Of a stretch of 64,000 nt of DNA, positions 1 through 64,000 are shown one piece after another. The stretch spans positions 310,001 to 374,000 of the forward strand of contig NZ_SRWZ01000003.1 of NCBI RefSeq assembly GCF_004804355.1, read 5' to 3'. This stretch comes from Cognatitamlana onchidii. GTDB taxonomy: Bacteria > Bacteroidota > Bacteroidia > Flavobacteriales > Flavobacteriaceae. How positions within the stretch are numbered: the first letter of the stretch is position 1; each line of letters begins with the position of its first letter. The notes beneath the pieces were generated by a model that was given only the letters and a program-made list of their open reading frames with translations, was not told where the DNA came from and ran no database searches. A program made the translations under genes and the position numbers.

Positions 1-1
1 T

Positions 2-808
2 GTACCCTATGATGGCATCATAGGCTATGATCTTTTGAGATTTGTAACCTTAGAAATTAATCAAGAAAACAAAACCGTAACATTACATAACCCAAAGGAA
101 GATATTCCCCAAAACCATTGGACCTATTCAAATCTTGAGTTTAAAAATAATAAGCCTTATTGTAATATTAATTTACGGATTAAGCCTGAAGACGAAAAAA
201 TTCCACTTAAAGTACATTTTGATTTAGGAAATATGAATTACATGTGGGTAAAAACAAATCCCAGCAAAAACATAATTGCTCCAGTAGAAAAGAAAGAACA
301 AATTATTGGTATGGGAATAGATGGCAAACCAATGATGGGAGTTTTATGGCTTGCTCATAGTTTGGAAATTGCTGGATTTACCAATTGGGCAATACCGATT
401 AAGTATACATCCACTGGACATTCTCGCGATAAGAACAGAGTAGGACATATTGGCTTAAGAGAATTGGAACGCTTTAACTTATTGATTGACTACAATAACA
501 AAAGACTTGGAATACGCCCTATTGAAGAGGTCTTTTCAATCAATGATACCTCCTTAAAAATGTATGAAGGAGAATATTCATCTCCAAACCTTCCTTTTAC
601 AGTTACATTAGAAGCAAAGAGAAACCTTTTATACCTTACAGCAAAGGAAAAAAATTCACTGCCTATGGTTCCTGTAAACAATTACACGTTCAGCTTCAAA
701 CCAATGCATATTTCTATAGTTTTTTCAAGAAATAAAGACGGTGAAATTGATTATTCTACACTGACCCTTAAAGAAACCAAAAGGAAATCAACATGGACAA
801 GACTTTGA
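2..808 (+). CDS. aspartyl (retropepsin-like) protease family protein, 5' partial
   Basis: The reading frame is open from the window edge (first full codon at base 2), so the N-terminus lies outside. The first visible residues, DGIIGYDLL, match the flap-side Gly-Ile-Gly-x-Asp-Leu-Leu ending of a retropepsin lobe. A second lobe-like unit follows (about residues 50-165) with FDLGN where a catalytic DTG would stand, then GHIGLRELERFNLLIDY, the usual closing motif. The Leu and Asn around the Asp are atypical, so this second lobe may be inactive. The C-terminal 80 residues (from YEGEYSSP) resemble the beta-rich DUF3471-type tail found on exported peptidases. Such two-lobed aspartyl proteases are common secreted proteins in Flavobacteriaceae. 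The TTG at 35 could be read as a start, but the frame clearly continues upstream of it. No operon partner is visible. Substrate unknown. Confidence 0.7.
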   Translation, partial: VPYDGIIGYDLLRFVTLEINQENKTVTLHNPKEDIPQNHWTYSNLEFKNNKPYCNINLRIKPEDEKIPLKVHFDLGNMNYMWVKTNPSKNIIAPVEKKEQIIGMGIDGKPMMGVLWLAHSLEIAGFTNWAIPIKYTSTGHSRDKNRVGHIGLRELERFNLLIDYNNKRLGIRPIEEVFSINDTSLKMYEGEYSSPNLPFTVTLEAKRNLLYLTAKEKNSLPMVPVNNYTFSFKPMHISIVFSRNKDGEIDYSTLTLKETKRKSTWTRL

Positions 809-1790
809 CTTCAATTATTAAGATAAAAAACTTAATGAATAAAAACGAACTAAATATATTAGAAACTATGAATAGTAAATCCTTTTTCCCATCTCTAATA
901 AACACACATTCTCTAAATGACTGATTAGTGAAATATTGCAATGTTAATCGAAGATGTACTCACAAATAAAACGCCATACAACAAATTGTATAATTCATTG
1001 CTAGTACTAGCTTACTTACTAAAGTCTGGTGGATTTTCTATTCAGTTGGTATTTGCTAATCTAGTTTCTTAACCACGCAAGGAAATCATACCCCTTACAG
1101 ATGGAATACATTCAGCAAAAGCTGACCAAAATAGCTCCGCAACTGCGTTGCTCCCTCTATTTCGGTGCATGTATTTCATCGACCTACTAAACCAAATTGC
1201 TATCAGGCTTATTTAGTATGTTCAGCTCCCACTGCCCATCAGAGGAAAACATATAACATGAGTAGCTAAAACAATTTGGATCGACTAATCAAACTCCAAA
1301 TACAATAAAGTGGCTCACTCACCGCATGTATTTAAGGAAAAAATGTGATAAGCTAGATGGATAATGGCTATCACGTTTCCACCTGACCGTATGCTTCACT
1401 ATCTTCCACTTTTTGTATCTTCGTTTTCATAGCCGAACTGCGTTTAGCAGGTCGTTTAGTGCATATGTAAAAAAATGAATAATACACTTAAAAAATATCA
1501 GTTCACAAATTCATCATTGTACTGAAATAAATCAATATATTTACAATTGTTTTTTTGCAAAAAGCAAGAGAATGAAATATTTCTTAAGAGTATTTTTATA
1601 ATACAATGAATATATCGTGATTTTAAGCGACAAAAGTATTTACTTGATATTCAAGTATATGATCTAAAATAATAAGTAGTGAATAAAAAATTTTATGACA
1701 AACAATAAGTCTAGTGCAGCATTATCAACTTACAAAAATTCAAAAAAAATAATATGCTACATCTGTGAGTTTAGCAATAAAGAATTTAAG
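809..1790. other. long non-coding or decayed stretch
   Basis: No convincing gene is visible between the protease and the beta-helix protein. Short open stretches occur on the minus strand near 1080-1200 and 1390-1440, but they are broken by stops within 20-40 codons and look like decayed coding DNA. Part of the segment (about 1138-1198) resembles a segment near 12264-12322 and weakly one near 1434-1465, suggesting a diverged dispersed repeat. The last 200 bp are very AT-rich and probably hold the promoter of the next gene. I could not fix a -7 box. Confidence 0.4.
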
Positions 1791-3092
1791 ATGATTGTCG
1801 CTATTTGTTCACTACTAATAACAGCAGCTACCCATTCTCAAGCCATAATTCACACAGGTAAAACTTTTGACGCTAACTTAGGGGCAGGAACCATACGTAT
1901 AGACGCTAGCAATAACGGCTCACGCATTACCAACTGTACTTTTATCAACTACAAGAATCCAATCATCTCAATAATTGGCGCAACAGATGTTATTATTGAT
2001 AACTGTAGGTTTATTGATGCCCCTGGAAGTACAATAGATAGAGATATCCATGCCATCAATATTGGTAGCGAGGGACATGATATAATCGTTCGTAACTGTA
2101 CGTTTCGTGACATAGGTGCAGATGGATTCCAGTGCGGCCATTCTGGGGGAAACATCACAAACATCACCATTGAAAACAATCTCTTTGAAGTTACTAAACC
2201 TCGAACAGGTGAAAATGGTGTTGATTTAAAGCAAACCATCGGTCCAATCTACATCCGTAACAATGTGTTTAAAGGATTTAGACCTTGTGAGAAGGATAAT
2301 CAACTTGGGTGTACTGGAAGTTCTGGAGAGGGACTTGTGATGCACTTAGGTACAAAAAATGTTGTTATCGAGGGCAATCGATTTACTGATTGTATAGAGG
2401 GTATTGAAATTGAAAATGCAGGTGATACTGAAGATGTAATTATTAGAAATAACATTTTTCATGATAACCTTGAACATGGCCTCAATGCAAGAGTAGGTTT
2501 TAATCTTCGCGTTTATAACAACACATTTGTAAACAATGGAATAAGACATGTTCGTTTTCAATCGAATAATATAACAGGTGCGAATAAAAACAATTTCTAT
2601 GTTGGGAATGGTAGTAGTTTTGAAAATAATCAATTAGGTGGAGAAGGCAACCTTGTTATTGAAAATGTAGCAGATGCAAAATTTGTTGATGTTAGTAATC
2701 ATAACTACCGCATAAAAAGTGATTCGCCAGCGATAGATGCTGGAGTAGAAGTTGGTGAAGTTACTAAAGATTTAGATGGGGAAGAACGTCCTACAGATGG
2801 CTTGTATGATGTTGGTGCTGATGAATATTTCGCATCCCTTGGGTTAGCAGATTTATCTTCAAATGACATACAGTTGTATCCGAATCCTGTAAAAAACAGG
2901 CTTTATTTTAAATTAAAAAATGATGCCTTGTTAGCAAAATTTCATCTTACAGATTTAAATGGACGAATTGTTTACCAAGCTCATTCACTTACTCAAAATT
3001 ACATTGATGTAGCAAGTATTCCATCTGGAATATATTTTGGCTATTTTACGTTAAATTCAAAACTTCTTATTAAGAAAATAGTAAAACAATAA
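1791..3092 (+). CDS. secreted right-handed parallel beta-helix protein with T9SS sorting domain
   Basis: Exported protein of about 433 residues. The frame can be opened at 1695, but the ATG at 1791 begins a normal signal peptide (MIVAICSLLITAATHSQA), so I prefer it. The body consists of many about 22-residue rungs of the type 'ITNITIENNLF', 'IYIRNNVFKGF', 'VVIEGNRFTDC', typical of right-handed parallel beta-helix (NosD/pectate-lyase-like, PbH1) proteins. The segment DLDGEERP-x8-GADEY is the usual end of the helix in this family. The last about 75 residues (YPNPVKNRLYF ... GIYFGYFTLNSKLLIKKIVKQ region) are a Por-type C-terminal sorting domain, so the protein should cross the outer membrane through T9SS and be released or anchored. 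Polysaccharide binding or cleavage is likely from the fold, but no lyase catalytic set could be assigned. It stands alone, with a weak hairpin downstream. Confidence 0.85.
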   Translation: MIVAICSLLITAATHSQAIIHTGKTFDANLGAGTIRIDASNNGSRITNCTFINYKNPIISIIGATDVIIDNCRFIDAPGSTIDRDIHAINIGSEGHDIIVRNCTFRDIGADGFQCGHSGGNITNITIENNLFEVTKPRTGENGVDLKQTIGPIYIRNNVFKGFRPCEKDNQLGCTGSSGEGLVMHLGTKNVVIEGNRFTDCIEGIEIENAGDTEDVIIRNNIFHDNLEHGLNARVGFNLRVYNNTFVNNGIRHVRFQSNNITGANKNNFYVGNGSSFENNQLGGEGNLVIENVADAKFVDVSNHNYRIKSDSPAIDAGVEVGEVTKDLDGEERPTDGLYDVGADEYFASLGLADLSSNDIQLYPNPVKNRLYFKLKNDALLAKFHLTDLNGRIVYQAHSLTQNYIDVASIPSGIYFGYFTLNSKLLIKKIVKQ

Positions 3093-3595
3093 CTCAGAAA
3101 TAAACTTCGTCTATTAGTTAACGATTATAAAATTAGTGCCTTTCCTCCAATGGGCACTTTAATATTAAGGATATTTAAAAAAATAGATATTGGTAATTTG
3201 TAAGATTAAAATTTATAATAATCTCGAGCGGAACTTGGAGCGGAAATACAAGAATTGTATCGCTGAAATTAATGGACCTTTTTAACTCAAATTATAAGCA
3301 AGGAAATGAATTAAGGTTATTGACCAAAATACTATTGAAATAGATTTTTCTTTTGAGAAATTAAGTGTTTGGGGAATTAGTTGTTGCAAATAGAAAAAAT
3401 AAAAACTGGTACTAACGTCTATATTCAATTGCTAACTCCTAGCCTACTTTGGAAAAATCCTAACTGATTTCCCATAATTATTCGCTAATTTAATGCTAAA
3501 ACTACGCAACTGAAACATACACAAGAACGTTGGTACTAATTTTTAGCGCAAAGTAACATAAGAACGACTTCATCGTCTTATAGGAAACTAATCGA
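3093..3595. other. intergenic region, weak terminator and decayed DNA
   Basis: A short hairpin (AGTGCC at 3135-3140 paired with GGCACT at 3153-3158) lies about 45 bp after the beta-helix gene. It could terminate transcription, although the T tract is poor. The rest, 3180-3590, contains only short broken reading frames. Just before the next gene the sequence has an 'acgttggtactaa' motif, and a similar 'ctgttggcaatact' follows that gene, which may be cassette-border remnants. Confidence 0.35.
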
Positions 3596-4795
3596 ATGAA
3601 AAAACTATTTAAGGTGCTAATTCCTATTGGGGTTTTAATTCTATGTTACTTCCTTTTTGAACCTATTTTCTTATATAATTTTGGTAGAACGGAAATGTCA
3701 AACTTAAACGATGTTCAACCAAAAACGCTTCATACCGAACTTTTAAACAAACAAGCGGACAAAATTCTAAAGGCAGAATTTACAAAACTAAAAACACCTT
3801 CCCTTTCGATTGCCATAGGGATGAACGATAGCTTGATTTGGGCTAACTCTATTGGATATTCAGATATAAAGAACTCTATTTTCGCAAGTCAGCAAACTAA
3901 ATACAGAATTGGAAGCATATCCAAGACCCTAACTTCAATCGGATTAGGTGTTTTGTTGCAAACCAATGTTCTTAAGAAGAACTCTAAGGTGAAAGAATTT
4001 GTTCCATATGTGAATGAAAAATTATCCAATTTAACAGTCGAACAATTGGCATCACATACTTCTGGAATTAGAAATTACAGCACTTGCTTGTGTTTGCCAA
4101 TTTGGGAATTTTATGATAATGATAAATATAGCTCTATCAAAGAAAGTATTTCAATTTTCAATAACGACAAACTTCTTTTTGAGCCAGGTTCAGATTTTAG
4201 TTACTCAACTTACAATTACAATTTATTGAGCGCCATGATGGAAGGAGCCACTAAAACTAATTTCCTTGAATTTATGCAAAATAAGGTATTTGATCCATTA
4301 GGTTTATTGCGAACAGTACCAGGAGGAATAACCGAATCAGACGATAACACTGCAAAATTTTATGATATCGAGAACGGTAAAATAAAGGAGGCATATAAAA
4401 CTAGTAGTAGCGGTAAATATGCAGGAGGCGGTTTTCTTTCAACACCATCCGATTTGGTGAAATTTGGCAATGCTGTTTTAAACAACAAACTCATTGATAC
4501 AAAAACTACCGAAACTTTATTTCAGCCCGTTATATTAAACAATGGACATGTAAATGAACAAAACTATAGTTTAGGCTGGAGAAATGATATTAGCACAAAT
4601 GTATTTATTGACAACCGAGAAGTAAGGATTGTCCATCACGGAGGAACTTCAATGGGTTCAACTGCAATGTTAATTTTGTTGCCAGAATATAATGTTAGCC
4701 TTGCAGTGGCAATGAATAGAAATGGAAAATCAACTGAATTGTTTGATATCACGTACAAAATAGCCGATTTATTCTTGAAAGACGAAAAACCATAG
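3596..4795 (+). CDS. serine hydrolase, class C beta-lactamase fold
   Basis: A 399-residue protein of the beta-lactamase/penicillin-binding-protein-like (PF00144) superfamily. The N-terminus has one hydrophobic helix (residues 5-28) that would anchor or export it. Catalytic motif 1 is S107-I-S-K110 (SxxK), motif 2 is the YxN in 'YSTYNYNLL' near residue 203, and motif 3 is HGG in 'IVHHGGTSMGS' near residue 346, replacing KTG as in esterase or D-aminopeptidase members. Known relatives act as peptidases, esterases or transpeptidases. True beta-lactamase activity cannot be inferred. It stands alone between two long gene-poor stretches, which fits a mobile or accessory gene. The ATG at 3596 is followed directly by the signal helix, so the start looks secure. 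Confidence 0.85.
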   Translation: MKKLFKVLIPIGVLILCYFLFEPIFLYNFGRTEMSNLNDVQPKTLHTELLNKQADKILKAEFTKLKTPSLSIAIGMNDSLIWANSIGYSDIKNSIFASQQTKYRIGSISKTLTSIGLGVLLQTNVLKKNSKVKEFVPYVNEKLSNLTVEQLASHTSGIRNYSTCLCLPIWEFYDNDKYSSIKESISIFNNDKLLFEPGSDFSYSTYNYNLLSAMMEGATKTNFLEFMQNKVFDPLGLLRTVPGGITESDDNTAKFYDIENGKIKEAYKTSSSGKYAGGGFLSTPSDLVKFGNAVLNNKLIDTKTTETLFQPVILNNGHVNEQNYSLGWRNDISTNVFIDNREVRIVHHGGTSMGSTAMLILLPEYNVSLAVAMNRNGKSTELFDITYKIADLFLKDEKP

Positions 4796-5409
4796 CTGAT
4801 TTTTCGCAATCAAATCATTACTAAAAACTGTTGGCAATACTTAGAAAAACCAAGTACTTAATTATATTTTCAATTCCAAAGAATCAAGGATTGAGAAATT
4901 GGATCCCATAATGTTAAATCAATTTGTCAAGTAACAAATGATAAATTCGAAAAGTGAAAAAAATGAAATAAAAAATACGAAGAGTTTTCATCACCCTTTA
5001 CTTTCCGAATGGTGTGGTTAAATATCAAGCAACAGCAATTCCTATACCAGACTTATAGAACAAATACAGTGAAAAGTAAACAGAAATACAGCAATACCGT
5101 ATTCATTCTTTAGTAAATAACAGGTAATAGAAAATATCCCAAACTGGATTATTCGAAAATTAAACTAGTTCCTACCTAATGTTCTTAATAAAAAGAAGAG
5201 CATGCAATTGTTCTGACATATATATGTATGTAACCTAGCTCCATCTTCTCATTTTACCAATAAAAAACAGAAGAAAAGCTCAGAAATACATGGAAGCTTA
5301 TATGATAACATATGTTAGTTTTTAAATAACACAGTATAGCACAGGACACTTACAGTTGCTAAATACATTAACTTAAAGCACTCTTAAACAACACTTAAAC
5401 TTTAAAGAC
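4796..5409. other. gene-poor intergenic region
   Basis: About 610 bp with no reading frame that looks coding on either strand. The sequence is AT-rich with scattered stops in all frames. The final 80 bp must carry the promoter and leader of the large secreted protein that begins at 5410, but I see no convincing TAnnTTTG box. Confidence 0.3.
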
Positions 5410-8400
5410 ATGAAAAAAAACACTCTTAAAAGGGTCTTGTTAAGCATTCTTACGCTCTTTTCTCTTTTTTTAACAGCGCAAAACAAACTGCCTTCTGATG
5501 ATATTTTCAGATTGCAAAATGTAGAAACAGGACAATTCTTAACCACGGCAGCTGGAAGTAGTCAACCCGTCACTATGTCCGCTACTGGAGAAGCTATAAA
5601 TACACATTGGACGTTTGTAGTAAGTGGAGACTATTATAATATAGATAGTGCAAGTGACACTGGTGGTACTGGAATACTGCGTGCACCGGGTGCTGGAGGT
5701 CCAGGAGGCCCCTATGTAGTTGTAAGCACTTTAAAAGCGCCACCTGCCGCGGATACGGATAAAACGTGGTCGATAGATTACGACGCAACTACTGATTCTT
5801 ATAGATTTGAATCCAGAACCGCTGGCAGATTTTTGTATCAAAACGTAGATGGAACGGTAACGCATACTACCGCCCCAAATACAGATGATAGAAGCAATTG
5901 GAAACTCGTTCCACTTACGCCGCCAATTCCATTGGGGACACCTCTTGGATTTCAAAATGTTGAAACAGGAGAATTCTTAACTACTGCAGCAGGAAGTAGT
6001 CAGCCCGTCACGATGTCGGCAACAGGTGAAGCGCTAAACACACTTTGGACGCTTGAAGAAAGCGGAGACTATTATAATATAGATAGTGCAAGTGACACTG
6101 GTGGTACTGGAATACTGCGTGCACCAGGTGCTGGTGGTCCAGGAGGGCCCTATGTAGTTGTAAGTACTTTAAAAGCACCGCCAGCCGCCGACACAGATAA
6201 AACGTGGTCGATAGATTATGATGCAAGTACTGACACTTATAGATTTGAATCCAGAACCGCTGGCAGATTTTTGTATCAAAATGTAGATGGAACTGTAACG
6301 CATACTGTAGCCCCAGATACAGATGATAGAAGTAATTGGAAACTTGTCCCACTGGTGGAAAATCAAATCCCAGTAGGTGTAACACTTAGATTTCAAAATC
6401 TTGAAACAGGAGAATTCTTAACCGCTGCTGGAGCAAGTAATGAGTCGGTTACCATGTCAGAAACAGGAGATGCTGATAATACACAATGGACGCTTGTAGA
6501 AACTGAAAGTGAAAGTGGAATATATAATATAGATAGTGAAAGTGAAAGTGGTGCAACTGGAATATTGCGGGCAACAGGTAGTGGAGCTAATTTTGCAGTT
6601 GTAAGTACCAATAAAGCGCCGCCAGCAGCCGATACAGATAAAATATGGACAATATCTTATAACAGCACAACAGACACCTACAGATTTGAGTCAAATACGG
6701 CCGGTAGGTTTTTGTATCAAAATGAAGATGGAACGGTAACACATACCGCAGCCCCAGATACGGATAACAGAAGTAATTGGAAACTGGTTGAGCAAGCTCC
6801 TGCAGGGGCAGCTCCTGATGAAGATACGAATCCAGACCTCGCTTGTCCAGCTTCAGGTGAATTTCAAAACGATGAAACTCGAAATGTTGACATACCAGGT
6901 GCTGTTAATGTAGGGACTGCAGATGATAGAACGTGTTACTCAGATTATTCAGAAAGTAATGTTTATGACAAAACTTGGGGTGTTTATAATATTACTGCTG
7001 GCTCTAACCACTGGGATGCACCAAACACCTTACAGCCTAGAATAGAGCGTTCTTTACCAAGATCTCAAGAAACTGGTGTTGGGAGTTATGCAAGATTTAC
7101 AGGGACCTTAAGAATTCTTGAAGTAGGTGACACAACAGGGACCAACAACGATGGCTCCTATTTGATGCAAGCTAAAGGAAAACATTCCGGTGGCGGTGGT
7201 CCAGCAGATCCTGCTATATGCTTGTATTTAGCAATGCCTGTATATGGTGATGACGGCAACGGCAACCAGGTGCAAGTATCTTTCGATATTGTAAGAGAAC
7301 AGATCAATTTTCGAGGAGGTTCAGGGGCCGATGGAAGAACTATTGTTTTTCTTAAAAATGTAGCTAAAGATGAAATGGTAGATATTGAATTAGAGGTGGG
7401 CTTTAGAGAAGATCCTAACAATCCTGGTTTAAAAATACATTACTCTGATGCCGTAATAGGCGGTGAAGCCTTTAACTGGAATATTCCTGAACCAGAAAGA
7501 GGGCTGGAATCTGGTATTAGATATGGTGTATACCGTGTAAAAGGAGGTAGAGCTCAAATGCGATGGGCAAATACAACTTACGAAAAAGTTGAGGTTATTG
7601 ACTCAGACCCAGCACCAACAGAAGTTGTTAGATTAAGAAATGTAGAAACAGGACAATTTTTAATTGCTGCAGGAGGAAGTAGTCAGCCTGTTAGCATGTC
7701 AGATTCTGGAGGACCTCAAAATACACATTGGACGTTTGTACAAAGTGGAGACTATTATAATATAGATAGTGAAAGTGAAACTGGTGGTACTGGAATATTG
7801 CGTGCACCTGGTGCTAGTGGTCCGGCAGGTCCTTATGTAATTGTAAGTACCCTAAAAGCACCACCAGCAGGAGATACAGATAAAACGTGGACCATACGTT
7901 ATGACGACCTTACTGATACGTATAGATTTGCATCTAGAACCACTGGAAGGTATTTGTATCATGAAGAAAATGGGGAGGTTACACATAAAACAGCTCCAGA
8001 AACTGATAATAGAAGTGTATGGGAAGCCATACCTCTGGGTGAACCTTTAGAATCAGAATTAGTTGCTACAAATGTTAGCTGTGCTGGCGCAGACGATGGT
8101 ACGATTAGTGTATCCGTTACTGGAGGCATAGCGCCATATACATATTTATGGAATACTGGTGAAACAACGCCTACAATAAGTAGTCTTGCAGCAGGTACTT
8201 ATTCGGTTACCGTTACTGATACTTTAAACGTAACTATATCAGCAAGTACAGAAATTACTGAGCCCAGTGCAATAGTTGTTACGGTGTCCGATAATATGGT
8301 ATTGTACACAGGCTATGATGGAGCAAATGAATGTGCTACAATTGGAGTAACGACTGTTACAGGAGGGACAGCTCCATATCAATTTAGTTGGAGTACTGGC

Positions 8401-8910
8401 GAAACAACCCAAGTGATTGATGCATGCCCAAATAGCACACAGGTATATACGGTAACAGTAACCGACGCTGATGGTTGCGAGGCTACTGAAGAAATTACTG
8501 TTGAGGTTATTGATGTGAGCTGCGGAACAAATAAAAATACTAAAGTACAGATGTGTCACAAAGGTAAAACTATTTGTGTTGCGCAAGCGGCAGTGCAAGC
8601 ACATCTAAATCATGGCGACACCTTAGGTGAATGTTCTGAAAACCTTGCTAACGAAACAGTAAGTGTACAAACGTATCCAAATCCATTTACTACTTTAATA
8701 AGTGCTAACATTGAAGTAAAAACAACTAGCATTGTTAAATTACTATTATTAAACATAAGCGGTAGTATTGTTGCGGAACAAACGCAACAAGTTAACGAAG
8801 GTGTTGAAACAATTAATTTACCATTAAATACTTTACCAATAGGCACATACTTTTTACAGGTTTTTGTGGAAAATCAATTGTATAGTACAGAGATTTTTAT
8901 TAAAATGTAA
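5410..8910 (+). CDS. large T9SS-secreted multidomain protein with four ricin-like modules and SprB repeats
   Basis: A 1166-residue exported protein. Residues 1-23 form a signal peptide ending in TAQN. Three homologous modules of about 135 residues follow (about 32-168, 177-314 and 322-454), each starting '[11 protein letters not shown]' and ending 'NWKLV', with a fourth copy at about 742-875. Their pattern resembles ricin/fascin-type beta-trefoil carbohydrate-binding domains. Between copies 3 and 4 (about 475-735) lies a beta-rich domain I cannot assign. It could be a concanavalin-like sandwich and is the likely functional core. SprB-type repeats follow (for example '[13 protein letters not shown]'), then a Cys-rich 'CHKGKTICV ... 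HLNHGD' motif, then a Por sorting domain starting 'YPNPF'. Modules 1 and 2 are nearly identical even at DNA level, showing recent duplication. A role in binding or degrading algal polysaccharide is inferred from architecture only. Confidence 0.85.
5503..6354 (+). repeat. near-identical tandem module repeat within the secreted protein gene
   Basis: Two copies of an about 420-bp coding unit (about 5503-5922 and 5941-6354) are almost identical. Long blocks match exactly, such as the stretch from 'gactattataatatagat' onwards. More diverged copies are at about 6367-6790 and 7621-8035. Recombination between the copies could change module number. Confidence 0.8.
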
Positions 8911-8944
8911 GCTCAAATACTTATTTCTTTATATAAGAGCTAAA

Positions 8945-8973
8945 GAGACTGTCTATAAAGGCAGTCTTTTTTT
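8945..8973 (+). terminator. rho-independent terminator after the large secreted protein gene
   Basis: A stem of 8945-8953 with 8960-8968 (core AGACTG/CAGTCT, loop tataaa) is followed by a run of eight T. It lies 35 bp after the stop codon. Confidence 0.85.
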
Positions 8974-9607
8974 ATCAATTAATTTTCCTCTTCAATATTA
9001 CTAATATTTGAAGACTAAACTTCTCTTGAAGATCAGTTACCGAATTCAATTTGGAGTGAAATTTGAAGATTATAGACCTAACTTTTGGAATTGGGGTAAT
9101 TTCAAAAGTGAATTTTTTGTCGAATTAGAAAAGTAAATCGGTACGGAATTGAAAATAGTTTATAGCACAGTATAGCGTAAAAAGCAGTTGCTAACAGAAC
9201 GTAATACAGACTTATGAGCTTAAACCGAAATAGGTACTTAATCAACTCAAAAATTTATGTAAACATTATTAGATTACATAGATGGAAAATCAACTAAAAA
9301 TTGGATCGATTTAAAATTTTTAACAACAAGTTCCCAGCTCATATTAGACATGATTTATCCAAACTGAATACTACGAAAAAACAGTTGGAAATAGGTTTTC
9401 TATTACTCATTTTGGAAGTATATTAGAGAACGATATCTTTCAAAAAACCAAGAACAAATTAGAATCTGAAATAATTGAATTTTTTTCTAATCCCATGAAA
9501 AGATAAGAGGGCAAAGTTTGGGAGTCGTTAGCGATGTTTATCTTTGGGGTTAGTGGCAACCCTATAGCATTTAAATTATTTACACATTCTAAAGAAATCT
9601 TTAACTA
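8974..9607. other. gene-poor stretch with a possible gene remnant
   Basis: About 630 bp without an intact gene. On the plus strand, about 9011-9136 can be read for some 41 codons to a TAA at 9134. The peptide is rich in aromatic and charged residues (for example FEDYRPNFWNWGNF) and might be the tail of a lost protein. Nothing upstream extends it. The remainder is AT-rich and unassigned, with the promoter of the fusion gene presumably near 9540-9600. Confidence 0.25.
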
Positions 9608-11881
9608 ATGCAATCACTAATTGAAAAAGAATTTGGATTAGAAGTCCTTGAAACCAAAACACTTAATGGGTATGATAATAAGAACTATCATATTTCTACC
9701 GCCGAGAGCGATTTTATATTCAAAACTTATAGAGACTCAGAAATATTAAAAGATATTATTGAGGCCGAGAATGAAACCTTGTTATACCTAGAAAAAAAAT
9801 TCAATTCGAAAACACCCATTCCTATTGCCTTTAGAGACCAATCTTATCTTAAAACTTTGAATGTTGACAATAAAAAAACACTATGCAGAATGCTCTCTTT
9901 TCTGAAGGGGAAATTTTTGGGTGATGTTAAGCATACACCTGCTTTATTTAATTCCTTAGGGTCGTTTCTTGCAAAATTAGATATTAGGCTAAATGGTTTT
10001 AAAAGCTATGCTATAAAGGCCAGACAATGGGAATGGGATATTCAATATTTGGATTTAAATAAAAAGTACATTCAACATATTCCAAATCCTGAGGATAGAA
10101 AAGTGGTTATTTATTTTTTCAATCAATTTGAGGAAGTAGTCAGACCGCTCATTCCTTCACTACGAAAGCAGATAATTCATAATGATGCAAACGAGTGGAA
10201 TGTACTTGTTACTGATGGAGAAATTTCTGGAATTATAGATTTTGGAGATATTGCGCATTCTTTTCTAATTAATGAACTTGCTATTGCTATCACCTATGCA
10301 TGCTATGATAAAGAAAACCCTCTTCAATGGTCTATAATTATTATTAAAGCATATCATCATTTAAATCCATTAGAGGAAAAAGAGCTAAAAGGGCTATACT
10401 ATCTAATTGCCGCTAGATTATGCATTAGCGTATGCAATTCGGCACATGCACGTAAAACAACCCCTAGTAACACCTATGCCGCTGTAAGTGAGAAATTGGC
10501 TTGGAAAATGATATATCGATGGCTAACCGTAAATCCTATAAAGGCAGAGAATGAATTTAGGAAGGCTGCAGGTTTTCCAATACTAGAAACAGTTCCTACT
10601 AATGAAGTATTAGAAAGAAGGCATAAACACATTAGTCCTATTTTGTCGTTAAGCTATGAGCATCCTATCCATATGGTTAGGTCTGCGTTTCAATATATGT
10701 ACGATGCTGATGGAAACACCTTTTTGGATGCCTATAATAACATTCCGCATGTAGGACATTCACACCCAAAGGTGGTAGAAGCAGGAAAAAAACAAATGGC
10801 TAGACTAAATACCAATACGAGGTACCTGTTTGATGAATTAGCAGAATATGCTGAAAAACTATTACGCTATTTCCCATCAGAATTAAACAAAATATTTTTT
10901 GTGAATTCGGGTAGTGCTGCAAGTGACTTGGCCATTCGAATGGCTAATACACATACAAAAGCCAATACCATGATGGTAATGGAATTGGGGTATCACGGTA
11001 ATACACAAACCGCTATAGATATTAGCGACTATAAATTTAATAACCCCAAAGGGGAAGGACAAAAAAGACACATAATAAGAACCCCATTACCTGACACCTA
11101 TAGAGGAAAGTATCAAAAAAACAATCCCGGCGCAGGCAAACTTTATGGTACCGATGCCATATCTCAAATTAAAAATAGCACTGCACCTATTTCTGCATTC
11201 ATTAGTGAACCTATTGTTGGATGTGCTGGTCAAGTACCTTTACCGAAAGGGTACTTAAATGAGGTATATCCAACTATTAGGAAGCAAGGCGGTATTTGTA
11301 TTAGTGATGAAGTGCAAACAGGTTTTGGAAGGATTGGTAACCACTTCTGGGGTTTCGAAACTCATGGAGTTGTACCAGACATGGTGATTCTTGGGAAACC
11401 AATAGCTAATGGCCATCCAATGGGTGCCGTTGTTTGTACAGAAGAAATTGCGACTTCTTTTGAGAAAGGTGTAGAGTTTTTTAGTTCGTTTGGAGGCAAC
11501 CCTGTTTCCTGCAGCATTGCTTCGGCTGTGTTGGATGTTATCGAAGAAGAGAATTTACAAGAAAACGCTAAAATAGTTGGTGAGTATTACGTGTATCTAC
11601 TCAAAGAATTAATGCCTAGATACCCATGTATCGGCGATGTTAGAGGAACTGGGTTATTCATTGGTTGCGAAATTGTAGAAGACTACTCCAAAAGACCAAA
11701 TAAAAGTCTTGCGCAATATATTAAAAATGAATTGCGAAGAAAACATATACTGATTAGTACTGATGGCCCTTTTAACAGTATTATCAAATCAAAACCACCC
11801 TTGTGCTTCAGTAAAGAAAATGTAGAAGTTGTGGTTAATACCATTGATGCTGTATTAAAAGCTCATTACAGTAACTTATGA
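9608..11881 (+). CDS. fusion of APH-type kinase and class III aminotransferase-fold phospho-lyase
   Basis: A 757-residue two-enzyme fusion. Residues 1 to about 310 are an aminoglycoside/choline-kinase-like phosphotransferase: the catalytic loop H191-N-D193-x4-N198 and the metal site D211-F-G-D are present. Residues about 335-757 are a fold-type I class III PLP enzyme: VNSGSAASD near 432-440 binds phosphate, SDEVQTGFGR (D567) contacts the pyridine ring, and K597 in 'LGKPIANGHPMG' should be the Schiff-base lysine. Related eukaryotic pairs are hydroxylysine kinase with phospho-hydroxylysine lyase, and ethanolamine-phosphate phospho-lyase. Bacterial fusions often carry an M23 peptidase between the two, which is absent here. 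The inferred job is to phosphorylate an amino alcohol and then eliminate phosphate, giving an aldehyde plus ammonia. It stands alone, so the substrate (ethanolamine, hydroxylysine or other) is open. Confidence 0.88.
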   Translation: MQSLIEKEFGLEVLETKTLNGYDNKNYHISTAESDFIFKTYRDSEILKDIIEAENETLLYLEKKFNSKTPIPIAFRDQSYLKTLNVDNKKTLCRMLSFLKGKFLGDVKHTPALFNSLGSFLAKLDIRLNGFKSYAIKARQWEWDIQYLDLNKKYIQHIPNPEDRKVVIYFFNQFEEVVRPLIPSLRKQIIHNDANEWNVLVTDGEISGIIDFGDIAHSFLINELAIAITYACYDKENPLQWSIIIIKAYHHLNPLEEKELKGLYYLIAARLCISVCNSAHARKTTPSNTYAAVSEKLAWKMIYRWLTVNPIKAENEFRKAAGFPILETVPTNEVLERRHKHISPILSLSYEHPIHMVRSAFQYMYDADGNTFLDAYNNIPHVGHSHPKVVEAGKKQMARLNTNTRYLFDELAEYAEKLLRYFPSELNKIFFVNSGSAASDLAIRMANTHTKANTMMVMELGYHGNTQTAIDISDYKFNNPKGEGQKRHIIRTPLPDTYRGKYQKNNPGAGKLYGTDAISQIKNSTAPISAFISEPIVGCAGQVPLPKGYLNEVYPTIRKQGGICISDEVQTGFGRIGNHFWGFETHGVVPDMVILGKPIANGHPMGAVVCTEEIATSFEKGVEFFSSFGGNPVSCSIASAVLDVIEEENLQENAKIVGEYYVYLLKELMPRYPCIGDVRGTGLFIGCEIVEDYSKRPNKSLAQYIKNELRRKHILISTDGPFNSIIKSKPPLCFSKENVEVVVNTIDAVLKAHYSNL

Positions 11882-11987
11882 TAAATAATCATTAAAGTAA
11901 TAAAACCAAAGTATAAAGATAAAACAAAGGTCAGTGCTTAACCTGAAAGTTTGTAAGTAAACCTGCTATGGCTCATATACTAGGCCA

Positions 11988-12227
11988 ATGGAACATACTT
12001 GGTCAAAAAGTAGTTTGGTACCCCTTATTCAACCCTCGATAACCTTAAGAGGCTCAACTAAAATTGTTTTTCTATTGGAAAATAACCCACTAACTGAAGA
12101 ATTAAAACAAGTTCAAGTACTAATCAAGAAACTTTATAGATATGTTAAAAAAAGAATTCTAACTGTTTATGTTGTCGACAAAGAACGAAAGTTAATTGGT
12201 AGAATACCTGTAAACTACTTAGTCTAA
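11988..12227 (+). pseudogene. possible CBS-domain fragment
   Basis: A 79-codon reading frame. Its last 22 residues, ending 'VYVVDKERKLIGRIPV', look like the second half of a CBS domain as found in MgtE magnesium transporters. The first 25 residues are not recognisable. With no partner domain and decayed DNA around it, this is more likely a remnant of a larger gene than a functional protein. A free-standing small protein cannot be excluded. Confidence 0.35.
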
Positions 12228-12393
12228 ACTAAGTATTAAGAACTGCGTCAAAACAAAAATGGTAACGCAACTGTGTTCCTATCGTCTTTTTGGTGCATAC
12301 GGTCCATAGCCCTTTTAAACAAACATTGTCGTTTTTTTACAATCAAACAACAATCTTACTTTTCATCTTTGCACTATTAAAATACATCAAATT

Positions 12394-12684
12394 ATGAAAA
12401 AAGTAGTAATAGTGCAAGTAAGCGTAAAAGAAACGAAAATCGAATATTTTCTTAAATTGGCAAAAAATATGGTTAACGAAAGTATCTCTGAAAGCGAATG
12501 TTTAACTTACAAGTTAGCAAAAGACTTAGATAACAAGAATGAATTTCTTTTTTATGAAAAGTATAATAATGAAAAAGCCGTTGAAAAGCATAATTCATCC
12601 GAACATTTTAAAAATTTTATAAATTCTGTAGTCCCATTATTAACCAAAGAACCATTAATAGAAAGTTTTGATGTACAAGAATAA
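12394..12684 (+). CDS. antibiotic biosynthesis monooxygenase (ABM/YgiN-like) family protein
   Basis: A 96-residue protein of the dimeric alpha-beta barrel ABM family. It shows the family layout: beta strand 'KVVIVQVSV', a helix, the 'SECLTYKL' strand, the 'FLFYEKYNNEKAVEKHNSS' motif with the conserved 'E.W/Y..xxAxxxH' pattern, then 'HFKNF' and a final 'ESFDV' strand. Known members oxidise quinols or other aromatics without cofactor, or act as small ligand-binding proteins. The next gene, an AraC regulator, starts inside its 3' end, so the two are co-transcribed and probably functionally linked, perhaps in a response to an aromatic or reactive compound. Substrate not predictable. Confidence 0.8.
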   Translation: MKKVVIVQVSVKETKIEYFLKLAKNMVNESISESECLTYKLAKDLDNKNEFLFYEKYNNEKAVEKHNSSEHFKNFINSVVPLLTKEPLIESFDVQE

Positions 12685-13501
12685 ATCCTACCGCCCTTCT
12701 TCGTTTTTATCAAAATACATTGATAGGTTCTATGTTTTTGAGAAATCAAGTGATGTTTATTTTGAACTTCCTGCTGTTCCTCCTGGAACAGGCTTAGAAC
12801 TTGTGTTTTATTTAGGTTCACCACTTTTTGTTAACAACAACCAACTACCTAAGGCTCACACAGTTTGCCCAAGAACAATATTCAATTTTGATAAAACTAA
12901 AAGTACATCGTTTATATCTGTACGATTCAAAAGTGGTGCTTTCAGACATTTTTCTGATGTTCCTTTTTCTGAACTGAACGACAACTATTATTCGGTTCAA
13001 TCGTTATGGGGCAAAAAAGGAAAAAGCTTAATAAACAGACTCGATAAGAAAACACCTCTTGAAAATAAAATTAAAGAAATTGAATTGTTCTTAGCAGATA
13101 TATTTGATGATTATCATAAAAAAGAAAATGATAAGTGGGATTTTATAATTGATGAATTATATTACCATTTCAAACGTAATACGATCAAAGAGATTTCTGA
13201 AAAATCTAATTTGAGTCTTCGTCAGTTTGAAAGAGGTTTCAAAAAACAATTCGGAATAACTGCGAAAGAGTTTCAGAAAATCACAAGATTCCAGGAAGTT
13301 ATTAAAAGCCTACTACTCAACAAAAAGGCTGATTATTTAACTATAATTTTAGAGAATGGATATTTTGACCAAAGTCATTTTATAAAAGAGTTTAAATCTT
13401 TAACCCAAAGGACACCTTTAGAATACTTTACAATTGAAAACTTTAATAGCCATTTTTATCACAAATCAATTAATCAAAAGACACCTGATAACAAGGTATA
13501 A
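12671..13501 (+). CDS. AraC-family transcriptional regulator
   Basis: A 276-residue regulator. The frame opens at a TTG (12668), but the ATG one codon later is the likelier start. It overlaps the end of the monooxygenase gene by 14 bp, implying translational coupling. Residues 1 to about 150 form a DUF6597-type N-terminal domain starting 'YRPSSFLSKYIDRFYVFE' and containing 'PPGTGLELVFYLG' and 'SVRFKSGAFRHF'. The C-terminal 100 residues are a two-HTH AraC domain: 'IKEISEKSNLSLRQFERGFKKQFG' and 'ENGYFDQSHFIKEFKSLTQRTP'. It most likely controls the monooxygenase gene and itself. The effector is unknown. Confidence 0.88.
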   Translation: MYKNKSYRPSSFLSKYIDRFYVFEKSSDVYFELPAVPPGTGLELVFYLGSPLFVNNNQLPKAHTVCPRTIFNFDKTKSTSFISVRFKSGAFRHFSDVPFSELNDNYYSVQSLWGKKGKSLINRLDKKTPLENKIKEIELFLADIFDDYHKKENDKWDFIIDELYYHFKRNTIKEISEKSNLSLRQFERGFKKQFGITAKEFQKITRFQEVIKSLLLNKKADYLTIILENGYFDQSHFIKEFKSLTQRTPLEYFTIENFNSHFYHKSINQKTPDNKV

Positions 13502-13995
13502 AAAACATCAAGACGGTTCTGATTTAAGCGAAAACATCAGTGTTAATATACAAAGTCATCAAACATAAACGTGATATTCGAAAAAAACGATAAAATCAAA
13601 ATATTTCTATTGCCCGAATCAATCTGTATATATATCTGAAGACTAGCCTGCGTTTCATATACCAACCGAAGGATTAAGTTTGGTTTTAGAGTTAACCAAA
13701 ATGTCTTCACAACTACCTTTAACACAGAAATGGAAGTAATTGCCTCTTCAAATTGTAGCCTATCCCCTTTAATTTCTCATTCTCAATTCGTTTATCTTCT
13801 GAATAGGTGACCTCACTAATCTTATTGCCCTCATGTTTTATAAGAAAAATGTTGTCTACGAATTTATCGTGGTTAAACTTTATAAAAAACCAAGAAAACC
13901 AATGCAAATAACTATATCTTCATTAAAGATCTCATAATATTTAGTATCTTAACGTAGTCATGAAAATTTTCAATTTCGCTGTAAACGCAAAACAT
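13502..13995. other. intergenic region with a minus-strand gene remnant
   Basis: No intact gene. On the minus strand, 13719-13907 gives a 62-codon peptide (including 'DKFVDNIFLIKHEGNKISEV') with protein-like composition that may be a remnant. Neighbouring frames do not extend it, so I do not call a gene. The compositional shift to the more GC-rich VOC and lyase genes begins at about 13960. Confidence 0.25.
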
Positions 13996-14883
13996 ATGAA
14001 GAAAATACTTCTTTTAGTCCTGGCACTATCTTGTCTGTCCATGGGAAAGAAAGCTAAAAAGGTGCTTCCTATATTAGGAATAGCCCATGTGGCATTTCAG
14101 GTATCAAGCTTAGAGCAATCGCGTGCCTTTTATACGGCTTTCTACGGATTCGAATTCGCCTTTACATCTTATGAAGACCAAGAGGCATGGTATTTAAAAA
14201 TCAACGACAACCAGTTCGTAAAGTTGGTCTCAAAACCTGAGGGGACAGATGACAATCGGTTAGTAGAAATAGCATTTCAAGTTTCAGATATCGAAACTAC
14301 CATCGCTATGCTCCAAGAAAGAGGCCTCGATCCAACACCCATGGAAATAAAGTCAGATGGCACCTTGGCTACCGGTATTGTAGATCCAGACGGGCATAAC
14401 CTTATTTTCGTTGAATATACTTCAGATTCCAAGCAAACGCTAGCAAAAGGTAAGCATCTAGGGTCGAGACGCGTTTCCGATCGTTTGCTACACGTGGGTG
14501 TCACAATTACGAACGAAGCGGCGGCCAACAAACTATATCGAGATGCCCTAGGATTTCAGGAGATTTGGCGAGGATCACGCCAAGATGGTGGTCCAGATGC
14601 TTGGGTGAATATGCAGTTACCCGGAGATAGCGGTGACTACATTGAGTATATTCTTATAAACGATATAAAGCTTAGTCGGAGGCAAATGGGAACAATGCAT
14701 CATATGTGCCTTTTGACTGATGATATTAAAAAAGCGCATCGCGATATGCTGTTTAATGCCTTACCCGATCTTGAACGCTACGAGCCCTTGATTGCCCGAA
14801 ACAACCGTTGGGTGTGTAATGTACACGATCTAGACGGTACACGATGTGAATTAATGGAATCAAAACCAGCAGTGACAAAATGA
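13996..14883 (+). CDS. exported two-domain VOC (glyoxalase/dioxygenase-fold) protein
   Basis: A protein of about 295 residues with a hydrophobic N-terminus (MKKILLLVLALSCLSMG), indicating export. An ATG at 13960 gives 12 more residues, but the signal peptide favours 13996. Two vicinal-oxygen-chelate modules follow: module 1 starts 'ILGIAHVAFQVSSLEQSRAFY' and ends 'DPDGHNLIFVEY', and module 2 starts 'DRLLHVGVTITNEAAANKLY' and ends 'DLDGTRCELMES'. H and E residues at family metal positions are present, so a metal site is plausible. The stop codon overlaps the start of the alginate-lyase-like gene (ATGA), so both are made together. VOC proteins next to a polysaccharide lyase could process unsaturated uronic acids or bind metal and sugar. 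That is inference. The DNA is noticeably more GC-rich than the flanks, suggesting acquisition. Confidence 0.8.
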   Translation: MKKILLLVLALSCLSMGKKAKKVLPILGIAHVAFQVSSLEQSRAFYTAFYGFEFAFTSYEDQEAWYLKINDNQFVKLVSKPEGTDDNRLVEIAFQVSDIETTIAMLQERGLDPTPMEIKSDGTLATGIVDPDGHNLIFVEYTSDSKQTLAKGKHLGSRRVSDRLLHVGVTITNEAAANKLYRDALGFQEIWRGSRQDGGPDAWVNMQLPGDSGDYIEYILINDIKLSRRQMGTMHHMCLLTDDIKKAHRDMLFNALPDLERYEPLIARNNRWVCNVHDLDGTRCELMESKPAVTK

Positions 14884-16175
14884 TACGTATAGTTAAACTA
14901 TCTCGTTTTTCCCTATTTGGAATCCTATTTTTAGTGGTGAACCCAATTGTTTTAGCACAAGCTGGCTTTGAAGAAAATGAGTTAAACACCACGGCTTTGG
15001 CTATGAAAGAGAGTCCGCGCTACTTCGGTGCAAGACGTGGCGCCTTGCCAAGGGTAAAACAAAGCATTGCCTTAGGTGAGACCTCGCTTATGCCAGCCTA
15101 CAAAACCCTTTTAAAAGTTGCAGATGAAGCACTAGAGACGGAACCCCCAACGGTGACTGACAAAAAACGACATCCAGTTTCTGGGAATCTGAACGACTAC
15201 TACACTCAAGCTCCTTACCTGTGGCCCGACCCTTCGAAGTTAAACGGTCTACCCTACCTGCCAAAAGACGGCATAATTAATCCAGAATCCCGAAACCCCG
15301 ATTTTGCAGATTATTCACGTGGTCAGGAAATAGGCCACTTGGTCGAATCCCTCGCCCTTGCCTATTATTTTACAGAGAAAGAATCTTATGCGGCACATGC
15401 AGCCCGATGTCTGCGGGTTTGGTTTATCGATTCTGCGACACGAATGAATCCGCACCTCAAGTATGCACAGGCTGTACCAGGTAGAAACCAAGGACGGTAT
15501 ATTGGAATGATCGAAGCAGGCGGCATAGTAAAAGCGTTGGACGCGGCGGGTCTATTAGAAGGATCTAAGCATTGGAGCGAAACCGATCGGACGGCATTAG
15601 ATATATGGATAACAGAATTTTTGGATTGGTTTATAAATAGCGAATATGGTCGAGAAGAGATTCAGATGCGACAAAACCACGGTACTATGTTCGATGTAAG
15701 AGTCGTGCGCTTAGCTCTCGCTTTGGGCAAGCACAACCTTGCACATGAAAGACTTGAGTCGGTAAAAGAAAACCGCATCGCTCGCCAAATAGAACCAGAT
15801 GGTGCACAGCCAATGGAACTGCGCCGTACCAAGTCGTTTAACTACTCCGAAATGAATGTAACGGGACTTACTGAGCTAGCGACTCTCGGTGAGTGGCTTG
15901 GGATAGACCTTTGGAAATTCGAGACGACAGATGGGCGGAGCATTCGGCAAGCTCTGGAATTCCTTCGACCCTATATCGAGAAAGTACCCGAAGGAACGCC
16001 TCCTAGAGTCTGGCACTACAAGCAGGTTGTTCCCTTTCTACCAGAGATTCTGGCTCCAGCATTTCGTATGGCAAGCATTGGGTATCAGGATGAGGCCTAC
16101 GAAGCGATTGTTTCACAATTCCCTAGTTTTAAAGAATCAAGCTTTCAATTAACACATCCAAAACACTCATTTTGA
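14880..16175 (+). CDS. alginate lyase family (PF05426) polysaccharide lyase
   Basis: A 431-residue exported enzyme. It has a signal peptide (about residues 1-27, ending VLAQA) and then an alpha/alpha-toroid lyase domain with family motifs: 'YTQAPYLWPDPSKLNGLPY', 'GQEIGHLVESLALAYYFT', 'RNQGRYIGMIEAGG', 'RQNHGTMFD' and 'KSFNYSEMN'. The Asn-His pair in QNHGT and the Tyr in FNYSE are the expected catalytic residues for beta-elimination of uronic-acid polysaccharides. Substrates in this family include alginate, glucuronan and related uronans, and I cannot tell which from sequence. It is coupled by a 4-bp ATGA overlap to the upstream VOC gene. No SusCD pair is near, so this is a two-gene unit rather than a full utilisation locus. 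Codon use is more GC-rich than the surroundings. Confidence 0.85.
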   Translation: MIRIVKLSRFSLFGILFLVVNPIVLAQAGFEENELNTTALAMKESPRYFGARRGALPRVKQSIALGETSLMPAYKTLLKVADEALETEPPTVTDKKRHPVSGNLNDYYTQAPYLWPDPSKLNGLPYLPKDGIINPESRNPDFADYSRGQEIGHLVESLALAYYFTEKESYAAHAARCLRVWFIDSATRMNPHLKYAQAVPGRNQGRYIGMIEAGGIVKALDAAGLLEGSKHWSETDRTALDIWITEFLDWFINSEYGREEIQMRQNHGTMFDVRVVRLALALGKHNLAHERLESVKENRIARQIEPDGAQPMELRRTKSFNYSEMNVTGLTELATLGEWLGIDLWKFETTDGRSIRQALEFLRPYIEKVPEGTPPRVWHYKQVVPFLPEILAPAFRMASIGYQDEAYEAIVSQFPSFKESSFQLTHPKHSF

Positions 16176-16569
16176 GGTATTCGAGTGGCTTATAATTCTT
16201 TCTGTTCTTTCTTCTTTTGAAACTATTGATAGTAAGACGACGCGGAAATTAATGGGCACCTAAAGTATTTATATGGTAAGGGGAAATTGTGAATAGTGCA
16301 TGTCAAAGTGCTCTGGAAAAACTAAATTTATTTAAGAGAGGAATATAATAGCTTTGACCCTCATAGTTCCTTGGAAGACATCCTCCTAATGCATCTATAC
16401 ACATGAATAAGAACACTTTGAATGCTCTGCTTTCAATGACTTCTTAATTTGAGATGCAATCAATTTATAACTATATCTAATCAATCAACAGCTCGATTTG
16501 GGCAAACCCCACATGCAGGTCAAAACAAAAGAAGTATGCTAAGTCAACGAGGTTGATGGACATTGCAGA
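16176..16569. other. intergenic region between lyase and glyA terminator
   Basis: About 390 bp in which I see no coding frame, RNA gene or repeat. The lyase and glyA genes converge on it. Only the glyA terminator at its right end is recognisable. Confidence 0.3.
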
Positions 16570-16600
16570 AAATAAAAAGTCCTGTTGTTACACAGGACTT
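16570..16600 (-). terminator. glyA terminator
   Basis: Perfect 9-bp stem AAGTCCTGT (16577-16585) with ACAGGACTT (16592-16600) and a 6-nt loop. On the minus strand it is followed by TTTTTATTTT, and it lies 43 bp after the glyA stop. It may also stop transcripts from the left. Confidence 0.85.
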
Positions 16601-16642
16601 CTATTATTAATTATGAAAATACGATTCCAGTATAAGTCCAAA

Positions 16643-17914
16643 CTATACAAATAAAGGCTTATCTTTCATCATAGCATTTACTTTATCTTTTACCGCATCA
16701 AGCGTAGCGTCATCCTCAAAATTGGTAATAACTTCATCAATAAGCTCAACAATAGAAACCATATCTGTTTCTTTCAAGCCTCTTGTAGTTACGGCGGCAA
16801 CACCTAAACGAATACCTGACGTTACAAATGGCGACTTGTCATCAAAAGGCACCATGTTTTTATTTACAGTAATATCAGCTTTTACAAGCGCTTGCTCGGC
16901 ATCTTTACCAGACAAATCTTTATTCCGTAAATCAATTAGCATACAGTGATTATCTGTGCCTCCAGAAATAATGTTGTAGCCTTTAGCAACTAGGGCTTCC
17001 GCCATGGCAGCCGCATTTTGCTTTACTTGCAACTGATAGTGTAAAAACGCATCTGTTAGAGCTTCTCCAAAGGCAATCGCTTTCGCCGCGATAATATGTT
17101 CTAAAGGTCCTCCTTGATTACCAGGAAAAACTGCTGAGTCTAATAAGGATGACATTTTACGCAAGTTCCCATTTTTTAATTTGATGCCAAATGGGTTTTC
17201 AAAATCTTTACCCATCATAATCATACCGCCTCTAGGTCCTCTTAAGGTTTTATGAGTAGTCGTTGTAACAATATGACAATGTGGTAATGGGTCGTTTAAA
17301 ATGCCTTTAGCAATCATACCAGCCGGATGAGAAATATCAGCCAATAAAATAGCCCCAACGCTGTCTGCAATAGTTCTAAAACGTTTAAAATCTATATCTC
17401 TGGAATAAGCAGACGCACCGGCAATAATCAACTTTGGTTGCTCTGCCGTGGCAATCTCCTGAATTTTATCATAATTTAAAACACCTGTCTCCTGCTCTAC
17501 CCCATAAAATACTGGGTTATAAAGTTTACCTGAAAAGTTTACTGGAGAACCATGTGTTAAATGCCCGCCATGAGACAAATCAAAACCTAAAATCTTATCT
17601 CCAGGTTTTAAACACGCATGATATACTGCGGTATTTGCTTGACTCCCTGAATGAGGTTGAACATTAACATACGCCGCACCAAATAATGTTTTTGCTCTAT
17701 CAATGGCTATTTGCTCAACTTCATCAACCACTTCGCACCCACCATAATAGCGTTTACCTGGGTAACCCTCAGCATATTTATTGGTTAATACAGAGCCTGC
17801 TGCCTCCATAACCTGTGGGCTAACAAAATTCTCTGATGCGATAAGTTCTATACCGTGAAGTTGGCGTTCTTTTTCAGCTTGAATTAGTTCAAAAATTTGT
17901 TCGTCGCGTTGCAT
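16643..17914 (-). CDS. glyA: serine hydroxymethyltransferase
   Basis: A 423-residue PLP enzyme that interconverts serine and glycine with tetrahydrofolate, supplying one-carbon units in the cytoplasm. The family signature is clear: the N-terminal '[12 protein letters not shown]', '[15 protein letters not shown]', '[15 protein letters not shown]', the PLP-lysine block '[14 protein letters not shown]', and '[17 protein letters not shown]'. Length is normal. A typical hairpin terminator follows. A -7 box resembling TATTTTTG lies about 30 bp upstream on the minus strand. The gene diverges from fahA, and no operon partner is seen. Confidence 0.97.
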
Positions 17915-17941
17915 ATAAATCAGTTCTTTTTAAATATTCGG

Positions 17942-17949
17942 CAAAAATA
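17942..17949 (-). promoter_or_regulatory. candidate glyA -7 promoter box
   Basis: The minus strand reads TATTTTTG, matching the Bacteroidota TAnnTTTG consensus, 28 bp before the glyA start. No clear -33 TTTG at the right distance, so this is tentative. Confidence 0.35.
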
Positions 17950-18110
17950 CTAAATACCTCAGTTATAATCATGAAAATTGATGGAATTAGAATGAAGTTT
18001 TTAACTGATTTATTAACGGTTATTGTTAATCTAGATTTTATTCAATTTTTTCAATTAAAATAAAAAAAATGTGTAGGTTTGATGAGAATCCACTAATAAA
18101 AATTCAAGTC

Positions 18111-19391
18111 ATGCCATTATCAGCTAATAATCCAGATAGAACCTCTTGGTTGCACGTAGATAAAAATTCTGATTTTCCCATTCAAAACATACCATTTGGG
18201 GTCTTTTTGACGAGAGACGACATTATTACTATTGGAACCCGAATTGGTGATACGGCCATTGATTTAGGCGCCTTACATCAATTGGGATACTTTGAAGGTA
18301 TTCCGCTTACTGATGATATTTTCCTTCAAGATTCCCTAAATGATTTTATAGCCGACGGAAGACAAACTTGGCGTGCTGTAAGGAATAGAATTGCGGAGGT
18401 TTTTGACGCAGAGAACAATACGTTAAAAAACAATACCAAACATAAAGAAACCATCTTATTTCGTCTTGATGAAATAGAAATGCAGTTACCTGTTCATATA
18501 GGTGATTATACAGATTTTTATTCGAGCATTGAACATGCTACAAACGTAGGTACCATGTTTAGAGATCCTGAGAACGCCTTATTACCAAATTGGTTACACA
18601 TTCCTGTTGGCTATCATGGTCGAAGCTCATCTATTGTGCCCTCTGGAATTCCAGTGCATCGTCCTCAAGGACAAACCTTACCTAGCGGAGCGGAGACCCC
18701 CGTATTTGGGCCAAGCAAACTAGTAGACTTCGAATTAGAAATGGCCTTTATTACAACAGATGCCAATGATTTAGGAGAACCAATTCCTATTGAAGAAGCC
18801 GAAGAGTATATTTTTGGACTCGTGCTATTAAACGATTGGAGTGCTCGCGATATTCAAAAATGGGAGTATGTGCCTTTAGGTCCTTTTTTAGCTAAGAATT
18901 TCGCGTCGTCTATTTCTCCTTGGATTGTAACTCTGGACGCCTTGGAGCCTTATCGCATTGAAGGCCCTAAAGCCCTTAAACCACAACTTGAATACCTCAA
19001 ATACAAAGGCAAAAAAAGCTACGATATTCAATTGGAGGTCGCCATACAACCAAAGGGCGCCAAAGAAACAGTGGTTAGCAAATCTAATTTTAAATACATG
19101 TATTGGAATATGGTACAGCAATTGGCACATCACACAATTAATGGGTGCCCTGTAAATTCGGGGGATATGATGGGCAGTGGTACTATTTCTGGCCCTACCG
19201 AAGACAGCTATGGTTCTATGCTTGAATTGACCTGGAAGGGGGACAAACCTTTAAAGATGAAAGATGGCAGTGAAAGAACGTTTATAAACGACCACGATAC
19301 GGTTATTATGAGAGGACATTGTGAAAAGGATGGCACTAGAATTGGCTTTGGAGAGGTTTCTACAAAGTTGCTTCCTGTATACAAAAAGTAG
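18111..19391 (+). CDS. fahA: fumarylacetoacetase
   Basis: A protein of about 426 residues catalysing the last step of tyrosine catabolism, hydrolysing fumarylacetoacetate to fumarate and acetoacetate. The reading frame is open from 18069, but family members begin 'MPLSANNPDR', so the ATG at 18111 is chosen. Recognisable blocks are 'HIGDYTDFYSSIEHATNVG', the substrate and metal region 'PVGYHGRSSSIVPSG', 'DFELEMAFIT', 'LLNDWSARDIQKWEYVPLGPF', and the C-terminal 'GSGTISGPTEDSYGSMLELTWKG'. The Asp and Glu residues that bind Ca2+ or Mg2+ are in place. It diverges from glyA. Other tyrosine-degradation genes are not in the window. Confidence 0.96.
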   Translation: MPLSANNPDRTSWLHVDKNSDFPIQNIPFGVFLTRDDIITIGTRIGDTAIDLGALHQLGYFEGIPLTDDIFLQDSLNDFIADGRQTWRAVRNRIAEVFDAENNTLKNNTKHKETILFRLDEIEMQLPVHIGDYTDFYSSIEHATNVGTMFRDPENALLPNWLHIPVGYHGRSSSIVPSGIPVHRPQGQTLPSGAETPVFGPSKLVDFELEMAFITTDANDLGEPIPIEEAEEYIFGLVLLNDWSARDIQKWEYVPLGPFLAKNFASSISPWIVTLDALEPYRIEGPKALKPQLEYLKYKGKKSYDIQLEVAIQPKGAKETVVSKSNFKYMYWNMVQQLAHHTINGCPVNSGDMMGSGTISGPTEDSYGSMLELTWKGDKPLKMKDGSERTFINDHDTVIMRGHCEKDGTRIGFGEVSTKLLPVYKK

Positions 19392-19514
19392 TTTTAATAC
19401 TACAATTTATTGATATTTACTTCATTTTATCGGATTAATTAGCTTTTAGTCTATATGTTTTGTATTTTGGCATCACTATTGAATTGGTTCTTACCAATAC
19501 CAAAACATTAACCT

Positions 19515-20693
19515 ATGAAAAAATTAATACTTTTCTCCATTGTTACTGTGTTTCTAGCTTGTAGTACCCGAAAGCAGGTTGAAAAAGCCGTTAATACGGG
19601 TAACTATGACCAAGCCATCAATACAGCGCTAAGAAAACTTAGAACGAATAAGGACAAAAAACGTAATGCAGACTATGTAGCCATGCTTCAAGAGGCTTAC
19701 AAGAAAGCTGTAAATCGTGATTTAGGGACTATAAATCACCTAAAAAAAGATAATAACCCGGAAACGCTTACTGAAGTTTATGAATTGTATTCGGGACTGA
19801 ATCGAAGACAGGAAAAAATCAAACCAATTCTACCTCTTTATTTAAACGGCAGAAAGGTTAGTTTTCATTTCGAAAACTACACAGACGACTATTTAAATGC
19901 CCGAAATGAAGCCTCTGACTATCTCTACGAGAAAGGTTTAGCCTTACTTGAAAACGATGATAAGCAAGCCATTCGAGATGCTTATAATACCTTAGATTAC
20001 TTACAACAAATTAATCCTAACTATGAAAACACCCCAGAACTACTTGCCGAAGCACATCAACGTGGAATGGATTATATTTTGGTATCTATAAACAACGAAA
20101 CAGAGCAAGTAATTCCGGAGCGCTTAGAAGATGATTTACTTAGCTTAGACACTTATGGTCTTAACAAATTTTGGAGTACCTATCACGTTAACAGGGTTTC
20201 TGATTTACCATACGACTATGCTCTACAACTAAACCTAAAACAAATCAATATTTCACCTGAACAAATAAAAGAACGTGAGTTTGTAAGAGAAAAAGAGATT
20301 GTTGATGGGTGGCAATATGTGTTAGACAGTTCTGGGAATGTGGCCAAAGATAGTTTAGGAAATGATATTAAAGTCGACAAATTAGTGACGGTACAATGTC
20401 GCTATTTTGAAACTATTCAGACAAAAACATCGCAAGTTATTGGAGACGTTGTTTATAAAGACTTAAGATCGCAACAAATATTGAACAAATTTCCTATCGA
20501 CAGTCAATTTGTATTCGAGTATATATACGCTACTTCCCAAGGAGACCGACGTGCCCTACTACCAAGAGATATTGATTTCTTAGAGCACAGGAGAGTACCA
20601 TTTCCAAATAATGAACAAATGGTATATGATACTGGCGAAGATTTAAAACTTCAATTAAAAAACATTATTAATTCGTACACCGCTAATAGATAA
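19515..20693 (+). CDS. TPR-like lipoprotein of unknown function
   Basis: A 392-residue lipoprotein. The signal ends in a lipobox (VFLAC, Cys16). The first 150 residues look like helical TPR-type repeats ('AVNTGNYDQAINTALRKL', 'DYLYEKGLALLENDDKQAI'). The second half is mixed, with a conserved-looking segment near 'REKEIVDGWQYVLDSSGNV'. It is a known type of uncharacterised lipoprotein in Flavobacteria and probably faces the periplasm from the outer membrane. It follows fahA by 123 bp, so it could be on its own promoter. Function not assignable. Confidence 0.75.
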   Translation: MKKLILFSIVTVFLACSTRKQVEKAVNTGNYDQAINTALRKLRTNKDKKRNADYVAMLQEAYKKAVNRDLGTINHLKKDNNPETLTEVYELYSGLNRRQEKIKPILPLYLNGRKVSFHFENYTDDYLNARNEASDYLYEKGLALLENDDKQAIRDAYNTLDYLQQINPNYENTPELLAEAHQRGMDYILVSINNETEQVIPERLEDDLLSLDTYGLNKFWSTYHVNRVSDLPYDYALQLNLKQINISPEQIKEREFVREKEIVDGWQYVLDSSGNVAKDSLGNDIKVDKLVTVQCRYFETIQTKTSQVIGDVVYKDLRSQQILNKFPIDSQFVFEYIYATSQGDRRALLPRDIDFLEHRRVPFPNNEQMVYDTGEDLKLQLKNIINSYTANR

Positions 20694-20723
20694 ATAAAAG
20701 CCTTCTAATTGAAGGCTTTTATT
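20694..20723. terminator. bidirectional terminator
   Basis: Stem AAAAGCCTTC (20696-20705) with GAAGGCTTTT (20711-20720), loop taatt, T and A runs on both sides. It serves the convergent lipoprotein gene and pseudouridine synthase gene, whose stops lie within 10 bp. Confidence 0.9.
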
Positions 20724-20727
20724 CATG

Positions 20728-22410
20728 TTAAAATGGAACAGGCGCTGATACCTCAAGCACCTGTTTTGTTATGGGATGCATAAAACTAATAAACTCCGCA
20801 TGAAGATGCAATCTATTAGCCTTTGTTCCATATAGGTCGTCACCAACAATGGGCATATTTAAACCATCTACATGAGCTGCATGTACTCTTAACTGATGTG
20901 TTCTTCCTGTTATAGGGTAAAAATGTACGCGTGTTCTACCACCTTCAATCGAAACTACTTCATACTTTGTTTTGGCATGTTTTCCATGTTTATAGCATAC
21001 TAGCTGGTTTGGTCGGTTATCTAAATCGACGCGCAAAGGCAATTCAACACTGCCCGATTTTTTAGAAAGTACGCCCTCTAATACCGCCACATATCTTTTT
21101 TTTACAAGTCTATTAATAAATTGTTTTTGTAAATACTTGTGCACCCGCATACTCTTTGCTACCAACAATAAACCAGAAGTAGACATATCTAAGCGATGAA
21201 CAAGCAACGGACCTTGCGCATCTGGTAAATAGGCTTTCATTTTTGTTAAGACAGATTCTTTGATTTGTTTTCCAGGTACCGAGAGAAAATGATGTGGCTT
21301 ATTTACCAAAAGCAAATGCTGATCTTCATAAACAATATCAAGAGGATCTTCGTGCTTTGGAATAACACCAATAGGATTATCGTCCACCAACAGGCCTTGC
21401 ATCATGTGTCCTAAAATAGGTTCGCATTTACTTCGGCACGAAGGATAAAACTGCTTATGTTTTCTCACTTCTGATTTTGGGGAGTCCCCCCACCAAAACT
21501 CGGCCATAGACACTGGAGTTAAATTATTCCTGTAAGCATATTGAAATAATTTAGGAGCCGCACATTCTCCAGCTGCAGCTGGTGGTATGGGCGATGTAGT
21601 AGCTTCAAAAATAGAAACTAAGTTTTTCAACTCACCGTTCGCGTTTAGAAAATTATACTTTTCATGCAATTGTTTTTGTAAGGTAGTAGACAAATGAGCA
21701 CGTTCAGATTTAAGCTCATTAATGGGTTTAAGTATGTATTCTAGATGAGTTCTAGCTTTTTCTATTTGGCTATCCCATTTCAGCTTTAAATCTCTTAATC
21801 TAAAATTAAAATAAATGCTCTCATTTTTAAGATTTTCTAAAAGGTTTTTTGTTTTTTCATTCTCTTGCCCCAAAAGTTCCTTTCGAAGCAAATGTCTAGC
21901 CTTTTTCTTCTGTTTTAAAAGCGTTTTAAAGGACTTCAATTCTAATTCTGACTCTTTTATGGCTTTATTTAGAGCTAAATGAGCAGCTTCCAAAGCCTTG
22001 TCTTCCTCTAAAATTTTAATTTGATGGGTTAGATCATTAAGCTTAGCTTCTCCCCTTTTATAAAACCCTTGTTCATTTAAGGTGTCGTATATTGGAGGTA
22101 CAAACCCATTAATCGCATTACTTTCTGCAAGTTTTCCCGAAAAAGCCGCCAGATACCCTAATTCTTGATTTCTATTTTTAACAACCATGACACCAAACAT
22201 TTTACCTATTGGTGTTCCCTGTTTCTCACTTTTTAACCCGAAATTATGTTCAAAATCACGTTGAATAGAAAGATACTCTTGTAAATCCTGAGCCGCCAAA
22301 AGACTCAATGGATGCGGCTCATAGTAAAACGGAAACGTAAACTTTCTAGGTAAACCTTCAATTGTACTAGGTTTTAAAGGATGAAAACAAGAGGTTGTAA
22401 AATGTTGCAT
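20728..22410 (-). CDS. RluA-family pseudouridine synthase with long N-terminal extension
   Basis: A protein of about 560 residues. The frame opens at 22500 inside the upstream gene, but the ATG at 22410 gives 'MQHFTTSCFHPLK' and is preferred. The C-terminal 220 residues are the catalytic domain: 'HRLDMSTSGLLLVAK' holds the catalytic Asp, with 'PITGRTHQLRVHAAH' after it. The N-terminal part contains a long charged coiled coil (about residues 125-240) and a 'WWGDSPKSEVR ... FYPSCRSKCEPILGHM' segment with several Cys that could bind metal. This long architecture is a known subgroup of RluA-like enzymes. The exact RNA target (rRNA or tRNA uridine) is not predictable. It lies 69 bp after the DUF885 gene in the same orientation. 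Confidence 0.88.
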   Translation of the reverse strand: MQHFTTSCFHPLKPSTIEGLPRKFTFPFYYEPHPLSLLAAQDLQEYLSIQRDFEHNFGLKSEKQGTPIGKMFGVMVVKNRNQELGYLAAFSGKLAESNAINGFVPPIYDTLNEQGFYKRGEAKLNDLTHQIKILEEDKALEAAHLALNKAIKESELELKSFKTLLKQKKKARHLLRKELLGQENEKTKNLLENLKNESIYFNFRLRDLKLKWDSQIEKARTHLEYILKPINELKSERAHLSTTLQKQLHEKYNFLNANGELKNLVSIFEATTSPIPPAAAGECAAPKLFQYAYRNNLTPVSMAEFWWGDSPKSEVRKHKQFYPSCRSKCEPILGHMMQGLLVDDNPIGVIPKHEDPLDIVYEDQHLLLVNKPHHFLSVPGKQIKESVLTKMKAYLPDAQGPLLVHRLDMSTSGLLLVAKSMRVHKYLQKQFINRLVKKRYVAVLEGVLSKKSGSVELPLRVDLDNRPNQLVCYKHGKHAKTKYEVVSIEGGRTRVHFYPITGRTHQLRVHAAHVDGLNMPIVGDDLYGTKANRLHLHAEFISFMHPITKQVLEVSAPVPF

Positions 22411-22478
22411 AAAACGCTTAAAACAACACAAATAAACAACTATTCCCGAAAATTTTGAATAATTATTATAAACTATGC

Positions 22479-24263
22479 TTACATAGTCGTTGCTATCCAA
22501 TTATCAACTTTCTGTTCTAGTAAGTGTAAAGGCACACTTCCTGTTTCAAGAATCAAATCATGAAAGGCTTTAATATCAAAAGCATTACCAAGTTTATCTT
22601 CCGCTCGTTTCCTTAATTCAAGCATTTTTAACTGTCCAATTTTATAGGATAACGCCTGCCCTGGATTTGCCATATAGCGTTCAATTTCACTTTCAATTTT
22701 CGACCTAGACTTGGCCTCATTTTCAAGTGAATATTGAATAGCCTGCTCTCTTGTCCACCCTTTGGCATGAATACCTGTATCGACGACTAATCTAATTGCT
22801 CTATGCATTTCTGCCCCTAGCATCCCAAAATATTGGTACGGGTCTTTATACAGGCCTAGTTCTTTACCCAAAGATTCTGCGTAAAGAGCCCAGCCTTCAG
22901 TAAAAGCACTATAAGAAAGTGTTTTTCTAAAGTAAGGCAAGTCATCATTTTCTCGAGCCAAAGAAATTTGAAAATGATGTCCAGGTATGGCCTCATGTAA
23001 AAATAAATCCTCTTTATCAAAAACATTATAAGTAGCAACATCTGGAATTGGCGTGTAAAAAATACCCGGCCTCTTACCGTCTAAAGAACCGCTACTGTAG
23101 TTTGCTGCCGCAGACTTTTCCCTAAAAGGTTCTGTTCTTCTTACCTCAAACCCGGTTTTAGGCTGTTTTCCAAATAGCTTATCAACTTGTGGCTTTATTA
23201 CCTGATAAATACTATCATAATATGCAATAACTTGAGCGCGTTCGGTAAAAGGCATGAGGTCTTTATTTGATCTTACAAAATCGAAAAAAGCATTCAAATC
23301 ACCTTCAAAACCAACAGTTTGCATAACCCCTTGCATTTCATTTCGCAAACGCTCAACTTCCTGAAGTCCAATAGCATGAATCTCTTCTGCTGTTAACTCT
23401 GTTGTGGTGTGTTTTTTAATTTGATGCGCATAGTAAGCGGCTCCTAAAGGCGTATCACCAATACCGTGAGTTGTCCTTCCATTTGGCAAATAATCATGTT
23501 CTAAAAACTCAACCATATCTTGATGCGCAGGTATAACTTTATTAACCACCATATCTGTATAGGCTTCAACTAGTTTTTCCCTATTCTCCTCACCAAAAGA
23601 CTCTGGTATACTAAATACGGGCGTATAGTATAAATGAGCTTCTGCGGGACCAGAGGCTAACATCGCAAACTGAGGAATTACCTTCAGTATTAAAGGTTTC
23701 GGTAACACGTAACCCGTCTTTATGCCTTCTTTCATATTCTTTTTGGCTGCATCTAGCCAAATTAAATAATCATCAACACGTTTTAACCAATTCTTGTAAT
23801 CGTCTACGGTGTTAAAAGGCTGCGCCTTTTCCCCACTGGCATAACCATTGAAATTTAAGTTTGTTGACCACATTTGGTCAATGGGCATCAAATCTTTCTT
23901 AAAATTCATTGCCTCCAAATTGATATCTATATCCCACATTAACACCGCTTTACTTAACTTTTCGGTATCTGATAGCGAGCTATCATCAATTGAATCTAGC
24001 GCGTCCCTATATTTTTCATAATAGGCCCGCTTTTTTGTTTTAAAATCGAGTGATAAGGTATTTGGAAATTGATCGTTATATTTTGAATTTCCAGCATTTG
24101 TAGCTTTCATTACATTGAAAGCCAAACCGTCATCATAGTAGTTTTGAAGTAATTCCGTTAGAGCTACTTGATCTTCATTCTTAATTGCTTTTTCTTTTTT
24201 TGTTTCATTTTTACATGAAAAAACAACAAAAACACATAAAAATAAAAGTACATAGCGTCTCAT
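22479..24263 (-). CDS. DUF885 lipoprotein, putative zinc peptidase
   Basis: A 594-residue lipoprotein whose signal ends 'VVFSC' (Cys17). It matches the DUF885 family, exported proteins with a thermolysin-like zinc site. 'HEAIPGHHF' carries the HExxxGH motif, and a downstream Glu in 'FTEGWALYAESLG' is the usual third ligand. 'NYSSGSLDGKRPGIFY' is also typical. The predicted location is periplasm or outer membrane. Substrate peptides are unknown. A -7 box TAAATTTG lies about 30 bp upstream of the start on the minus strand. Confidence 0.88.
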   Translation of the reverse strand: MRRYVLLFLCVFVVFSCKNETKKEKAIKNEDQVALTELLQNYYDDGLAFNVMKATNAGNSKYNDQFPNTLSLDFKTKKRAYYEKYRDALDSIDDSSLSDTEKLSKAVLMWDIDINLEAMNFKKDLMPIDQMWSTNLNFNGYASGEKAQPFNTVDDYKNWLKRVDDYLIWLDAAKKNMKEGIKTGYVLPKPLILKVIPQFAMLASGPAEAHLYYTPVFSIPESFGEENREKLVEAYTDMVVNKVIPAHQDMVEFLEHDYLPNGRTTHGIGDTPLGAAYYAHQIKKHTTTELTAEEIHAIGLQEVERLRNEMQGVMQTVGFEGDLNAFFDFVRSNKDLMPFTERAQVIAYYDSIYQVIKPQVDKLFGKQPKTGFEVRRTEPFREKSAAANYSSGSLDGKRPGIFYTPIPDVATYNVFDKEDLFLHEAIPGHHFQISLARENDDLPYFRKTLSYSAFTEGWALYAESLGKELGLYKDPYQYFGMLGAEMHRAIRLVVDTGIHAKGWTREQAIQYSLENEAKSRSKIESEIERYMANPGQALSYKIGQLKMLELRKRAEDKLGNAFDIKAFHDLILETGSVPLHLLEQKVDNWIATTM

Positions 24264-24291
24264 ATCGACATATTTGAAATTATAAAAGCTC

Positions 24292-24299
24292 CAAATTTA
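24292..24299 (-). promoter_or_regulatory. candidate -7 box of the DUF885 gene
   Basis: The minus strand reads TAAATTTG (TAnnTTTG consensus) about 30 bp before the start codon. A TTTGG further upstream is about 25 bp away, slightly long for a -33 element. Confidence 0.4.
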
Positions 24300-24364
24300 C
24301 AAATATGTTATACTTATTATAAGCCAAAATTAAACTTTTAAGGAAAAATTAACGTCTTAAAACA

Positions 24365-24754
24365 TTACATATACTCAGATAAATCAATGTCGTTGATACC
24401 TCCGTGAGAAGCATGAGCAACGGCTTCTCCTTGCCTAACAATAATAATTTGAGGCGATTCGTGCATCACTTGAAATCTATAGCCAACCTCATTCGATACG
24501 TCGCGATAGCTTAATAAGTCCAGATAATATAAGTCCAAATCGCTTTCTTTAAATTGATACGCATCAATAAACTGATTCATTACCATTCTACTAATGCCAC
24601 ATCGGGTTGAGTGCTTGAATATAACCTGTGTTTTACTTTTAGATTTTTCTTTAATTACATCCAATTGTTCTAAACTAGACAATTCAATCCAAGGCAGAAC
24701 TTTTTCTTCTTTTGGTTCCGATGAACCTCCAAATAATTTATTGATTAATCCCAT
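24365..24754 (-). CDS. ytxJ: bacillithiol-system thioredoxin-like protein YtxJ
   Basis: A 129-residue thioredoxin-fold protein of the YtxJ (DUF2847) family, proposed to act as a monothiol bacilliredoxin-type protein in cells that use bacillithiol. The single active Cys is in 'KHSTRCGISRMVMNQF'; the rest follows the family pattern 'LDLLSYRDVSNEVGYRFQVMHESPQ', with a cis-Pro in 'ESPQ'. It lies between the DUF885 gene and the divergent clpB, and has its own well-formed promoter. Reduction of mixed disulfides is inferred from the family. Confidence 0.9.
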   Translation of the reverse strand: MGLINKLFGGSSEPKEEKVLPWIELSSLEQLDVIKEKSKSKTQVIFKHSTRCGISRMVMNQFIDAYQFKESDLDLYYLDLLSYRDVSNEVGYRFQVMHESPQIIIVRQGEAVAHASHGGINDIDLSEYM

Positions 24755-24792
24755 TGATGCTATTAAGTTTTATTTTCAATGCTTTAAGTCGC

Positions 24793-24822
24793 CAAATATA
24801 TTAAATCTTACAAACAGACAAA
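24793..24822 (-). promoter_or_regulatory. ytxJ promoter, TTTG-N18-TATATTTG
   Basis: On the minus strand a TTTG (-33) at 24819-24822 is separated by 18 bp from TATATTTG (-7) at 24793-24800. This is a good match to the Bacteroidota housekeeping promoter, about 40 bp before the ytxJ start. Confidence 0.6.
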
Positions 24823-24946
24823 ACGTCATCCTAAAACAAAATAAAACAGACATTTTGTCTTAGCAAATGGATTGGTAAGATTGTTGACTTCTTCTTGATG
24901 TAAACAAAAAGAAACACCCGTAATATCGGAAAAATAAAAATTGAAT

Positions 24947-27553
24947 ATGAATCTAAACAATTATACAATTAAATCACAGGAAGCCATACAGCAAGCACAA
25001 CAGCTTGCGCAAGGCTTTGGCCATCAACAAATTGAAAACGAACACCTTTTTAAAGGCGTTTTTAATGTTGACGAAAATGTTTTGCCCTTTATACTGAAAA
25101 AACTGCATGTCAATGTAAATATTTTAGAACAAGCTTTAGATAAGCAGTTAGAAAGTTTTTCAAAAGTATCTGGAACCGAACTTATGCTTTCTAGAGAAGC
25201 TGGTAAATCTTTAAATGAAGCCGCCATCATTGCTAAAAGAATGAATGATGACTTTGTCTCTATCGAACATTTAATATTGGCCATTTTTAAATCAAAAAGT
25301 AAAATTGCCCAAATGTTAAAAGATCAAGGTGTTACAGAAAAAGGGTTAACAGCGGCTATTGATGAATTGCGTAAAGGCGAAAAAGTAACCTCTCAAAGCC
25401 AAGAAGAAACTTATAATGCCTTATCAAAATACGCTAAGAACTTAAATCAACTAGCAAAAGATGGTAAGTTAGACCCTGTAATTGGTAGAGACGAAGAAAT
25501 ACGACGTATTCTTCAAATATTATCTCGTAGAACCAAAAACAACCCTATTCTTGTAGGGGAACCAGGTACCGGAAAAACCGCTATTGCAGAAGGGCTTGCA
25601 CATAGAATTGTAGATGGTGATATTCCTGAAAACCTAAAAGACAAGCAGATTTTTGCACTTGATATGGGGGCCCTTATAGCAGGAGCTAAATATAAAGGTG
25701 AGTTTGAGGAGCGTCTTAAATCGGTAATTAAAGAAGTTACCACTAGCGACGGCGATATCGTCCTTTTTATTGATGAAATACACACACTAGTGGGTGCTGG
25801 CGGTGGACAAGGCGCTATGGATGCTGCTAATATTTTAAAACCAGCTTTAGCAAGAGGCGAACTACGTGCCGTTGGAGCGACTACACTTGATGAGTACCAA
25901 AAATACTTTGAAAAAGACAAAGCGCTAGAACGTCGTTTTCAAAAGGTTTTGGTAGACGAACCAGATACCGAAAGTGCGATTTCGATCTTAAGAGGAATCA
26001 AGGAAAAATATGAAACACATCACAAGGTACGTATTAAAGACGACGCTATTATTGGAGCGGTAGAGTTATCTCAACGGTATATTACCAATCGTTTTTTACC
26101 CGATAAAGCTATTGACTTAATGGACGAGGCGGCATCAAAAATGCGTATGGAAATAAACTCTAAGCCAGAGGAACTAGATGTATTAGATAGAAAAATAATG
26201 CAACTAGAAATTGAAATTGAAGCCATTAAAAGAGAGAAAGATGAAGCTAAGTTAAAATCGTTAAAAGCAGACTTGGCAAATTTTAAAGAGCAACGTAATG
26301 AAATAAATGCCAAGTGGAAAAGTGAAAAAGAAGTCGTTGACAATATTCAAAACATTAAACAAAATATTGAAAACTTCAAGCTTGAAGCTGAAAAAGCAGA
26401 GCGCGAAGGGGATTATGGTAAAGTGGCTGAATTACGCTATGGCAAGATAAAAGAAGCTCAAGAACAACTTGAAACATACCAAGTAAAACTTCAAGAACAG
26501 TCTGAAAATTCTTTGATAAAAGAAGAGGTTACTTATGATGATATCGCTGAAGTTGTTGCTAAGTGGACAGGAATTCCTGTAACAAAAATGCTTCAAAGTG
26601 AAAGGGAAAAACTCTTGAAACTTGAAGATGAGCTACACAAACGTGTTGTTGGACAAGAAGAGGCTATAGAAGCTGTAAGTGATGCTGTAAGACGAAGTAG
26701 AGCAGGTTTACAAAACCCGCAAAAACCCATAGGTACGTTTTTATTTTTAGGAACAACTGGTGTTGGTAAAACAGAACTTGCTAAAGCCTTAGCAGAATAT
26801 TTATTTGACGATGAAAGCGCCATGACACGAATTGACATGAGCGAATATCAAGAACGACACGCAGTAAGCAGATTGGTTGGAGCGCCTCCTGGATATGTTG
26901 GTTATGACGAAGGCGGGCAATTAACAGAAGCTGTTAGACGCAAGCCTTACTCTGTTGTTTTATTAGATGAAATAGAAAAAGCCCATCCCGATACTTTTAA
27001 CATACTATTACAAGTACTTGATGAAGGTCATTTAACAGATAACAAAGGACGAACTGCAGATTTTAAGAATACTATTATAATTATGACGTCTAATATGGGA
27101 AGTCAAATTATTCAAGAGCGTTTTGAAGCCACAAAAGACATAGACTCGGCCATTGAAGCTGCTAAAGTCGATGTTCTTGGATTACTAAAGCAGTCGGTAA
27201 GACCTGAATTCCTTAATAGAATTGATGATACCGTTATGTTTACTCCACTTAGCAAGGATAACATCCTTGATATTGTTGGACTTCAGTTAAAGAGCATTAC
27301 AAAAATGATCGCTCAACAAGGTATTACGTTTGATGCCACACAAGAAGCTATATCCTACCTAGCGGATAAAGGATACAATCCAGAATATGGAGCTAGACCG
27401 GTTAAGCGTGTTATTCAAAAAGAGGTACTTAATGCGCTTAGTAAAGAGATATTGGCTGGTAAGGTTACTACAGATAGTATTATCTTATTGGATGCCTTTG
27501 ATGAAAAGTTAGTTTTTAGAAATCAAAGCGACTTAGTTACTAAGGAAGTGTAA
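24947..27553 (+). CDS. clpB: ClpB disaggregase
   Basis: An 868-residue AAA+ chaperone that, with DnaK, pulls proteins out of aggregates. The start is the ATG at 24947 ([15 protein letters not shown]); the frame opens two codons earlier at a TTG. The N domain (1-145) is followed by NBD1 with Walker A '[13 protein letters not shown]' and Walker B 'LFIDEIHTL', a coiled-coil middle domain (about 395-525) rich in Glu/Lys, and NBD2 with '[16 protein letters not shown]', '[13 protein letters not shown]' and sensor 2 '[11 protein letters not shown]'. Length is normal. The gene is monocistronic with a hairpin terminator 60 bp after the stop. I saw no CIRCE-like operator, so heat-shock control is unresolved. 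Confidence 0.97.
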
Positions 27554-27960
27554 ATTTTTTGAAAACTTTTGTAACATTTAAGGTTATAAATAGTCTATAA
27601 ATTAGTTGGTTAGTTGAAAAGCAACATGATACTCTAAGAGTGGATTGTTGCTTTTTTTTATTCCAAATTTAAAGATTGGCCGTTCAAATATCAATTTAAT
27701 TATACAAGACAGAAGCAAGAAAAGTGATTTATCAAACAATAGCGTATAACTAAATTCGGGAGCTAATAATAAAAAAATAAAATGAAACAAATACTATTTT
27801 GTTTAATATCTTGTTATGTTGTTACCTTATACTTACAGTTCATCTAAAATTGCTTTTTTAACACAAATTAGTAAATTTAAATCAATAAATTAGCTGTTAT
27901 ATAAAGCCCCAAACTTTGCATTAATTAAACCGTAAAACTCATTAAAAACCTGCTATTTCA
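27554..27960. other. clpB-deoC intergenic region
   Basis: About 400 bp holding the clpB terminator (27617-27659) and the leader of the deoC operon. The middle is AT-rich with no coding frame of note. Confidence 0.4.
27617..27659 (+). terminator. clpB terminator
   Basis: Stem AAAGCAACA (27618-27626) with TGTTGCTTT (27646-27654), an inner small hairpin ACTCT/AGAGT in the loop, followed by a run of T. Confidence 0.85.
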
Positions 27961-28710
27961 ATGAATATCTCTAAACAAATAGATTTTACATTACTAGATT
28001 CCAATACCACAGAACACGATATTATTGTGCTTTGCGAAAAGGCTATGGTAAATAACTACAACAGTGTTTGTGTAAATAGTTGCTATGTAGCTCTTGCCAA
28101 ACAGTTATTAGTAAAATCTGATGTTATGGTAACTACTGTGGTTGGATTTCCTTTGGGTGCTACCACAACGAAATCAAAGGCTTTTGAAGCGAAACAAGCT
28201 GTGTTAGATGGTGCTGAAGAAATTAGCATGGTTATTAATCTTGGCTATTTAAAAAGTAGAAATTATGTGGCAATCTTAAAGGATATTACAGATGTAAAAC
28301 TCTCCATTGGTTCTAAATCGCTTAAGGTTATTATTGAAATATCCGAGCTTAATAAAAATGAGATTATTAAAGCCTGTGAAATCTGCTTAGATGGTCAGGC
28401 AGATTTTATTGAAACCTCAACAGGATTTTCTAAAGGAGGCGCCACTTTTACTGCCATTAAAATCATTAAGAAAACCGTTAAAAACAAAGCTTTAATTAAG
28501 GCCACTGGTGACATTACTGATTTTGATACTGCCATAAAATATTTAGAAGTAGGGGCTGATAGAATTGGAAGTTTTACAGCAATAAACCCTTTTAGTAACT
28601 CTCGTCAAATCCGAAATAGTAGAATCTACAAGCAGTATATCGAAAAGTCTAAAAATGTTAATATTAAAATTGACGTGCCAAAGTCTATGTCGCACAAAAC
28701 AATGCGTTAG
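27961..28710 (+). CDS. degenerate deoxyribose-phosphate aldolase paralog (DeoC-like)
   Basis: A 249-residue protein clearly homologous along its length to the DeoC encoded just downstream, but with key residues changed. In DeoC a lysine forms the Schiff base, an Asp and a second Lys assist, and Gly/Ser residues bind phosphate. Here the Schiff-base position is Glu151 ('ADFIETSTGF' instead of ADFIKTSTGF), the Asp position is Ser89 ('EEISMV' instead of DEIDMV), and the phosphate loop is 'ATGDITD' instead of ASGGIRD. The assisting Lys180 remains. It also has a basic tail of 30-40 extra residues. Aldolase activity is therefore very unlikely. It may be a regulatory or structural partner of DeoC (DeoC can form dimers) or bind a related sugar phosphate. 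Probably transcribed with deoC and deoD. Confidence 0.85.
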   Translation: MNISKQIDFTLLDSNTTEHDIIVLCEKAMVNNYNSVCVNSCYVALAKQLLVKSDVMVTTVVGFPLGATTTKSKAFEAKQAVLDGAEEISMVINLGYLKSRNYVAILKDITDVKLSIGSKSLKVIIEISELNKNEIIKACEICLDGQADFIETSTGFSKGGATFTAIKIIKKTVKNKALIKATGDITDFDTAIKYLEVGADRIGSFTAINPFSNSRQIRNSRIYKQYIEKSKNVNIKIDVPKSMSHKTMR

Positions 28711-28737
28711 GTTCTTTTTTTAAACTAAAAGACAAGG

Positions 28738-28769
28738 GCTATTTTTTTCTTTTGGTCTCAAGAAATAGC
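28738..28769 (+). promoter_or_regulatory. intergenic hairpin between the deoC paralog and deoC
   Basis: GCTATTT (28738-28744) can pair with AAATAGC (28763-28769), with a further CTT/AAG pairing inside. No T tract follows directly, so it may be a weak attenuator or mRNA processing hairpin rather than a full terminator. Confidence 0.35.
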
Positions 28770-28865
28770 TTATATTACTTTTTGTTAATACCTTTGAGAG
28801 ACCTCCTTTATGGTTTCTAAAAAGCTGGACTAAAGGCGAGGTGTTTTTAATAAAACAGTCTAACC

Positions 28866-29534
28866 ATGAATAGCCCATTCAGTAAATTTATAGATCATAC
28901 ACTACTAAAAGCAACAGCCTCTAAAGAAGACATCACAGTGCTATGCGAAGAAGCAAAAACCTATGATTTTTTTTCAGTATGCGTGAATAGTGGTTACGTA
29001 GCACTTGCCAAAGAACAACTAAAAGGCAGTCCTGTTAAAGTTTGCTCTGTTATTGGCTTCCCTCTTGGAGCTATGAGCACCATAGCCAAAGTGGCTGAAG
29101 CTGAAAACGCCATTAAAGATGGTGCGGATGAAATTGATATGGTTTTAAACATTGGATTACTTAAAAGCAAAGATTTTGATGGCGTATGGAAAGATATTGA
29201 AGCTGTTAAAAAAACAATGCCAAACCATATATTAAAGGTAATTTTAGAAACCTGTTATTTGGAAGATATTGAGATTATTAAGGCCAGTGAGCTCGCAATC
29301 CAAAGCGGAGCCGACTTTATTAAAACCTCAACTGGATTTGGCAGTAGAGGAGCTAGCATTCATGACATAAAGTTAATGAAAAGTGTTTGTAAAGGCTGTG
29401 TTAAAATAAAAGCTTCTGGAGGTATTCGTGATGAAAAAACAGCCTTGGAGTTTATTAACCTTGGTGTAAATAGGCTTGGAACATCATCTGGGGTAGCTAT
29501 AGTTACAGATAAAAAGTCAAATACAAAATACTAA
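28866..29534 (+). CDS. deoC: deoxyribose-phosphate aldolase
   Basis: A 222-residue class I aldolase splitting 2-deoxyribose-5-phosphate into acetaldehyde and glyceraldehyde-3-phosphate in deoxynucleoside catabolism. The catalytic set is complete: Asp91 in 'DEIDMVLNIG', Schiff-base Lys153 in 'ADFIKTSTGFG', and Lys182 in 'IKASGGIRD', with phosphate-binding glycines 'RLGTSSG'. Length is normal. It precedes deoD by 9 bp, forming a nucleoside-salvage operon, and follows a catalytically degenerate paralog. Confidence 0.95.
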   Translation: MNSPFSKFIDHTLLKATASKEDITVLCEEAKTYDFFSVCVNSGYVALAKEQLKGSPVKVCSVIGFPLGAMSTIAKVAEAENAIKDGADEIDMVLNIGLLKSKDFDGVWKDIEAVKKTMPNHILKVILETCYLEDIEIIKASELAIQSGADFIKTSTGFGSRGASIHDIKLMKSVCKGCVKIKASGGIRDEKTALEFINLGVNRLGTSSGVAIVTDKKSNTKY

Positions 29535-29543
29535 AACAGTAAC

Positions 29544-30242
29544 ATGAGTATTCATATTGAAGCAAAAAAAGGCGATATCGCAGAAACCATATTACTTCCT
29601 GGCGACCCACTTAGAGCTAAGTGGATAGCGCACACATTTCTAGAAAACTCAAAATGCTTTAATAAAGTTAGAAACATGCTTGGTTATACTGGTTTGTATC
29701 AAGGGAAACCGGTTTCCGTTATGGGCACAGGTATGGGTGTACCCTCTATTTCATTATATGCCCACGAACTTATAACCGAATACGGCGTAAAAAATTTGAT
29801 TAGGGTTGGTAGCGCAGGCTCTTATCAAAAGACAATAGCATTAAGAGATGTGGTTATAGCCATGTCTGCCTCCTCCAATTCTGGATTGAATAACATACGG
29901 TTTGCTAGTGCTAATTATGCGCCAACAGCCAGTTTTGAATTGTTTGAAAAAGCTTTAGATGTGGCAAAATCAATGCGTATTCCTGTTAAAGCAGGTAATG
30001 TTTTTACCTCAGATGAGTTTTATAGTGATGACTTTGAATCGTACAAAATATGGTCAAAATTTGGTGTTCTTTGCGTTGAAATGGAGACTGCAGGACTCTA
30101 TACAGTAGCCGCTAAACACAAGGTTCAGGCGCTTTCCATTCTTACTATATCGGATTCGCTTGTCACAGGAGAGCGCACTTCCGCACAAGATCGAGAAACA
30201 AGTTTTGATGACATGGTTAAGATTGCCCTTAATTTAGCCTAA
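29544..30242 (+). CDS. deoD: purine-nucleoside phosphorylase
   Basis: A 232-residue hexameric-type phosphorylase that cleaves purine (deoxy)nucleosides with phosphate into base and (deoxy)ribose-1-phosphate. Phosphate-binding Arg are in 'LPGDPLRAKWIA' and 'LIRVGSAGS', the nucleoside-binding 'CVEMETAGLY' is present, and the catalytic Asp is in 'TISDSLVTGE'. Its product feeds deoC after mutase action, and the two genes are 9 bp apart. It converges with the lipoprotein gene on the other strand, overlapping by 4 bp at the stops. Confidence 0.95.
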   Translation: MSIHIEAKKGDIAETILLPGDPLRAKWIAHTFLENSKCFNKVRNMLGYTGLYQGKPVSVMGTGMGVPSISLYAHELITEYGVKNLIRVGSAGSYQKTIALRDVVIAMSASSNSGLNNIRFASANYAPTASFELFEKALDVAKSMRIPVKAGNVFTSDEFYSDDFESYKIWSKFGVLCVEMETAGLYTVAAKHKVQALSILTISDSLVTGERTSAQDRETSFDDMVKIALNLA

Positions 30243-30985
30243 AAATTAAAATCAACCTTTATATGTTCCAACGCAATAATAGACAGTAACTTCAATTTAT
30301 CATGCAAAAACAAACTATCTAATTGTTGCAGCTTAATAGTACCTGTTTCAGGTTTATAATTTCTGTAATCAACAAACCTAATACCACTAACGTAACGTTC
30401 ATTATAAGCTTCTCTAAACCGCAGTCCCAAACCATCTTCTTCGTTATAAGAATATGCTAAATATTCTACAAGAAAGGTCTTAGCATTTACCCAATAAATA
30501 AAAATATCGTCAAAATCTTCACCACCTCCTTCTTCCTCAAAAGTAACTTCGATCTTAAAATAGTCTTGATTTTTTATAACTGTTCTACCCAAAAGTGTTT
30601 TCTTAACCGCTTTTGCATTGAGTCCATAGGGCAACACCGAAAAATAATGCACCGAGTTTACGGATGATGCATATTTTGGAATCATACTATCTGTAACATA
30701 AACTTTAGCGTTATTTACTAAACGCTCAAAACCCTTATTGCTCAACACATCCCATATAGAATCATTGTTCTTTAAGGTGATTCTTCCTAACTGAAACATC
30801 CCCTTGTTTCTAATTGCATAGTAATGTCTATCTCTAAAACTGAATGAAACTTTTGAAGAATCTATTAGGTTACCCCCAGAGGCAAGGATAGATTTCATAA
30901 TAATTGTATTGGCATTCATGTCTTGCTTTTTATAACAAGACACTAAAAACAAGAATAGAATACCAATTATGAAGAAATTTTTCAT
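30239..30985 (-). CDS. DUF6503-type lipoprotein
   Basis: A 248-residue lipoprotein (signal ending 'LVSC', Cys17). The beta-rich body resembles the LolA/LppX-like fold family annotated DUF6503: it begins 'MKSILASGGNLIDSSKVSFSFRDRHYYA' and includes 'LLGRTVIKNQDYFKIEVTF' and 'FIYWVNAKTFLVEYLAYSY'. Predicted to sit in the periplasm or outer membrane. Function unknown; lipid handling is possible from the fold. It is not evidently in an operon. The pxp genes upstream end 68 bp away on the same strand, so read-through is possible. Confidence 0.7.
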   Translation of the reverse strand: MKNFFIIGILFLFLVSCYKKQDMNANTIIMKSILASGGNLIDSSKVSFSFRDRHYYAIRNKGMFQLGRITLKNNDSIWDVLSNKGFERLVNNAKVYVTDSMIPKYASSVNSVHYFSVLPYGLNAKAVKKTLLGRTVIKNQDYFKIEVTFEEEGGGEDFDDIFIYWVNAKTFLVEYLAYSYNEEDGLGLRFREAYNERYVSGIRFVDYRNYKPETGTIKLQQLDSLFLHDKLKLLSIIALEHIKVDFNF

Positions 30986-31052
30986 GATCGCATCATTTCA
31001 AATTAAGTCGTAAAAACACAGCAAGCTTACTTCTAATAATATTAATTTGATT

Positions 31053-31892
31053 TCATAAAAACTGTATAGTTTGTCCTGTATACTTTTGAGCGAGCGTATT
31101 TATAGCAGCTTCCGTAAGTTGCAAAACCCTAGGATAGCCACCAGTAGTTTGGCAGTCTCTCATCAAAACAATGAGGTTTCCAGATGGTGTTAATTGGACA
31201 GTACCCGGAAGCACTGGCGACGTAATAATCTGATCCAAGCTATTATCCAATAATTCATTTAACTGGTATGCCATTCTATTATTGTGCTTTGATATCGTAA
31301 ATACGTGAGACATTAACTTGTGTTGTTGCGCTTCAGAAAGCAAATAAAACTCTGGCCCTTTATAAACCCTAATAGTTTGACTATTAAAATAACTATCATT
31401 CACCTTTACGCCAGCGTACTTAATTCCAGATCCTTTCGCATAACTATTTAAACTTAGCTGCGCGCCTTTTTTAAGCTTGAACGTATCGGTAATTCCAGAA
31501 TACATACTTCTGCTCCCTAATACTTTTTCCGATTGAAAACCTCCTTTAACAGCTAAATACGTTCTAAACCCTGTTTTTAAAGCTCCAAAGCTTAAAACAT
31601 CACCACTTCTTACTTCAACAACCTTGTTATTTACAATAGACTTTTGGTTGAGTTTAGGGCTCATAAAAGCCCCTGTTAAGCAAATTAAGGTTTCACATTC
31701 AAATTTTAATGTATCGCCAGTCATGGTCATTTCTAGTATGGCATCATTAGACTTATTGCCCAATACGGCATTGGCCATAAGAGCCGCCTTAGCATCCATG
31801 GCACCCGAGTAAGGAATCCCTAGATTTTGGTACCCCATACGCCCCATATCCTGTATGCTAGACAATATGCCTGCTTTTATAACTCTAACCAT
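31053..31892 (-). CDS. pxpC: 5-oxoprolinase subunit PxpC (biotin-dependent carboxyltransferase-like)
   Basis: A protein of about 279 residues matching the C subunit of the ATP-dependent 5-oxoprolinase PxpABC, which hydrolyses 5-oxo-L-proline to glutamate. The family start is 'MVRVIKAGILSSIQDMGR', so the ATG at 31892 is chosen over 31904. 'GIPYSGAMDAKAALMAN' and the C-terminal 'LPGTVQLTPSGNLIVLMRDCQTTGGYPR' are diagnostic. The start overlaps the pxpB stop by 8 bp, giving translational coupling. Last gene of the nramp-pxpA-pxpB-pxpC unit. Confidence 0.92.
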   Translation of the reverse strand: MVRVIKAGILSSIQDMGRMGYQNLGIPYSGAMDAKAALMANAVLGNKSNDAILEMTMTGDTLKFECETLICLTGAFMSPKLNQKSIVNNKVVEVRSGDVLSFGALKTGFRTYLAVKGGFQSEKVLGSRSMYSGITDTFKLKKGAQLSLNSYAKGSGIKYAGVKVNDSYFNSQTIRVYKGPEFYLLSEAQQHKLMSHVFTISKHNNRMAYQLNELLDNSLDQIITSPVLPGTVQLTPSGNLIVLMRDCQTTGGYPRVLQLTEAAINTLAQKYTGQTIQFL

Positions 31893-32619
31893 TCCACACC
31901 TCATTTTCTAAGGAAAAAGCATCGGTTTCTACCAATTCCTTTATCTTAGAATATTCCTCAAATAAAACTGGGTAAAATTGAATACGATCTCCTGCCGATG
32001 CAAAACAGGGTGCTTTACTTTTTGGGCTAAAAAAGGTTATAGGTGTATTTCCTATAATATTCCAGCCTCCCGGACTTTTATTCGGGTAAACACCTGTTTG
32101 CTTACCTCCAATGGCAACGGCACCTTTTTCCACATGGAGTCTTGGCTGCGCATTTCTTGGTGTATGCAACTTAGCATCGAGCCCCCCTAAATATAAAAAA
32201 CCGGGAAGAAAACCTAGAAAAAAAACGGTGTATACTGGTTTTGCATGCAAATGAATAATAGCCTCTTTAGACAGGTTATTTAGTTTTGCAATACGCTCCA
32301 AATCAATTCCAAAGCAATCCTCATAACAAACTGGAATTCTCCATAATTTACTGCACATAGTTAACTTTGAACCAAAATTTTCGCCATAAATCTGTTTTAA
32401 CCTTGGAATACATTTGGTATGGTTTATTGCCCTATCATACACCACCAAAAGTGATTGATAAGCAGACCTTACCTCCTTTACATCAGTACCTAAACTTGCT
32501 TCAATTTTAGACTTAAAATGCAAAACATCCTTTAGAATTGTTTCATCTATTTCTTTAGGCCATTCTATAAGAACAGCATTTTCCCCAAAGGACTTAAATG
32601 TTAAAAGAAAATTGGACAT
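31885..32619 (-). CDS. pxpB: 5-oxoprolinase subunit PxpB
   Basis: A protein of about 244 residues of the allophanate hydrolase subunit 1/KipI-like family, the B subunit of 5-oxoprolinase. Motifs are 'SFGENAVLIEW', 'IPVCYEDCFGIDLERIA', 'VYTVFFLGFLPGFLYLGGLD', 'PRLHVEKGAVAIGGKQTGVYP' and 'SPGGWNIIGNTP'. The frame can open at a TTG (32628), but the ATG at 32619 just after the pxpA stop is the natural start. Phosphorylation chemistry on oxoproline is shared with PxpC. Tightly packed with both neighbours. Confidence 0.93.
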   Translation of the reverse strand: MSNFLLTFKSFGENAVLIEWPKEIDETILKDVLHFKSKIEASLGTDVKEVRSAYQSLLVVYDRAINHTKCIPRLKQIYGENFGSKLTMCSKLWRIPVCYEDCFGIDLERIAKLNNLSKEAIIHLHAKPVYTVFFLGFLPGFLYLGGLDAKLHTPRNAQPRLHVEKGAVAIGGKQTGVYPNKSPGGWNIIGNTPITFFSPKSKAPCFASAGDRIQFYPVLFEEYSKIKELVETDAFSLENEVWNG

Positions 32620-32620
32620 T

Positions 32621-33358
32621 CTAAACAACCTTTATACCTTGATCACTTAATCTTTTAGTAAGCTCAGAAATCAAATTAAAAGCTTTTGGATGGTCTCCAT
32701 GCATGCAGAACGTGTCGGCTTCAATGGCTTTAAGTTTTCCTGACCAGGTCTTTACCTTATTCGAAGTTACCATCCTGAATACATGGTCGAACATAGCATC
32801 CGCATTATCTATAATGGCATAATCCAAATCTCTAGAAACCAGAGTTAAATCATCATTGTAATTTCTATCGGCAAAAGCCTCATACATGATCGGAATGTTT
32901 TGCTCTATAGCCACTTTGGCTATAACCGATTTATAGGGTACATAAAGTTTAGCTCTAAGCATTAAGCCGCGCATAACCTCTACGACTACCTGCGCTGTTT
33001 TTTCATCTACAGCAGCTAAATTGTACAAAGCGCCATGTGGTTTAACATGATGAATCTGTAAATGATAATCATCTAAAACTTCGATCAAATCCTTTATTTG
33101 ATTCTTAATAGATGTATACAAGGCAGTACATGGCATATCTATTATTTGTCTTCCAAAGTTTTCTTTGTCTGGAAAAGACGGGTGAGCTCCTATTTTTACC
33201 TTATTTTCTTTTGCTAGCCCCACAACAGTTCTCATGGTTTTTATGCCACCGGCATGGCCCCCACAAGCAATATTACAAGAAGATATAAATGGCATAATCT
33301 CCGACTCATTTCCAACCCCTTCGCCTACATCTGCATTAATATCAATACGTGTTTTCAT
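32621..33358 (-). CDS. pxpA: 5-oxoprolinase subunit PxpA (LamB/YcsF family)
   Basis: A 245-residue LamB/YcsF-family protein, the A subunit of 5-oxoprolinase. The N-terminus 'IDINADVGEG', then 'SCNIACGGHAGG', 'GAHPSFPDKENFGR', 'HHVKPHGALYN' and 'CMHGDHP' give the conserved Asp/His metal-type sites. It lies 3 bp after the Nramp-family transporter, so both are co-transcribed and the transporter probably serves the same pathway. Confidence 0.94.
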   Translation of the reverse strand: MKTRIDINADVGEGVGNESEIMPFISSCNIACGGHAGGIKTMRTVVGLAKENKVKIGAHPSFPDKENFGRQIIDMPCTALYTSIKNQIKDLIEVLDDYHLQIHHVKPHGALYNLAAVDEKTAQVVVEVMRGLMLRAKLYVPYKSVIAKVAIEQNIPIMYEAFADRNYNDDLTLVSRDLDYAIIDNADAMFDHVFRMVTSNKVKTWSGKLKAIEADTFCMHGDHPKAFNLISELTKRLSDQGIKVV

Positions 33359-33361
33359 AAC

Positions 33362-34591
33362 TTACAGTAAATCTAGATTAAAAACCTTATTTAAAGTTGC
33401 TATTGCAAGTAAGATAGTAATTAACAAAATAGCACTACCAAAAAAATTTTGAAATGTTGTGTTTCTGTATTTTCCAAGAACAGCTGTTTTATTCATTACC
33501 CAAAGAAGAAACCCTACTATAACTGGTAATAAGACGCCATTAGTGATTTGGGCGCATTTTATTATTTCGATTGACTTGATGCCCAACGATGAACATAAAA
33601 CCCCAACGCATAAAATACTTCCCCATACCAATTTGAATCTGACGGCTTTCATACTTGAATTCCAACCCAAACAGCCATCAATAACGTAAGCTCCAGCTAA
33701 CGGCGCTGTTATAGCACTTGTTATTCCTGCTGCAAATAAACCTATAGCTAAAAAGTACTTGGCGAAATTTCCAAAAAGTGGCTCTAAGCCCTTAGCTAAA
33801 TCAGAAGCATTATTGATCTCTGAAGACTCAATAGACGCCGCAGAAATAATAATACACATAGACACTAATCCACCTAAGGTAATAGCTAATATGGCGTCCT
33901 TTTGTGCGATTTCTAAATCTGTTTTATCATGCCACTTTTCTTTCACTAAAGAGGCATGTAAAAACAAATTATAAGGTACTACCGTGGTGCCAATAAGGGC
34001 AATAATGGTGAGTAAATTTTGGGAGTTTACTGAAGGCTTAACAATACCCTCAAATAGTTGAGAAAGATTTGGCTTGGTAATGACGGCTGCAAGTAAAAAA
34101 GCTAAACTCATTAAAATTACTAGGAATACCAAAACACGTTCTAAAACTTTGTAATTACCCATATACAACAACACAAAGGCTACTAAACCAATAAGTATAC
34201 TCCAAAGGTTCAAATTATATAAACCTAAGTCTAAACTTTGATCTCCAAAAATGGTTTCCAACCCCAATACACCACCACTTATATTACCGGCTTCATAAGC
34301 TGCATTTCCAACCACGATAGCACTTAAAATAAGTAAAATAGCTAAAAGTTTAACTAAAGGGTGATTTATTTGTGCTCTGATAACTTGTGCCAAACCTTGC
34401 TGCGAAATAATACCTAACCGTGCAGCCATTTCTTGCAAAACAATTGTGGCCACAACAGATAGTGCTATCGCCCAAAGTAAACCATAACCAAATCCAGCAC
34501 CAGCTAAAGTACACACCGTAACCGTACCCGGACCAATAAAAGCTGCTGCTATTAGTGGCCCTGGGCCAATATTTTTTAACAAATTTTTCAA
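33362..34591 (-). CDS. Nramp-family transporter linked to 5-oxoproline use
   Basis: A 409-residue inner-membrane protein with about 11 hydrophobic helices, Nramp/MntH fold. In metal-transporting members TM1 carries a DPGN motif; here the TM1 segment reads 'NIGPGPLIAAAFIGPGTVTV', so the Asp-Pro-Gly-Asn metal site is replaced by GPGT. The TM6-like 'LFAAGITSAITAPLAGAYV' also lacks the usual Met of metal transporters. Nramp relatives next to pxp/ycs genes are known (B. subtilis ycsG), and the loss of the metal signature fits a substrate other than Mn2+/Fe2+. 5-oxoproline or another small organic solute is inferred from the operon. First gene of the operon. Confidence 0.85.
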   Translation of the reverse strand: MKNLLKNIGPGPLIAAAFIGPGTVTVCTLAGAGFGYGLLWAIALSVVATIVLQEMAARLGIISQQGLAQVIRAQINHPLVKLLAILLILSAIVVGNAAYEAGNISGGVLGLETIFGDQSLDLGLYNLNLWSILIGLVAFVLLYMGNYKVLERVLVFLVILMSLAFLLAAVITKPNLSQLFEGIVKPSVNSQNLLTIIALIGTTVVPYNLFLHASLVKEKWHDKTDLEIAQKDAILAITLGGLVSMCIIISAASIESSEINNASDLAKGLEPLFGNFAKYFLAIGLFAAGITSAITAPLAGAYVIDGCLGWNSSMKAVRFKLVWGSILCVGVLCSSLGIKSIEIIKCAQITNGVLLPVIVGFLLWVMNKTAVLGKYRNTTFQNFFGSAILLITILLAIATLNKVFNLDLL

Positions 34592-34624
34592 AAACGTATT
34601 TTGAGATACGTCTAAAATACCCTT

Positions 34625-37600
34625 TTATAATTGTTTAAGCAACTCTTCAACAGCACGTTTTAGTTGTGTATCTCGCCCCTTTGCCTTATCATCTGGGTTG
34701 TTATGCACAAGAATATCGGGTTGTGCAGGTCCCAATTCCATATTAGATTGGGTTTCTTTTACATACCAGCCTCTAAAAGGCATCCTCACATAAGAACCAT
34801 CTATTAAAGAGGTAGACCCTGTTGATATCACGGCACCAAAAGTAGGCACGCCTACTAAAGTACCAATGCCTAGGGCTTTATAAGCATGCGAAAAAATTTC
34901 TGCATTTGAGTAACTACTTTCATTACATAAAGCAATAGAGGGTCTCGTCCATGAAGCCAAAGGTAATCTTTCATTAAACGGATAATGATTTACAAATTCA
35001 GTATGGTCTGACTTCAAATTTTTGGTCGCTCCTCTCGGAATCGTATAAGCATGCTGTTTAACATTTAAAACAGCCATCAGGTAATCGGTAGTCCATCCTC
35101 CACCGTTATATCGAACATCAACAACAATACCTTGTTTCCCTAAACCTGCCGCGGTAAGTTCTCTTTCAAAACGTTCAAAGCTCTCCCAGTTCATACCTTG
35201 AATATGGATATAACCTAACTTACCACCAGAATACAAGTCTGTTAAACGTTTGCGCTCACTTACCCATGCCTTGTAATTTTCTATTCTATTGCTGCTTTTG
35301 GGTCTGAGAACTATTTCTTTTGAGACACCATCTCGTTCCACATTAATATATATTTTTTCATTTGAGGTCCCTTCAAGAAGACTGTAAATATTAGTTTGCT
35401 TACTTAAAATAACCCCATTGACACTCTTGATAATATCCCCTTGCATAAGCTGACTTACTTCTCTACTAGCAGGCATGTTTTCAATAACATTAACAACCCT
35501 TAAGTCCTCTCCAGAGCTTAACTCCAACTCAACACCTAAGAGTCCTGTAGATTCCTTTTGTATGTCCTCTCGGGTTTCAACCCGATACAAGCCCATATGA
35601 CTGGCGTTTATTTGCCCCAGCATTCTATTTATCATATGCTGAAAATCAACGCGCGTGGAAGCACCAAGAGCTAATGGCTCGTATACCTGTCGAAGTTTGT
35701 TCCAATCTTGACCATGAAAATCGGGGTCATAAAACCCATCACGAATAGCTTTCCAGGCTTCATTAAAAATTTGTTTAGATTCCCCGTTATAATCAATATT
35801 CATTTTGGCAGTAAAGGCTAAATTCTCCAATTTATCCTTAGATAAATCTATACTTGACAAACTACCTTCTGATTTTGTAAAATATACCGTGGATTTATCA
35901 TTATTAACAACCAAATTTTTTGGCTTAGTATCATTTAAAGTTACTGCCTTTTTATCTCTACCATCCCACTTAATTTTAAATAAATCTGAGCTAACTTTAG
36001 CATTTCCTCTTGAACCATTTCCAGTGGTATAATAGATGGTTTCACTATCTTTTGAAAACAACTTTCCAAATTCTCCTCCTACAAAAGCTGTTACCTGCAC
36101 CTGGCGCTCATGAATATTTTCAAAATCTATTTTTATACGCTCAACAGATGCTTTCTCCTTGATATTTTCAGTATCCTTCTTGTTTTTTGAATCCTCTTTT
36201 TCATCTGGCTCTTCCTCCCAATCTTGCTTGGTCTTTTCCCAATCTTCTTTGGACAACCAAGTAAACCAAACGTCATAATCATTATTATTTCTATTCGATG
36301 AAAACATTAGTTTTTTTCCGTCAGGACTCCATACCGGATCTGTGTCGCGCTTTGGGTGCATGGAAATATTAACTGGTTCTTTGCTATTATCTGCGCTATG
36401 TATGTAAACCTCCCTATTAAAATCTAAATCATTTAAACTATAAGCCAACCAATTTGAATCTGGAGACCAGGAAACGCCATTTGGTGTATCCCAACCATTT
36501 AATAACACGGTTTCATCGTAAAGATTAGCATTACCATCAATCTTAGCTACAATTAATTCACCGCGCCCTCTTACATAAGCTATAGACCTACCATTAGCAG
36601 CTAATACAGGTAAGCTTTCATCTTCCTCTGTTTCTGTTATTCTAGTGATCTCATGTTTTAAGGTTTTAAAAAGATTTGACTCCTCTTTATCACTTGATTT
36701 TACAACGTACAAGTCATTTTGCCCTGCTCTGTCTGAAATGAATAATAAGGTGCTATCATTTAACCATGTTGGCATACGGTCTCTATATGCCGAGTTAGAC
36801 ACATTAACGGTTCGCTTTTTATCTTTATTGGTACTTCTAATAAATAGCTCACCACGAATAGAAAGCGCAACATATTTACCATTTGGTGATAGAGCAATAT
36901 CTTTAACGTTACTGTTGTAGGTTTTATGAACTATAGGGTCAAATCTGTAATCTGAATGGATGTTAATTTTCACCTCTTCAAGACTATTTGTATTCAAATT
37001 CATTTTAAATACCTTATCCCCTTTATTCATAACAAGCGTATTACCTTCTCTACTAATATGATATGAAGAAAGTCCCATGTCTTGAAAATCTGTTATAGCG
37101 GTAATGATTCCATCCTTCGCTCCTGTTTCAGATATACTTACCTTATGCACATTATATCTACCCGTTCTAGACGATTGAAAATACAAGGTGCTATCATTAC
37201 CCCATTGCGGATAAAAATCGTTTCCAGCAAACGTAGTAATTTGTTTATACGTATCGTTTGTAATATCATATAGCCAAATATCTCTATTCGCAGGTCCTTG
37301 ATAAGCTTCTCGTTCTAGGCGACACCTTCCTTTTGTAAAAGCTATAAACTTTCCATTTGGAGATAGTTTTGCATGGTAACCTAAAGCATCCATAAATCTT
37401 GTTGGAGTCCCTGAATTTTTTTTGAGAATAAATATTTCAGATTCTTTTTCCACTTGTGCAAAATATCGCCTCGTTGCGAACAAAACATCTCCTTTACTAG
37501 TAACATCGGAAGCTACATCATGAGCCGAATGATACGTTAAACGCTTCACTGCGCCCCCACTGGCTGGTATGGTAAAAATATCCTTATTACCATATCTATC

Positions 37601-37843
37601 GCTCTCAAATACAATGGTTTTCCCATCATGACTCCATAGCGGATTTGTGTCGTAAGCTTCATGAATAGTAAGCCTTCTTGGGTTTTTACCGTTGACATCC
37701 GCTATCCAAATATCGCCTTGAAAATTAAAGGCCATAGACTGTCCATTTGGACTCAATGTTGGTACATTAATTAATGTAGTTTGGGCAAAATTGACTGAAG
37801 AGATAAGAAATAAAGCAGCTAGCAACTTTATTGGTGATTTCAT
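34625..37843 (-). CDS. tricorn-like S41 family protease
   Basis: A 1072-residue exported protease. A signal peptide (residues 1-20, ending NFAQ) is followed by two beta-propeller blocks made of 'SPNGQSMAFNFQGDIWI', 'SHDGKTIVFESDRYGNKDIF' and 'SPDGKKLMFSSNRNNND'-type PD40 blades (to about 540), a charged Lys/Glu linker (about 545-575), then further beta-rich sequence, a helical core, a PDZ domain (about 775-860) and the S41 catalytic domain. The nucleophile is the Ser at about 979 in 'CNESSYSNAEIF'. It belongs to the tricorn-type family that degrades oligopeptides, here in the periplasm. It is 33 bp upstream of the Nramp gene in the same orientation but functionally unrelated. Confidence 0.9.
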   Translation of the reverse strand: MKSPIKLLAALFLISSVNFAQTTLINVPTLSPNGQSMAFNFQGDIWIADVNGKNPRRLTIHEAYDTNPLWSHDGKTIVFESDRYGNKDIFTIPASGGAVKRLTYHSAHDVASDVTSKGDVLFATRRYFAQVEKESEIFILKKNSGTPTRFMDALGYHAKLSPNGKFIAFTKGRCRLEREAYQGPANRDIWLYDITNDTYKQITTFAGNDFYPQWGNDSTLYFQSSRTGRYNVHKVSISETGAKDGIITAITDFQDMGLSSYHISREGNTLVMNKGDKVFKMNLNTNSLEEVKINIHSDYRFDPIVHKTYNSNVKDIALSPNGKYVALSIRGELFIRSTNKDKKRTVNVSNSAYRDRMPTWLNDSTLLFISDRAGQNDLYVVKSSDKEESNLFKTLKHEITRITETEEDESLPVLAANGRSIAYVRGRGELIVAKIDGNANLYDETVLLNGWDTPNGVSWSPDSNWLAYSLNDLDFNREVYIHSADNSKEPVNISMHPKRDTDPVWSPDGKKLMFSSNRNNNDYDVWFTWLSKEDWEKTKQDWEEEPDEKEDSKNKKDTENIKEKASVERIKIDFENIHERQVQVTAFVGGEFGKLFSKDSETIYYTTGNGSRGNAKVSSDLFKIKWDGRDKKAVTLNDTKPKNLVVNNDKSTVYFTKSEGSLSSIDLSKDKLENLAFTAKMNIDYNGESKQIFNEAWKAIRDGFYDPDFHGQDWNKLRQVYEPLALGASTRVDFQHMINRMLGQINASHMGLYRVETREDIQKESTGLLGVELELSSGEDLRVVNVIENMPASREVSQLMQGDIIKSVNGVILSKQTNIYSLLEGTSNEKIYINVERDGVSKEIVLRPKSSNRIENYKAWVSERKRLTDLYSGGKLGYIHIQGMNWESFERFERELTAAGLGKQGIVVDVRYNGGGWTTDYLMAVLNVKQHAYTIPRGATKNLKSDHTEFVNHYPFNERLPLASWTRPSIALCNESSYSNAEIFSHAYKALGIGTLVGVPTFGAVISTGSTSLIDGSYVRMPFRGWYVKETQSNMELGPAQPDILVHNNPDDKAKGRDTQLKRAVEELLKQL

Positions 37844-37978
37844 ATTTTAAAAGTTTCGTTACATAACTCTCAAAAATACCCCTTATCTAAGCATTGAAAA
37901 ATAAAATTAATTATTCTTTAACATTTACTTTTACCTTCTAAACACAAAGCCTTGTTGCCCATTGTTTCCAGGAAAGCT

Positions 37979-39514
37979 TTACCCCAACCACCCGTCTCTA
38001 TCTAAGCTTCTGTATTGAATAGCTTCACTAATATGAGACCCATTAACTTGCGCTGAACCTTCAAGATCGGCTATGGTTCTGGACACTTTTAAAATTCTGT
38101 CGTAAGCTCTGGCTGATAGGTTTAAACGTTCCATTGCAGCTTTTAAAAGGGTTTTACTGGATTCGTCTAAAACACAGTATTCTCGAATTTGCTTAGTGTT
38201 CATTTGGGCATTATAATGTACCGATTCTGACTCTAAAAACCGTTGTGTTTGAATGTTTCTGGCTTTAATAACACGTTCTCTAATGCTAACAGAGCTTTCG
38301 CCTTTTCTGTCATCACTCAACTTATCAAAAGGTACGGGTGTTACTTCTATATGAATATCTATTCTATCTAATAAGGGCCCTGATATTTTCCCCAAATAGC
38401 GCTGCATCTCTGCAGGGCTAGAGGTAACAGGTGCATCTGGATCATTAAAATACCCTCCAGGACTGGGATTCATACTCGCTACTAACATAAAAGACGACGG
38501 ATAAGTAACTGTAAACTTAGCTCTTGAAATGGTTACTTCCCTATCCTCTAAAGGCTGTCGCATGACTTCTAAAACCTCTCGTTTAAATTCTGGCAACTCA
38601 TCTAAAAATAAAACCCCATTGTGAGACAAAGAAATCTCCCCTGGCTGTGGATAACTCCCCCCTCCTACTAAAGCCACATTCGATATGGTGTGATGCGGAC
38701 TTCGAAACGGTCGCTGAGACATTAGGCCCGTATCTTTAATACGTCCTACCACCGAGTGAATCTTTGTCGTTTCCAAAGCCTCATACAAAGTCATAGGCGG
38801 CAAAATACTCGGTAAACGTTTTGCTAGCATGGTTTTCCCTGCACCCGGAGGCCCAATCAAAATGATGTTGTGGCCTCCCGCAGCGGCGATTTCCATGCAT
38901 CGTTTTATACTCTCTTGGCCCTTTACATCGGCAAAATCAAACTCTGGAAATTCTAAATTTTTATAAAACTCCTCACGCGTATCTACAATAGTTTGTTCTA
39001 GGTGTTCTCCTTGGTCGAAAAAGTTAATCACCTGTTTTATATTCTCAACCCCATACACTTTTAGGTTATCAACAATAGCTGCCTCTTTGGCATTTTGAGC
39101 CGGCAGAATAAACCCTTTAAACCCCTCTTCTCTGGCTTTAACCGCAATAGGTAGCGCTCCTTTTATAGGTTGTAAACCTCCATCAAGCGAAAGTTCTCCC
39201 ATAATTAAATAGCTATCTAGATGTTCCGCTTTTATCTGGGCAGAAGACGCCAATATACCAATGGCCAATGTTAAATCGTATGCCGAGCCCTCCTTGCGCA
39301 AATCGGCTGGTGACATATTGATTATAATTTTTTTTCCTGGAATTCTGTAACCATTATTTTGAAGGGCAGCAGCAATTCTAAAGTTACTTTCTTTTATAGC
39401 ATTATCTGGAAGACCAACTAAGTGGTACCCTACCCCTTTATCAACATTTACTTCAACGGTAATGGTGGTAGCCTCAACACCAAAAACGGCACTACCATAA
39501 ACTTTTTTAAGCAT
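37979..39514 (-). CDS. YifB/ComM-family Mg-chelatase-like AAA+ ATPase
   Basis: A 511-residue protein. The N-terminal Lon-like domain begins 'MLKKVYGSAVFGVEATTITVEVNV' with 'GLPDNAIKES' and 'NMSPADLRKEGSAYDL'. The central AAA+ domain has Walker A 'GPPGAGKTMLAKR' and Walker B 'LFLDELPEF', plus 'LVASMNPSPGGYFN', and the C-terminal helix domain has 'LNLSARAYDRILKVSRTIADL'. ComM/YifB acts as a branch-migration helicase in natural transformation in some bacteria. In Bacteroidota the role is untested. The usual zinc-type 'CxCG' in the Mg-chelatase insert is not seen ('GGYFNDPDAP' instead), as in shorter members. Monocistronic. Confidence 0.9.
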   Translation of the reverse strand: MLKKVYGSAVFGVEATTITVEVNVDKGVGYHLVGLPDNAIKESNFRIAAALQNNGYRIPGKKIIINMSPADLRKEGSAYDLTLAIGILASSAQIKAEHLDSYLIMGELSLDGGLQPIKGALPIAVKAREEGFKGFILPAQNAKEAAIVDNLKVYGVENIKQVINFFDQGEHLEQTIVDTREEFYKNLEFPEFDFADVKGQESIKRCMEIAAAGGHNIILIGPPGAGKTMLAKRLPSILPPMTLYEALETTKIHSVVGRIKDTGLMSQRPFRSPHHTISNVALVGGGSYPQPGEISLSHNGVLFLDELPEFKREVLEVMRQPLEDREVTISRAKFTVTYPSSFMLVASMNPSPGGYFNDPDAPVTSSPAEMQRYLGKISGPLLDRIDIHIEVTPVPFDKLSDDRKGESSVSIRERVIKARNIQTQRFLESESVHYNAQMNTKQIREYCVLDESSKTLLKAAMERLNLSARAYDRILKVSRTIADLEGSAQVNGSHISEAIQYRSLDRDGWLG

Positions 39515-39564
39515 ATTCTTACTTTAAGAATTAAATGTAAGAAAAGTATTTTAAACATCTATAA

Positions 39565-39598
39565 CCAAAAAAAAGAATCCCCAAAAAAGGGGATTCTT
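39565..39598 (-). terminator. terminator after the porin gene
   Basis: Perfect 10-bp stem AAGAATCCCC (39573-39582) with GGGGATTCTT (39589-39598), loop of six A. On the minus strand it is followed by a run of T. It ends the porin gene and isolates it from yifB. Confidence 0.9.
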
Positions 39599-39624
39599 AA
39601 AATCTTGAAATATGTTTTTTATGA

Positions 39625-40911
39625 CTATTTACTTGCCGTGTTTAAAAACTTAGGTTTAATTAACAACTGTACCCAAGCCCAGTTTTGTACATCGGCGGCA
39701 TCAGCTTTAGCAACACCTTTTAGCTCGTACATACCATCGCTAGCGAACATTTGAGAGTAACCTATTTTTAAACCATAGCCTTTAAACTTCTTTGAGAATA
39801 CTAAATCAACCTCAGTACCTAAAGACTTCTCACCACTTGGCAATTCTTTTTCGGCACTAAAGTTAAGTACTTTAGCCATTAAGCTTGTAGTTTCTCCTAA
39901 CTTGAAATTCGCCCCTACATGAACATCAAATAAACCAACACTGTTGGCATGGTTACCTACGTAGAAATAATCCATGAAACCATTAAACTTGTGGTTGGTT
40001 CCATATAATGGGAAAAATGCTCCTGTTTCGTCTGTATTCGTTTTATCGTTACCACTAATAATTTCAAGACCAGCTCCTAAACCAACTTTTGAAGATACTT
40101 TATACCCTAAGTCTAAACCTAGTAAGTAAGCGCCTTTCACATCTTTGTAAGATGTACCGTATATAGCCTTACCTGTTTGCATATAGGCATTAAGTGCTGC
40201 ACTGAATGCATTTTTACCAAATTTTAAATGCGTCCCTAAGGTTTGTAAATTAGCAACATCGCCTAAACCAGCAGCCGCATTTTGAAAACCATTATTCATT
40301 AACAATACACTTCCTGAGAAGTTCTCCCATGCATTTGAAGCATGCACCATTTGCATCGTTTTATACGAAAAGAATCCTGAAGTATTATAAGCATTTCCTT
40401 CAGATATAAATCCTGTTGGGTGCGAATAATCTTGATTCCATGCTAGAGCAATATCTAATGCAAACTTATCCTTTTTATATTTGATAAGACCTGCATCATG
40501 GTTTCTTGCTTGTTGCGCCCAATCGAGACCACCTAATATACGCTGATCATCATACGATAATACTTGACGACCAAGTTTTGTGGACCAACCAGAACCTAAC
40601 TGTAGCTCTGCCCAGGCTTGAAAAATTGCGAAAGAATTGTTTTGATCCCAAGGTAGAATTTGTCTGTTTTCACCCCATACCATAACATCTTGAAAACTTA
40701 TATATACTTTGTAAGTTTCGGTGGCATATCCTGCATTTAATCTAGCCCTAGTAGAAATACCAAACCCAGGTTCGGCATTAGCTGGTATTAAGGATCCAAA
40801 TCCATGGCGATATTCTGTTCTCGGTTTAAATTCTCCATCTAGAGTAAACTGTGCATGAGCAAATTTTAGACACACCAGTAATAATCCTAATATTACATAT
40901 TGTTTTTTCAT
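39625..40911 (-). CDS. outer-membrane beta-barrel porin (alginate-export-like fold), nitrate-cluster linked
   Basis: A 428-residue protein with a signal peptide (to 'AHAQ') and a body of alternating amphipathic strands ending in a terminal strand, as in outer-membrane barrels. The N-terminal 'FTLDGEFKPRTEYRHGFGSL' and 'TRARLNAGYATETYKVYISFQDVMVWGE' are typical of the alginate_exp (PF13372) family. It lies downstream of and in the same orientation as the nitrate-type ABC importer genes, so it may admit nitrate or another anion through the outer membrane; this is inference. A TATATTTG box 70 bp upstream suggests its own promoter. Confidence 0.82.
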   Translation of the reverse strand: MKKQYVILGLLLVCLKFAHAQFTLDGEFKPRTEYRHGFGSLIPANAEPGFGISTRARLNAGYATETYKVYISFQDVMVWGENRQILPWDQNNSFAIFQAWAELQLGSGWSTKLGRQVLSYDDQRILGGLDWAQQARNHDAGLIKYKKDKFALDIALAWNQDYSHPTGFISEGNAYNTSGFFSYKTMQMVHASNAWENFSGSVLLMNNGFQNAAAGLGDVANLQTLGTHLKFGKNAFSAALNAYMQTGKAIYGTSYKDVKGAYLLGLDLGYKVSSKVGLGAGLEIISGNDKTNTDETGAFFPLYGTNHKFNGFMDYFYVGNHANSVGLFDVHVGANFKLGETTSLMAKVLNFSAEKELPSGEKSLGTEVDLVFSKKFKGYGLKIGYSQMFASDGMYELKGVAKADAADVQNWAWVQLLIKPKFLNTASK

Positions 40912-40982
40912 ACGTTCTTGTTTTTAAATTTGATTGTTTTGAGTTTTTATTTTGAATTAAGTTTTTAAAAAGTAAGTCTTGG

Positions 40983-40990
40983 CAAATATA
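40983..40990 (-). promoter_or_regulatory. candidate -7 box of the porin gene
   Basis: The minus strand reads TATATTTG, 72 bp before the start codon. A partial TAAGT half-site similar to the palindrome upstream of the ABC importer lies just upstream, but the second half is missing. Confidence 0.45.
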
Positions 40991-41062
40991 AAACGACAAA
41001 AAGGTCTTATTTATGACTTATCTCATATTTTTTTGCTGTCTTTGCAGGCTTTAATTTATGTT

Positions 41063-41887
41063 TTAGTGTTCTAAAAAGTCAATTAAATGTTTTCTGTATT
41101 TATAGTAATCGTCGTGTTCTAATACGGCTTTTCGTGTTCTAGGTCTTTCAAAATCAATCTCAAGAACATCACCAATTTTGGCACGAGGTCCGCTGGTCAT
41201 CATCACCACGCGATCGGCTAAAAATATAGCCTCATCCACATCATGGGTAATCATCACGGCTGTAATTTTTTCTTTGTTCCAAATCTCTATTAAAATATCT
41301 TGTAACTCACCTCTGGTTAAAGAATCTAACATTCCAAAAGGCTCATCTAATAACAGTACTTTAGGCTTTATGGCAAAGGCTCTAGCAATACCTACACGTT
41401 GTTGCATCCCTTGAGATAAGTCGGCAGCACGCTTATCAAAAGCATCTTCCAAACCTACCTTTTGTAAATAGTATTTTGCAATATCATTACGTTGTGCTTT
41501 GGTAGCATCTGGGAATACTTGGTTAACCCCTAATAACACATTTTGTAAAGCGGTCATCCATGGCATTAAACTAGGTGCCTGAAAAATAACACCTCTATCT
41601 GGCCCAGGGCCTTTAATGTGTTTTCCCAATACCGAAATATGGCCTCCAGAAATTTCATTAAGTCCCGCTATCATAGACAGCATGGTTGTTTTACCGCATC
41701 CAGAATGCCCTATAATAGTAACAAATTCTTCCTTTCTTATTTGAAGATTCAAATCTTCAAGTACCACATAGTCACCTTTGGGTGTAGGATACACTTTCTT
41801 TAATTTCTTTAAATCCAGCATCACTTCGTTTGAAGGAAAAATGCCGTTATGCGTTGCATTAGTGGTTTCTTTTATAATTGTACTCAT
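41063..41887 (-). CDS. nrtD: nitrate-type ABC transporter ATP-binding protein (NrtD-like)
   Basis: A 274-residue ABC ATPase: Walker A 'GHSGCGKTTMLSMIAG', Q-loop 'FQAPSLMPWMTALQNVLLG', signature 'LSQGMQQRVGIARAFA', Walker B 'VLLLDEPFGMLDSLTR', switch His 'MITHDVDEAIFLADRVVMMT'. This matches the nitrate/sulfonate/taurine importer ATPases (NrtD class). With a second ATPase 11 bp upstream, the pair mirrors the NrtC/NrtD arrangement, but neither carries the solute-binding C-terminal extension of cyanobacterial NrtC. It should work at the inner membrane with the permease and lipoprotein encoded upstream. Confidence 0.88.
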   Translation of the reverse strand: MSTIIKETTNATHNGIFPSNEVMLDLKKLKKVYPTPKGDYVVLEDLNLQIRKEEFVTIIGHSGCGKTTMLSMIAGLNEISGGHISVLGKHIKGPGPDRGVIFQAPSLMPWMTALQNVLLGVNQVFPDATKAQRNDIAKYYLQKVGLEDAFDKRAADLSQGMQQRVGIARAFAIKPKVLLLDEPFGMLDSLTRGELQDILIEIWNKEKITAVMITHDVDEAIFLADRVVMMTSGPRAKIGDVLEIDFERPRTRKAVLEHDDYYKYRKHLIDFLEH

Positions 41888-41898
41888 GGTTTCGGCTT

Positions 41899-42744
41899 TT
41901 AAAACTGGTTAACAAAATCTTTTGGCGTTAAATCTGGAAGCACAATTTCTTCTCTGGCTTTCGATTTCCGTTCATCTCCAATATCCATTAAATACTCAAT
42001 AATAGCATTTCTTGTTTCTTTAAAATTGGCATTATCATTCAGCTCGGTTTTATCACGAGGGCGTTCAATATCAATTTTAAATTCTGGCCCGAGGGTTGCA
42101 TTTGGTCCTGGACGTAATGGAATAATGCGGTCTGCCATATAAATACCTTCATCAACATCATTGGTAATCAATAGCGCGGTACGCTTATCTTTACCCCAAA
42201 TATTTAAAATTTGATCTTGAAGGGTTCCCCTTGTTAAGGCATCTAAAGCACCTAAAGGCTCATCCATAATAATCATATCTGGCTTCATAGATAAAGCTCT
42301 TGCAACCGCAACACGCTGTCTCATGCCTCCTGATAATTCTTTTGGTAACTTATTAATAGCAGGTGTTAAACCAACCATGTCTATATAATGCGCCGCTTTA
42401 CGCTTATAAACCGCTTTTTCTCGTTTTGGAAACGCCTCTTTAACAGCCATCATAACATTTTGCTCTACCGTTAACCAAGGTAGCAATGAATAATTTTGAA
42501 AAATCACACCGCGTTCATGACTTGTACCTTGCACGGGCTTCCCTTTAAACAATACCTCTCCCTTAGTTGGTTCTAACAAACCATTTATTAAGTTTACCAA
42601 AGTTGTTTTTCCACTTCCAGTAAAACCTACAATAGCTACAAACTCCCCTTCTTCTATTGATAAATTAATGTTTGAAAGCACTTCGGATTCGTCGTCTCCT
42701 TGTCCGTAAGTTTTATATACGTTATTTAATTCTAAATATGCCAT
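41899..42744 (-). CDS. nrtC: nitrate-type ABC transporter ATP-binding protein (NrtC-like, no regulatory domain)
   Basis: A 281-residue ABC ATPase: Walker A 'GFTGSGKTTLVNLING', Q-loop 'FQNYSLLPWLTVEQNVMMA', signature 'LSGGMRQRVAVARALS', Walker B 'MIIMDEPLGALDALTR'. The usual switch histidine 'THD' reads 'LITNDVDEGIYMAD', with Asn in place of His, which suggests a non-consensus ATP site in the heterodimer. It lacks the C-terminal solute-binding domain of cyanobacterial NrtC. Spacing to the second ATPase is 11 bp. Confidence 0.85.
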   Translation of the reverse strand: MAYLELNNVYKTYGQGDDESEVLSNINLSIEEGEFVAIVGFTGSGKTTLVNLINGLLEPTKGEVLFKGKPVQGTSHERGVIFQNYSLLPWLTVEQNVMMAVKEAFPKREKAVYKRKAAHYIDMVGLTPAINKLPKELSGGMRQRVAVARALSMKPDMIIMDEPLGALDALTRGTLQDQILNIWGKDKRTALLITNDVDEGIYMADRIIPLRPGPNATLGPEFKIDIERPRDKTELNDNANFKETRNAIIEYLMDIGDERKSKAREEIVLPDLTPKDFVNQF

Positions 42745-42833
42745 TTTGTTAGTGTTTATGCGTTCATTCGTTTAACTGTTTAATCGTAGTTTTCGATTAC
42801 ACGATTTCAACAAATCAACAATTCAACATTTAG

Positions 42834-43940
42834 TTATATCGCATCTGTTTTTTCAAAAGACACTGCATTTTGAATAGTTAACATCAATCGGTCTAACAAG
42901 AAACCTATAATACCTATTACAAACATGGCAACTATAATTTTTGCATTGGAGTCGTTAGCTCCGTTTTGGAATTCTTCCCAAACAAACAACCCTAAACCAG
43001 GACTCTGTGCTAAAAGTTCGATAGCAATAAGTACCATCCAGGCTACAGATAATGTAATTTTTAAACCTGTAAAAATTAATGGTAAAGACGATGGTAATAC
43101 AACCTTAAATACTTTTTGAAAAGGCCCTAACTTTAAAACCTTAGCAACATTAATATAATCTTTATCTACCGTTGAAACCCCCATGGATGTGTTAACCAAT
43201 GTGGCCCACATAGAACACAAACCAACAGCTATAAACGAAATGGTAAATGAACTATCTTCACTAGAATCAATCAACAACGTTTTTACAATCATAAACACTA
43301 ATAAGTACCAAACTACAGGCGATACAGGCTTAAAAATTTGAATAAACCAGTTAAACGCACTTTTAAGCGTTGGACTCAATCCTATAAAAATACCAAGTGG
43401 CACGGCAATCAATAAGGCTAAAAAGAATCCTGCAAATACGGTTTTTAAACTTCTAAAGATTTGATCAACAAACGAAGGTCTACCCGTATAAACAATAGGA
43501 TCTTTACCCTCTGCAACTCTTTTTTCGTTTAATGCAGCCGTTTTTTCAGCAAAAGCAGCTTTATCGGCACTAATTAAGGCATGATCATTTAATAAAGATT
43601 GAAACGATGCCCAAACTTGTGATGGAGAAGGTAAGGTATTGGGTTGACAGCTAATATCTCCCGAAGCTATACAAGCAGCCATTTCATCGGCAGCAGCTTG
43701 CCCCTGCTCTGTAAGCGCTTTGTTAATTTTAAAGTCTGCTTCCGTATTGTAAAGCGTTCTTGCACCTAAATGCCATAATCCAATAAATAATAGAACGGAA
43801 CCAATAGGTACAATAATTTTTCGCAGGAAGTTTTTGTAATCTTCCTTTCCTAGCTTCCCAGTAAATAGGTCTTTAAATGTGCTTAAAAAACCTAAGCCCA
43901 TAAATTTGCTTACTTTTCCTAATGTGACACTTTGCTTCAT
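42834..43940 (-). CDS. nrtB: nitrate-type ABC transporter permease (NrtB-like)
   Basis: A 368-residue inner-membrane permease. After a first TM (about residues 40-58) there is a large periplasmic loop (about 65-160) with two Cys in 'MAACIASGDISCQPN', then the BPD_transp_1 core with 'LALLIAVPLGIFIGLSP' and 'GLKITLSVAWMVLIAIELLAQSPGLG' (EAA loop). Similar permeases in nitrate, bicarbonate and sulfonate systems are shorter; the loop insertion is a Bacteroidota-style feature. Nitrate specificity rests on the binding protein and the Nap/globin context. Confidence 0.85.
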   Translation of the reverse strand: MKQSVTLGKVSKFMGLGFLSTFKDLFTGKLGKEDYKNFLRKIIVPIGSVLLFIGLWHLGARTLYNTEADFKINKALTEQGQAAADEMAACIASGDISCQPNTLPSPSQVWASFQSLLNDHALISADKAAFAEKTAALNEKRVAEGKDPIVYTGRPSFVDQIFRSLKTVFAGFFLALLIAVPLGIFIGLSPTLKSAFNWFIQIFKPVSPVVWYLLVFMIVKTLLIDSSEDSSFTISFIAVGLCSMWATLVNTSMGVSTVDKDYINVAKVLKLGPFQKVFKVVLPSSLPLIFTGLKITLSVAWMVLIAIELLAQSPGLGLFVWEEFQNGANDSNAKIIVAMFVIGIIGFLLDRLMLTIQNAVSFEKTDAI

Positions 43941-43977
43941 AATTCTTTATTTAAATAGTGTTTAGTGTTTTGTGTTT

Positions 43978-44016
43978 ACTTTTGTCATGCTGAAACTAGT
44001 TCAGCATGACAAAAGT
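43978..44016. repeat. perfect 17-bp inverted repeat between nrtA-like and nrtB-like genes
   Basis: ACTTTTGTCATGCTGAA (43978-43994) pairs perfectly with its complement at 44000-44016 around a 5-nt loop (actag). It lies between the binding-protein stop and the permease start. It has a 'TCATGCTGAA' core of the type found as a dispersed palindrome in Bacteroidota genomes. In mRNA it would form a strong hairpin that could set the ratio of binding protein to permease. Confidence 0.85.
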
Positions 44017-44025
44017 CTTTGTTGT

Positions 44026-45420
44026 TTATTGCACAGCTTGGTCTTTGTTACCAATTTTAAAACTGTTAATGTATCCTATCGGATCTTTAGCATCGTAAGT
44101 CGTACCGTCAATGAAATCGGCAGTTGCAGGCTTGTATCCATCGGTAGTTGGGATATCGCTTGCAGGAATGTTTCCTTCTTCCACTAATAACTTAGCTGCT
44201 TTTGTCCAGATATCAGGTCTGTAAATATCTTTGATAGTGTTTGCATACCAATCTGCTGGCTTAGCCTCAGGAATTTGTCCCCATCTTCTCATTTGAGTTA
44301 AGAACCAGATCCCATCAGAATAGAACGGGTATGTTGCATTGTACTTGTAGAATACGTTAAAGTCTGGCATTTCTCTTTTATCACCTTTCTCAAATTCAAA
44401 CGTACCAGTCATTGAGTTTGCTAATACCGCTTCATCAGCACCTACATATTGAGACATTGATAAGATTTTTACAGCTTCAGCTCTGTTTCCTGGCTCATCT
44501 AACCATTTACCAGCTCTAATTAATGCTTTAGTAACCGCAACAGCTGTGTTAGGGTATTGCTCCACAAATTTCTTTGTCATTACAAATACTTTCTCTGGGT
44601 TGTTCTTCCAGATATCGTAGTTGGTAGTAACAGGTACACCAATACCTTTAAAAACCGCTTGTTGGTTCCATGGTTCACCTACACAGTATCCATAAATAGT
44701 TCCTGCTTCAAGTGTAGCTGGCATTTGTGGCGGAGGTGTTACAGATAATAAAACTTCAGCATCAATTTGTCCTTGTACGTTTTCAGCAGTATACATGCCT
44801 GGATGAATTCCAGCCGCCGCTAACCAATATCTAATTTCGTAGTTATGCGTAGATACAGGAAATACCATACCCATTTTAAAGGCTTTACCAGAGTTTTTAT
44901 AATCTTCAATTACAGGTTTTAAAGCCTCAGCTTTAATAGGGTGTACAGGCTTACCATCGGCACCTTTTGGTACATTTGGCTTCATTTTAGACCATACATC
45001 ATTGGATACCGTAATACCATTACCATTTAAATCCATTGAGAATGGTGTTACTAACTCTGCTTGTCGACCAAACCCTGCTCCTGCAGCAATTGGTTGACCT
45101 GCTAACATATGGGAACCATCTAACTGACCATCAATAACGCGGTCTAATACATTTTTCCAGTTTGATTGTGCTTCAACAGAAACAAATAAGCCTTCATCTT
45201 CAAAAAATCCTTTTTCTTTAGCAATGGCTAAAGGTGCCATATCTGTTAATTTGATAAAACCAAATGTTAATTGTGGCTTTTCAATTTCTAAGGTCTTTGT
45301 TGTAGAAGTTTCAGCAGCTGTGTTTTCAGCTATGGTTGTTTTCTTCTCTTTACCACCACAAGCAAATAATACTGCTGCTACGGGTAACATCCAAGTTGTT
45401 CTTTTTAATAGAGCTTTCAT
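44026..45420 (-). CDS. nrtA: nitrate-type ABC transporter substrate-binding lipoprotein (NrtA-like)
   Basis: A 464-residue lipoprotein (signal ending 'LFACGG', Cys21). The solute-binding domain follows NrtA/CmpA: '[28 protein letters not shown]', '[25 protein letters not shown]', '[13 protein letters not shown]' and '[25 protein letters not shown]'. The Trp, Gln and Gly residues that line the nitrate pocket appear to be present. It leads the importer operon and is preceded by the 16-bp palindrome shared with the globin operon and the FNR-like gene. Alternatives are bicarbonate or sulfonate binding; nitrate is favoured by context. Confidence 0.88.
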
Positions 45421-45544
45421 GAGTTTGTTTTTAATGATTTTTAATTGTCACATGTAACCTTTAATGATTAAACTAATATTTAAACTTCGCTTAAATGATT
45501 ATTTTAATCCTGTCGGTTTCATTATTTATGTTTTAATTATTAAC

Positions 45545-45560
45545 TAAGTATTAATACTTA
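45545..45560. promoter_or_regulatory. 16-bp palindromic operator TAAGTATTAATACTTA (nrtA)
   Basis: A perfect palindrome, identical to the one upstream of the globin gene. A TATATTTG box (45569-45576 on the minus strand) lies 8 bp upstream of it, so the palindrome would fall just around or after the transcription start, as expected for a repressor site. Centre 132 bp before the nrtA start. Confidence 0.7.
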
Positions 45561-45568
45561 TTTTGAAG

Positions 45569-45576
45569 CAAATATA
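45569..45576 (-). promoter_or_regulatory. candidate -7 box of the nrtA operon
   Basis: The minus strand reads TATATTTG, matching TAnnTTTG. Spacing of 8 bp to the palindrome resembles the 7 bp at the globin promoter. No clear -33 TTTG. Confidence 0.5.
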
Positions 45577-45637
45577 TAAGTAGTATTAGTTTTAGCTTAT
45601 GGAGATACCCATATATAAACCTCTTTTTAATCCATAA

Positions 45638-45663
45638 AAAAACCTGCACAATTACAGGTTTTT
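45638..45663. terminator. hairpin terminator upstream of the nrtA promoter
   Basis: Stem AAAAACCTG (45638-45646) with CAGGTTTTT (45655-45663), 8-nt loop, T/A runs on both sides. It lies about 470 bp after the DUF3883 stop and may insulate the importer from the defence-like cassette, or be left from an older neighbour. Confidence 0.75.
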
Positions 45664-46128
45664 ATTGTAAATTACTGGTTTTAAGACTACTAACTCATAA
45701 AATCACACTGTTTACATTACGTAAATCACTACGTATAAACAGGTGTTTGTTAATAACATTTTACGTATGTTTTACTTAGAACAGATAAGTTTGAACAGGA
45801 AAGTGTGGGTTTGAGGATGAAAGATACGTAGATTTCTCAATCTATATCAGCATGGTAAGCTTTTGGTTTGAAACGTTATAAGTTTGTTAACGCTACGTTT
45901 ATCGGTCTTGTATATGAAAAGTAGCGGGTTTTTAGCACGAACTTTTCGGTTTATAACTGATCTTAAATTTATAAAATTCGTTTTCGTTTAAGCACTTTAA
46001 CCGCTATTTTTATTCGTTGTTGTGTTTTCGTACTTTATTTCTGTTCTGTTTGTTGCGTTGGCAAAGACATACTCTTTTGCAATTTTGGCTTGTGTGTAGG
46101 TTGAAGCGAATTGCATATGTGTATGGCT

Positions 46129-47109
46129 TTAAGCGTTGGAATTTAATAATTCAATTTTATATTTGTCAACTTGTTTTTCCCAAATATCATCTTTTAAAAT
46201 TGATTTATATGGATTTTGTTTCATTATAGGTTTATAATTCTTATTGTTCATTTCTCTTCTATTTACTAAATATATCCAGTATTTATCTTGCTTCCTTTTT
46301 GCTGTAAGATATTCATTCCTCGACCAAAAAAAGTAAGGTGTACTACCATCATAAGATTTTACCTCTATGAATCTATTTGGAATAATATCGTTTTCATTAT
46401 CATAAGAGGCGACATCATAACCTTCATTAACTATATATTCTGCAACCCAGTCAATTTCTTTTTTGTTATTGAGTCTATTTTTTTCATAGTCCAAAACAAA
46501 CCTTTCAGCTTCTTCCCCATATAATTGTTGAAGCTGCATTGATTTTTTAAATTCTTCAATTCCAATTTTTCTCTTTTTGATTTCAGGTAAAACAGCTTTA
46601 TCAAATAATTTTTTGTACCTCGAATTTATTATAAAGCAATTAATCTCGGGTGTTGGGTGATTCGTTATTGCTCTAAAATCAATTAATAATTGTTTGAAAT
46701 TAGAATGTTTTAAGCCAAAAGCAGCATTGTTAATTTGAAGTGATTTATAAATTATATCATATGATAAATGTTCTGAACAAAATATTTTATGAAATTCATC
46801 ATCATTTTTAAGTGCGAGAAATAGAAATTCATTGAACTTATCCATCATTTGATTTACACTGTTTAAAGAATCTAAAATCCCTTCATTTATTGTGATAATA
46901 TTATTTGAAGTGTTAAGAATATCTATATTTAGTGCTAATTCTAAACAACCATCAAACACGCTCCTTCCATCAATGATTTTATTGTAAAAAAGCTGTTCAA
47001 TATCGCTTATTAAAAAGCTTACATCTTGTTTACTTTTAAGAGTGGTAAGTAGTTCGAAAAAATAATTTGGAGTACCAAAATTGCTGTAATGTCTAAGTTC
47101 TTTGAGCAT
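46129..47109 (-). CDS. DUF3883 (NO VEIN C-terminal) protein, putative PD-(D/E)xK nuclease
   Basis: A protein of about 326 residues, last gene of the cassette. The frame opens at a TTG (47118), but the ATG at 47109 is the likely start. It overlaps the SNF2 gene by 17 bp. The C-terminal 115 residues match DUF3883: 'EEAERFVLDYEKNRL', then 'GYDVASYDNE', 'RFIEVKSYDG' and 'FFWSRNEYLTAKRKQDKYWIYLVNR'. The Asp and the E-V-K spacing fit a PD-(D/E)xK nuclease core. The N-terminal 200 residues are helical and unrecognised. Inferred role: the DNA-cutting or sensing effector of an RM-like defence system with the methyltransferase, ParB-like and SNF2 proteins. Confidence 0.8.
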   Translation of the reverse strand: MLKELRHYSNFGTPNYFFELLTTLKSKQDVSFLISDIEQLFYNKIIDGRSVFDGCLELALNIDILNTSNNIITINEGILDSLNSVNQMMDKFNEFLFLALKNDDEFHKIFCSEHLSYDIIYKSLQINNAAFGLKHSNFKQLLIDFRAITNHPTPEINCFIINSRYKKLFDKAVLPEIKKRKIGIEEFKKSMQLQQLYGEEAERFVLDYEKNRLNNKKEIDWVAEYIVNEGYDVASYDNENDIIPNRFIEVKSYDGSTPYFFWSRNEYLTAKRKQDKYWIYLVNRREMNNKNYKPIMKQNPYKSILKDDIWEKQVDKYKIELLNSNA

Positions 47110-49072
47110 AATTAGCAATTAATTCTTTGATAATATCAGTTTCATCATTATCGTCAATTTGTCTAAATAAAGGAATTTCATCATTTATTATTTCTTCCAT
47201 CCTTTGGATTTTCAAATGCAATCTTGAATTTATGACCTCATCAATGGAATTAGTAGAAACGAAGTAATAGTATTTTGTAATTTGATTATCTGCTAATCCA
47301 ACCCTGTGAATTCGATCTTTTGATTGTAAGAAATTAGAACAGTTGTAATCTCTTTCAAGATAAATTGCATTATGACACCCTTTGTGAAGTGATATAGATT
47401 CTGCAACAGAGAATGGGTTAGCGATAACCACATTAAAATCATTATTATTTGGGTTGTTAAATGCTTTTATAGTTATTTCTCTTTCTTCTTGTGGGATTTG
47501 ACCAATTAGAAGTTTAGATTCGATGTTATTAGCCTTTAAGTATTCTTGTAGTTCAATAGCATTTTGAATAAATATAGTCCAAATAATAACCTTTCCATTT
47601 TCAAGAAAAATATCATTTTGTAAGGTATGCAAGATTGTATTAAATTTTCTTGGAACTTCAAGGTTTGAGTAATTAGTTATTTTATTAAAAAATTCAGAAT
47701 CATTTATAAACTCATCTGTATCAGTTGTGAAAATTGTATTAGGATCAAACTCTCCTGTTAATTCATTGTTTTCCAATGAGTCCTTTAATGTTTTGGAAAG
47801 GAGAGAAGGATTAGTTGCAGCTTGTCTTAACCTAATTAACTTTGCTTTATTTAATATGTCTTTTACTGTTGCTGAACTATCTTCTTTAAAATGTTCGATA
47901 TACTGAGATTCTATGAAGTCATAAATCTCTCTTTGATATGGTTCCATTTCAATTTGAACATAAGTTTCTTCTACAGGTGGAAGATTCAAATCTTCTTTCT
48001 TAATTCTTATAAAATATGGAGAAATATTTTCCTTTAATTCTTGTACACGATTAGAATCTAATGAGCTGTTAGCTGTCATATCTTCTAAATTGTGATAATG
48101 AAACTTTAGTATTTCTTTGAATTTGAAAGGATAAATAAATTTATATAAGTTAAAAATATCTTGATATCCATTTGGCACTGGTGTTCCAGTAAGTATAACT
48201 CTTGATATTGCTTCTTTGGAAATTTCGGTAACACTTTTTCCCCAAACCCCTTCAGGATTTTTAATTCTGTGAGCTTCATCAACAACCACCATAGTTTTGT
48301 TGCGTTTCAAAAAGTCAATAATGTCAGTTTGAAAACGATCTACTCCTCCGTGAAAAATTAGCGATAATTCAGGTGAATTTGGTGAATAAAGGTGCTCTAA
48401 TTTTTTTTCAATGGAAATGTTTGGGTCTCCAGACATTCTGAAAGAACTTGGTTTTACTCCAAAACATTCTTCATATTCATTTTCCCAAGGAGCGAATGAA
48501 GAGAGTGGACCAATAACCAAAAGTTTATCAACGTGGTTTAAATCTTCTTTTGGTAAGCTTTTTAAATATGCATAAGCACCATAAACAATAGATGTTTTTC
48601 CTGCTCCAGGAACAGCAAAATTACAGGAGTTTTGAGCAAAAGCCATATGAAAAGAAGAAAGCAATTGAAGTGGATAAAGTCTTCTTTCCATTTCTTGTTT
48701 TAGAACATTTTGAAACGAGTCAAATTGCTGAACTAATTTGTCATTTTCTTCAAATTCATTATTTCTAATTGCTCTTGCATTTTCACTAAAAATCTCAAAA
48801 TTTTCTTTTTCTTTATGGTAGGTTTCTAATTCAGCTTTTATTGCTTCAGATACAGAGTAATTTATTTCAAATTTTTTAAGTAATCTTTCTATTTCTTGAA
48901 GTGTTTTAATTTGTGTTTCTTCACGAAAAGGAATAACAATAATTTCATTTTCCAATTTATAACCAAGTCTTTTAAATGAAACTAAAAGTCTTTTGTTTTT
49001 CAATAAGGATTCTTCAAAACTATATAAATTGAAAGTGCTTTTTTCATTATTAATATCAATTATTAAAGACAT
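47093..49072 (-). CDS. SNF2-family (DEAD/DEAH) helicase of the defence-like cassette
   Basis: A 659-residue superfamily 2 helicase. Residues 1 to about 130 form a non-helicase N-terminal region with a helical stretch. Motif I is 'NFAVPGAGKTSIVY' (K159), motif II 'VVVDEAHRIKNPEG' (DEAH 265-268), motif III 'LTGTPVPNGYQDIFNLYKF'. The C-terminal helicase lobe has 'KVIIWTIFIQNAIELQEYL', 'VVIANPFSVAESISLHKG' and motif VI 'QSKDRIHRVG'. The SNF2 type usually translocates on double-stranded DNA without unwinding. The start overlaps the upstream stop by 1 nt (TAATG). It probably moves along unmodified DNA and recruits or activates the DUF3883 partner; this is inference. Confidence 0.85.
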   Translation of the reverse strand: MSLIIDINNEKSTFNLYSFEESLLKNKRLLVSFKRLGYKLENEIIVIPFREETQIKTLQEIERLLKKFEINYSVSEAIKAELETYHKEKENFEIFSENARAIRNNEFEENDKLVQQFDSFQNVLKQEMERRLYPLQLLSSFHMAFAQNSCNFAVPGAGKTSIVYGAYAYLKSLPKEDLNHVDKLLVIGPLSSFAPWENEYEECFGVKPSSFRMSGDPNISIEKKLEHLYSPNSPELSLIFHGGVDRFQTDIIDFLKRNKTMVVVDEAHRIKNPEGVWGKSVTEISKEAISRVILTGTPVPNGYQDIFNLYKFIYPFKFKEILKFHYHNLEDMTANSSLDSNRVQELKENISPYFIRIKKEDLNLPPVEETYVQIEMEPYQREIYDFIESQYIEHFKEDSSATVKDILNKAKLIRLRQAATNPSLLSKTLKDSLENNELTGEFDPNTIFTTDTDEFINDSEFFNKITNYSNLEVPRKFNTILHTLQNDIFLENGKVIIWTIFIQNAIELQEYLKANNIESKLLIGQIPQEEREITIKAFNNPNNNDFNVVIANPFSVAESISLHKGCHNAIYLERDYNCSNFLQSKDRIHRVGLADNQITKYYYFVSTNSIDEVINSRLHLKIQRMEEIINDEIPLFRQIDDNDETDIIKELIANYAQRT

Positions 49073-50490
49073 TATATGCTTTTGTTTATTTGATAGCCAA
49101 TTTGTTGTATCCTCTTAGTTTTGTTTTGAACATCTTTGATTTCATCGTCTGGAATTTGTTCAATATCAATGGCTTCCATTAAATTTATAATATGGGACAA
49201 AACCCTTGTAGGTGATTTTTTTTGAAGTGAATCAAAAACTTTATTCCCGAGCTCTTCTACAAGCTTTTGAACAGATTTAGAGTTAAAATTTTTATTGTTC
49301 TTATTTATTGATTCAAATGAATCTAAAGCTTTGTTTATTAACTTTTCGGGTTGATCTTGAGATTGCTTATTTCGTAATTTAGTATAATGATTATCTACAT
49401 TTTCGTCTAAATGCTTTCCTACGTCTTCTTTAAACTTGCTATCAATACTATTTAAATGAGCTTCTAAATTTTTAATATTAACATCAATTTTAGGCTCATC
49501 AAAAGAGTTTGTTATTTTTCTATGCTCCTTTTGAAATGATTCCCAAATCTCCCTATTTCCAAAAAAATGGTTTTGTTTTTGCCCTTGCGCTACATATCTA
49601 AATTTTTCATTTTTATACTTTATTCTGATTAAATCATAACATAATGTTTTTAAGTCATCTACATCATCATCACGATAGTCATCAAAAGCTTTTTTAGAAT
49701 TTTCACCGTAAAAGTTAATTAGCCAAGAAGTTAATCCTCTGAATTGCTCTTCTCTTTCATCCAAAGTAGTGTAAATACCATTGTAATCAAACCAATCTAA
49801 GTATTCATCCATTGAATTCATTACAGCTAGAGTATATTCAATATCATTTACATTTTTTATATTCTTATAATTACCAATCCATTCATAGATTTTTTTAATT
49901 GCTTTTTTATCAACCGTATCAGGAGAGTAAAATGACTTCCCGCTCAATTGCATATATAAACTCTGAACTTTCAAATAAATCTCGATTGGATTGTAATCCA
50001 ATTTTCTCTCTTCTCCTAATTGATATTTAGTCTCGAATTTCTCAATTTCTAAAGGATTTCCTTCATATTCAACTGGTAACACAACAGCTTTGAAATAATC
50101 TATATGGTCAATTTTATTCAGAAGCATTGCTCTCCTGTTTCCATCTATAATTATCCCATCTTCAGTTATTATTCCAACTTTTTCTTGTCCAATTTTTTTT
50201 AAGCTTGCAAGAGTTTCTTTGTTCTTTTGTTCTTTTGAATCCCATAACAAATCTTCAATCAATTTTTTGCCAGCATCACTTTCAGCATCTATTTTTAAAT
50301 TCTGATTTTCGTAAGATTTTGTTCGGCTAAGAATTCTTCCATTATATTTATTATATATAAGATAATTTAAAGGAATTTGATAAACATCCATTGGCTCTAA
50401 CTTGTCTTTCCAAGGAATATCAAGACGACCAACAGGTTTTTCATTTTTAGTTATTCTTTTTATTTGTTGGATTCTAACTTCTTTACTCAT
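49072..50490 (-). CDS. ParB-like nuclease-domain protein of the defence-like cassette
   Basis: A 472-residue protein. Residues about 33-125 resemble a ParB/Sulfiredoxin-type N-terminal domain: 'MDVYQIPLNYLIYNKYNGRI' followed by 'GIITEDGIIIDGNRRAMLLNKI' (DGNRR 116-120), the usual nucleotide-binding box. The rest is helical and unrecognised, with a run of Lys/Asn/Asp-rich sequence (about 330-430). ParB-like folds in defence systems act as NTPases or nicking nucleases (for example in phosphorothioate-linked systems). Here it is encoded between the methyltransferase (2-bp gap) and the SNF2 helicase (TAATG overlap), so it is an obligate member of the unit. Specific role unknown. Confidence 0.75.
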   Translation of the reverse strand: MSKEVRIQQIKRITKNEKPVGRLDIPWKDKLEPMDVYQIPLNYLIYNKYNGRILSRTKSYENQNLKIDAESDAGKKLIEDLLWDSKEQKNKETLASLKKIGQEKVGIITEDGIIIDGNRRAMLLNKIDHIDYFKAVVLPVEYEGNPLEIEKFETKYQLGEERKLDYNPIEIYLKVQSLYMQLSGKSFYSPDTVDKKAIKKIYEWIGNYKNIKNVNDIEYTLAVMNSMDEYLDWFDYNGIYTTLDEREEQFRGLTSWLINFYGENSKKAFDDYRDDDVDDLKTLCYDLIRIKYKNEKFRYVAQGQKQNHFFGNREIWESFQKEHRKITNSFDEPKIDVNIKNLEAHLNSIDSKFKEDVGKHLDENVDNHYTKLRNKQSQDQPEKLINKALDSFESINKNNKNFNSKSVQKLVEELGNKVFDSLQKKSPTRVLSHIINLMEAIDIEQIPDDEIKDVQNKTKRIQQIGYQINKSI

Positions 50491-50492
50491 AA

Positions 50493-52199
50493 TTATTTCT
50501 GATTGGCAATGGTAGATATTTTATTTATGGCATATAATGAAAATAGCTGTTTTAAAGGAACTTTATTCTTTTCTGTAAAAACAACTGTTCCGTTTTGTTC
50601 AAAAAGTATATCAGGGCATTTTACTTTTTCTAATATTTCTTGGATTTGATCAACTAACTCTGTTGGTTGTTCTAAGTTATTAATTGGAACTTGTTTTTCA
50701 TACATTTCTTGAAGTTCAGATTTAGTCCCAATTTTTTCAGAGAATCCGTTATTGATTATATTTAAAAATTTCTTACCACTTTTAGACTTCTTAATTAACT
50801 TCTCTATTTCTATAAAATATCCATCTTTTACTTTTTGTATTGGAAAGCCTTCTCCTGTACCATATTGAATTGAAGTAAACCACTTGCCCTTAGTTTTACT
50901 GTTTTGATCTATATCGTAATTAGATAGTGTTACTGTAAGATTTCCATCTTTTATTGGATGTCTTCTAAATCTTGCTCCTTTTTTCTTAACAGGAGGTTTA
51001 TCAAATTTTTTTCTTTTGTAATTGTTTAAACTTTTTACACCTTCTAGGTTAGGCTTTGTATTTACAACTAATTCATTAGGCTTTTCTAATTTAAGTGTTT
51101 CAATAACAGTTTTTGCCAAAGCTCTACTTACTGGACAACATACTGCATTACCCACTAAACGCCACTTGGTATTTTCGCTCCCTAAAAATTGGTAAGTTAT
51201 TGGGAATCCCATTATTAAAGCTGCTTCACGGACTGTTGGTAATCTATATTCGCCATTACCTTTTCTTCTTATTTCTGATTTATATATTATTGATTCTCTT
51301 GAATTGGCAATTTTCGTTGCTGTTATTGTGCGGCTAGGATTATCGTTGTTTTCAGGGAATGACATTCTTCCCATATAAGGATGATTCTGTTTCCAAAATC
51401 TAGAAAATTTCCATTCAACTTCATATATCCCTGTATCATAGAAATGATCCGTTATTTCATTTTTGGGTATTGAAATTTTGTAATTTATATCACTAATTTT
51501 ATTTGTTGATTTATGCTCGTAAGGATTGGGAAAATTTTCTTTTATTTCTTTTATAGATCGATAAATAGGTAAACTTCCTTTATTTTTTGGACTTCTATGA
51601 GTCTTTTTCGGAATTATAAGTTTTTTCTTCTTTATAATTTCACCAGAAATAACTCTTTTTCGAGCTTGTATTGATCCGTAATCAGCAGAGTTTACAATTG
51701 TAGTGTTTTGGTATAAATTAATTGCTATTTTGTTAGGACTTATTTTGTGAGAATTAGCCCAGTCAGACAATCCTAAATCTTTAAATGTATACTCGGTTTG
51801 AAGATAGCGTTTAGAGTTTACAACATTTTCCATAAACCAAGCTTTAAGTGTAGAGTTTGGCTTATGTTTTTTTACCGCTACAATTTTTAAAAATGTTTCT
51901 GTAAGTTTTACTCCAAGAGATTTATCTGCTTTTCCAGATTTATTTGAACTTGAAAAGCTTACACAAGGAGGACTTCCCAAGATAATGTCTGTATCTGGGA
52001 TTTGTTCTATTTCTTCAGTAGAACTTTCAAAGTCAAGTATATTTTTTGGATTACATTCTAGTTCGAAATTATGATTATAAGTTTCAACAGCAGGTTTCCA
52101 TTGGTCGTATCCAGCAACAATTTTATAACCTTGTTGTCTAAAACCTTCTGAAAATCCACCAGCTCCACAAAAAAAATCTATTACAGTTAGTTTATTCAT
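50493..52199 (-). CDS. C5-cytosine DNA methyltransferase with C-terminal extension
   Basis: A 568-residue methyltransferase. Motif I is 'DFFCGAGGFSEGF' (residues 8-20), motif IV 'GSPPCVSFS' with catalytic Cys79, motif VI 'MENV', motif VIII 'QARKRVI', and motifs IX-X 'PSRTITAT' and 'GNAVCCPVSRALA'. The target recognition region (about 190-300) should define the site. Beyond the core, about 180 residues (from 385) form an extension with a basic segment 'KKKGARFRRHPIKDG' and a beta-rich unit, not seen in plain Dcm enzymes. First gene of the four-gene cassette; it would protect host DNA by 5-methylcytosine. The site specificity cannot be read from sequence. Confidence 0.9.
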   Translation of the reverse strand: MNKLTVIDFFCGAGGFSEGFRQQGYKIVAGYDQWKPAVETYNHNFELECNPKNILDFESSTEEIEQIPDTDIILGSPPCVSFSSSNKSGKADKSLGVKLTETFLKIVAVKKHKPNSTLKAWFMENVVNSKRYLQTEYTFKDLGLSDWANSHKISPNKIAINLYQNTTIVNSADYGSIQARKRVISGEIIKKKKLIIPKKTHRSPKNKGSLPIYRSIKEIKENFPNPYEHKSTNKISDINYKISIPKNEITDHFYDTGIYEVEWKFSRFWKQNHPYMGRMSFPENNDNPSRTITATKIANSRESIIYKSEIRRKGNGEYRLPTVREAALIMGFPITYQFLGSENTKWRLVGNAVCCPVSRALAKTVIETLKLEKPNELVVNTKPNLEGVKSLNNYKRKKFDKPPVKKKGARFRRHPIKDGNLTVTLSNYDIDQNSKTKGKWFTSIQYGTGEGFPIQKVKDGYFIEIEKLIKKSKSGKKFLNIINNGFSEKIGTKSELQEMYEKQVPINNLEQPTELVDQIQEILEKVKCPDILFEQNGTVVFTEKNKVPLKQLFSLYAINKISTIANQK

Positions 52200-52256
52200 A
52201 TGTAGGTCAAATCTACGATTTTTTCTTTTTTTAATTCAGTTCGGCATAGGCAAAAA

Positions 52257-52317
52257 AACAGCTCTTTTGGTTTTTTATGCGTTGGTTCGTGTTTCTGGAA
52301 AAACCAAATGTGCTGTT
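52257..52317. repeat. two-part inverted repeat at the cassette border
   Basis: AACAGC (52257-52262) pairs with GCTGTT (52312-52317), then a symmetrical 4-nt internal loop, then TTGGTTTTT (52267-52275) pairs with AAAAACCAA (52299-52307), with a 23-nt apical loop. The layout of two stems separated by an internal loop recalls attC-like folded recombination sites, though no integrase is in the window. Confidence 0.5.
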
Positions 52318-52582
52318 TGTGCGGTTGGCTTTTTTCAGTATGAAACACAACGGTAAAATATAGTTCCATTTTAATGAACTATATTGCATGATAAGCGAAG
52401 TTCAAACTTTCCTACAAGAAAATCAACATATACTGTATGTACTTATTAACAAAATGACCATTACAAGTCATGAGATGCCAACGACAACAGCATCTTAGGT
52501 AACCCTATATTACTTCACTACGTTCGCAATAACAAAATGAAGATTAGAGTAACTGTAATTTTAGTAACGGTGTTAGTTAGTA

Positions 52583-52670
52583 CACCCGCGTTAGGGATAG
52601 AACGGCATGTTAGAGCTCCTCTCAGAGCGCGAGTAATGAAAGCCTGCCTTCCGGCAGGCAGGACCGACCT
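52583..52670 (+). repeat. candidate structured intergenic element, copy 1
   Basis: Contains 'gcgttagggat' and a 7-bp hairpin GCCTGCC (52642-52648)/GGCAGGC (52653-52659) within CCGGCAGGCAGG. A second copy in reverse orientation lies at 58750-58842 and shares 'gttagggat' and the 12-mer CCGGCAGGCAGG (one position changed in its other arm). It looks like a dispersed Bacteroidota intergenic element or RNA-like motif. Confidence 0.55.
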
Positions 52671-52740
52671 ATACCTGAACTAAATTCACGGTAAGTCCTA
52701 AACTAAATTCAGGATATAGATAACGCTCGAAATAAAAACA

Positions 52741-52773
52741 CAAAAAACCAGCCTTTTGGTATAAAGGCTGGTT
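52741..52773 (-). terminator. terminator of the globin-cytochrome operon
   Basis: Perfect 11-bp stem AACCAGCCTTT (52746-52756) with AAAGGCTGGTT (52763-52773). On the minus strand it is followed by a T run, 46 bp after the cytochrome gene. Confidence 0.9.
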
Positions 52774-52818
52774 GCTGAAGCATACATACACATGATGTAT
52801 AAAGCAAAAATTAGCTTT

Positions 52819-53526
52819 TTATTCTTCTAAGGTTTTAAGCCATGCTTCTTGAGATAAGGCGATGTATTTTTTGTTGGTTCCGTAAGGGTCGTCGCCACCA
52901 TCAAAATAGCTTTGTATGAGTTTCATAGGAATGGTATCTTTTAACTTTTCAGGTACTTCGTACCTGTGGTTACCGTGAAAATCATGACATTGAATACAGG
53001 TAGACCACTGCTCATCTGCAATTAATTGTTTATGCGATATATCTAACGGATCATTTTCAACGTCTAGCTCTTGGTGGCAATTCATACAGTAATTGATATT
53101 TGCTACAGATACGCGTTCGTTTTCATGTTCGGTATGGCAAGTAATACAGGTAGTGGCATCAATATGTTGCACCGCTTCTTTAAATCGAGGCTCAGAAAAT
53201 CGATAGGTTGGATGCCTATCGTTAGGACGATCATGACATTGCAAACAATTATCTACGGTTACATCTTGGGTTCCAAAGTCTACACCTGTGCTTCTTGCTC
53301 CTACGGCATGCGCTATATTAGATTGTACTTGCTGCAGCAAATTACCTTTGGCATCGGCATGACATGCAAAACAATTAAGCTCTTGATGTCCTGTATTCAT
53401 AGGACCAATAGACACATATTCCTCAGTAGCTTCTAAGGTAAACATATAGAATAAAGATACGCCTACCACCACCCCTATAATGCCTCCAATAACTTGTCTT
53501 TTACGTAACGGACTTACTTTAAACAT
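52819..53526 (-). CDS. membrane-anchored pentaheme c-type cytochrome
   Basis: A 235-residue protein with one N-terminal TM helix (about residues 11-30) and five CxxCH heme sites: CFACH, CLQCH, CITCH, CMNCH and CIQCH. Extra His residues between them can serve as distal ligands, as in NapC/NrfH- and cytochrome c3-type proteins. It faces the periplasm and could carry electrons from quinol or from the cassette's reductase to a periplasmic acceptor. Last gene of the globin operon, 18 bp after the flavoprotein reductase gene. It is not the classic 4-heme NapC/NirT, as the CxxCH spacing differs. Confidence 0.87.
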   Translation of the reverse strand: MFKVSPLRKRQVIGGIIGVVVGVSLFYMFTLEATEEYVSIGPMNTGHQELNCFACHADAKGNLLQQVQSNIAHAVGARSTGVDFGTQDVTVDNCLQCHDRPNDRHPTYRFSEPRFKEAVQHIDATTCITCHTEHENERVSVANINYCMNCHQELDVENDPLDISHKQLIADEQWSTCIQCHDFHGNHRYEVPEKLKDTIPMKLIQSYFDGGDDPYGTNKKYIALSQEAWLKTLEE

Positions 53527-53544
53527 TCGGTTTTATGCTTTGGT

Positions 53545-54573
53545 TTATAATTCAATAACTACTTTTTCGCTTACCGGATAACTAACACAGGTTAGTATAG
53601 CGCCTTCTGCTACTTCGCTCTCTGGTAGTAAATGGCCGTCAACCATTTTAACCTCACCTTCTACACATTTGGCTTTGCAGGTTGAGCACATCCCCGATCT
53701 GCAAGAATATGGTATCGTTATATTATCAGACATGGCTTGCTGTAAAATAGACTTATCACCACGTACTTTTATAGTGAACGCTTCATTATCCTGTTTTAGC
53801 GTCACATCACTCAATAAATTTTTACCCGTTACCTTAATAGTTGGCGCTTTAAAAACCTCAACTTTAATCTTATCTCTGGTGATGCCATTTTCTTTTAGAA
53901 TTTCCTTAACCTTTTCCATATAACCAAAAGGACCGCAAATCATGTACACATGATCTTTATACTCAAGGTTATGCATAATCATAATACGATCTACAACTAG
54001 TCGTGTTGCTAAACCTGGGTGGTAGTTATCCTTATAAGTTTTGTTTGATGAGATAATATGTTCTGCCTTAAAATGATCCGGATAGGCTTTTTCTAAAGCT
54101 TTTATTTCATCATGAAAAATAATAGAGGCTTCACTTTGATTGGCATAAATAAGGAGCACTTTAGAGTTCTTCTCTTCTGTTAATACCGATTTTACTATAG
54201 AAAACATAGGGGTTATACCACTACCTCCTGCAAACAGCACATATTGTTTTTGAGCTTTACTATCTGGGGTAACACAAAACGATCCTGCTGGAGGATCTAC
54301 CTTAAGTTTGTCTCCTGACTTTACAAAATCATGAACGTAATTAGACACCAACCCCTGTTCTACTCGCTTTATAGTAATTTTTAATTCTTTATCGGTATAC
54401 GGGTTACTGCTAAATGAATAGGCCCGCTTATGGGTAACCCCCTCAATTGGAACGTTTATGGTTAAAAATTGCCCGGGTTTATATTTTAACTTTCTAAAAA
54501 AGTTACCATTTTTAAAACAAATACTTACGGCATCATCTGTTTCTTTAATTATATCTTTTACCAATAACTTCAT
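53545..54573 (-). CDS. flavin/2Fe-2S ferredoxin-type oxidoreductase
   Basis: A 342-residue fusion of an FAD-binding reductase (about 1-100: 'KRAYSFSSNPYTDKE' holds the RxYS flavin motif), an NAD(P)-binding domain (about 105-230: 'LFAGGSGITPMFSIVK', 'MICGPFGYMEKV') and a C-terminal plant-type [2Fe-2S] domain with 'CRSGMCSTCKAKC' and a final Cys in 'ILTCVSYP'. It resembles PaaK/HCR-type reductases that feed electrons from NAD(P)H to a partner. In this operon the partner may be the globin (NO or O2 chemistry), the b-type membrane protein or the pentaheme cytochrome. No signal peptide, so the enzyme should be cytoplasmic. Confidence 0.88.
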   Translation of the reverse strand: MKLLVKDIIKETDDAVSICFKNGNFFRKLKYKPGQFLTINVPIEGVTHKRAYSFSSNPYTDKELKITIKRVEQGLVSNYVHDFVKSGDKLKVDPPAGSFCVTPDSKAQKQYVLFAGGSGITPMFSIVKSVLTEEKNSKVLLIYANQSEASIIFHDEIKALEKAYPDHFKAEHIISSNKTYKDNYHPGLATRLVVDRIMIMHNLEYKDHVYMICGPFGYMEKVKEILKENGITRDKIKVEVFKAPTIKVTGKNLLSDVTLKQDNEAFTIKVRGDKSILQQAMSDNITIPYSCRSGMCSTCKAKCVEGEVKMVDGHLLPESEVAEGAILTCVSYPVSEKVVIEL

Positions 54574-54580
54574 TCTTCAT

Positions 54581-55063
54581 TTATTTATAATAAAACACCA
54601 TGACTATATGGAACAGCATGAGTATAGTTACTATGATAGATAAGGCCACATGAGCAATCATCCATCCTTTAAATAAGGCATCACTATTATTTTTTATGAC
54701 ATCAAGGTTAAGATATCCTAACAGGGTGTTTGAGAAGAATATATATGATAATAGCAGTAAATAACCATAACCCAAGGCCATGCTATGGATATAAAAGAAC
54801 AACGGACTTACTGCCCCCAACCATTTATGGATGGTTTGCATGTTCATGGCATGTTTTCTCCATTTACCTATAGTTCTTGTAAGCGTTAGCACCCACTGAA
54901 AGGTAATAAGAAGGGCTAAAGCTAAACCAGACCAGCGTTTGTACATTTGTTGCTCTTGCAATATATATAGCCATTCCCACTCTAACTTTAAAACGTATTG
55001 AAGCAGAAAAGCCACGAGTAATACCAATCCTAGTACTGTAGATTTGTTAGTACTTAAAACCAT
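54581..55063 (-). CDS. small membrane protein, possible b-type cytochrome
   Basis: A protein of about 160 residues with four hydrophobic helices. The frame opens at a TTG (55126), but the ATG at 55063 gives 'MVLSTNKSTVLGLVLL' and is preferred. Histidines in 'MQTIHKWLGAVSPLFFYIHSMALG' and in 'AHVALSIIVTILMLFHIVMV' are placed as for bis-His heme b between helices, resembling ferric-reductase-like or cytochrome b561-type proteins. It precedes the flavoprotein reductase by 7 bp and may anchor it or pass electrons across the membrane. Family assignment is uncertain. Confidence 0.65.
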   Translation of the reverse strand: MVLSTNKSTVLGLVLLVAFLLQYVLKLEWEWLYILQEQQMYKRWSGLALALLITFQWVLTLTRTIGKWRKHAMNMQTIHKWLGAVSPLFFYIHSMALGYGYLLLLSYIFFSNTLLGYLNLDVIKNNSDALFKGWMIAHVALSIIVTILMLFHIVMVFYYK

Positions 55064-55159
55064 AAATAGTGATGATTTGTAATTTAATAGTTGTAATCCC
55101 TCCCATTGCCAACAACATAAAAGCAATGGAAGTTAGGATTACAACCTGAACACTAAACT

Positions 55160-55972
55160 CTATTTTATTGCAACAAGGTGCTTCATTGTTTCGTAAGATG
55201 ATAGCTTTTTCACACTATCTAAAAAGACCTCGGCTGTGGGCAAATAATTTCCTTCTGCAGGCCATTTATCACCAATTTCTGGTTTTTCGCTGTCTTTAAA
55301 GTTTTCAATTTCATCTAAGTATTCCATGTAAATATCAACGGTACCCTTAGCATAAGAATTTAAAACAGCTACGGTTTCTTTATAGGTTAAAGAATCTTTG
55401 GGATATTGCCAGGTGGTTGCTCCCATAACATCTCCTAATTTCCAGTCGGATTTTGCGGTTTGTGGATGGTCGTTATGACACGTTACACAGGCCCCGGCGC
55501 TTGCTAAATCGGCAAACATAGCGGTGTGTAATTTTTGGTCTTCGTCGTAAAAAAACTGTGGTTTTTGATCTTCTTTTATTTGGTTGAAAAGTTCGGCTTG
55601 TTTGCCTTCAAATTTATTGGCGGCATTTACAGGGAAATCAGACCCCAAGTACAAACCAAGAGGCACAGGGCTTTTCCTAATACTTGTGGCTACACCTCTT
55701 AAAAATAAGGCTGGAAGCGGGCCTGCCTCAACATCATCTTTTCTCCAATCTTCATCAAACTTCATCCCTTGCTTTTTACCCTTTCCAACTATAGCTTTAG
55801 TATATAATGTTCTGGTTACATCGTTCTCCTTAGACACCATTTCTAAAACTTCCTCGACGGCAAAAGCTTTTTCTTCTGCCTCCGAAGCTGCTTTTTCCTC
55901 TGGTACCCCACCACAACCATTTAATAACATAACACCTGATCCAACTAATATTGTTTTTAAAATACGCTTCAT
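55160..55972 (-). CDS. Tll0287-like (DUF3365) heme lipoprotein
   Basis: A lipoprotein of about 270 residues; the ATG at 55972 starts 'MKRILKTILVGSGVMLLNGCGG' with lipobox Cys; the longer frame to 56008 begins with TTG and is less likely. The domain matches Tll0287-like periplasmic PAS-type heme proteins: 'FLRGVATSIRKSPVPLGLYLG', then one CxxCH in 'GACVTCHNDHP' and 'DVMGATTWQYP'. Such domains bind c-type heme and are used as redox or gas sensors. Encoded between the globin and the membrane protein, it may sense NO/O2 or take part in electron transfer. Start is 20 bp after the globin stop. Confidence 0.85.
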   Translation of the reverse strand: MKRILKTILVGSGVMLLNGCGGVPEEKAASEAEEKAFAVEEVLEMVSKENDVTRTLYTKAIVGKGKKQGMKFDEDWRKDDVEAGPLPALFLRGVATSIRKSPVPLGLYLGSDFPVNAANKFEGKQAELFNQIKEDQKPQFFYDEDQKLHTAMFADLASAGACVTCHNDHPQTAKSDWKLGDVMGATTWQYPKDSLTYKETVAVLNSYAKGTVDIYMEYLDEIENFKDSEKPEIGDKWPAEGNYLPTAEVFLDSVKKLSSYETMKHLVAIK

Positions 55973-55991
55973 AGTCTTCTTTTTTAATTTA

Positions 55992-56405
55992 TTAATAGGC
56001 TGCGTCAATCATAACATCGGCCATAGTTCCATATACATCTGCCCAGGCTGTTTTTACTTCTGGAGTAAAAGCATCACCTAAACCAGCTTCTAAAGTGCCT
56101 AGTAGTGCAGCACCCACTGTTTCGTAATGATAAGCTTCCACCTTATACTCAACATGTCGCTTGCCTAAATCTTTTAATACAGGAATTAATGCATCTAGGT
56201 TACTAAGTCCAGCTACAGCCGCTCCAAGCATGCTCATTAGTTTATTACCTTGAACCTTCATAGCCTCATCACTACTTGGGAATAATGGTTTTATTGCAGG
56301 ATCTAATTCAAATAACTTAGAATAGAATATTTCTGCAGCTGCAGGGGCTATAGGTTTTACTTTTTCAAATGACTCTTGTACAAGTGTAACTGTTTTTGCT
56401 TCCAT
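55992..56405 (-). CDS. single-domain globin
   Basis: A 137-residue haemoglobin of the flavohaemoglobin/Vitreoscilla-like type without reductase domain. It begins 'LVQESFEKVKPIAPAAAEIFYSKLFELDP', with the CD-region 'LFPSSDEAMKVQGNKLM' and proximal His in 'LGKRHVEYKVEAYHYETVGAALL'. Such globins bind O2 and NO and often detoxify NO when reduced by a partner. The flavin/2Fe-2S reductase three genes downstream is a plausible partner. First gene of the five-gene operon, preceded by the perfect 16-bp palindrome and a -7 box TACATTTG. Confidence 0.92.
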   Translation of the reverse strand: MEAKTVTLVQESFEKVKPIAPAAAEIFYSKLFELDPAIKPLFPSSDEAMKVQGNKLMSMLGAAVAGLSNLDALIPVLKDLGKRHVEYKVEAYHYETVGAALLGTLEAGLGDAFTPEVKTAWADVYGTMADVMIDAAY

Positions 56406-56439
56406 AAGATTTATTTTTTGGTTTGCTTACTTAAACTAA

Positions 56440-56455
56440 TAAGTATTAATACTTA
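56440..56455. promoter_or_regulatory. 16-bp palindromic operator TAAGTATTAATACTTA (globin operon)
   Basis: Identical to the palindrome upstream of nrtA. A TACATTTG box (minus strand, 56463-56470) lies 7 bp upstream of it and the globin ATG 34 bp downstream. The position just around the expected transcription start suggests repression. Confidence 0.75.
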
Positions 56456-56462
56456 CATAAGA

Positions 56463-56470
56463 CAAATGTA
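56463..56470 (-). promoter_or_regulatory. candidate -7 box of the globin operon
   Basis: The minus strand reads TACATTTG, matching TAnnTTTG, adjacent to the palindromic operator. Confidence 0.5.
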
Positions 56471-56567
56471 TAGTGTATATGTTTAACCAATTATGAAATA
56501 TAGCAGTAGGGAAGCATCTTTTACGCCATGCAAAAAACTGTGAAAAAGCAGGAAGTCTATAAAAGAG

Positions 56568-56590
56568 CAAAAAAAATAGGCCTTTGGCCC
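56568..56590 (-). terminator. short terminator after the FNR-like gene
   Basis: GGCC (56579-56582) and GGCC (56586-56589) form a 4-5-bp stem followed on the minus strand by about eight T, 10 bp after the stop. The stem is short. Confidence 0.5.
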
Positions 56591-56599
56591 ATCTTGAAA

Positions 56600-57349
56600 T
56601 TAAGTATCTAAAAAGTAATTATGATCGCTTATTTCCTGTTTAAGCATACGCACATCGTTAATACCAATCTTTTTTCCTTTTGCTGTAATTAAGTCTTCTT
56701 TTTTTAATGCCGAAAACACGCGAATAACTTGCTCTTCTGTAGTACCTGCGTAATCTGCATATTCTCTTCTACTTAATGGTAAATTTAAGTACCCATTTAA
56801 GTCTCCAAACTTTCTATGAATGTACAGCAAGGAATCAATAACACGCTCTCGAACCGTCATTTGTGAAATGGACTTCACCTTGTTCTCGCTTCGGTTTAAT
56901 TCATTGGCATAAAACAACATCATATCATAAGCAAACTTAGGAGTTTCAAGTAATTTACTCTGTAAACTATCTTTAGAAAAATAGCAAAGTACAGAGTCTT
57001 GTAAAGCAATAGCTCCAATAGAATAATACTCTTCTGTTCCAAATCCACGATGTCCAATAATTTCACCTTCTTTGGCAAAACGTACTATTTGTTCTCTACC
57101 GTTAATACCTGTTCTAAATACCTTAACGGTACCTTTTAAAATAAAAAACAACCCGTTAACAGGTGCGCCTTCCATAATAAATTGTTGCCCTTTTTTACAC
57201 TTTAAAGTACTCTTGTTTTTGGTGAATTCTGAATCTGAAAGTGTAGGTAAACTGCGTTTAATAAGACAATTATCATTCATACAAGCCTCACAAGACACAT
57301 TGGTTTTTGCTTTAGATTTAGTACTAATATAAGGGCTAGTTGAAGTCAT
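56600..57349 (-). CDS. FNR-like Crp/Fnr-family regulator with Fe-S cysteines
   Basis: A 249-residue regulator. N-terminal cysteines C20, C23 and C28 plus C122 in 'QDSVLCYF' correspond to the four [4Fe-4S] ligands of E. coli FNR (C20, C23, C29, C122), so oxygen or NO sensing by a cluster is likely. The cyclic-nucleotide-type beta barrel lies at about 45-135, the dimer helix at about 140-165, and the HTH at about 195-230. The recognition helix reads 'TTEEQVIRVFSAL', keeping the Glu and Arg of FNR but with Ile where FNR has Ser, so its DNA site should differ from TTGAT-N4-ATCAA. Its own promoter carries a near-perfect copy (one mismatch) of the palindrome found at the nrtA and globin promoters, pointing to autoregulation. 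Confidence 0.88.
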   Translation of the reverse strand: MTSTSPYISTKSKAKTNVSCEACMNDNCLIKRSLPTLSDSEFTKNKSTLKCKKGQQFIMEGAPVNGLFFILKGTVKVFRTGINGREQIVRFAKEGEIIGHRGFGTEEYYSIGAIALQDSVLCYFSKDSLQSKLLETPKFAYDMMLFYANELNRSENKVKSISQMTVRERVIDSLLYIHRKFGDLNGYLNLPLSRREYADYAGTTEEQVIRVFSALKKEDLITAKGKKIGINDVRMLKQEISDHNYFLDT

Positions 57350-57365
57350 AAATTTTAAACTAAAT

Positions 57366-57373
57366 CAAAAATA
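57366..57373 (-). promoter_or_regulatory. candidate -7 box of the FNR-like gene
   Basis: The minus strand reads TATTTTTG, overlapping the end of the palindrome by 2 bp, 17 bp before the start codon. Regulator binding would block this box. Confidence 0.45.
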
Positions 57374-57387
57374 AGTAATAATACTTA
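57372..57387. promoter_or_regulatory. palindromic operator TAAGTAATAATACTTA (FNR-like gene)
   Basis: One mismatch to the perfect palindrome at the nrtA and globin promoters. Centre about 30 bp before the regulator's start codon. Confidence 0.65.
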
Positions 57388-57424
57388 GTTTTTAATGTCT
57401 TGCGCTCATTTTTACGAGTCTAAC

Positions 57425-57462
57425 AAAAAACACCAACCGAAATTAATCAATTGGTGTTTTTT
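57425..57462. terminator. terminator of the nap/nrfD operon
   Basis: AAAAAACACCAA (57425-57436) pairs with TTGGTGTTTTTT (57451-57462). With T/A runs on both sides it can work in both directions. It separates the NrfD gene from the FNR-like gene. Confidence 0.8.
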
Positions 57463-57490
57463 GAACATTTAAAATGTGAAATTTATAAGA

Positions 57491-58711
57491 CTACTGCTTC
57501 TTATAACGTAATTTCCCAAGTTCAATACCTATAGCTGTTTTGGCTAAAACAGTAAATACGAAGGCACCTAATGCCCAAATACCCAGCGTAACGCCTATCT
57601 CAATACCTGTGGGCGTATATTCTGCAATTTTACCATAAGGTCCTGGGATAAAACCAGGAACGATTAAACCAAAGCCTTTTTCTATCCAAATAGCTATAAA
57701 TAATATAAAGCAACAGAAATATAAAACCTTAAAATTATTCCTTAATTTATGGAAGGTTAATAATACAGTCGCTAACACATTTAAAGGAATAGCCGTCCAT
57801 ATCCATGGTAATAAAGCGTTTTTACCATGCAATCCAAAGAACAAATAATAGGCACTTTCACTATGATGCGTCGGTGCATAAAACTCTTTAAACAACTCAG
57901 ACACCAACATTATAAGGTTAATTTGTGCTGCAACAGTAACCACCATTGCTATTTTTTTTATGGTTTTATCCTGAATTTTAAACTCGGTAAAGTTTCTTAT
58001 AATGGCCAAAACCAGAATAATTAGTGCGGGTCCTGCAGCAAAAGCTGATGCTAAGAAACGAGGACCTAACAACGCATTATTCCAAAATGGTCTTGCCTGC
58101 AAGCCTTGGTATAAAAAAGCCGTTACCAAATGAATCCCTACGGCCCAAAACACCGATAAAATAGCCCCAGGAACATACACACTCTTTTTAGACTCCTTAC
58201 CTTGATAATGTCTAAATAAAATGTAAAACGGAATAGTTATGTTTAAGAACAGATAGCCATTAAGCACTAATACATCCCATGTAAGCATGGAGTTAGGAAA
58301 GTTAAACACGCCAATTCCGGGTATCATATGCCACAATACTGACGGTCCGCCCATATCGGCTACAACAAATGCTAAACACATTATTAAGGCAGCTACAGCT
58401 AAACCTTCACCTATTAAAACAGCTTGCTTAAAATCGACATCTTTCAGTACATAGGTAGGCATAACTAGCATCACTGCTGCTGCGGCCACTCCAACTAAAA
58501 AGGTAAAGTTAGAAATATATAGCCCCCAACTTACGCGGTCTGTCATCCCTGTTACACTCAAGCCTTCATCTAACTGAATGGAATAACAATACATTCCTAC
58601 CAGCATGATAAAGGTTAACGCCGCCATCCATAAATGATAGCGCTTAGAACCATGCGTTATGGCGTCTAAGCTGTCTTTTACTAAACTTCTAAAAACTCTT
58701 AATCTACTCAT
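57491..58711 (-). CDS. NrfD/PsrC-family quinol-interacting membrane protein
   Basis: A 406-residue integral membrane protein with about nine to ten TM helices, NrfD/PsrC family: 'GMTDRVSWGLYISNFTFLVGVAAAAVML' near the start and 'SNFTFLVG'-type helix pairs. These subunits exchange electrons between quinone and a Fe-S partner. Encoded directly after the Fe-S protein at the end of the nap operon, it should anchor that partner and oxidise menaquinol for NapA or, in some ACIII-like complexes, also pump protons. It stands in for NapC/NapGH, which are absent here. Last gene of the operon. Confidence 0.88.
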   Translation of the reverse strand: MSRLRVFRSLVKDSLDAITHGSKRYHLWMAALTFIMLVGMYCYSIQLDEGLSVTGMTDRVSWGLYISNFTFLVGVAAAAVMLVMPTYVLKDVDFKQAVLIGEGLAVAALIMCLAFVVADMGGPSVLWHMIPGIGVFNFPNSMLTWDVLVLNGYLFLNITIPFYILFRHYQGKESKKSVYVPGAILSVFWAVGIHLVTAFLYQGLQARPFWNNALLGPRFLASAFAAGPALIILVLAIIRNFTEFKIQDKTIKKIAMVVTVAAQINLIMLVSELFKEFYAPTHHSESAYYLFFGLHGKNALLPWIWTAIPLNVLATVLLTFHKLRNNFKVLYFCCFILFIAIWIEKGFGLIVPGFIPGPYGKIAEYTPTGIEIGVTLGIWALGAFVFTVLAKTAIGIELGKLRYKKQ

Positions 58712-58749
58712 GTAACTGTATATTGTACGTTTCGTTTTTTATGATTTGG

Positions 58750-58842
58750 ACACCTGCCTGCCGGTAGGTAAGTTTTCCATTCCAAGTCCTTGCTCGTATC
58801 CCGCTGTGGGCTTTCCTTTGCAATCCCTAACAAGGGGTTATC
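58750..58842 (-). repeat. candidate structured intergenic element, copy 2
   Basis: On the minus strand the segment reads 'gttagggat', then 'ggaaagcccacagcggg', and ends with ACCTACCGGCAGGCAGG, which folds into a 6-bp stem. It shares 'gttagggat' and CCGGCAGGCAGG with the copy at 52583-52670. It lies inside the nap operon, between the Fe-S protein and NrfD genes, and is read in the sense direction, so it will be in the mRNA. Confidence 0.55.
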
Positions 58843-58932
58843 CGATGTTTTGTGCTTATTCCTTAAACTGTTTATTTATTTAATCAAAACCTAACCGATT
58901 AAACGATTATACAATTCAACACGCCACCTTAT

Positions 58933-60063
58933 CTAGTCCATAAAATACCAGAACTTTGGTTCTGTTCCCAGATCTTCTTTTAATCTAAATACTTTCTTAT
59001 TCTCTAAAACCCATCTAATCGTACTATTTGGGTCTAGTAAGTTTCCAAAAATTCTTGCTCCTGTAGGGCAAGCTTCTACGCAAGCTGGGTTTTTTCCAGC
59101 TCTAGAACGCTGCACACAGAAAGTACACTTTTCCATGACGCCCTTTTTACGCATGCGGTTACCTAAATAATGCTGATTATGGTTAACCTCAGCTTCAGGA
59201 ACTTCTGGCTTACTCCAGTTAAAGCGTCTACCATCATAAGGACAAGCGGCCATACAGTAGCGGCAGCCCACACACCAATCGTAATCTACTACTACCAAAC
59301 CATCGTCTTCTCTCCATGTAGCCTGCACGGGACAAACATTTACACAAGGTGGGTTATCGCAATGGAAACACTGTGTTCCCATATAAAAATGCCCTTCTGC
59401 AGGTACTTCGTGATAATAATTATCGTCGGCTTCATCAAAACTAAATCCGTTACCATCCTTCATTTCATGAATTCTAATGTACTGCATCTGCGAATTTCTA
59501 TCTTGGTTGTTTTCCTCAACACAAGCATTTACACAGTCCATATATCCTTGGCATTTAGAAATATTAAAAGCATAGCCAAACAACACATCTTCTTCTGCAT
59601 TTTTAGAAGACATACTAATAGTTTTTCCAGTTCTTAACTGGTAAGAACGCACCAATCTGTTTACTGTTGCTTCTTTCTCCTTATCCGTCATCAGTTTATA
59701 GTTGCCCTTAAACTGTTCCTCCCAATCTATTTGCGCTTTTTCCTTGGCCTCATCACCACTTATTACACTGCACGACGTACTCACAGCTCCGGCTCCAATT
59801 AACAAACTTGCTGTTAATTTTTTAAACGCAGAACGTCTGTCCATTTTTACATCAAACACTTGATCAAAACCATCTTTAACACGCTCCTCTCCTATTGAGG
59901 CATTTATGGCTGCTTTTGCAAATTCTTCATCAGACAGTTGTTGTTGCTCTGAATGTGCACCGCCACAACCGCCAGAAGTTTTTCCGCAAGAACAAGATTT
60001 ATTAGATGCTTTTGGTTTGGTACCTAGGTTTAATGAAAACCATTTTTTGTTATTGCTGCTCAT
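58933..60063 (-). CDS. four-cluster Fe-S protein of the Nap operon with internal Tat-like signal
   Basis: A 376-residue 4Fe-4S dicluster-type protein. Residues 20-37 carry a Cys/Gly-rich segment, then 'DRRSAFKKLTASLLIGAGAVS' at about 75-95 is a twin-arginine signal-like segment placed unusually far from the N-terminus, as in Bacteroidota 'Tat-variant' oxidoreductases. The four cluster sites are 'CQGYMDCVNAC', 'CFHCDNPPCVNVC', 'CVGCRYCMAAC' and 'CTFCVQRSRAGKNPACVEAC'. The relatives NrfC, DmsB and PsrB pass electrons between NrfD-type anchors and catalytic subunits. In this operon it probably links NrfD to the cytochromes and NapA. Starts 1 bp after the tetraheme cytochrome gene. Confidence 0.9.
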   Translation of the reverse strand: MSSNNKKWFSLNLGTKPKASNKSCSCGKTSGGCGGAHSEQQQLSDEEFAKAAINASIGEERVKDGFDQVFDVKMDRRSAFKKLTASLLIGAGAVSTSCSVISGDEAKEKAQIDWEEQFKGNYKLMTDKEKEATVNRLVRSYQLRTGKTISMSSKNAEEDVLFGYAFNISKCQGYMDCVNACVEENNQDRNSQMQYIRIHEMKDGNGFSFDEADDNYYHEVPAEGHFYMGTQCFHCDNPPCVNVCPVQATWREDDGLVVVDYDWCVGCRYCMAACPYDGRRFNWSKPEVPEAEVNHNQHYLGNRMRKKGVMEKCTFCVQRSRAGKNPACVEACPTGARIFGNLLDPNSTIRWVLENKKVFRLKEDLGTEPKFWYFMD

Positions 60064-60064
60064 A

Positions 60065-60694
60065 CTATTCTCTTTCTTTTACTTTTTGGGTATTAAAGCG
60101 TGCTGGCCATTTACTCTCAAAATGTGGTTTATGAGGGTTATGACAGTTTACACATGTCATAGAAGCTCTTGGTGGTGCCCAGCCGCCAATACGTTTACCA
60201 TGCGCCCCACCTTTCCAATCTTCAAACTGTTTGGTATGGCACTGGTTACACAAATTGTAACTGTTATTAAAGTCTATCTGCTTCCCTGTTAAACTCCTTA
60301 AATTGTCCATATTATCTGGATTATGACAGGTGATACAGTTCATGGTATTTTCGTTAGCATGTACCAGTTTTATATCCCAATGCGCCTTTTTTACATCCTT
60401 ACTTTGCATTTTATGCAACGGTTCTGTGTGACATTCTGTACAAGCATAAGATCTTATTTGTCCTTTTCGCTCAGGAATTAAAAACGTGTGTCCGCCTTCA
60501 GTAATTTCAATAGTCTCCATACCTTCAAGATATTTCTCTGAAGATAAAGATGTCCCTTTATAATGTTCACTTTCAGCTTCAATACGCTCGCTTACACCAT
60601 GGTATTCGCCTTCGCCATGCTTACATGAAAAAAGCAATAGTAAAAAAGCAAAACCAAAACATAAATGCCTCATAATATCTTTATTGTATTTCAT
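60065..60694 (-). CDS. tetraheme c-type cytochrome lipoprotein
   Basis: A 209-residue protein with a lipoprotein signal (ending 'LLFSC') and four CxxCH sites: CTECH, CITCH, CNQCH and CVNCH, of cytochrome c3/NrfB type. The start at 60694 overlaps the upstream gene by 14 bp; an alternative ATG at 60673 gives a cleaner signal peptide. It should be periplasmic and carry electrons between the NrfD/Fe-S module and the NapB-like protein or NapA. Confidence 0.87.
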   Translation of the reverse strand: MKYNKDIMRHLCFGFAFLLLLFSCKHGEGEYHGVSERIEAESEHYKGTSLSSEKYLEGMETIEITEGGHTFLIPERKGQIRSYACTECHTEPLHKMQSKDVKKAHWDIKLVHANENTMNCITCHNPDNMDNLRSLTGKQIDFNNSYNLCNQCHTKQFEDWKGGAHGKRIGGWAPPRASMTCVNCHNPHKPHFESKWPARFNTQKVKERE

Positions 60695-61376
60695 GATTCG
60701 CTCTTTTAAATATGCCTATATCTTTTACCTCTTTGTTATTAGGCACATGACATTGGCGACAATTAATTCGTTCTGGATGAGACACTCTTATTTCTCTTGG
60801 AGCACTAGGTCCAGCATGACATGATAAACAGTTTTCATGCATTTGAACCTGATGTGGTATCACTGGCGGACTGCCCTGTAAAGCACTGTTTACACCAACT
60901 TTAGGAGCCTCTGCCTTATAAAAATTCGTTCCCTTAAATAATTTATCCGTATGTTGCGGCACATGACATTGCCTGCAGTTTATCATCTCAGGATGCGGTG
61001 TTACGGGTGTATAGGCCTTAAATTTCTCAACATACCCACCATTTTGATGGCATTTTAAACAGGCATTATCACCCATATTACATTCATCTTCTACGGGGTG
61101 CGGAATACTTGGTGGGGCCCCATGAAATGCTCTGTTATCATAATAATTATTTAAAGAGCGCTCGTGGTTTATATCAACAGGCATATTAGCATAATCTAAA
61201 GCATATTCAGAACGTTCAAAAACACCACTTTCAGACGGAATTAAATCTACAGAACTTTTTGCTTCTACTGGCACATAGGCCTCTTCTCTTCCTGCTTGAT
61301 AGCTTATATTCCAAACTACTATAAAAGCAATGAACAGGATAACGAACAATGATATGATACCTAATCGTTTTTTCAT
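60681..61376 (-). CDS. napB: NapB-like tetraheme cytochrome
   Basis: A 231-residue periplasmic protein with an N-terminal TM helix (about 5-25). It has four CxxCH sites, CLKCH, CRQCH, CLSCH and CRQCH, set in two repeated NapB-like units: 'PPSIPHPV ... CLKCHQNGG ... PEMINCRQCHVPQ' and 'PPVIPHQVQMHENCLSCHAGPSAP ... PERINCRQCHVPN'. Classic NapB is a diheme protein; this one looks like a duplication giving four hemes. It should be the immediate electron donor of NapA. It is 4 bp downstream of napA. Confidence 0.85.
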   Translation of the reverse strand: MKKRLGIISLFVILFIAFIVVWNISYQAGREEAYVPVEAKSSVDLIPSESGVFERSEYALDYANMPVDINHERSLNNYYDNRAFHGAPPSIPHPVEDECNMGDNACLKCHQNGGYVEKFKAYTPVTPHPEMINCRQCHVPQHTDKLFKGTNFYKAEAPKVGVNSALQGSPPVIPHQVQMHENCLSCHAGPSAPREIRVSHPERINCRQCHVPNNKEVKDIGIFKRANHEIQ

Positions 61377-61379
61377 GTG

Positions 61380-63707
61380 TTACACTTTTTCGATGTTAAC
61401 AGCACATTTTTTATAATCTGGTTCTTTTGAAATAGGACAAAAAGAATCTAATGTAATATCGTTAATGAGCATATTCTCATCAAAGAATGGCACAAACACT
61501 TGCATGGGCGCAGGCACCCCGCGTTGATTTACAGAGGCTGGTAATACAATCTCTCCTCTTCTAGTAGTTAGTTTTACTTTATCACCAGTTCTTATTTGTA
61601 AACGTTTAGCATCGTCTGGATTTAATTCCACATAACTGTGCGGCATGGCTTTGTGTAATACCGGAATACGCCTGGTCATAGACCCTGTATGCCAGTGCTC
61701 CACCACACGCCCAGTATTTAACCAATATGGATATTCTGCATCCGGCTCTTCTGCAGCAGGCTCGTACGGACGCTGCCATATGACAGCTTTACCATCAGGT
61801 TTTCCATAAAAATGAAAGTCCTCACCATTACTACAGGCCGGATCGTACTTTGCATTAAAACGCCATTTAGTTTCCTTACCATCTACATACGGCCACATGG
61901 CTCCTGGTTGGTTTTTCAACACCTCCAACGGTGCCATATTATGCTTTTTGTTATCGTGATGCTTTCTGTATTCCGTATAGATTTCTTCTATATGGCTTTC
62001 CTCATTGTAGTAGAATTGTTTTTCAAAGCCCATACGCTTTGCCACTTCAACAAGCTGCCAAGTATCACTCATAGCTTCACCCGGAGGCGTCACCATTTGT
62101 TCAAAATATTGAGTACGACGCTCAGAATTTCCAAAGAGCCCTTCGCGTTCAATCCACATCGCCGATGGCAAAATAACATCAGCAATGTCTGTCGTTGGCG
62201 TTGGATAAATATCGGACACCACAACAAAACGGCCTTCTTTTTTTGCACCATCACGATAACGTTTCAACTTGGGCATCGTAACCATTGGGTTAGTTACCTG
62301 AATCCACATGAATTTAATGTCACCTCTATCCAAGGCTCTAAACATTTCAACCGTATGATATGTTGGTTTAGGGTCTATATTTTCAACTGGGACATCCCAA
62401 ATTTTTGCTGCAAACTCACGATGTTCTTGTTTCATCACTACGCCATGAGGCAATTTATGAGTAAGCGTTCCTACCTCCCTTACTGTTCCACAAGCACTGG
62501 GTTGACCAGTTAATGAAAACGGACTATTTCCTGGGGTTGAAATTTTTCCAGTAAGTAAGTGAATGTTGTACACTAAATTATTAATCCATGTACCACGAGA
62601 ATGCTGATTCATTCCCATACACCACAAAGACATCACTTTTTTATTTGGGTCGCCATAATAGGAAGCCATATATTTGATATCCTTAGCAGAGACCCCTGAG
62701 ATTTTTTCAACTTTTTCTGGTGTGTAATCTTCTAAGAAGGTTTTAAAATCTTCAAAACTGATACCTTCGGGTTTGTCGGTAAATTTGTATTTATCCTCAA
62801 GCCCGTAGCCCATATTGGTTAACCCTTTACTAAAGTTACAGTGCTTATCTACAAACGATTTATTTACCCAGCCATTCTTTATAATTTCATAGCAAATAGC
62901 ATTAGCAACTGCTAAGTCGGTTTGAGGCAAAAACAAAATAGATTTGTCTGCCGCCATACTGGTACGCGTAGTTCTTGTGGCAAAATCTATAATCTTAACC
63001 CCTCGCTTTAACCGTTGATCTAACAATCTGGAGAACAAAACAGGATGCATTTCTGCCATGTTGTTACCCCATAACACAAACACATCGGCATGGTCAATAT
63101 CCTCATAACAGCCCATTGGCTCGTCAATACCAAAAGACGTTAAAAACCCAGTTACTGCACTCGCCATACATAAACGTGCATTGGCTTCAACATTATTAGT
63201 TCCAATACAACCCTTAAACAATTTTGAAGCCGCATAGCCATCAGGAATGGTCCATTGACCAGATCCGTATATGGAAACGGCATCTTTTCCATGATCTTTA
63301 ATGGTTTCCTGCATTTTAGAAGCCACCAAATCGAGTGCTTCTTCCATAGTAGTTTCTACATATTTACCATTCTTCTTAACTAACGGTTTTGTTAATCGGT
63401 CTTTTCCATAAAGAGCCATAATAGAATGGTAGCCTTTCACACAACAAAGCCCTTTGTTTACAGGAGATTTAGGGTCTCCTTTTACAGCAACGGCTTTTCC
63501 GTCGTCTATACCAACAAGTACACCACAACCTACACCACAAAACCTACAAGGTGCTTTTTTCCAATCTAAATTACCGCCCTTTGGTAAGTTCTTTTCTTGC
63601 TCTTCTGCAAATAAAATACCGGGGAACATGGAAGCTGCTGCTGTCATTGCCGACAATACAGCCATTTTTTTTATAAAACTACGTCTGTTTGTTAACGAGG
63701 TGTACAT
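61380..63707 (-). CDS. napA: periplasmic nitrate reductase catalytic subunit
   Basis: A 775-residue Mo-bisMGD enzyme reducing nitrate to nitrite. A Tat signal 'TNRRSFIKKMAVLSAMTAAASMF' leads; the [4Fe-4S] Cys are C54, C57, C61 and C88 or C89 ('CRFCGVGCG', 'LCCVKGYHS'). The Mo ligand is Cys180 in 'RLCMASAVTGF', typical of NapA rather than Asp of NarG. 'WGNNMAEMHPVLFSRLLD', 'LWCMGMNQHSRGTW', 'GNSPFSLTGQPSACGT' and the C-terminal 'EHWHTGSMTRRIP' are family blocks. Exported folded to the periplasm with help of NapD encoded 2 bp upstream. Physiological role may be respiration or redox balancing. Confidence 0.97.
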   Translation of the reverse strand: MYTSLTNRRSFIKKMAVLSAMTAAASMFPGILFAEEQEKNLPKGGNLDWKKAPCRFCGVGCGVLVGIDDGKAVAVKGDPKSPVNKGLCCVKGYHSIMALYGKDRLTKPLVKKNGKYVETTMEEALDLVASKMQETIKDHGKDAVSIYGSGQWTIPDGYAASKLFKGCIGTNNVEANARLCMASAVTGFLTSFGIDEPMGCYEDIDHADVFVLWGNNMAEMHPVLFSRLLDQRLKRGVKIIDFATRTTRTSMAADKSILFLPQTDLAVANAICYEIIKNGWVNKSFVDKHCNFSKGLTNMGYGLEDKYKFTDKPEGISFEDFKTFLEDYTPEKVEKISGVSAKDIKYMASYYGDPNKKVMSLWCMGMNQHSRGTWINNLVYNIHLLTGKISTPGNSPFSLTGQPSACGTVREVGTLTHKLPHGVVMKQEHREFAAKIWDVPVENIDPKPTYHTVEMFRALDRGDIKFMWIQVTNPMVTMPKLKRYRDGAKKEGRFVVVSDIYPTPTTDIADVILPSAMWIEREGLFGNSERRTQYFEQMVTPPGEAMSDTWQLVEVAKRMGFEKQFYYNEESHIEEIYTEYRKHHDNKKHNMAPLEVLKNQPGAMWPYVDGKETKWRFNAKYDPACSNGEDFHFYGKPDGKAVIWQRPYEPAAEEPDAEYPYWLNTGRVVEHWHTGSMTRRIPVLHKAMPHSYVELNPDDAKRLQIRTGDKVKLTTRRGEIVLPASVNQRGVPAPMQVFVPFFDENMLINDITLDSFCPISKEPDYKKCAVNIEKV

Positions 63708-63709
63708 AC

Positions 63710-63949
63710 TTATTTTTGTTTAGGTGTATCAAATCCAGAGACCATAGCTAATAATTTTAGGCTATCTATGGCTTCTATTTTTTCTTTTATTTGTTGGTCT
63801 TGATCTTTATTATCGGTATCTGTAACGACAATAAGCAAATCTCTATTCTCTGCAGGAATCACGTCGCAAACGGAGAGCTGCGACAGTGCTTTTATCAGCT
63901 CATCCTTTTGCCCATCATGTGGATGAGCCAAGTAACTTTTGATAGGCAT
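63710..63949 (-). CDS. napD: NapD-like Tat-signal chaperone
   Basis: A 79-residue protein of NapD size with a ferredoxin-like beta-alpha-beta pattern: 'MPIKSYLAHPHDGQKDELIKALSQL', 'CDVIPAENRDLLIVVTDTD', and a last helix-strand 'IEAIDSLKLLAMVSGFD'. NapD binds the NapA signal peptide and guides its maturation. Sequence match to classic NapD is modest, but the position 2 bp before napA supports the call. It may be the first gene of the operon, or more genes may lie beyond the window edge. Confidence 0.75.
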   Translation of the reverse strand: MPIKSYLAHPHDGQKDELIKALSQLSVCDVIPAENRDLLIVVTDTDNKDQDQQIKEKIEAIDSLKLLAMVSGFDTPKQK

Positions 63950-64000
63950 GTGTGGTTTAGTTTAGTATTTCGGATGTAAATATCTCTTTTAAAATAAGAA

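Follow-up and report, generated by a model that had tools for sequence, protein, structure and literature searches.

The window analysed here is a 64,000-nucleotide stretch of contig NZ_SRWZ01000003.1 from Cognatitamlana onchidii. An ORF check of this stretch returned a cassette of four open reading frames on the minus strand at positions 46129-52199. Read along that strand, they encode a C5-cytosine DNA methyltransferase of 568 aa (50493..52199; Pfam DNA_methylase, 5.7e-42), a 472-aa ParB-like protein bearing NxR and D-G-N-R-R boxes (49072..50490), an SNF2-type SF2 ATPase of 659 aa (47093..49072; Pfam SNF2-rel_dom, 2.8e-27, and Helicase_C, 2.2e-9) and a NOV_C/DUF3883 protein (46129..47109 from its ATG start; Pfam NOV_C, 1.8e-18). 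The listed start of the last gene is a TTG at 47118, which would add three residues; the ATG at 47109 was adopted and lines up with the starts in relatives. The original prediction had described four same-strand genes with almost no gaps, and the coordinates bear this out: a 2-bp gap separates the methyltransferase and ParB-like genes, the ParB-like and SNF2 genes share one base in a TAATG junction, and the SNF2 and NOV_C genes overlap by 17 bp when counted from the ATG. A Bacteroidota-type promoter pattern was found 5 times in the window versus 5.07 expected, never preceding the cassette; sigma-70-like sites were no more frequent than chance (38 versus 39.1 expected), and Rfam gave 0 matches in 45000-53500.

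The G+C content is 0.28-0.30 within the cassette versus about 0.35-0.37 outside it. DNA similarity to relatives (matches of >150 bp, beyond window base 40000) stops near the cassette edges, at 46142-52200 in L020 (89%), 46119-52277 in L021 (89%) and 46063-52232 in L029 (81%), and in L015 reaches at most 45906-52333, in two pieces. The extent of this similarity and the low G+C delimit an approximate transfer unit of 46000..52330 (no strand assigned). Its neighbours, both outside the system and both on the minus strand, are genes for an NMT1-like ABC substrate-binding protein (44026..45420; Pfam NMT1_2) and a multihaem cytochrome c (52819..53526); in three relatives (L153, L154 and L158) the site is empty and the two genes directly adjoin each other. 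The low-G+C insert, the similarity that ends at its edges and the three empty sites all support the earlier proposal that the cassette was acquired by insertion. The flanks had also been described as G/T-rich and hairpin-bearing, which is weakly borne out: the left flank is T-rich (G+T 417/720), the right one is not G/T-rich overall (G+T 310/640), and there is one clear hairpin, terminator-like, on the minus strand behind the upstream cytochrome gene, between it and the cassette (52773-52746; 4 such sites occur in 45400-53000, with 2.4 expected). No direct repeat of at least 11 bp joins the two flanks, and flanking direct repeats or att-like sites were rejected as candidates, the only matches being two inverted ones of 11 bp.

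The methyltransferase retains the catalytic Cys79 (in PPC), the ENV motif and both arginines of QxRxR; Cys79 is kept in 45/45 aligned relatives. It scored 113.6 bits against NCBIfam dcm (cut-off 100.65), and its predicted structure (pLDDT 92.8), compared over residues 1-373, resembles DNMT1 (residues 1-371 against 6w8v_A: Z 30.1, rmsd 3.0, 323 aligned) and M.HaeIII (1dct_A, Z 26.6). So far as a type II restriction-modification (R-M) system calls for a C5 DNA methyltransferase, the cassette enzyme is one. The extra C-terminal part noticed earlier is real: residues 376-568 (50493..51074, minus strand) form a domain of no known family, with no Pfam match and a best PDB sequence match of only E 0.59. 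Across 47 sequences its conserved residues are N, L, N, F, H, V, L, N, W, Q and P; these sequences hold no invariant acidic residue and no conserved acid/lysine set, which makes the extension look unlike a metal-dependent nuclease. Homology to a DpnII/BanI-like endonuclease was rejected (hhalign probability 0.1%). We propose the extension as a candidate reader or coupling domain.

In a profile-profile comparison with 20 canonical ParB proteins (hhalign), the ParB-like protein reached a probability of 65% (E 6.2e-5 over 110 columns), where the three controls of the same test stayed at 0.2-0.5%. D111, G112 and G117-N118-R119-R120 are present in 69/69 sequences and D116 in 67/69. Profile searches of the PDB matched ParB weakly (E 0.026 with 10 rows, 0.8 with 69 rows), and neither Pfam, PADLOC nor NCBIfam offered a usable family. 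The boxes and the profile homology place the protein, with moderate strength, in the ParB/Srx superfamily, and we propose that it may act as an NTP-dependent DNA clamp or switch.

The SNF2 motifs are intact (Walker A GAGKT, DEAH, TGTP and motif VI QSKDRIHRVG); pattern matching finds Walker A, TGTP and motif VI in 88/88 SNF2 rows and DExH in 83/88. For the NOV_C protein, the DUF3883 E-V-K core had been taken as a hint of a nuclease, and this was strengthened: E205, D235, E252 and K254 are present in 54/55 relatives, and the predicted structure (pLDDT 91.5) has a PD-(D/E)XK-like C-terminal part, with residues 190-312 resembling SPARDA 9qcc_M (Z 9.5, rmsd 3.5, 108 aligned) and residues 197-308 Hjc 1gef_E (Z 8.1, rmsd 2.9, 93 aligned). 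Residues and modelled fold together identify this domain as a predicted PD-(D/E)XK nuclease. Foldseek alone gave no match for the model at E<=0.001, and the N-terminal half has structural matches at noise level (Z 5-7).

Relatives were sought across 84,980 species genomes in a scan that was anchored on ParB and required the pattern DGx[IV][IV][DN]GNRR, and 305 were confirmed. Detailed counts refer to the best 80 of these by similarity to the window's ParB, near-copies included (L025 repeats L014); they span 13 named phyla, and three further records carry no phylum name. Rare co-occurrence would have spoken against the cassette, and the four families lie within 7 kb of each other in 70 of the best 80 loci, a selection that gives no rate for all 305. 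The ten loci lacking the full set comprise four that end at a contig edge by reading (L067, L071, L073 and L087), three Sau3AI-type loci lacking NOV_C (L032, L039 and L042) and three with a hydrolase instead (L090, L092 and L093). Order and strand (methyltransferase-ParB-SNF2-NOV_C) are the same in 43/47 loci with the extension, the ParB-SNF2 spacing is -34 to +30 bp (73 loci), and the SNF2 and NOV_C frames overlap in 64/65 loci measured, by 11-35 bp from the most upstream start codon. Since the same families recur in 70 of the best 80 loci with this overlap, the four-gene arrangement is beyond chance. Presence within the phylum is patchy (7/395 genomes), and two distant ParB-SNF2-NOV_C sets (L018 and L019) have no adjoining methyltransferase, one of them in a genome with no PF00145 match. 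Viral contigs yielded no confirmed relative when queried with a single ParB sequence and 18 when queried with the ParB alignment, one of them without a ParB ORF; L117 and the other viral contigs stand outside the counts of 80. A related set is carried by a prophage, and the ParB-SNF2 pair occurs on plasmids.

Vsr mends deaminated 5-methylcytosine, and 22 of the best 80 loci have a gene for it no more than 7 kb away (Pfam confirmed 4/4 tested). Nine large proteins encoded nearby, picked from 200 listed, were scanned with PADLOC and gave one match (TmtA in L058), so a general defence-island context is not shown.

The partners of the ParB-like gene differ between loci. Endonuclease profiles were built for two families, DpnII/BanI-like and Sau3AI-like. 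Such an endonuclease was found beside an extended methyltransferase in 0/47 loci; 29/31 methyltransferases without the extension adjoin one, and the remaining 2/31 have a BglII-like gene, in one case a weak match. An endonuclease gene is thereby present or likely in 31/78 methyltransferase loci, its ORF being short or split in L032, L063 and L075. The exclusion has a Fisher p of 2e-19, a value that ignores the relatedness of the loci. As far as gene content tells, the extension stands in for an endonuclease gene across loci. The SNF2 tree, made by a quick method with no mixture model and with a warning of long branches meeting, has 9 label changes in total, one of them spurious, as L105 is nearly identical to L104 but its contig stops before the endonuclease; on starred branches it calls for at least five changes for the extension and at least three for the Sau3AI label, their direction not being inferred. 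The ParB-like protein is constant, and its partners vary between SNF2 with NOV_C, an alpha/beta-hydrolase (adjoining a ParB relative in 5 of the best 80: L031, L061, L090, L092 and L093) and type III genes. The ParB-SNF2 pair accompanies type II R-M with DpnII/BanI-like, Sau3AI-like or BglII-like endonucleases as well as type III R-M, and the four-gene cassette is therefore one version of a modular family.

Searching with the extension found 13 genomes, 12 with an adjoining helicase-containing operon and one with a ParB-hydrolase pair (G558 was dropped, its match being E 8e-4 with no methyltransferase ORF there); several of these coincide with ParB-scan loci (e.g. L025, L026, L029 and L093), so that the two sets are not independent. 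In 4/13 of these genomes the extended methyltransferase sits with a NERD-helicase operon.

No such four-gene set was found in PADLOC, NCBIfam or the open-access library searched, and the original prediction of an undescribed system, distinct from DISARM and BREX and without phosphorothioate genes, agrees with the gene content and the matches obtained in both databases. DISARM is defined by the DrmA, DrmB and DrmC genes. It was rejected: there is no DrmB or DrmC match among the families listed (25 of 51 for the methyltransferase), the cassette has no DrmA gene and no fifth gene of any kind, and the SNF2 protein, for all its weak PADLOC matches to DrmD (best 4.7e-16) and one to DrmA (8.2e-6), scores 51.7 bits against a curated DrmD cut-off of 610. 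The methyltransferase has DrmMII matches (best 2.5e-24, among the 25 of 51 families listed); like the cassette, DISARM or DrmA-containing operons combine a C5 methyltransferase with an SF2 helicase, and the NERD-helicase/DrmA operons of L169, L171 and L180 carry the same extended methyltransferase. BREX is defined by PglZ, BrxC and PglX, and the Dnd and Ssp phosphorothioate systems by DndCDE or SspBCD; both were rejected, none of these genes being among the families listed (25 of 51 for the methyltransferase), and the SNF2 protein matched BrxHI/HII at 0.0021. Zorya was likewise rejected, with no ZorA or ZorB among the families listed and ZorD, although the top PADLOC match of the SNF2 protein (1.8e-25), at 58.6 of the 1500 bits of its curated cut-off. 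Tiamat and PD-T4-1 are single-protein systems; TmtA (8.4e-13) and PD-T4-1 (1.8e-11) have the NOV_C region in common with the cassette (PADLOC), and methyltransferase, ParB and SNF2 are absent from both.

Likenesses also come from published systems. CglI is an ATP-dependent type II restriction system with a nuclease subunit and a separate helicase-like ATPase (PMC5737866). The cassette resembles it by description, its NTP dependence being predicted from motifs where CglI cutting is NTP-dependent; CglI differs in having two restriction proteins (R.CglI and the DEAD-family H.CglI), and its abstract makes no mention of ParB. The R-M operons of Iyer 2008 (PMC2292703) likewise unite cytosine methylase, SWI2/SNF2 helicase, Vsr and a nuclease in one neighbourhood; as presented there, they are centred on MutL/MORC ATPases, and ParB is not named in the main text. 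Ava_2192/DUF499 operons (PMC3710099) share an SNF2 helicase and a DUF3883 restriction-type nuclease in an R-M setting, but as presented there these two are fused and joined by an HEPN/AAA+ (DUF499) protein, with no ParB in the set described.

Gene content, the conservation of motifs and operon, mobility and partner swapping are established here; the cassette is mobile and widely shared, and its role, as read from sequence, is probably defence. The reading we prefer, with belief and doubt about evenly balanced, is methylation-guarded, ATP-dependent restriction in which ParB would be the switch. The methyltransferase, an intact enzyme to all appearances, would place 5-methylcytosine marks at its target in host DNA, and a reader of the unmodified site would license loading of the ParB-like protein on that DNA. 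This reader would be the extension here and the dedicated endonuclease in sister versions, a common role that we infer from their mutual exclusion. ParB, going by its boxes, would be an NTP-driven clamp or switch, the SNF2 ATPase with its intact motifs would translocate, and the NOV_C nuclease, whose gene overlaps that of SNF2, would cut incoming DNA.

The co-occurrence of the four families, kept gene order, tight coupling, conserved active-site residues, PD-(D/E)XK-like NOV_C model, Vsr genes nearby, exclusion, helicase-containing operons next to the extension and low-G+C insert with empty sites all favour restriction. Other observations count against it: three Sau3AI-type loci manage without NOV_C; ParB-hydrolase pairs occur, with a hydrolase that is not expected to cut DNA; L018 and L019 lack the adjoining methyltransferase; the extended methyltransferase also occurs outside the cassette; and the NOV_C N-terminal half finds structural matches only at noise level. 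With an endonuclease present or likely in 31/78 loci, a further nuclease looks redundant there. On the question of a cognate endonuclease, the NOV_C core is conserved, yet sister loci pair NOV_C with another endonuclease.

One possible, though rather doubtful, alternative is that ParB responds when a phage attacks the resident R-M system, or when that system fails, and triggers an exchangeable effector in a PrrC-like, abortive-infection manner; SNF2 with NOV_C, or the hydrolase, would then destroy DNA or damage the cell. ParB is indeed kept while the effector changes (to a hydrolase in the five loci above), the core sits beside R-M systems whose endonucleases are of three kinds and beside type III R-M, and PrrC and PARIS provide a precedent as R-M guardians, as presented in a review (PMC12707154). 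However, the version in the window has no separate endonuclease to protect, and the operon-tight coupling of the methyltransferase is more what one expects of a functional component than of a guard. It is less probable still that the endonuclease or the extension cuts first and that ParB-SNF2-NOV_C then engages the resulting ends and breaks the fragments down. The core does occur with DpnII/BanI-, Sau3AI- and BglII-like endonucleases, for which the extension substitutes and vice versa, but the extension lacks an invariant acidic residue and recurs in DrmA-containing operons. A new endonuclease domain in the extension, making the methyltransferase a fused modification-restriction enzyme with the other three genes as accessories, appears quite improbable: it would agree with the exclusion of the endonuclease genes searched for and with the at least three label changes (direction not inferred) that Sau3AI-type partners need among extended rows of the SNF2 tree, and has against it the missing acid/lysine set. 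Gene regulation or DNA maintenance by an orphan methyltransferase, a remodeller and a partition-like protein can practically be set aside, for although the names ParB and SNF2 suit it, the case for defence is built from sequence and PADLOC found a single defence protein among nine large neighbours, the patchy presence (7/395), the mobile insert, the endonuclease partners and the occurrence of a related set on a prophage and of the pair on plasmids all speak against it.

If the restriction reading is true, a large uncatalogued restriction-type defence family extends across many bacterial phyla, a ParB homologue serves a role unrelated to chromosome partition, and it becomes clear why plasmids and prophages carry ParB-SNF2 genes beside restriction genes of types II and III. 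Concrete questions then become open to experiment: what role the extra methyltransferase domain has, why a locus has either the extension or an endonuclease, and whether ParB can tie the methylation state of DNA to more than one effector. An additional scenario, tentative and clearly less probable than restriction as such, is that the ParB-like clamp is a general R-M plug-in, which would read unmodified DNA through the extension or the endonuclease and alert one of several exchangeable effectors, which may be SNF2 with NOV_C, PLD-SNF2 or an alpha/beta-hydrolase with the potential to attack membranes. A single sensor could in this way tie methylation status to DNA destruction or cell damage. 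By reading, Ser, Asp and His are conserved in the four hydrolases aligned.

Four minus-strand ORFs with the tight spacing of the original prediction were recovered by an ORF check. The C5-cytosine methyltransferase (568 aa, 50493-52199; Pfam DNA_methylase, 5.7e-42) is set off by a 2-bp gap from the ParB-like protein (472 aa, 49072-50490; no usable Pfam match), which joins the SNF2 protein (659 aa, 47093-49072; Pfam SNF2-rel_dom, 2.8e-27) through a TAATG overlap. The NOV_C/DUF3883 protein (Pfam NOV_C, 1.8e-18) extends over 46129-47109 from an ATG that lines up with the start codons of its relatives, or over 46129-47118 from an alternative TTG. In line with the earlier claim, PADLOC and NCBIfam assigned no complete named system to the cassette. 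A second C5 methyltransferase gene lies outside the window, elsewhere in the same genome (G000:C5:421147-422073).

In the methyltransferase model (pLDDT 92.8), residues 1-371 matched DNMT1 (Z 30.1) and M.HaeIII (Z 26.6), and the catalytic Cys is kept in 45/45 aligned relatives; the C-terminal extension (residues 376-568) matched no Pfam family and has no invariant acidic residue in the alignment. PDB profile searches with the ParB-like protein matched ParB weakly; against 20 canonical ParB proteins its profile reached a probability of 65% (E 6.2e-5), compared with 0.2-0.5% for three control profiles, and its G-N-R-R box was found in 69/69 sequences. Walker A, TGTP and motif VI of the SNF2 protein are present in 88/88 rows and DExH in 83/88. 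The NOV_C model (pLDDT 91.5) contains a PD-(D/E)XK domain, whose nearest match is the nuclease subunit of SPARDA (Z 9.5, rmsd 3.5, 108 aligned) and which also resembles Hjc (Z 8.1), with E205, D235, E252 and K254 present in 54/55; this predicted domain and its residues uphold the protein as a candidate nuclease. Its N-terminal half matched the Roquin ROQ domain (6.8), N.BspD6I (5.7) and the recognition domain of BpuJI (5.2-5.3); the tool flags scores of this size as possibly a mere common arrangement. Foldseek alone gave no match to this model at E<=0.001.

The ParB-like protein was found in 7/395 phylum genomes, the window's own counted. Four of the six others (L014-L017) carry the identical four genes in identical order, with the SNF2 gene broken by an insertion-sequence-type integrase-core gene in L015 and the ParB gene divided over two frames in L016; in the remaining two, relatives of ParB, SNF2 and NOV_C occur but no methyltransferase accompanies them. 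One of these two, a distant ParB/SNF2/NOV_C set (L019), lies near a ResIII/HSDR_N protein, in a genome (G251) with no C5 methyltransferase match. A ParB-alignment scan over 84,980 species genomes yielded 305 confirmed relatives, and among the best 80 of these all four families occurred within 7 kb of ParB in 70, so that the proposed co-occurrence was confirmed. Of the ten other loci, four are cut off by a contig edge, NOV_C is missing from three of Sau3AI type, and in the last three a hydrolase replaces SNF2 and NOV_C. The 80 loci span 13 named phyla and three records without a phylum, Bacillota (30) and Bacteroidota (27) predominating. ParB-SNF2 spacing ranged from -34 to +30 bp (73 loci measured), and SNF2 and NOV_C overlap in 64/65 loci.

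DNA similarity between the window and its close relatives is confined to the cassette (46142-52200 with L020, 46119-52277 with L021; 89% identical in both), whose G+C is 0.28-0.30 vs ~0.35-0.37 in the surrounding DNA. The cassette lies between an upstream multihaem cytochrome gene, separated from it by a terminator-like hairpin (52773-52746), and a downstream NMT1-like binding-protein gene. The cytochrome gene was found at E<=1e-20 in 10/149 family genomes, the window's own included, and the junction was compared in seven stretches from the other nine. The two genes adjoin in three of these, some 260-550 bp apart (L153, L154, L158), and in L152, L155 and L156 other genes lie in a gap of about 1.6-5.5 kb; the binding-protein gene is absent from the stretch examined in L157. 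In the window the distance is 7.4 kb. Because this gap varies among relatives, the junction is an insertion spot and the cassette the window's insert, and the acquired island that had been proposed is thus borne out. The spot (45420-52819 in the window) is occupied in L152, L155 and L156 by other inserts: PIN-like and ASCH-like genes, repeated lipoprotein-like genes alongside a TssD/Hcp-like one, and one small insert. All four families are contained in 9/18 IMG/VR loci, and the record of Streptococcus prophage Javan191 (L184, 1-6607) opens with a related set of BanI/DpnII-like endonuclease, ParB, SNF2, NOV_C and an opposite C5 methyltransferase, in the gene order of Clostridia.

A methyltransferase is present in 78/80 loci, 47 with the extension and 31 without. 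A DpnII/BanI-like or Sau3AI-like endonuclease gene was found within 7 kb in none of the 47 and in 29 of the 31 (23 DpnII/BanI-like, 6 Sau3AI-like); the other two have a BglII-family gene (L051, 1e-9) and a BglII match below cut-off (L091, 7e-4). On starred branches of the SNF2 tree the extension label changed at least five times and the Sau3AI label at least three, with no direction inferred. Of the 80 loci, 22 carry a Vsr mismatch-repair gene within 7 kb, and 4/4 ORFs tested exceed the Pfam Vsr cut-off, which fits genuine 5mC in those hosts; the window cassette has no Vsr gene inside. In two Clostridia-type loci (L064, 15819-16858; L095, 15857-16893) the methyltransferase is followed by an HTH protein together with an M78 peptidase that is ImmA/IrrE-like, possibly a controller pair.

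Searching for the extension alone gave 8/395 phylum and 9/299 family genomes, 13 distinct genomes in total after one spurious match was removed. It adjoins ParB-SNF2-NOV_C in eight, ParB and a hydrolase in one, and a NERD-helicase operon in four; three of these operons include DrmA, and the contig of the fourth stops short of it. The DISARM-like operons (L169, 1-11379; L171, 1-10739; L180, 7556-17764) are headed by the same extended methyltransferase as the cassette, followed by a NERD-domain helicase of ~580 aa, a ~830-aa protein and DrmA. A further protein after DrmA in L169 and L171 is DrmB-like by eye, with no PADLOC or Pfam match.

As the extension and the endonuclease exclude each other, both are suggested to do one job for the ParB-SNF2 core, which in the simplest view of these sequences may be reading the unmodified site. 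A nuclease role for the extension is not required, given its use in helicase-driven operons of the DrmA type as well. This exclusion, together with the kept SNF2/NOV_C coupling, favours methylation-guarded, ATP-dependent restriction in the window version, in which ParB would act as loader or switch.

A guard or abortive model of the cassette is a live alternative, as ParB-hydrolase pairs exist and the core co-occurs with R-M systems having their own endonuclease. An alpha/beta-hydrolase is paired with a ParB relative in 5/80 loci (L031, 5497-6309; L061, 14343-16443; L090, 9908-12072; L092, 10001-12058; L093, 9980-12069), where the pairs adjoin R-M genes, in L031 and L061 the methyltransferase-ParB-SNF2-NOV_C set. 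The Ser, Asp, His triad is conserved in the four aligned, as judged by eye, and the hydrolase is possibly a lipase-type effector. As for R-M partners, the sole annotated genes of an 8.8-kb Lacticaseibacillus plasmid (L009) are type III mod and res together with a ParB-like gene and one for an SNF2-type helicase; four viral-contig loci (L113-L116) have relatives of its mod and res in unchanged order with a ParB-SNF2 pair, though mod is broken in two in L115, as is SNF2 in L113. As a further variation of the effector, a PLD domain stands at the N-terminus of the SNF2 protein in plasmid loci L010 and L011 (slightly below the Pfam cut-off in L010).

Within the portions of the sources covered, DUF3883 is described as a new REase domain, joined to SNF2 in proteins of R-M operons (HEPN survey, PMC3710099), and is placed presumptively among type II endonucleases (archaeal R-M survey, PMC10609329); MORC-SNF2-methylase-Vsr neighbourhoods (Iyer 2008, PMC2292703), ParBc and Vsr domains listed with the R-M elements in the vicinity of two-component-like genes (PMC8011034), a PLD-SNF2 protein set against DISARM (PMC6098607) and CglI (PMC5737866) are also described. 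The four-gene set is absent from the covered portions of these six papers and of PMC12839542 (BREX-related), PMC10853773 (Dnd), PMC12458937 (YprA), PMC10952713 and PMC12707154; it was not found in the literature searched, and closed-access work or other parts of the cited papers may describe such a set. Taken together, the cassette is real, mobile, widely conserved and restriction-type, and missing from the catalogues searched; its interest lies in a modular, ParB-centred architecture. The Tiamat TmtA profiles have a NOV_C region in common with the cassette nuclease, and in L058 (10113-14702) a full-length TmtA relative immediately follows a cassette.

Follow-up and report, generated by a model that had tools for sequence, protein, structure and literature searches.

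A conserved five-gene operon of Cognatitamlana onchidii: a predicted electron chain from NAD(P)H to periplasmic hemes with an attached globin and a possible role in NO defence

Introduction

What could a cytoplasmic globin be doing at the head of an operon that also encodes a reductase, a small membrane protein and two c-type heme proteins? The question is raised by five adjacent minus-strand open reading frames (ORFs) in a 64,000-nucleotide stretch of the C. onchidii genome (the window), confirmed at 52819–56405, where an earlier note made from the DNA letters had placed them. The best overall explanation, in which we have moderate confidence, is a transmembrane electron chain that works with the globin in NO defence during nitrate use. 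Feature coordinates are collected in Table 1.

Table 1. Features of the operon and of the linked regulatory and nitrate-uptake genes (window coordinates)
Feature	Coordinates	Strand	Remarks
NrtC/D-like ATP-binding proteins, two	41063..42744	-	41899-42744 and 41063-41887; TIGR01184 1.3e-79 and 2.1e-95
NrtB-like permease	42834..43940	-	TIGR01183 ntrB 2.5e-40
NrtA-like nitrate-binding protein, ABC transporter	44026..45420	-	SsuA/NrtA-type family; shares operator
Third palindrome copy, before nrtA	45545..45560		
Intrinsic terminator of operon	52746..52773	-	11-bp stem; runs 52773-52746
Pentaheme c cytochrome	52819..53526	-	Five CXXCH, N-terminal membrane anchor
NAD(P)H reductase, 342 aa	53545..54573	-	FAD_binding_6, NAD_binding_1, Fer2
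Membrane protein, 160 aa	54581..55063	-	Two H-x13-H pairs
Hairpin between Tll and membrane-protein genes	55064..55159	-	About -32 kcal/mol
Tll0287/DUF3365 (sCache_heme) lipoprotein	55160..55972	-	PF11845, CXXCH
Globin, 137 aa	55992..56405	-	First gene; Pfam Globin
Palindromic operator of five-gene operon, TAAGTATTAATACTTA	56440..56455		AAGTA-N4-TACTT
Crp/Fnr-family regulator gene	56600..57349	-	FNR-type Cys, HTH_Crp_2
Second palindrome copy, before fnr-type gene (autoregulation)	57372..57387		

Operon layout and conservation

The genes run in the order globin, Tll0287-like lipoprotein, membrane protein, reductase and pentaheme cytochrome, with gaps of 19, 96, 7 and 18 bases between the ORFs. 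Both the composition and the single transcription unit between palindrome and terminator had been claimed in the earlier note and are borne out, the composition by ORFs and Pfam matches. A second terminator (56595–56573) parts the operon from the fnr-type gene upstream, and the intergenic hairpin recurs in a subset of relatives. The genes are not scattered in relatives, an outcome that the note had named as one against its proposal; the operon is a conserved feature of marine Bacteroidota. The order of the four-gene core is identical in all 69 Flavobacteriaceae loci found, the globin is the first gene in 59 of them, and Flammeovirga (Cytophagales, another Bacteroidota order) has all five genes arranged identically. 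This recurrence argues that the operon is not a chance assembly.

The divergent genome G1194 is informative about what the core does. Its reductase is fused to the pentaheme cytochrome via a transmembrane helix, which is the right topology for transfer from cytoplasm to periplasm; the Tll protein and the membrane protein are kept at the locus, and no globin lies nearby within the 19.5 kb read. The core is therefore very probably a transmembrane electron chain from NAD(P)H to the periplasm to which the globin is attached, with electrons presumably running in that direction. The natural fusion thus strengthens the earlier proposal of a full NAD(P)H-to-periplasm path. A profile of the membrane protein gave only two weak matches outside its own genome among 395 genomes of the phylum, and a pentaheme profile matched its own genome alone among 395 genomes of the class. 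Absence in such samples is weak evidence because the Flammeovirga and G1194 copies were found by searches other than these two.

Components of the electron chain

FAD_binding_6, NAD_binding_1 and Fer2 all exceed their Pfam cut-offs in the reductase, and its [2Fe-2S] domain is C-terminal and PaaE-like. It matches the PaaE model at 4.3e-76, yet falls below the equivalog cut-off.

The membrane protein had been described as a small bis-His protein. Four invariant His (79, 93, 138 and 152 in 70 sequences) form two H-x13-H pairs (H79/H93 and H138/H152), hence two predicted heme sites rather than one. Both pairs also occur in the Flammeovirga and G1194 homologues. It is proposed to be a di-heme b, NOX/ferric-reductase-like core. 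Its Pfam PF01794 match (0.051, 14.1 bits) is below the cut-off of 28, and the predicted model has five helices at middling confidence (pLDDT 72, pTM 0.54). SpNOX is among the structural matches of this model (23–24% identity, Z 8.7, rmsd 3.6, 115 aligned), with other four-helix bundles scoring equally high; a Foldseek search of the model against the PDB returned no match at E < 0.001, and sequence and profile searches against PDB sequences gave nothing significant. The likeness raises the alternative of a NOX/ferric-reductase-like enzyme whose substrates outside the membrane would be oxygen, superoxide-related species, ferric iron or heme, and whose globin would handle oxygen; that the Flammeovirga operon begins with hemA would fit this. 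We consider it improbable: a NOX membrane heme meets oxygen directly, whereas here a conserved pentaheme carrier follows, and the regulon comprises nitrate genes, not iron genes.

The pentaheme cytochrome has exactly five CXXCH motifs, matches Pfam cytochrome c3/c7-type families and has one transmembrane helix (residues 12–30). Six further invariant His (47, 105, 134, 165, 184 and 187) are enough for five bis-His hemes, and because all five sites can be bis-His the protein would seem to carry electrons rather than to act as a catalyst itself.

The Tll-like lipoprotein matches PF11845 (4e-08; 34.2 bits against a cut-off of 24.1) and has one c-type heme site (CVTCH, 162–166), with CXXCH present in 70/70 sequences. 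Its best structural match is Tll0287 (5b82; Z 7.5, rmsd 4.4, 138 aligned); sequence and profile searches against PDB sequences found nothing significant. Across the 70 sequences Cys is confined to the lipobox and CXXCH, with none at the place of the axial ligand, and in the G1194 homologue it is confined to CXXCH. C20 was considered as a heme ligand and dropped, being the lipobox Cys and absent in G1194. An sCache_heme member without the axial Cys holds NO tightly and releases it slowly, and stand-alone sCache_heme proteins have been given redox rather than NO-sensing roles (PMC12889525), which counts against an NO role here. Such NO binding could suit a sensing device in which the Tll0287-type heme would pass on through the chain what it senses of NO or redox state in the periplasm. 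This is very improbable, since the operon encodes no output domain such as a kinase or chemoreceptor, and a [2Fe-2S] reductase with five hemes exceeds the needs of a sensor.

The globin and its partner

The globin is a single-domain F-type protein (Pfam Globin 3.7e-20; globin part of the NCBIfam flavohemoprotein PRK13289 4.2e-24) and the only globin in the C. onchidii genome. Its pocket residues (TyrB10=Y28, GlnE7=Q52, LeuE11=L56, HisF8=H84) are kept in at least 60 of 62 aligned sequences. Judged by these residues, the distal pocket is of NO-dioxygenase type, and NO activity is predicted.

Might the operon then be a split flavohemoglobin, in which the reductase mainly reduces the cytoplasmic globin while the cytochromes of membrane and periplasm do no more than deliver or take away electrons? 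NO-inducible flavohemoproteins resemble both proteins, the reductase in their reductase part (2e-43) and the globin in their globin part; the globin adjoins the core in the 59 loci counted above, and in Aquimarina a di-globin has moved from the operon yet is co-regulated, with the palindrome in front. There is also a studied precedent for a globin with a separate reductase in a nitrate-assimilation unit, the Bradyrhizobium proteins Flp and Bjgb, proposed as a reductase–globin pair (PMC4724949). Even so, this reading is unlikely. The fused G1194 locus keeps the rest of the core with no globin nearby, and a C-terminal [2Fe-2S] domain is foreign to flavohemoglobin. Moreover, pairwise distances among the Tll, membrane, reductase and pentaheme proteins correlate at 0.84–0.91, and globin distances follow the core less closely (0.57–0.70). 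In the preferred reading of a transmembrane chain with an attached globin, the reductase would presumably supply the globin as well.

Regulation and link to nitrate use

Exact copies of the 16-bp palindrome number only three in the C. onchidii genome, before the operon, the fnr-type gene and nrtA. The pattern AAGTA-N4-TACTT has 123 sites in 1.33 Mb, compared with 1–19 for other spacers and 1–13 for permuted half-sites, and 108 of the 123 precede the operon, the fnr-type gene, nrtA, narK, a porin or the di-globin. The fnr-type gene lies upstream of the operon in 56/69 loci; its product has C20, C23 and C28 in 57/57 sequences and C122 in 50 of them. This regulator is the proposed binder of the palindrome, on two grounds: the 5-4-5 geometry and the autoregulatory placement. 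Relative to the palindrome, the sequence TAnnTTTG, which we take to be the Bacteroidota -7 box, seems to stand immediately upstream at the globin and nrtA promoters and immediately downstream at the fnr-type gene, a placement that would suit a repressor.

In most relatives the operon has the NrtA cluster (c6) as its neighbour. Of 149 genomes sampled, 10 bear the operon, and all 10 have NrtA (Fisher P 1e-9) and also an assimilatory NasA-like enzyme. NapA is absent from two of the ten, NrfA from two, and both from one carrier (G110); 21 of 29 NapA genomes are without the operon. The palindrome is moreover common to the operon, the fnr-type gene and nrtA, and the operon is thus tied more closely to nitrate uptake and assimilation than to respiration. 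The link to nitrate respiration suggested in the earlier note thus stands for nitrate but is not specific to respiration. The distribution of these genes also led us to drop the operon as a Nap accessory. Feeding of NasA by the reductase was likewise dropped, since NasA, about 20 kb from the operon and outside its transcription unit, carries fused NAD(P)H-reductase-type domains (Pyr_redox_2, Rubredoxin_C and BFD).

A broader alternative is that the operon supplies electrons to respiratory periplasmic Nap or Nrf as an NAD(P)H-driven substitute for the quinol route. The nap genes lie directly upstream in the window and in several relatives, and nrfHA with cytochrome c maturation genes lie upstream in Flavivirga-type loci. 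The carriers without NapA or NrfA, the many NapA genomes without the operon and the nap cluster's own NrfD/DsrO-type membrane genes make this supply role quite improbable.

C. onchidii has NapA, NasA and NrfA and could therefore make NO as a by-product. No copper nitrite reductase was found in its genome, its heme-copper enzymes are caa3 and cbb3 only, and, as in some relatives, none of the known heme-copper NO reductases was seen. Some carriers have heme-copper proteins of 742–753 aa, the size of quinol NO reductases, which no NCBIfam model confirmed. The stretches read around the Flammeovirga and G1194 copies contain neither nitrate genes nor an exact palindrome, so the core need not concern nitrogen oxides.

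Proposed function

We propose that NAD(P)H would reduce the FAD and [2Fe-2S] of the cytoplasmic reductase, from which electrons would cross the membrane through two stacked b hemes in the 160-aa protein to the membrane-anchored pentaheme cytochrome and then to the c heme of the periplasmic lipoprotein. In the main lineage the operon would be expressed together with nitrate uptake through the FNR-type Fe-S regulator acting at the palindrome. The globin would remove NO in the cytoplasm by dioxygenation (or anaerobic reduction), and the exposed periplasmic heme would reduce NO or nitrite, the presumed substrates. Removal of NO arising as a by-product of nitrate or nitrite use is the likeliest task of the operon, to which we give an even chance or slightly less; the NO-dioxygenase-type pocket, the Tll protein without an axial Cys and NrtA in every carrier support it.

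A bolder and rather doubtful reading is a transmembrane NAD(P)H:periplasmic-acceptor oxidoreductase of a class not yet described. It would reduce NO or nitrite on the outer side without heme-copper enzymes while the globin handled NO inside, giving two-sided NO clearance from one reductase. Its composition, equally tentative as part of that reading, would be a split NOX-like di-heme core, a [2Fe-2S] reductase, a pentaheme cytochrome and a heme-Cache protein. If true, NAD(P)H would drive electrons over the inner membrane to hemes in the periplasm by a route built on a stand-alone NOX-like core, and Bacteroidota would have an answer to NO leaking from nitrate use. The operon offers a concrete candidate NO sink, with operator and regulator, in a genome in which no heme-copper NO reductase was seen.

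Comparison with known systems

The earlier note knew of no described system of this composition, and none was found in the literature searched. Members of the NOX/ferric reductase (FRD) superfamily, such as SpNOX, share with the membrane protein and its reductase the two H-x13-H pairs for stacked hemes and an FAD/NAD dehydrogenase as donor. Here the FAD/NAD domain is on a separate gene in all loci rather than on the same chain as the membrane part, a [2Fe-2S] center is added, electrons apparently pass to a multiheme cytochrome, and PF01794 stays below its cut-off. NapC/NrfH-type quinol cytochromes share the N-terminal membrane anchor and periplasmic multiheme domain with the pentaheme protein, whose donor is apparently the heme b protein/NAD(P)H reductase, not quinol, and which scores 23 bits with the NrfH small-subunit model TIGR03153 (cut-off 134.2). 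Flavohemoglobin (Hmp) and Vitreoscilla-type single-domain globins have the same fold and NO-dioxygenase pocket residues; Hmp joins globin and reductase on one chain, whereas they are separate here and the reductase comes with a [2Fe-2S] domain as well as a partner in the membrane. Tll0287/sCache_heme (PDB 5b82; PMC12889525) shares the PF11845 domain and CXXCH with the operon's lipoprotein and is its best structural match. The axial Cys (redox type) is Tll0287's own feature; the operon's protein has instead a long C-terminal helical region and sits in an electron-transfer operon, which gives these stand-alone proteins an operon context and partners.

The closest precedent is narK-bjgb-flp-nasC of Bradyrhizobium japonicum, in which a single-domain globin and a separate NAD(P)H flavoprotein are tied to nitrate uptake and assimilation and which has been shown to detoxify NO (PMC4724949). 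That unit is without the membrane di-heme protein, pentaheme cytochrome and Tll0287 lipoprotein. It includes its nitrate reductase NasC, which its reductase also feeds, whereas here NasA lies apart with reductase domains of its own, making such feeding unlikely. The Bradyrhizobium unit is regulated by NasS-NasT; for the operon described here, the palindrome and the FNR-type regulator are proposed.

Operon structure and conservation

The operon of a globin, a Tll0287/DUF3365 (sCache_heme) lipoprotein (Tll), a 160-aa membrane protein, a reductase and a pentaheme cytochrome is one transcription unit bounded by a palindrome and a strong terminator, as the earlier note had proposed. Pfam detects the globin and Tll0287-like domains and, in the reductase, FAD, NAD and [2Fe-2S] domains; CXXCH occurs exactly five times in the pentaheme protein, which has one N-terminal helix. 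A second terminator lies between the operon and the upstream fnr-type gene. The hairpin between the Tll and membrane-protein genes might set how strongly the first two genes are expressed relative to the other three. Between operon and nrtA (nitrate ABC transporter) is a lineage-specific island resembling a restriction or defence system; in many relatives nrtA comes immediately after the operon.

Coordinates of the operon and related features (window positions, unless a locus number marks a relative's own coordinates)
Feature	Position	Strand	Remarks
Five-gene operon	56405-52819	minus	gaps between genes 19, 96, 7 and 18 bases
Perfect palindrome before operon start	56440-56455		
Strong terminator at operon end	52773-52746		
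Strong hairpin, Tll/membrane-protein genes	55064-55159	minus	recurs, sequence altered, in a subset of relatives
Island	46129-52199		C5 DNA methylase, unknown 472-aa protein, SNF2-type helicase, NOV_C/Mrr-like protein
nap cluster	57491-63707		NrfD/DsrP- and DsrO-like membrane and iron-sulfur proteins and a further multiheme protein replace NapC or NapGH
Aquimarina double globin	L075, L079, L081, L083, L084, L086, L087	opposite to core operon	cluster of 291-296 aa
Deep-branch globins, basic start	L080:8651, L088:8562, L089:8646, L090:8564, L170:10792		
Divergent second globin	L088:8206-8619, L090:8202-8609		immediately before operon globin; no proximal HisF8
NasA fusion	L022:11166-14687	minus	1173 aa; NirB-like reductase, Rubredoxin_C and BFD domains; adjoins a 478-aa nitrite/sulfite reductase-rubredoxin fusion
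Flammeovirga hemA (glutamyl-tRNA reductase)	L170:9521-10783		opens the operon
G1194 reductase-pentaheme fusion	L174:10713-12428	minus	571 aa; FAD, NAD and [2Fe-2S] domains, one membrane helix (352-370), pentaheme domain

A single genome-collection scan with the membrane protein as query gave 69 loci, almost all named as Flavobacteriaceae (Algibacter, Tamlana, Maribacter, Zobellia, Flavivirga, Polaribacter, Aquimarina, Flavobacterium, Flavicella and others). The last four genes, the core, keep their order in all 69; globin is the first gene in 59, and three have none within the stretch covered. Seven Aquimarina loci instead carry a fused double globin nearby, ending in PWWKFW or PWWKVW. Distance correlations among core proteins are 0.84-0.91, with lower values for the globin (0.57-0.70). 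The membrane protein is present beyond doubt in 10 of 149 family genomes sampled. That the genes keep together in other Bacteroidota is confirmed by Flammeovirga kamogawensis (Cytophagales), whose 640-kb replicon encodes hemA-globin-DUF3365-membrane protein-ferredoxin reductase-cytochrome c3 in the same order, with proteins 38-59% identical and every heme-ligand motif present; no nitrate genes occur in the stretch read. Its hemA is the operon's own heme supply.

Proposed electron transfer across the membrane

The divergent family genome G1194 has the reductase-pentaheme fusion gene, then Tll, then the membrane protein; its locus has no globin within 19.5 kb and no nitrate genes. The fusion indicates that reductase and pentaheme work together and fixes the topology, with the nucleotide side in the cytoplasm and the hemes in the periplasm. 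The membrane protein matches Pfam Ferric_reduct only weakly (0.051, below the cut-off). Its earlier description as a small bis-His protein needs correction: it has two pairs of histidines 13 residues apart (79/93 and 138/152), all four invariant in 70 sequences. This spacing reads like that of di-heme NOX and ferric reductases, and a NOX-like oxygen or iron reductase is a rival explanation. Six further invariant histidines in the pentaheme protein would suffice for five bis-His hemes, which suggests a carrier rather than an enzyme. An electron path from NAD(P)H across the membrane to the periplasm, as originally suggested, is thus very probable as far as the pentaheme. Electrons would pass from NAD(P)H through FAD, [2Fe-2S], two hemes b and the pentaheme to the Tll heme, and on to NO or nitrite, while the globin would clear NO on the inner side and might draw its own electrons from this reductase too.

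The globin retains TyrB10, GlnE7, LeuE11 and HisF8, the NO dioxygenase pocket known from Hmp; a split flavohemoglobin, with the reductase as the other half, is one of the rival explanations. Deep-branch globins begin with a short basic, hydrophobic stretch (e.g., MLKFLKNLVKK) that could bind membranes. The divergent globin of two loci is missing HisF8 and so may lack conventional heme binding. Tll has a single CXXCH heme and no other Cys except that of the lipobox, which is also absent from the G1194 homologue. Among members of the family, renamed sCache_heme in a 2026 preprint, a Cys-ligated stand-alone protein binds NO weakly and a Cys-less signalling protein binds NO and releases it slowly (PMC12889525). 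Tll is Cys-less by ligands and stand-alone by architecture, so that an accessible, NO-binding heme is plausible; a sensor is the rival reading here.

Regulation and the link to nitrate

A Crp/Fnr-family gene with FNR-type cysteines lies upstream of the operon in 56 of 69 loci. Across 1.33 Mb drawn from the loci of relatives there are 123 copies of AAGTA-N4-TACTT (other spacers, 1-19; permuted half-sites, 1-13), and 108 of these sites immediately precede the fnr-type gene, globin or Tll, nrtA, narK, a porin gene or the Aquimarina double globin (the last in four of seven loci). The exact 16-bp palindrome has only three places in the window's genome, before nrtA, globin and the fnr-type gene. The palindromes seem to lie on or beside the core promoter, a position that would fit a repressor. 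FNR/HcpR sites have the same 5-4-5 geometry (PMC1274295).

NrtABCD lies downstream of the operon in most loci, and some have nap (as in the window) or a NasA-type reductase with a nitrite reductase-like protein upstream. Other upstream neighbours, named by reading their sequences, we take to be nrfHA with cytochrome c maturation genes, nirBD with narK, and molybdenum cofactor genes. All ten carriers in the sample have NrtA (Fisher, 1e-9) and NasA-like genes, and eight have NapA; the constant partners are therefore uptake and assimilation, not respiration. The suggested link is thus to nitrate, but not specifically to its respiration. Electron donation to Nap/Nrf is a further rival explanation. 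NapA, NasA and NrfA are all present in the window's genome; it lacks a copper nitrite reductase and a second globin, and its only heme-copper enzymes are caa3 and cbb3 oxidases. A cell that uses nitrate but has no obvious NO reductase must dispose of NO by some other route, for which the operon is a good candidate; a role in NO handling has, at best, an even chance.

Comparison with known systems

No paper on the five-gene composition was found in the library of open-licence papers searched, in agreement with the earlier note, and a description may exist elsewhere. Among described systems, narK-bjgb-flp-nasC of Bradyrhizobium comes closest: there, NO from nitrate assimilation is detoxified by a single-domain globin together with a flavoprotein (PMC4724949). 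Unlike the five-gene operon, it lacks membrane and periplasmic cytochromes, and its flavoprotein also feeds the nitrate reductase, whereas NasA here has reductase domains of its own.
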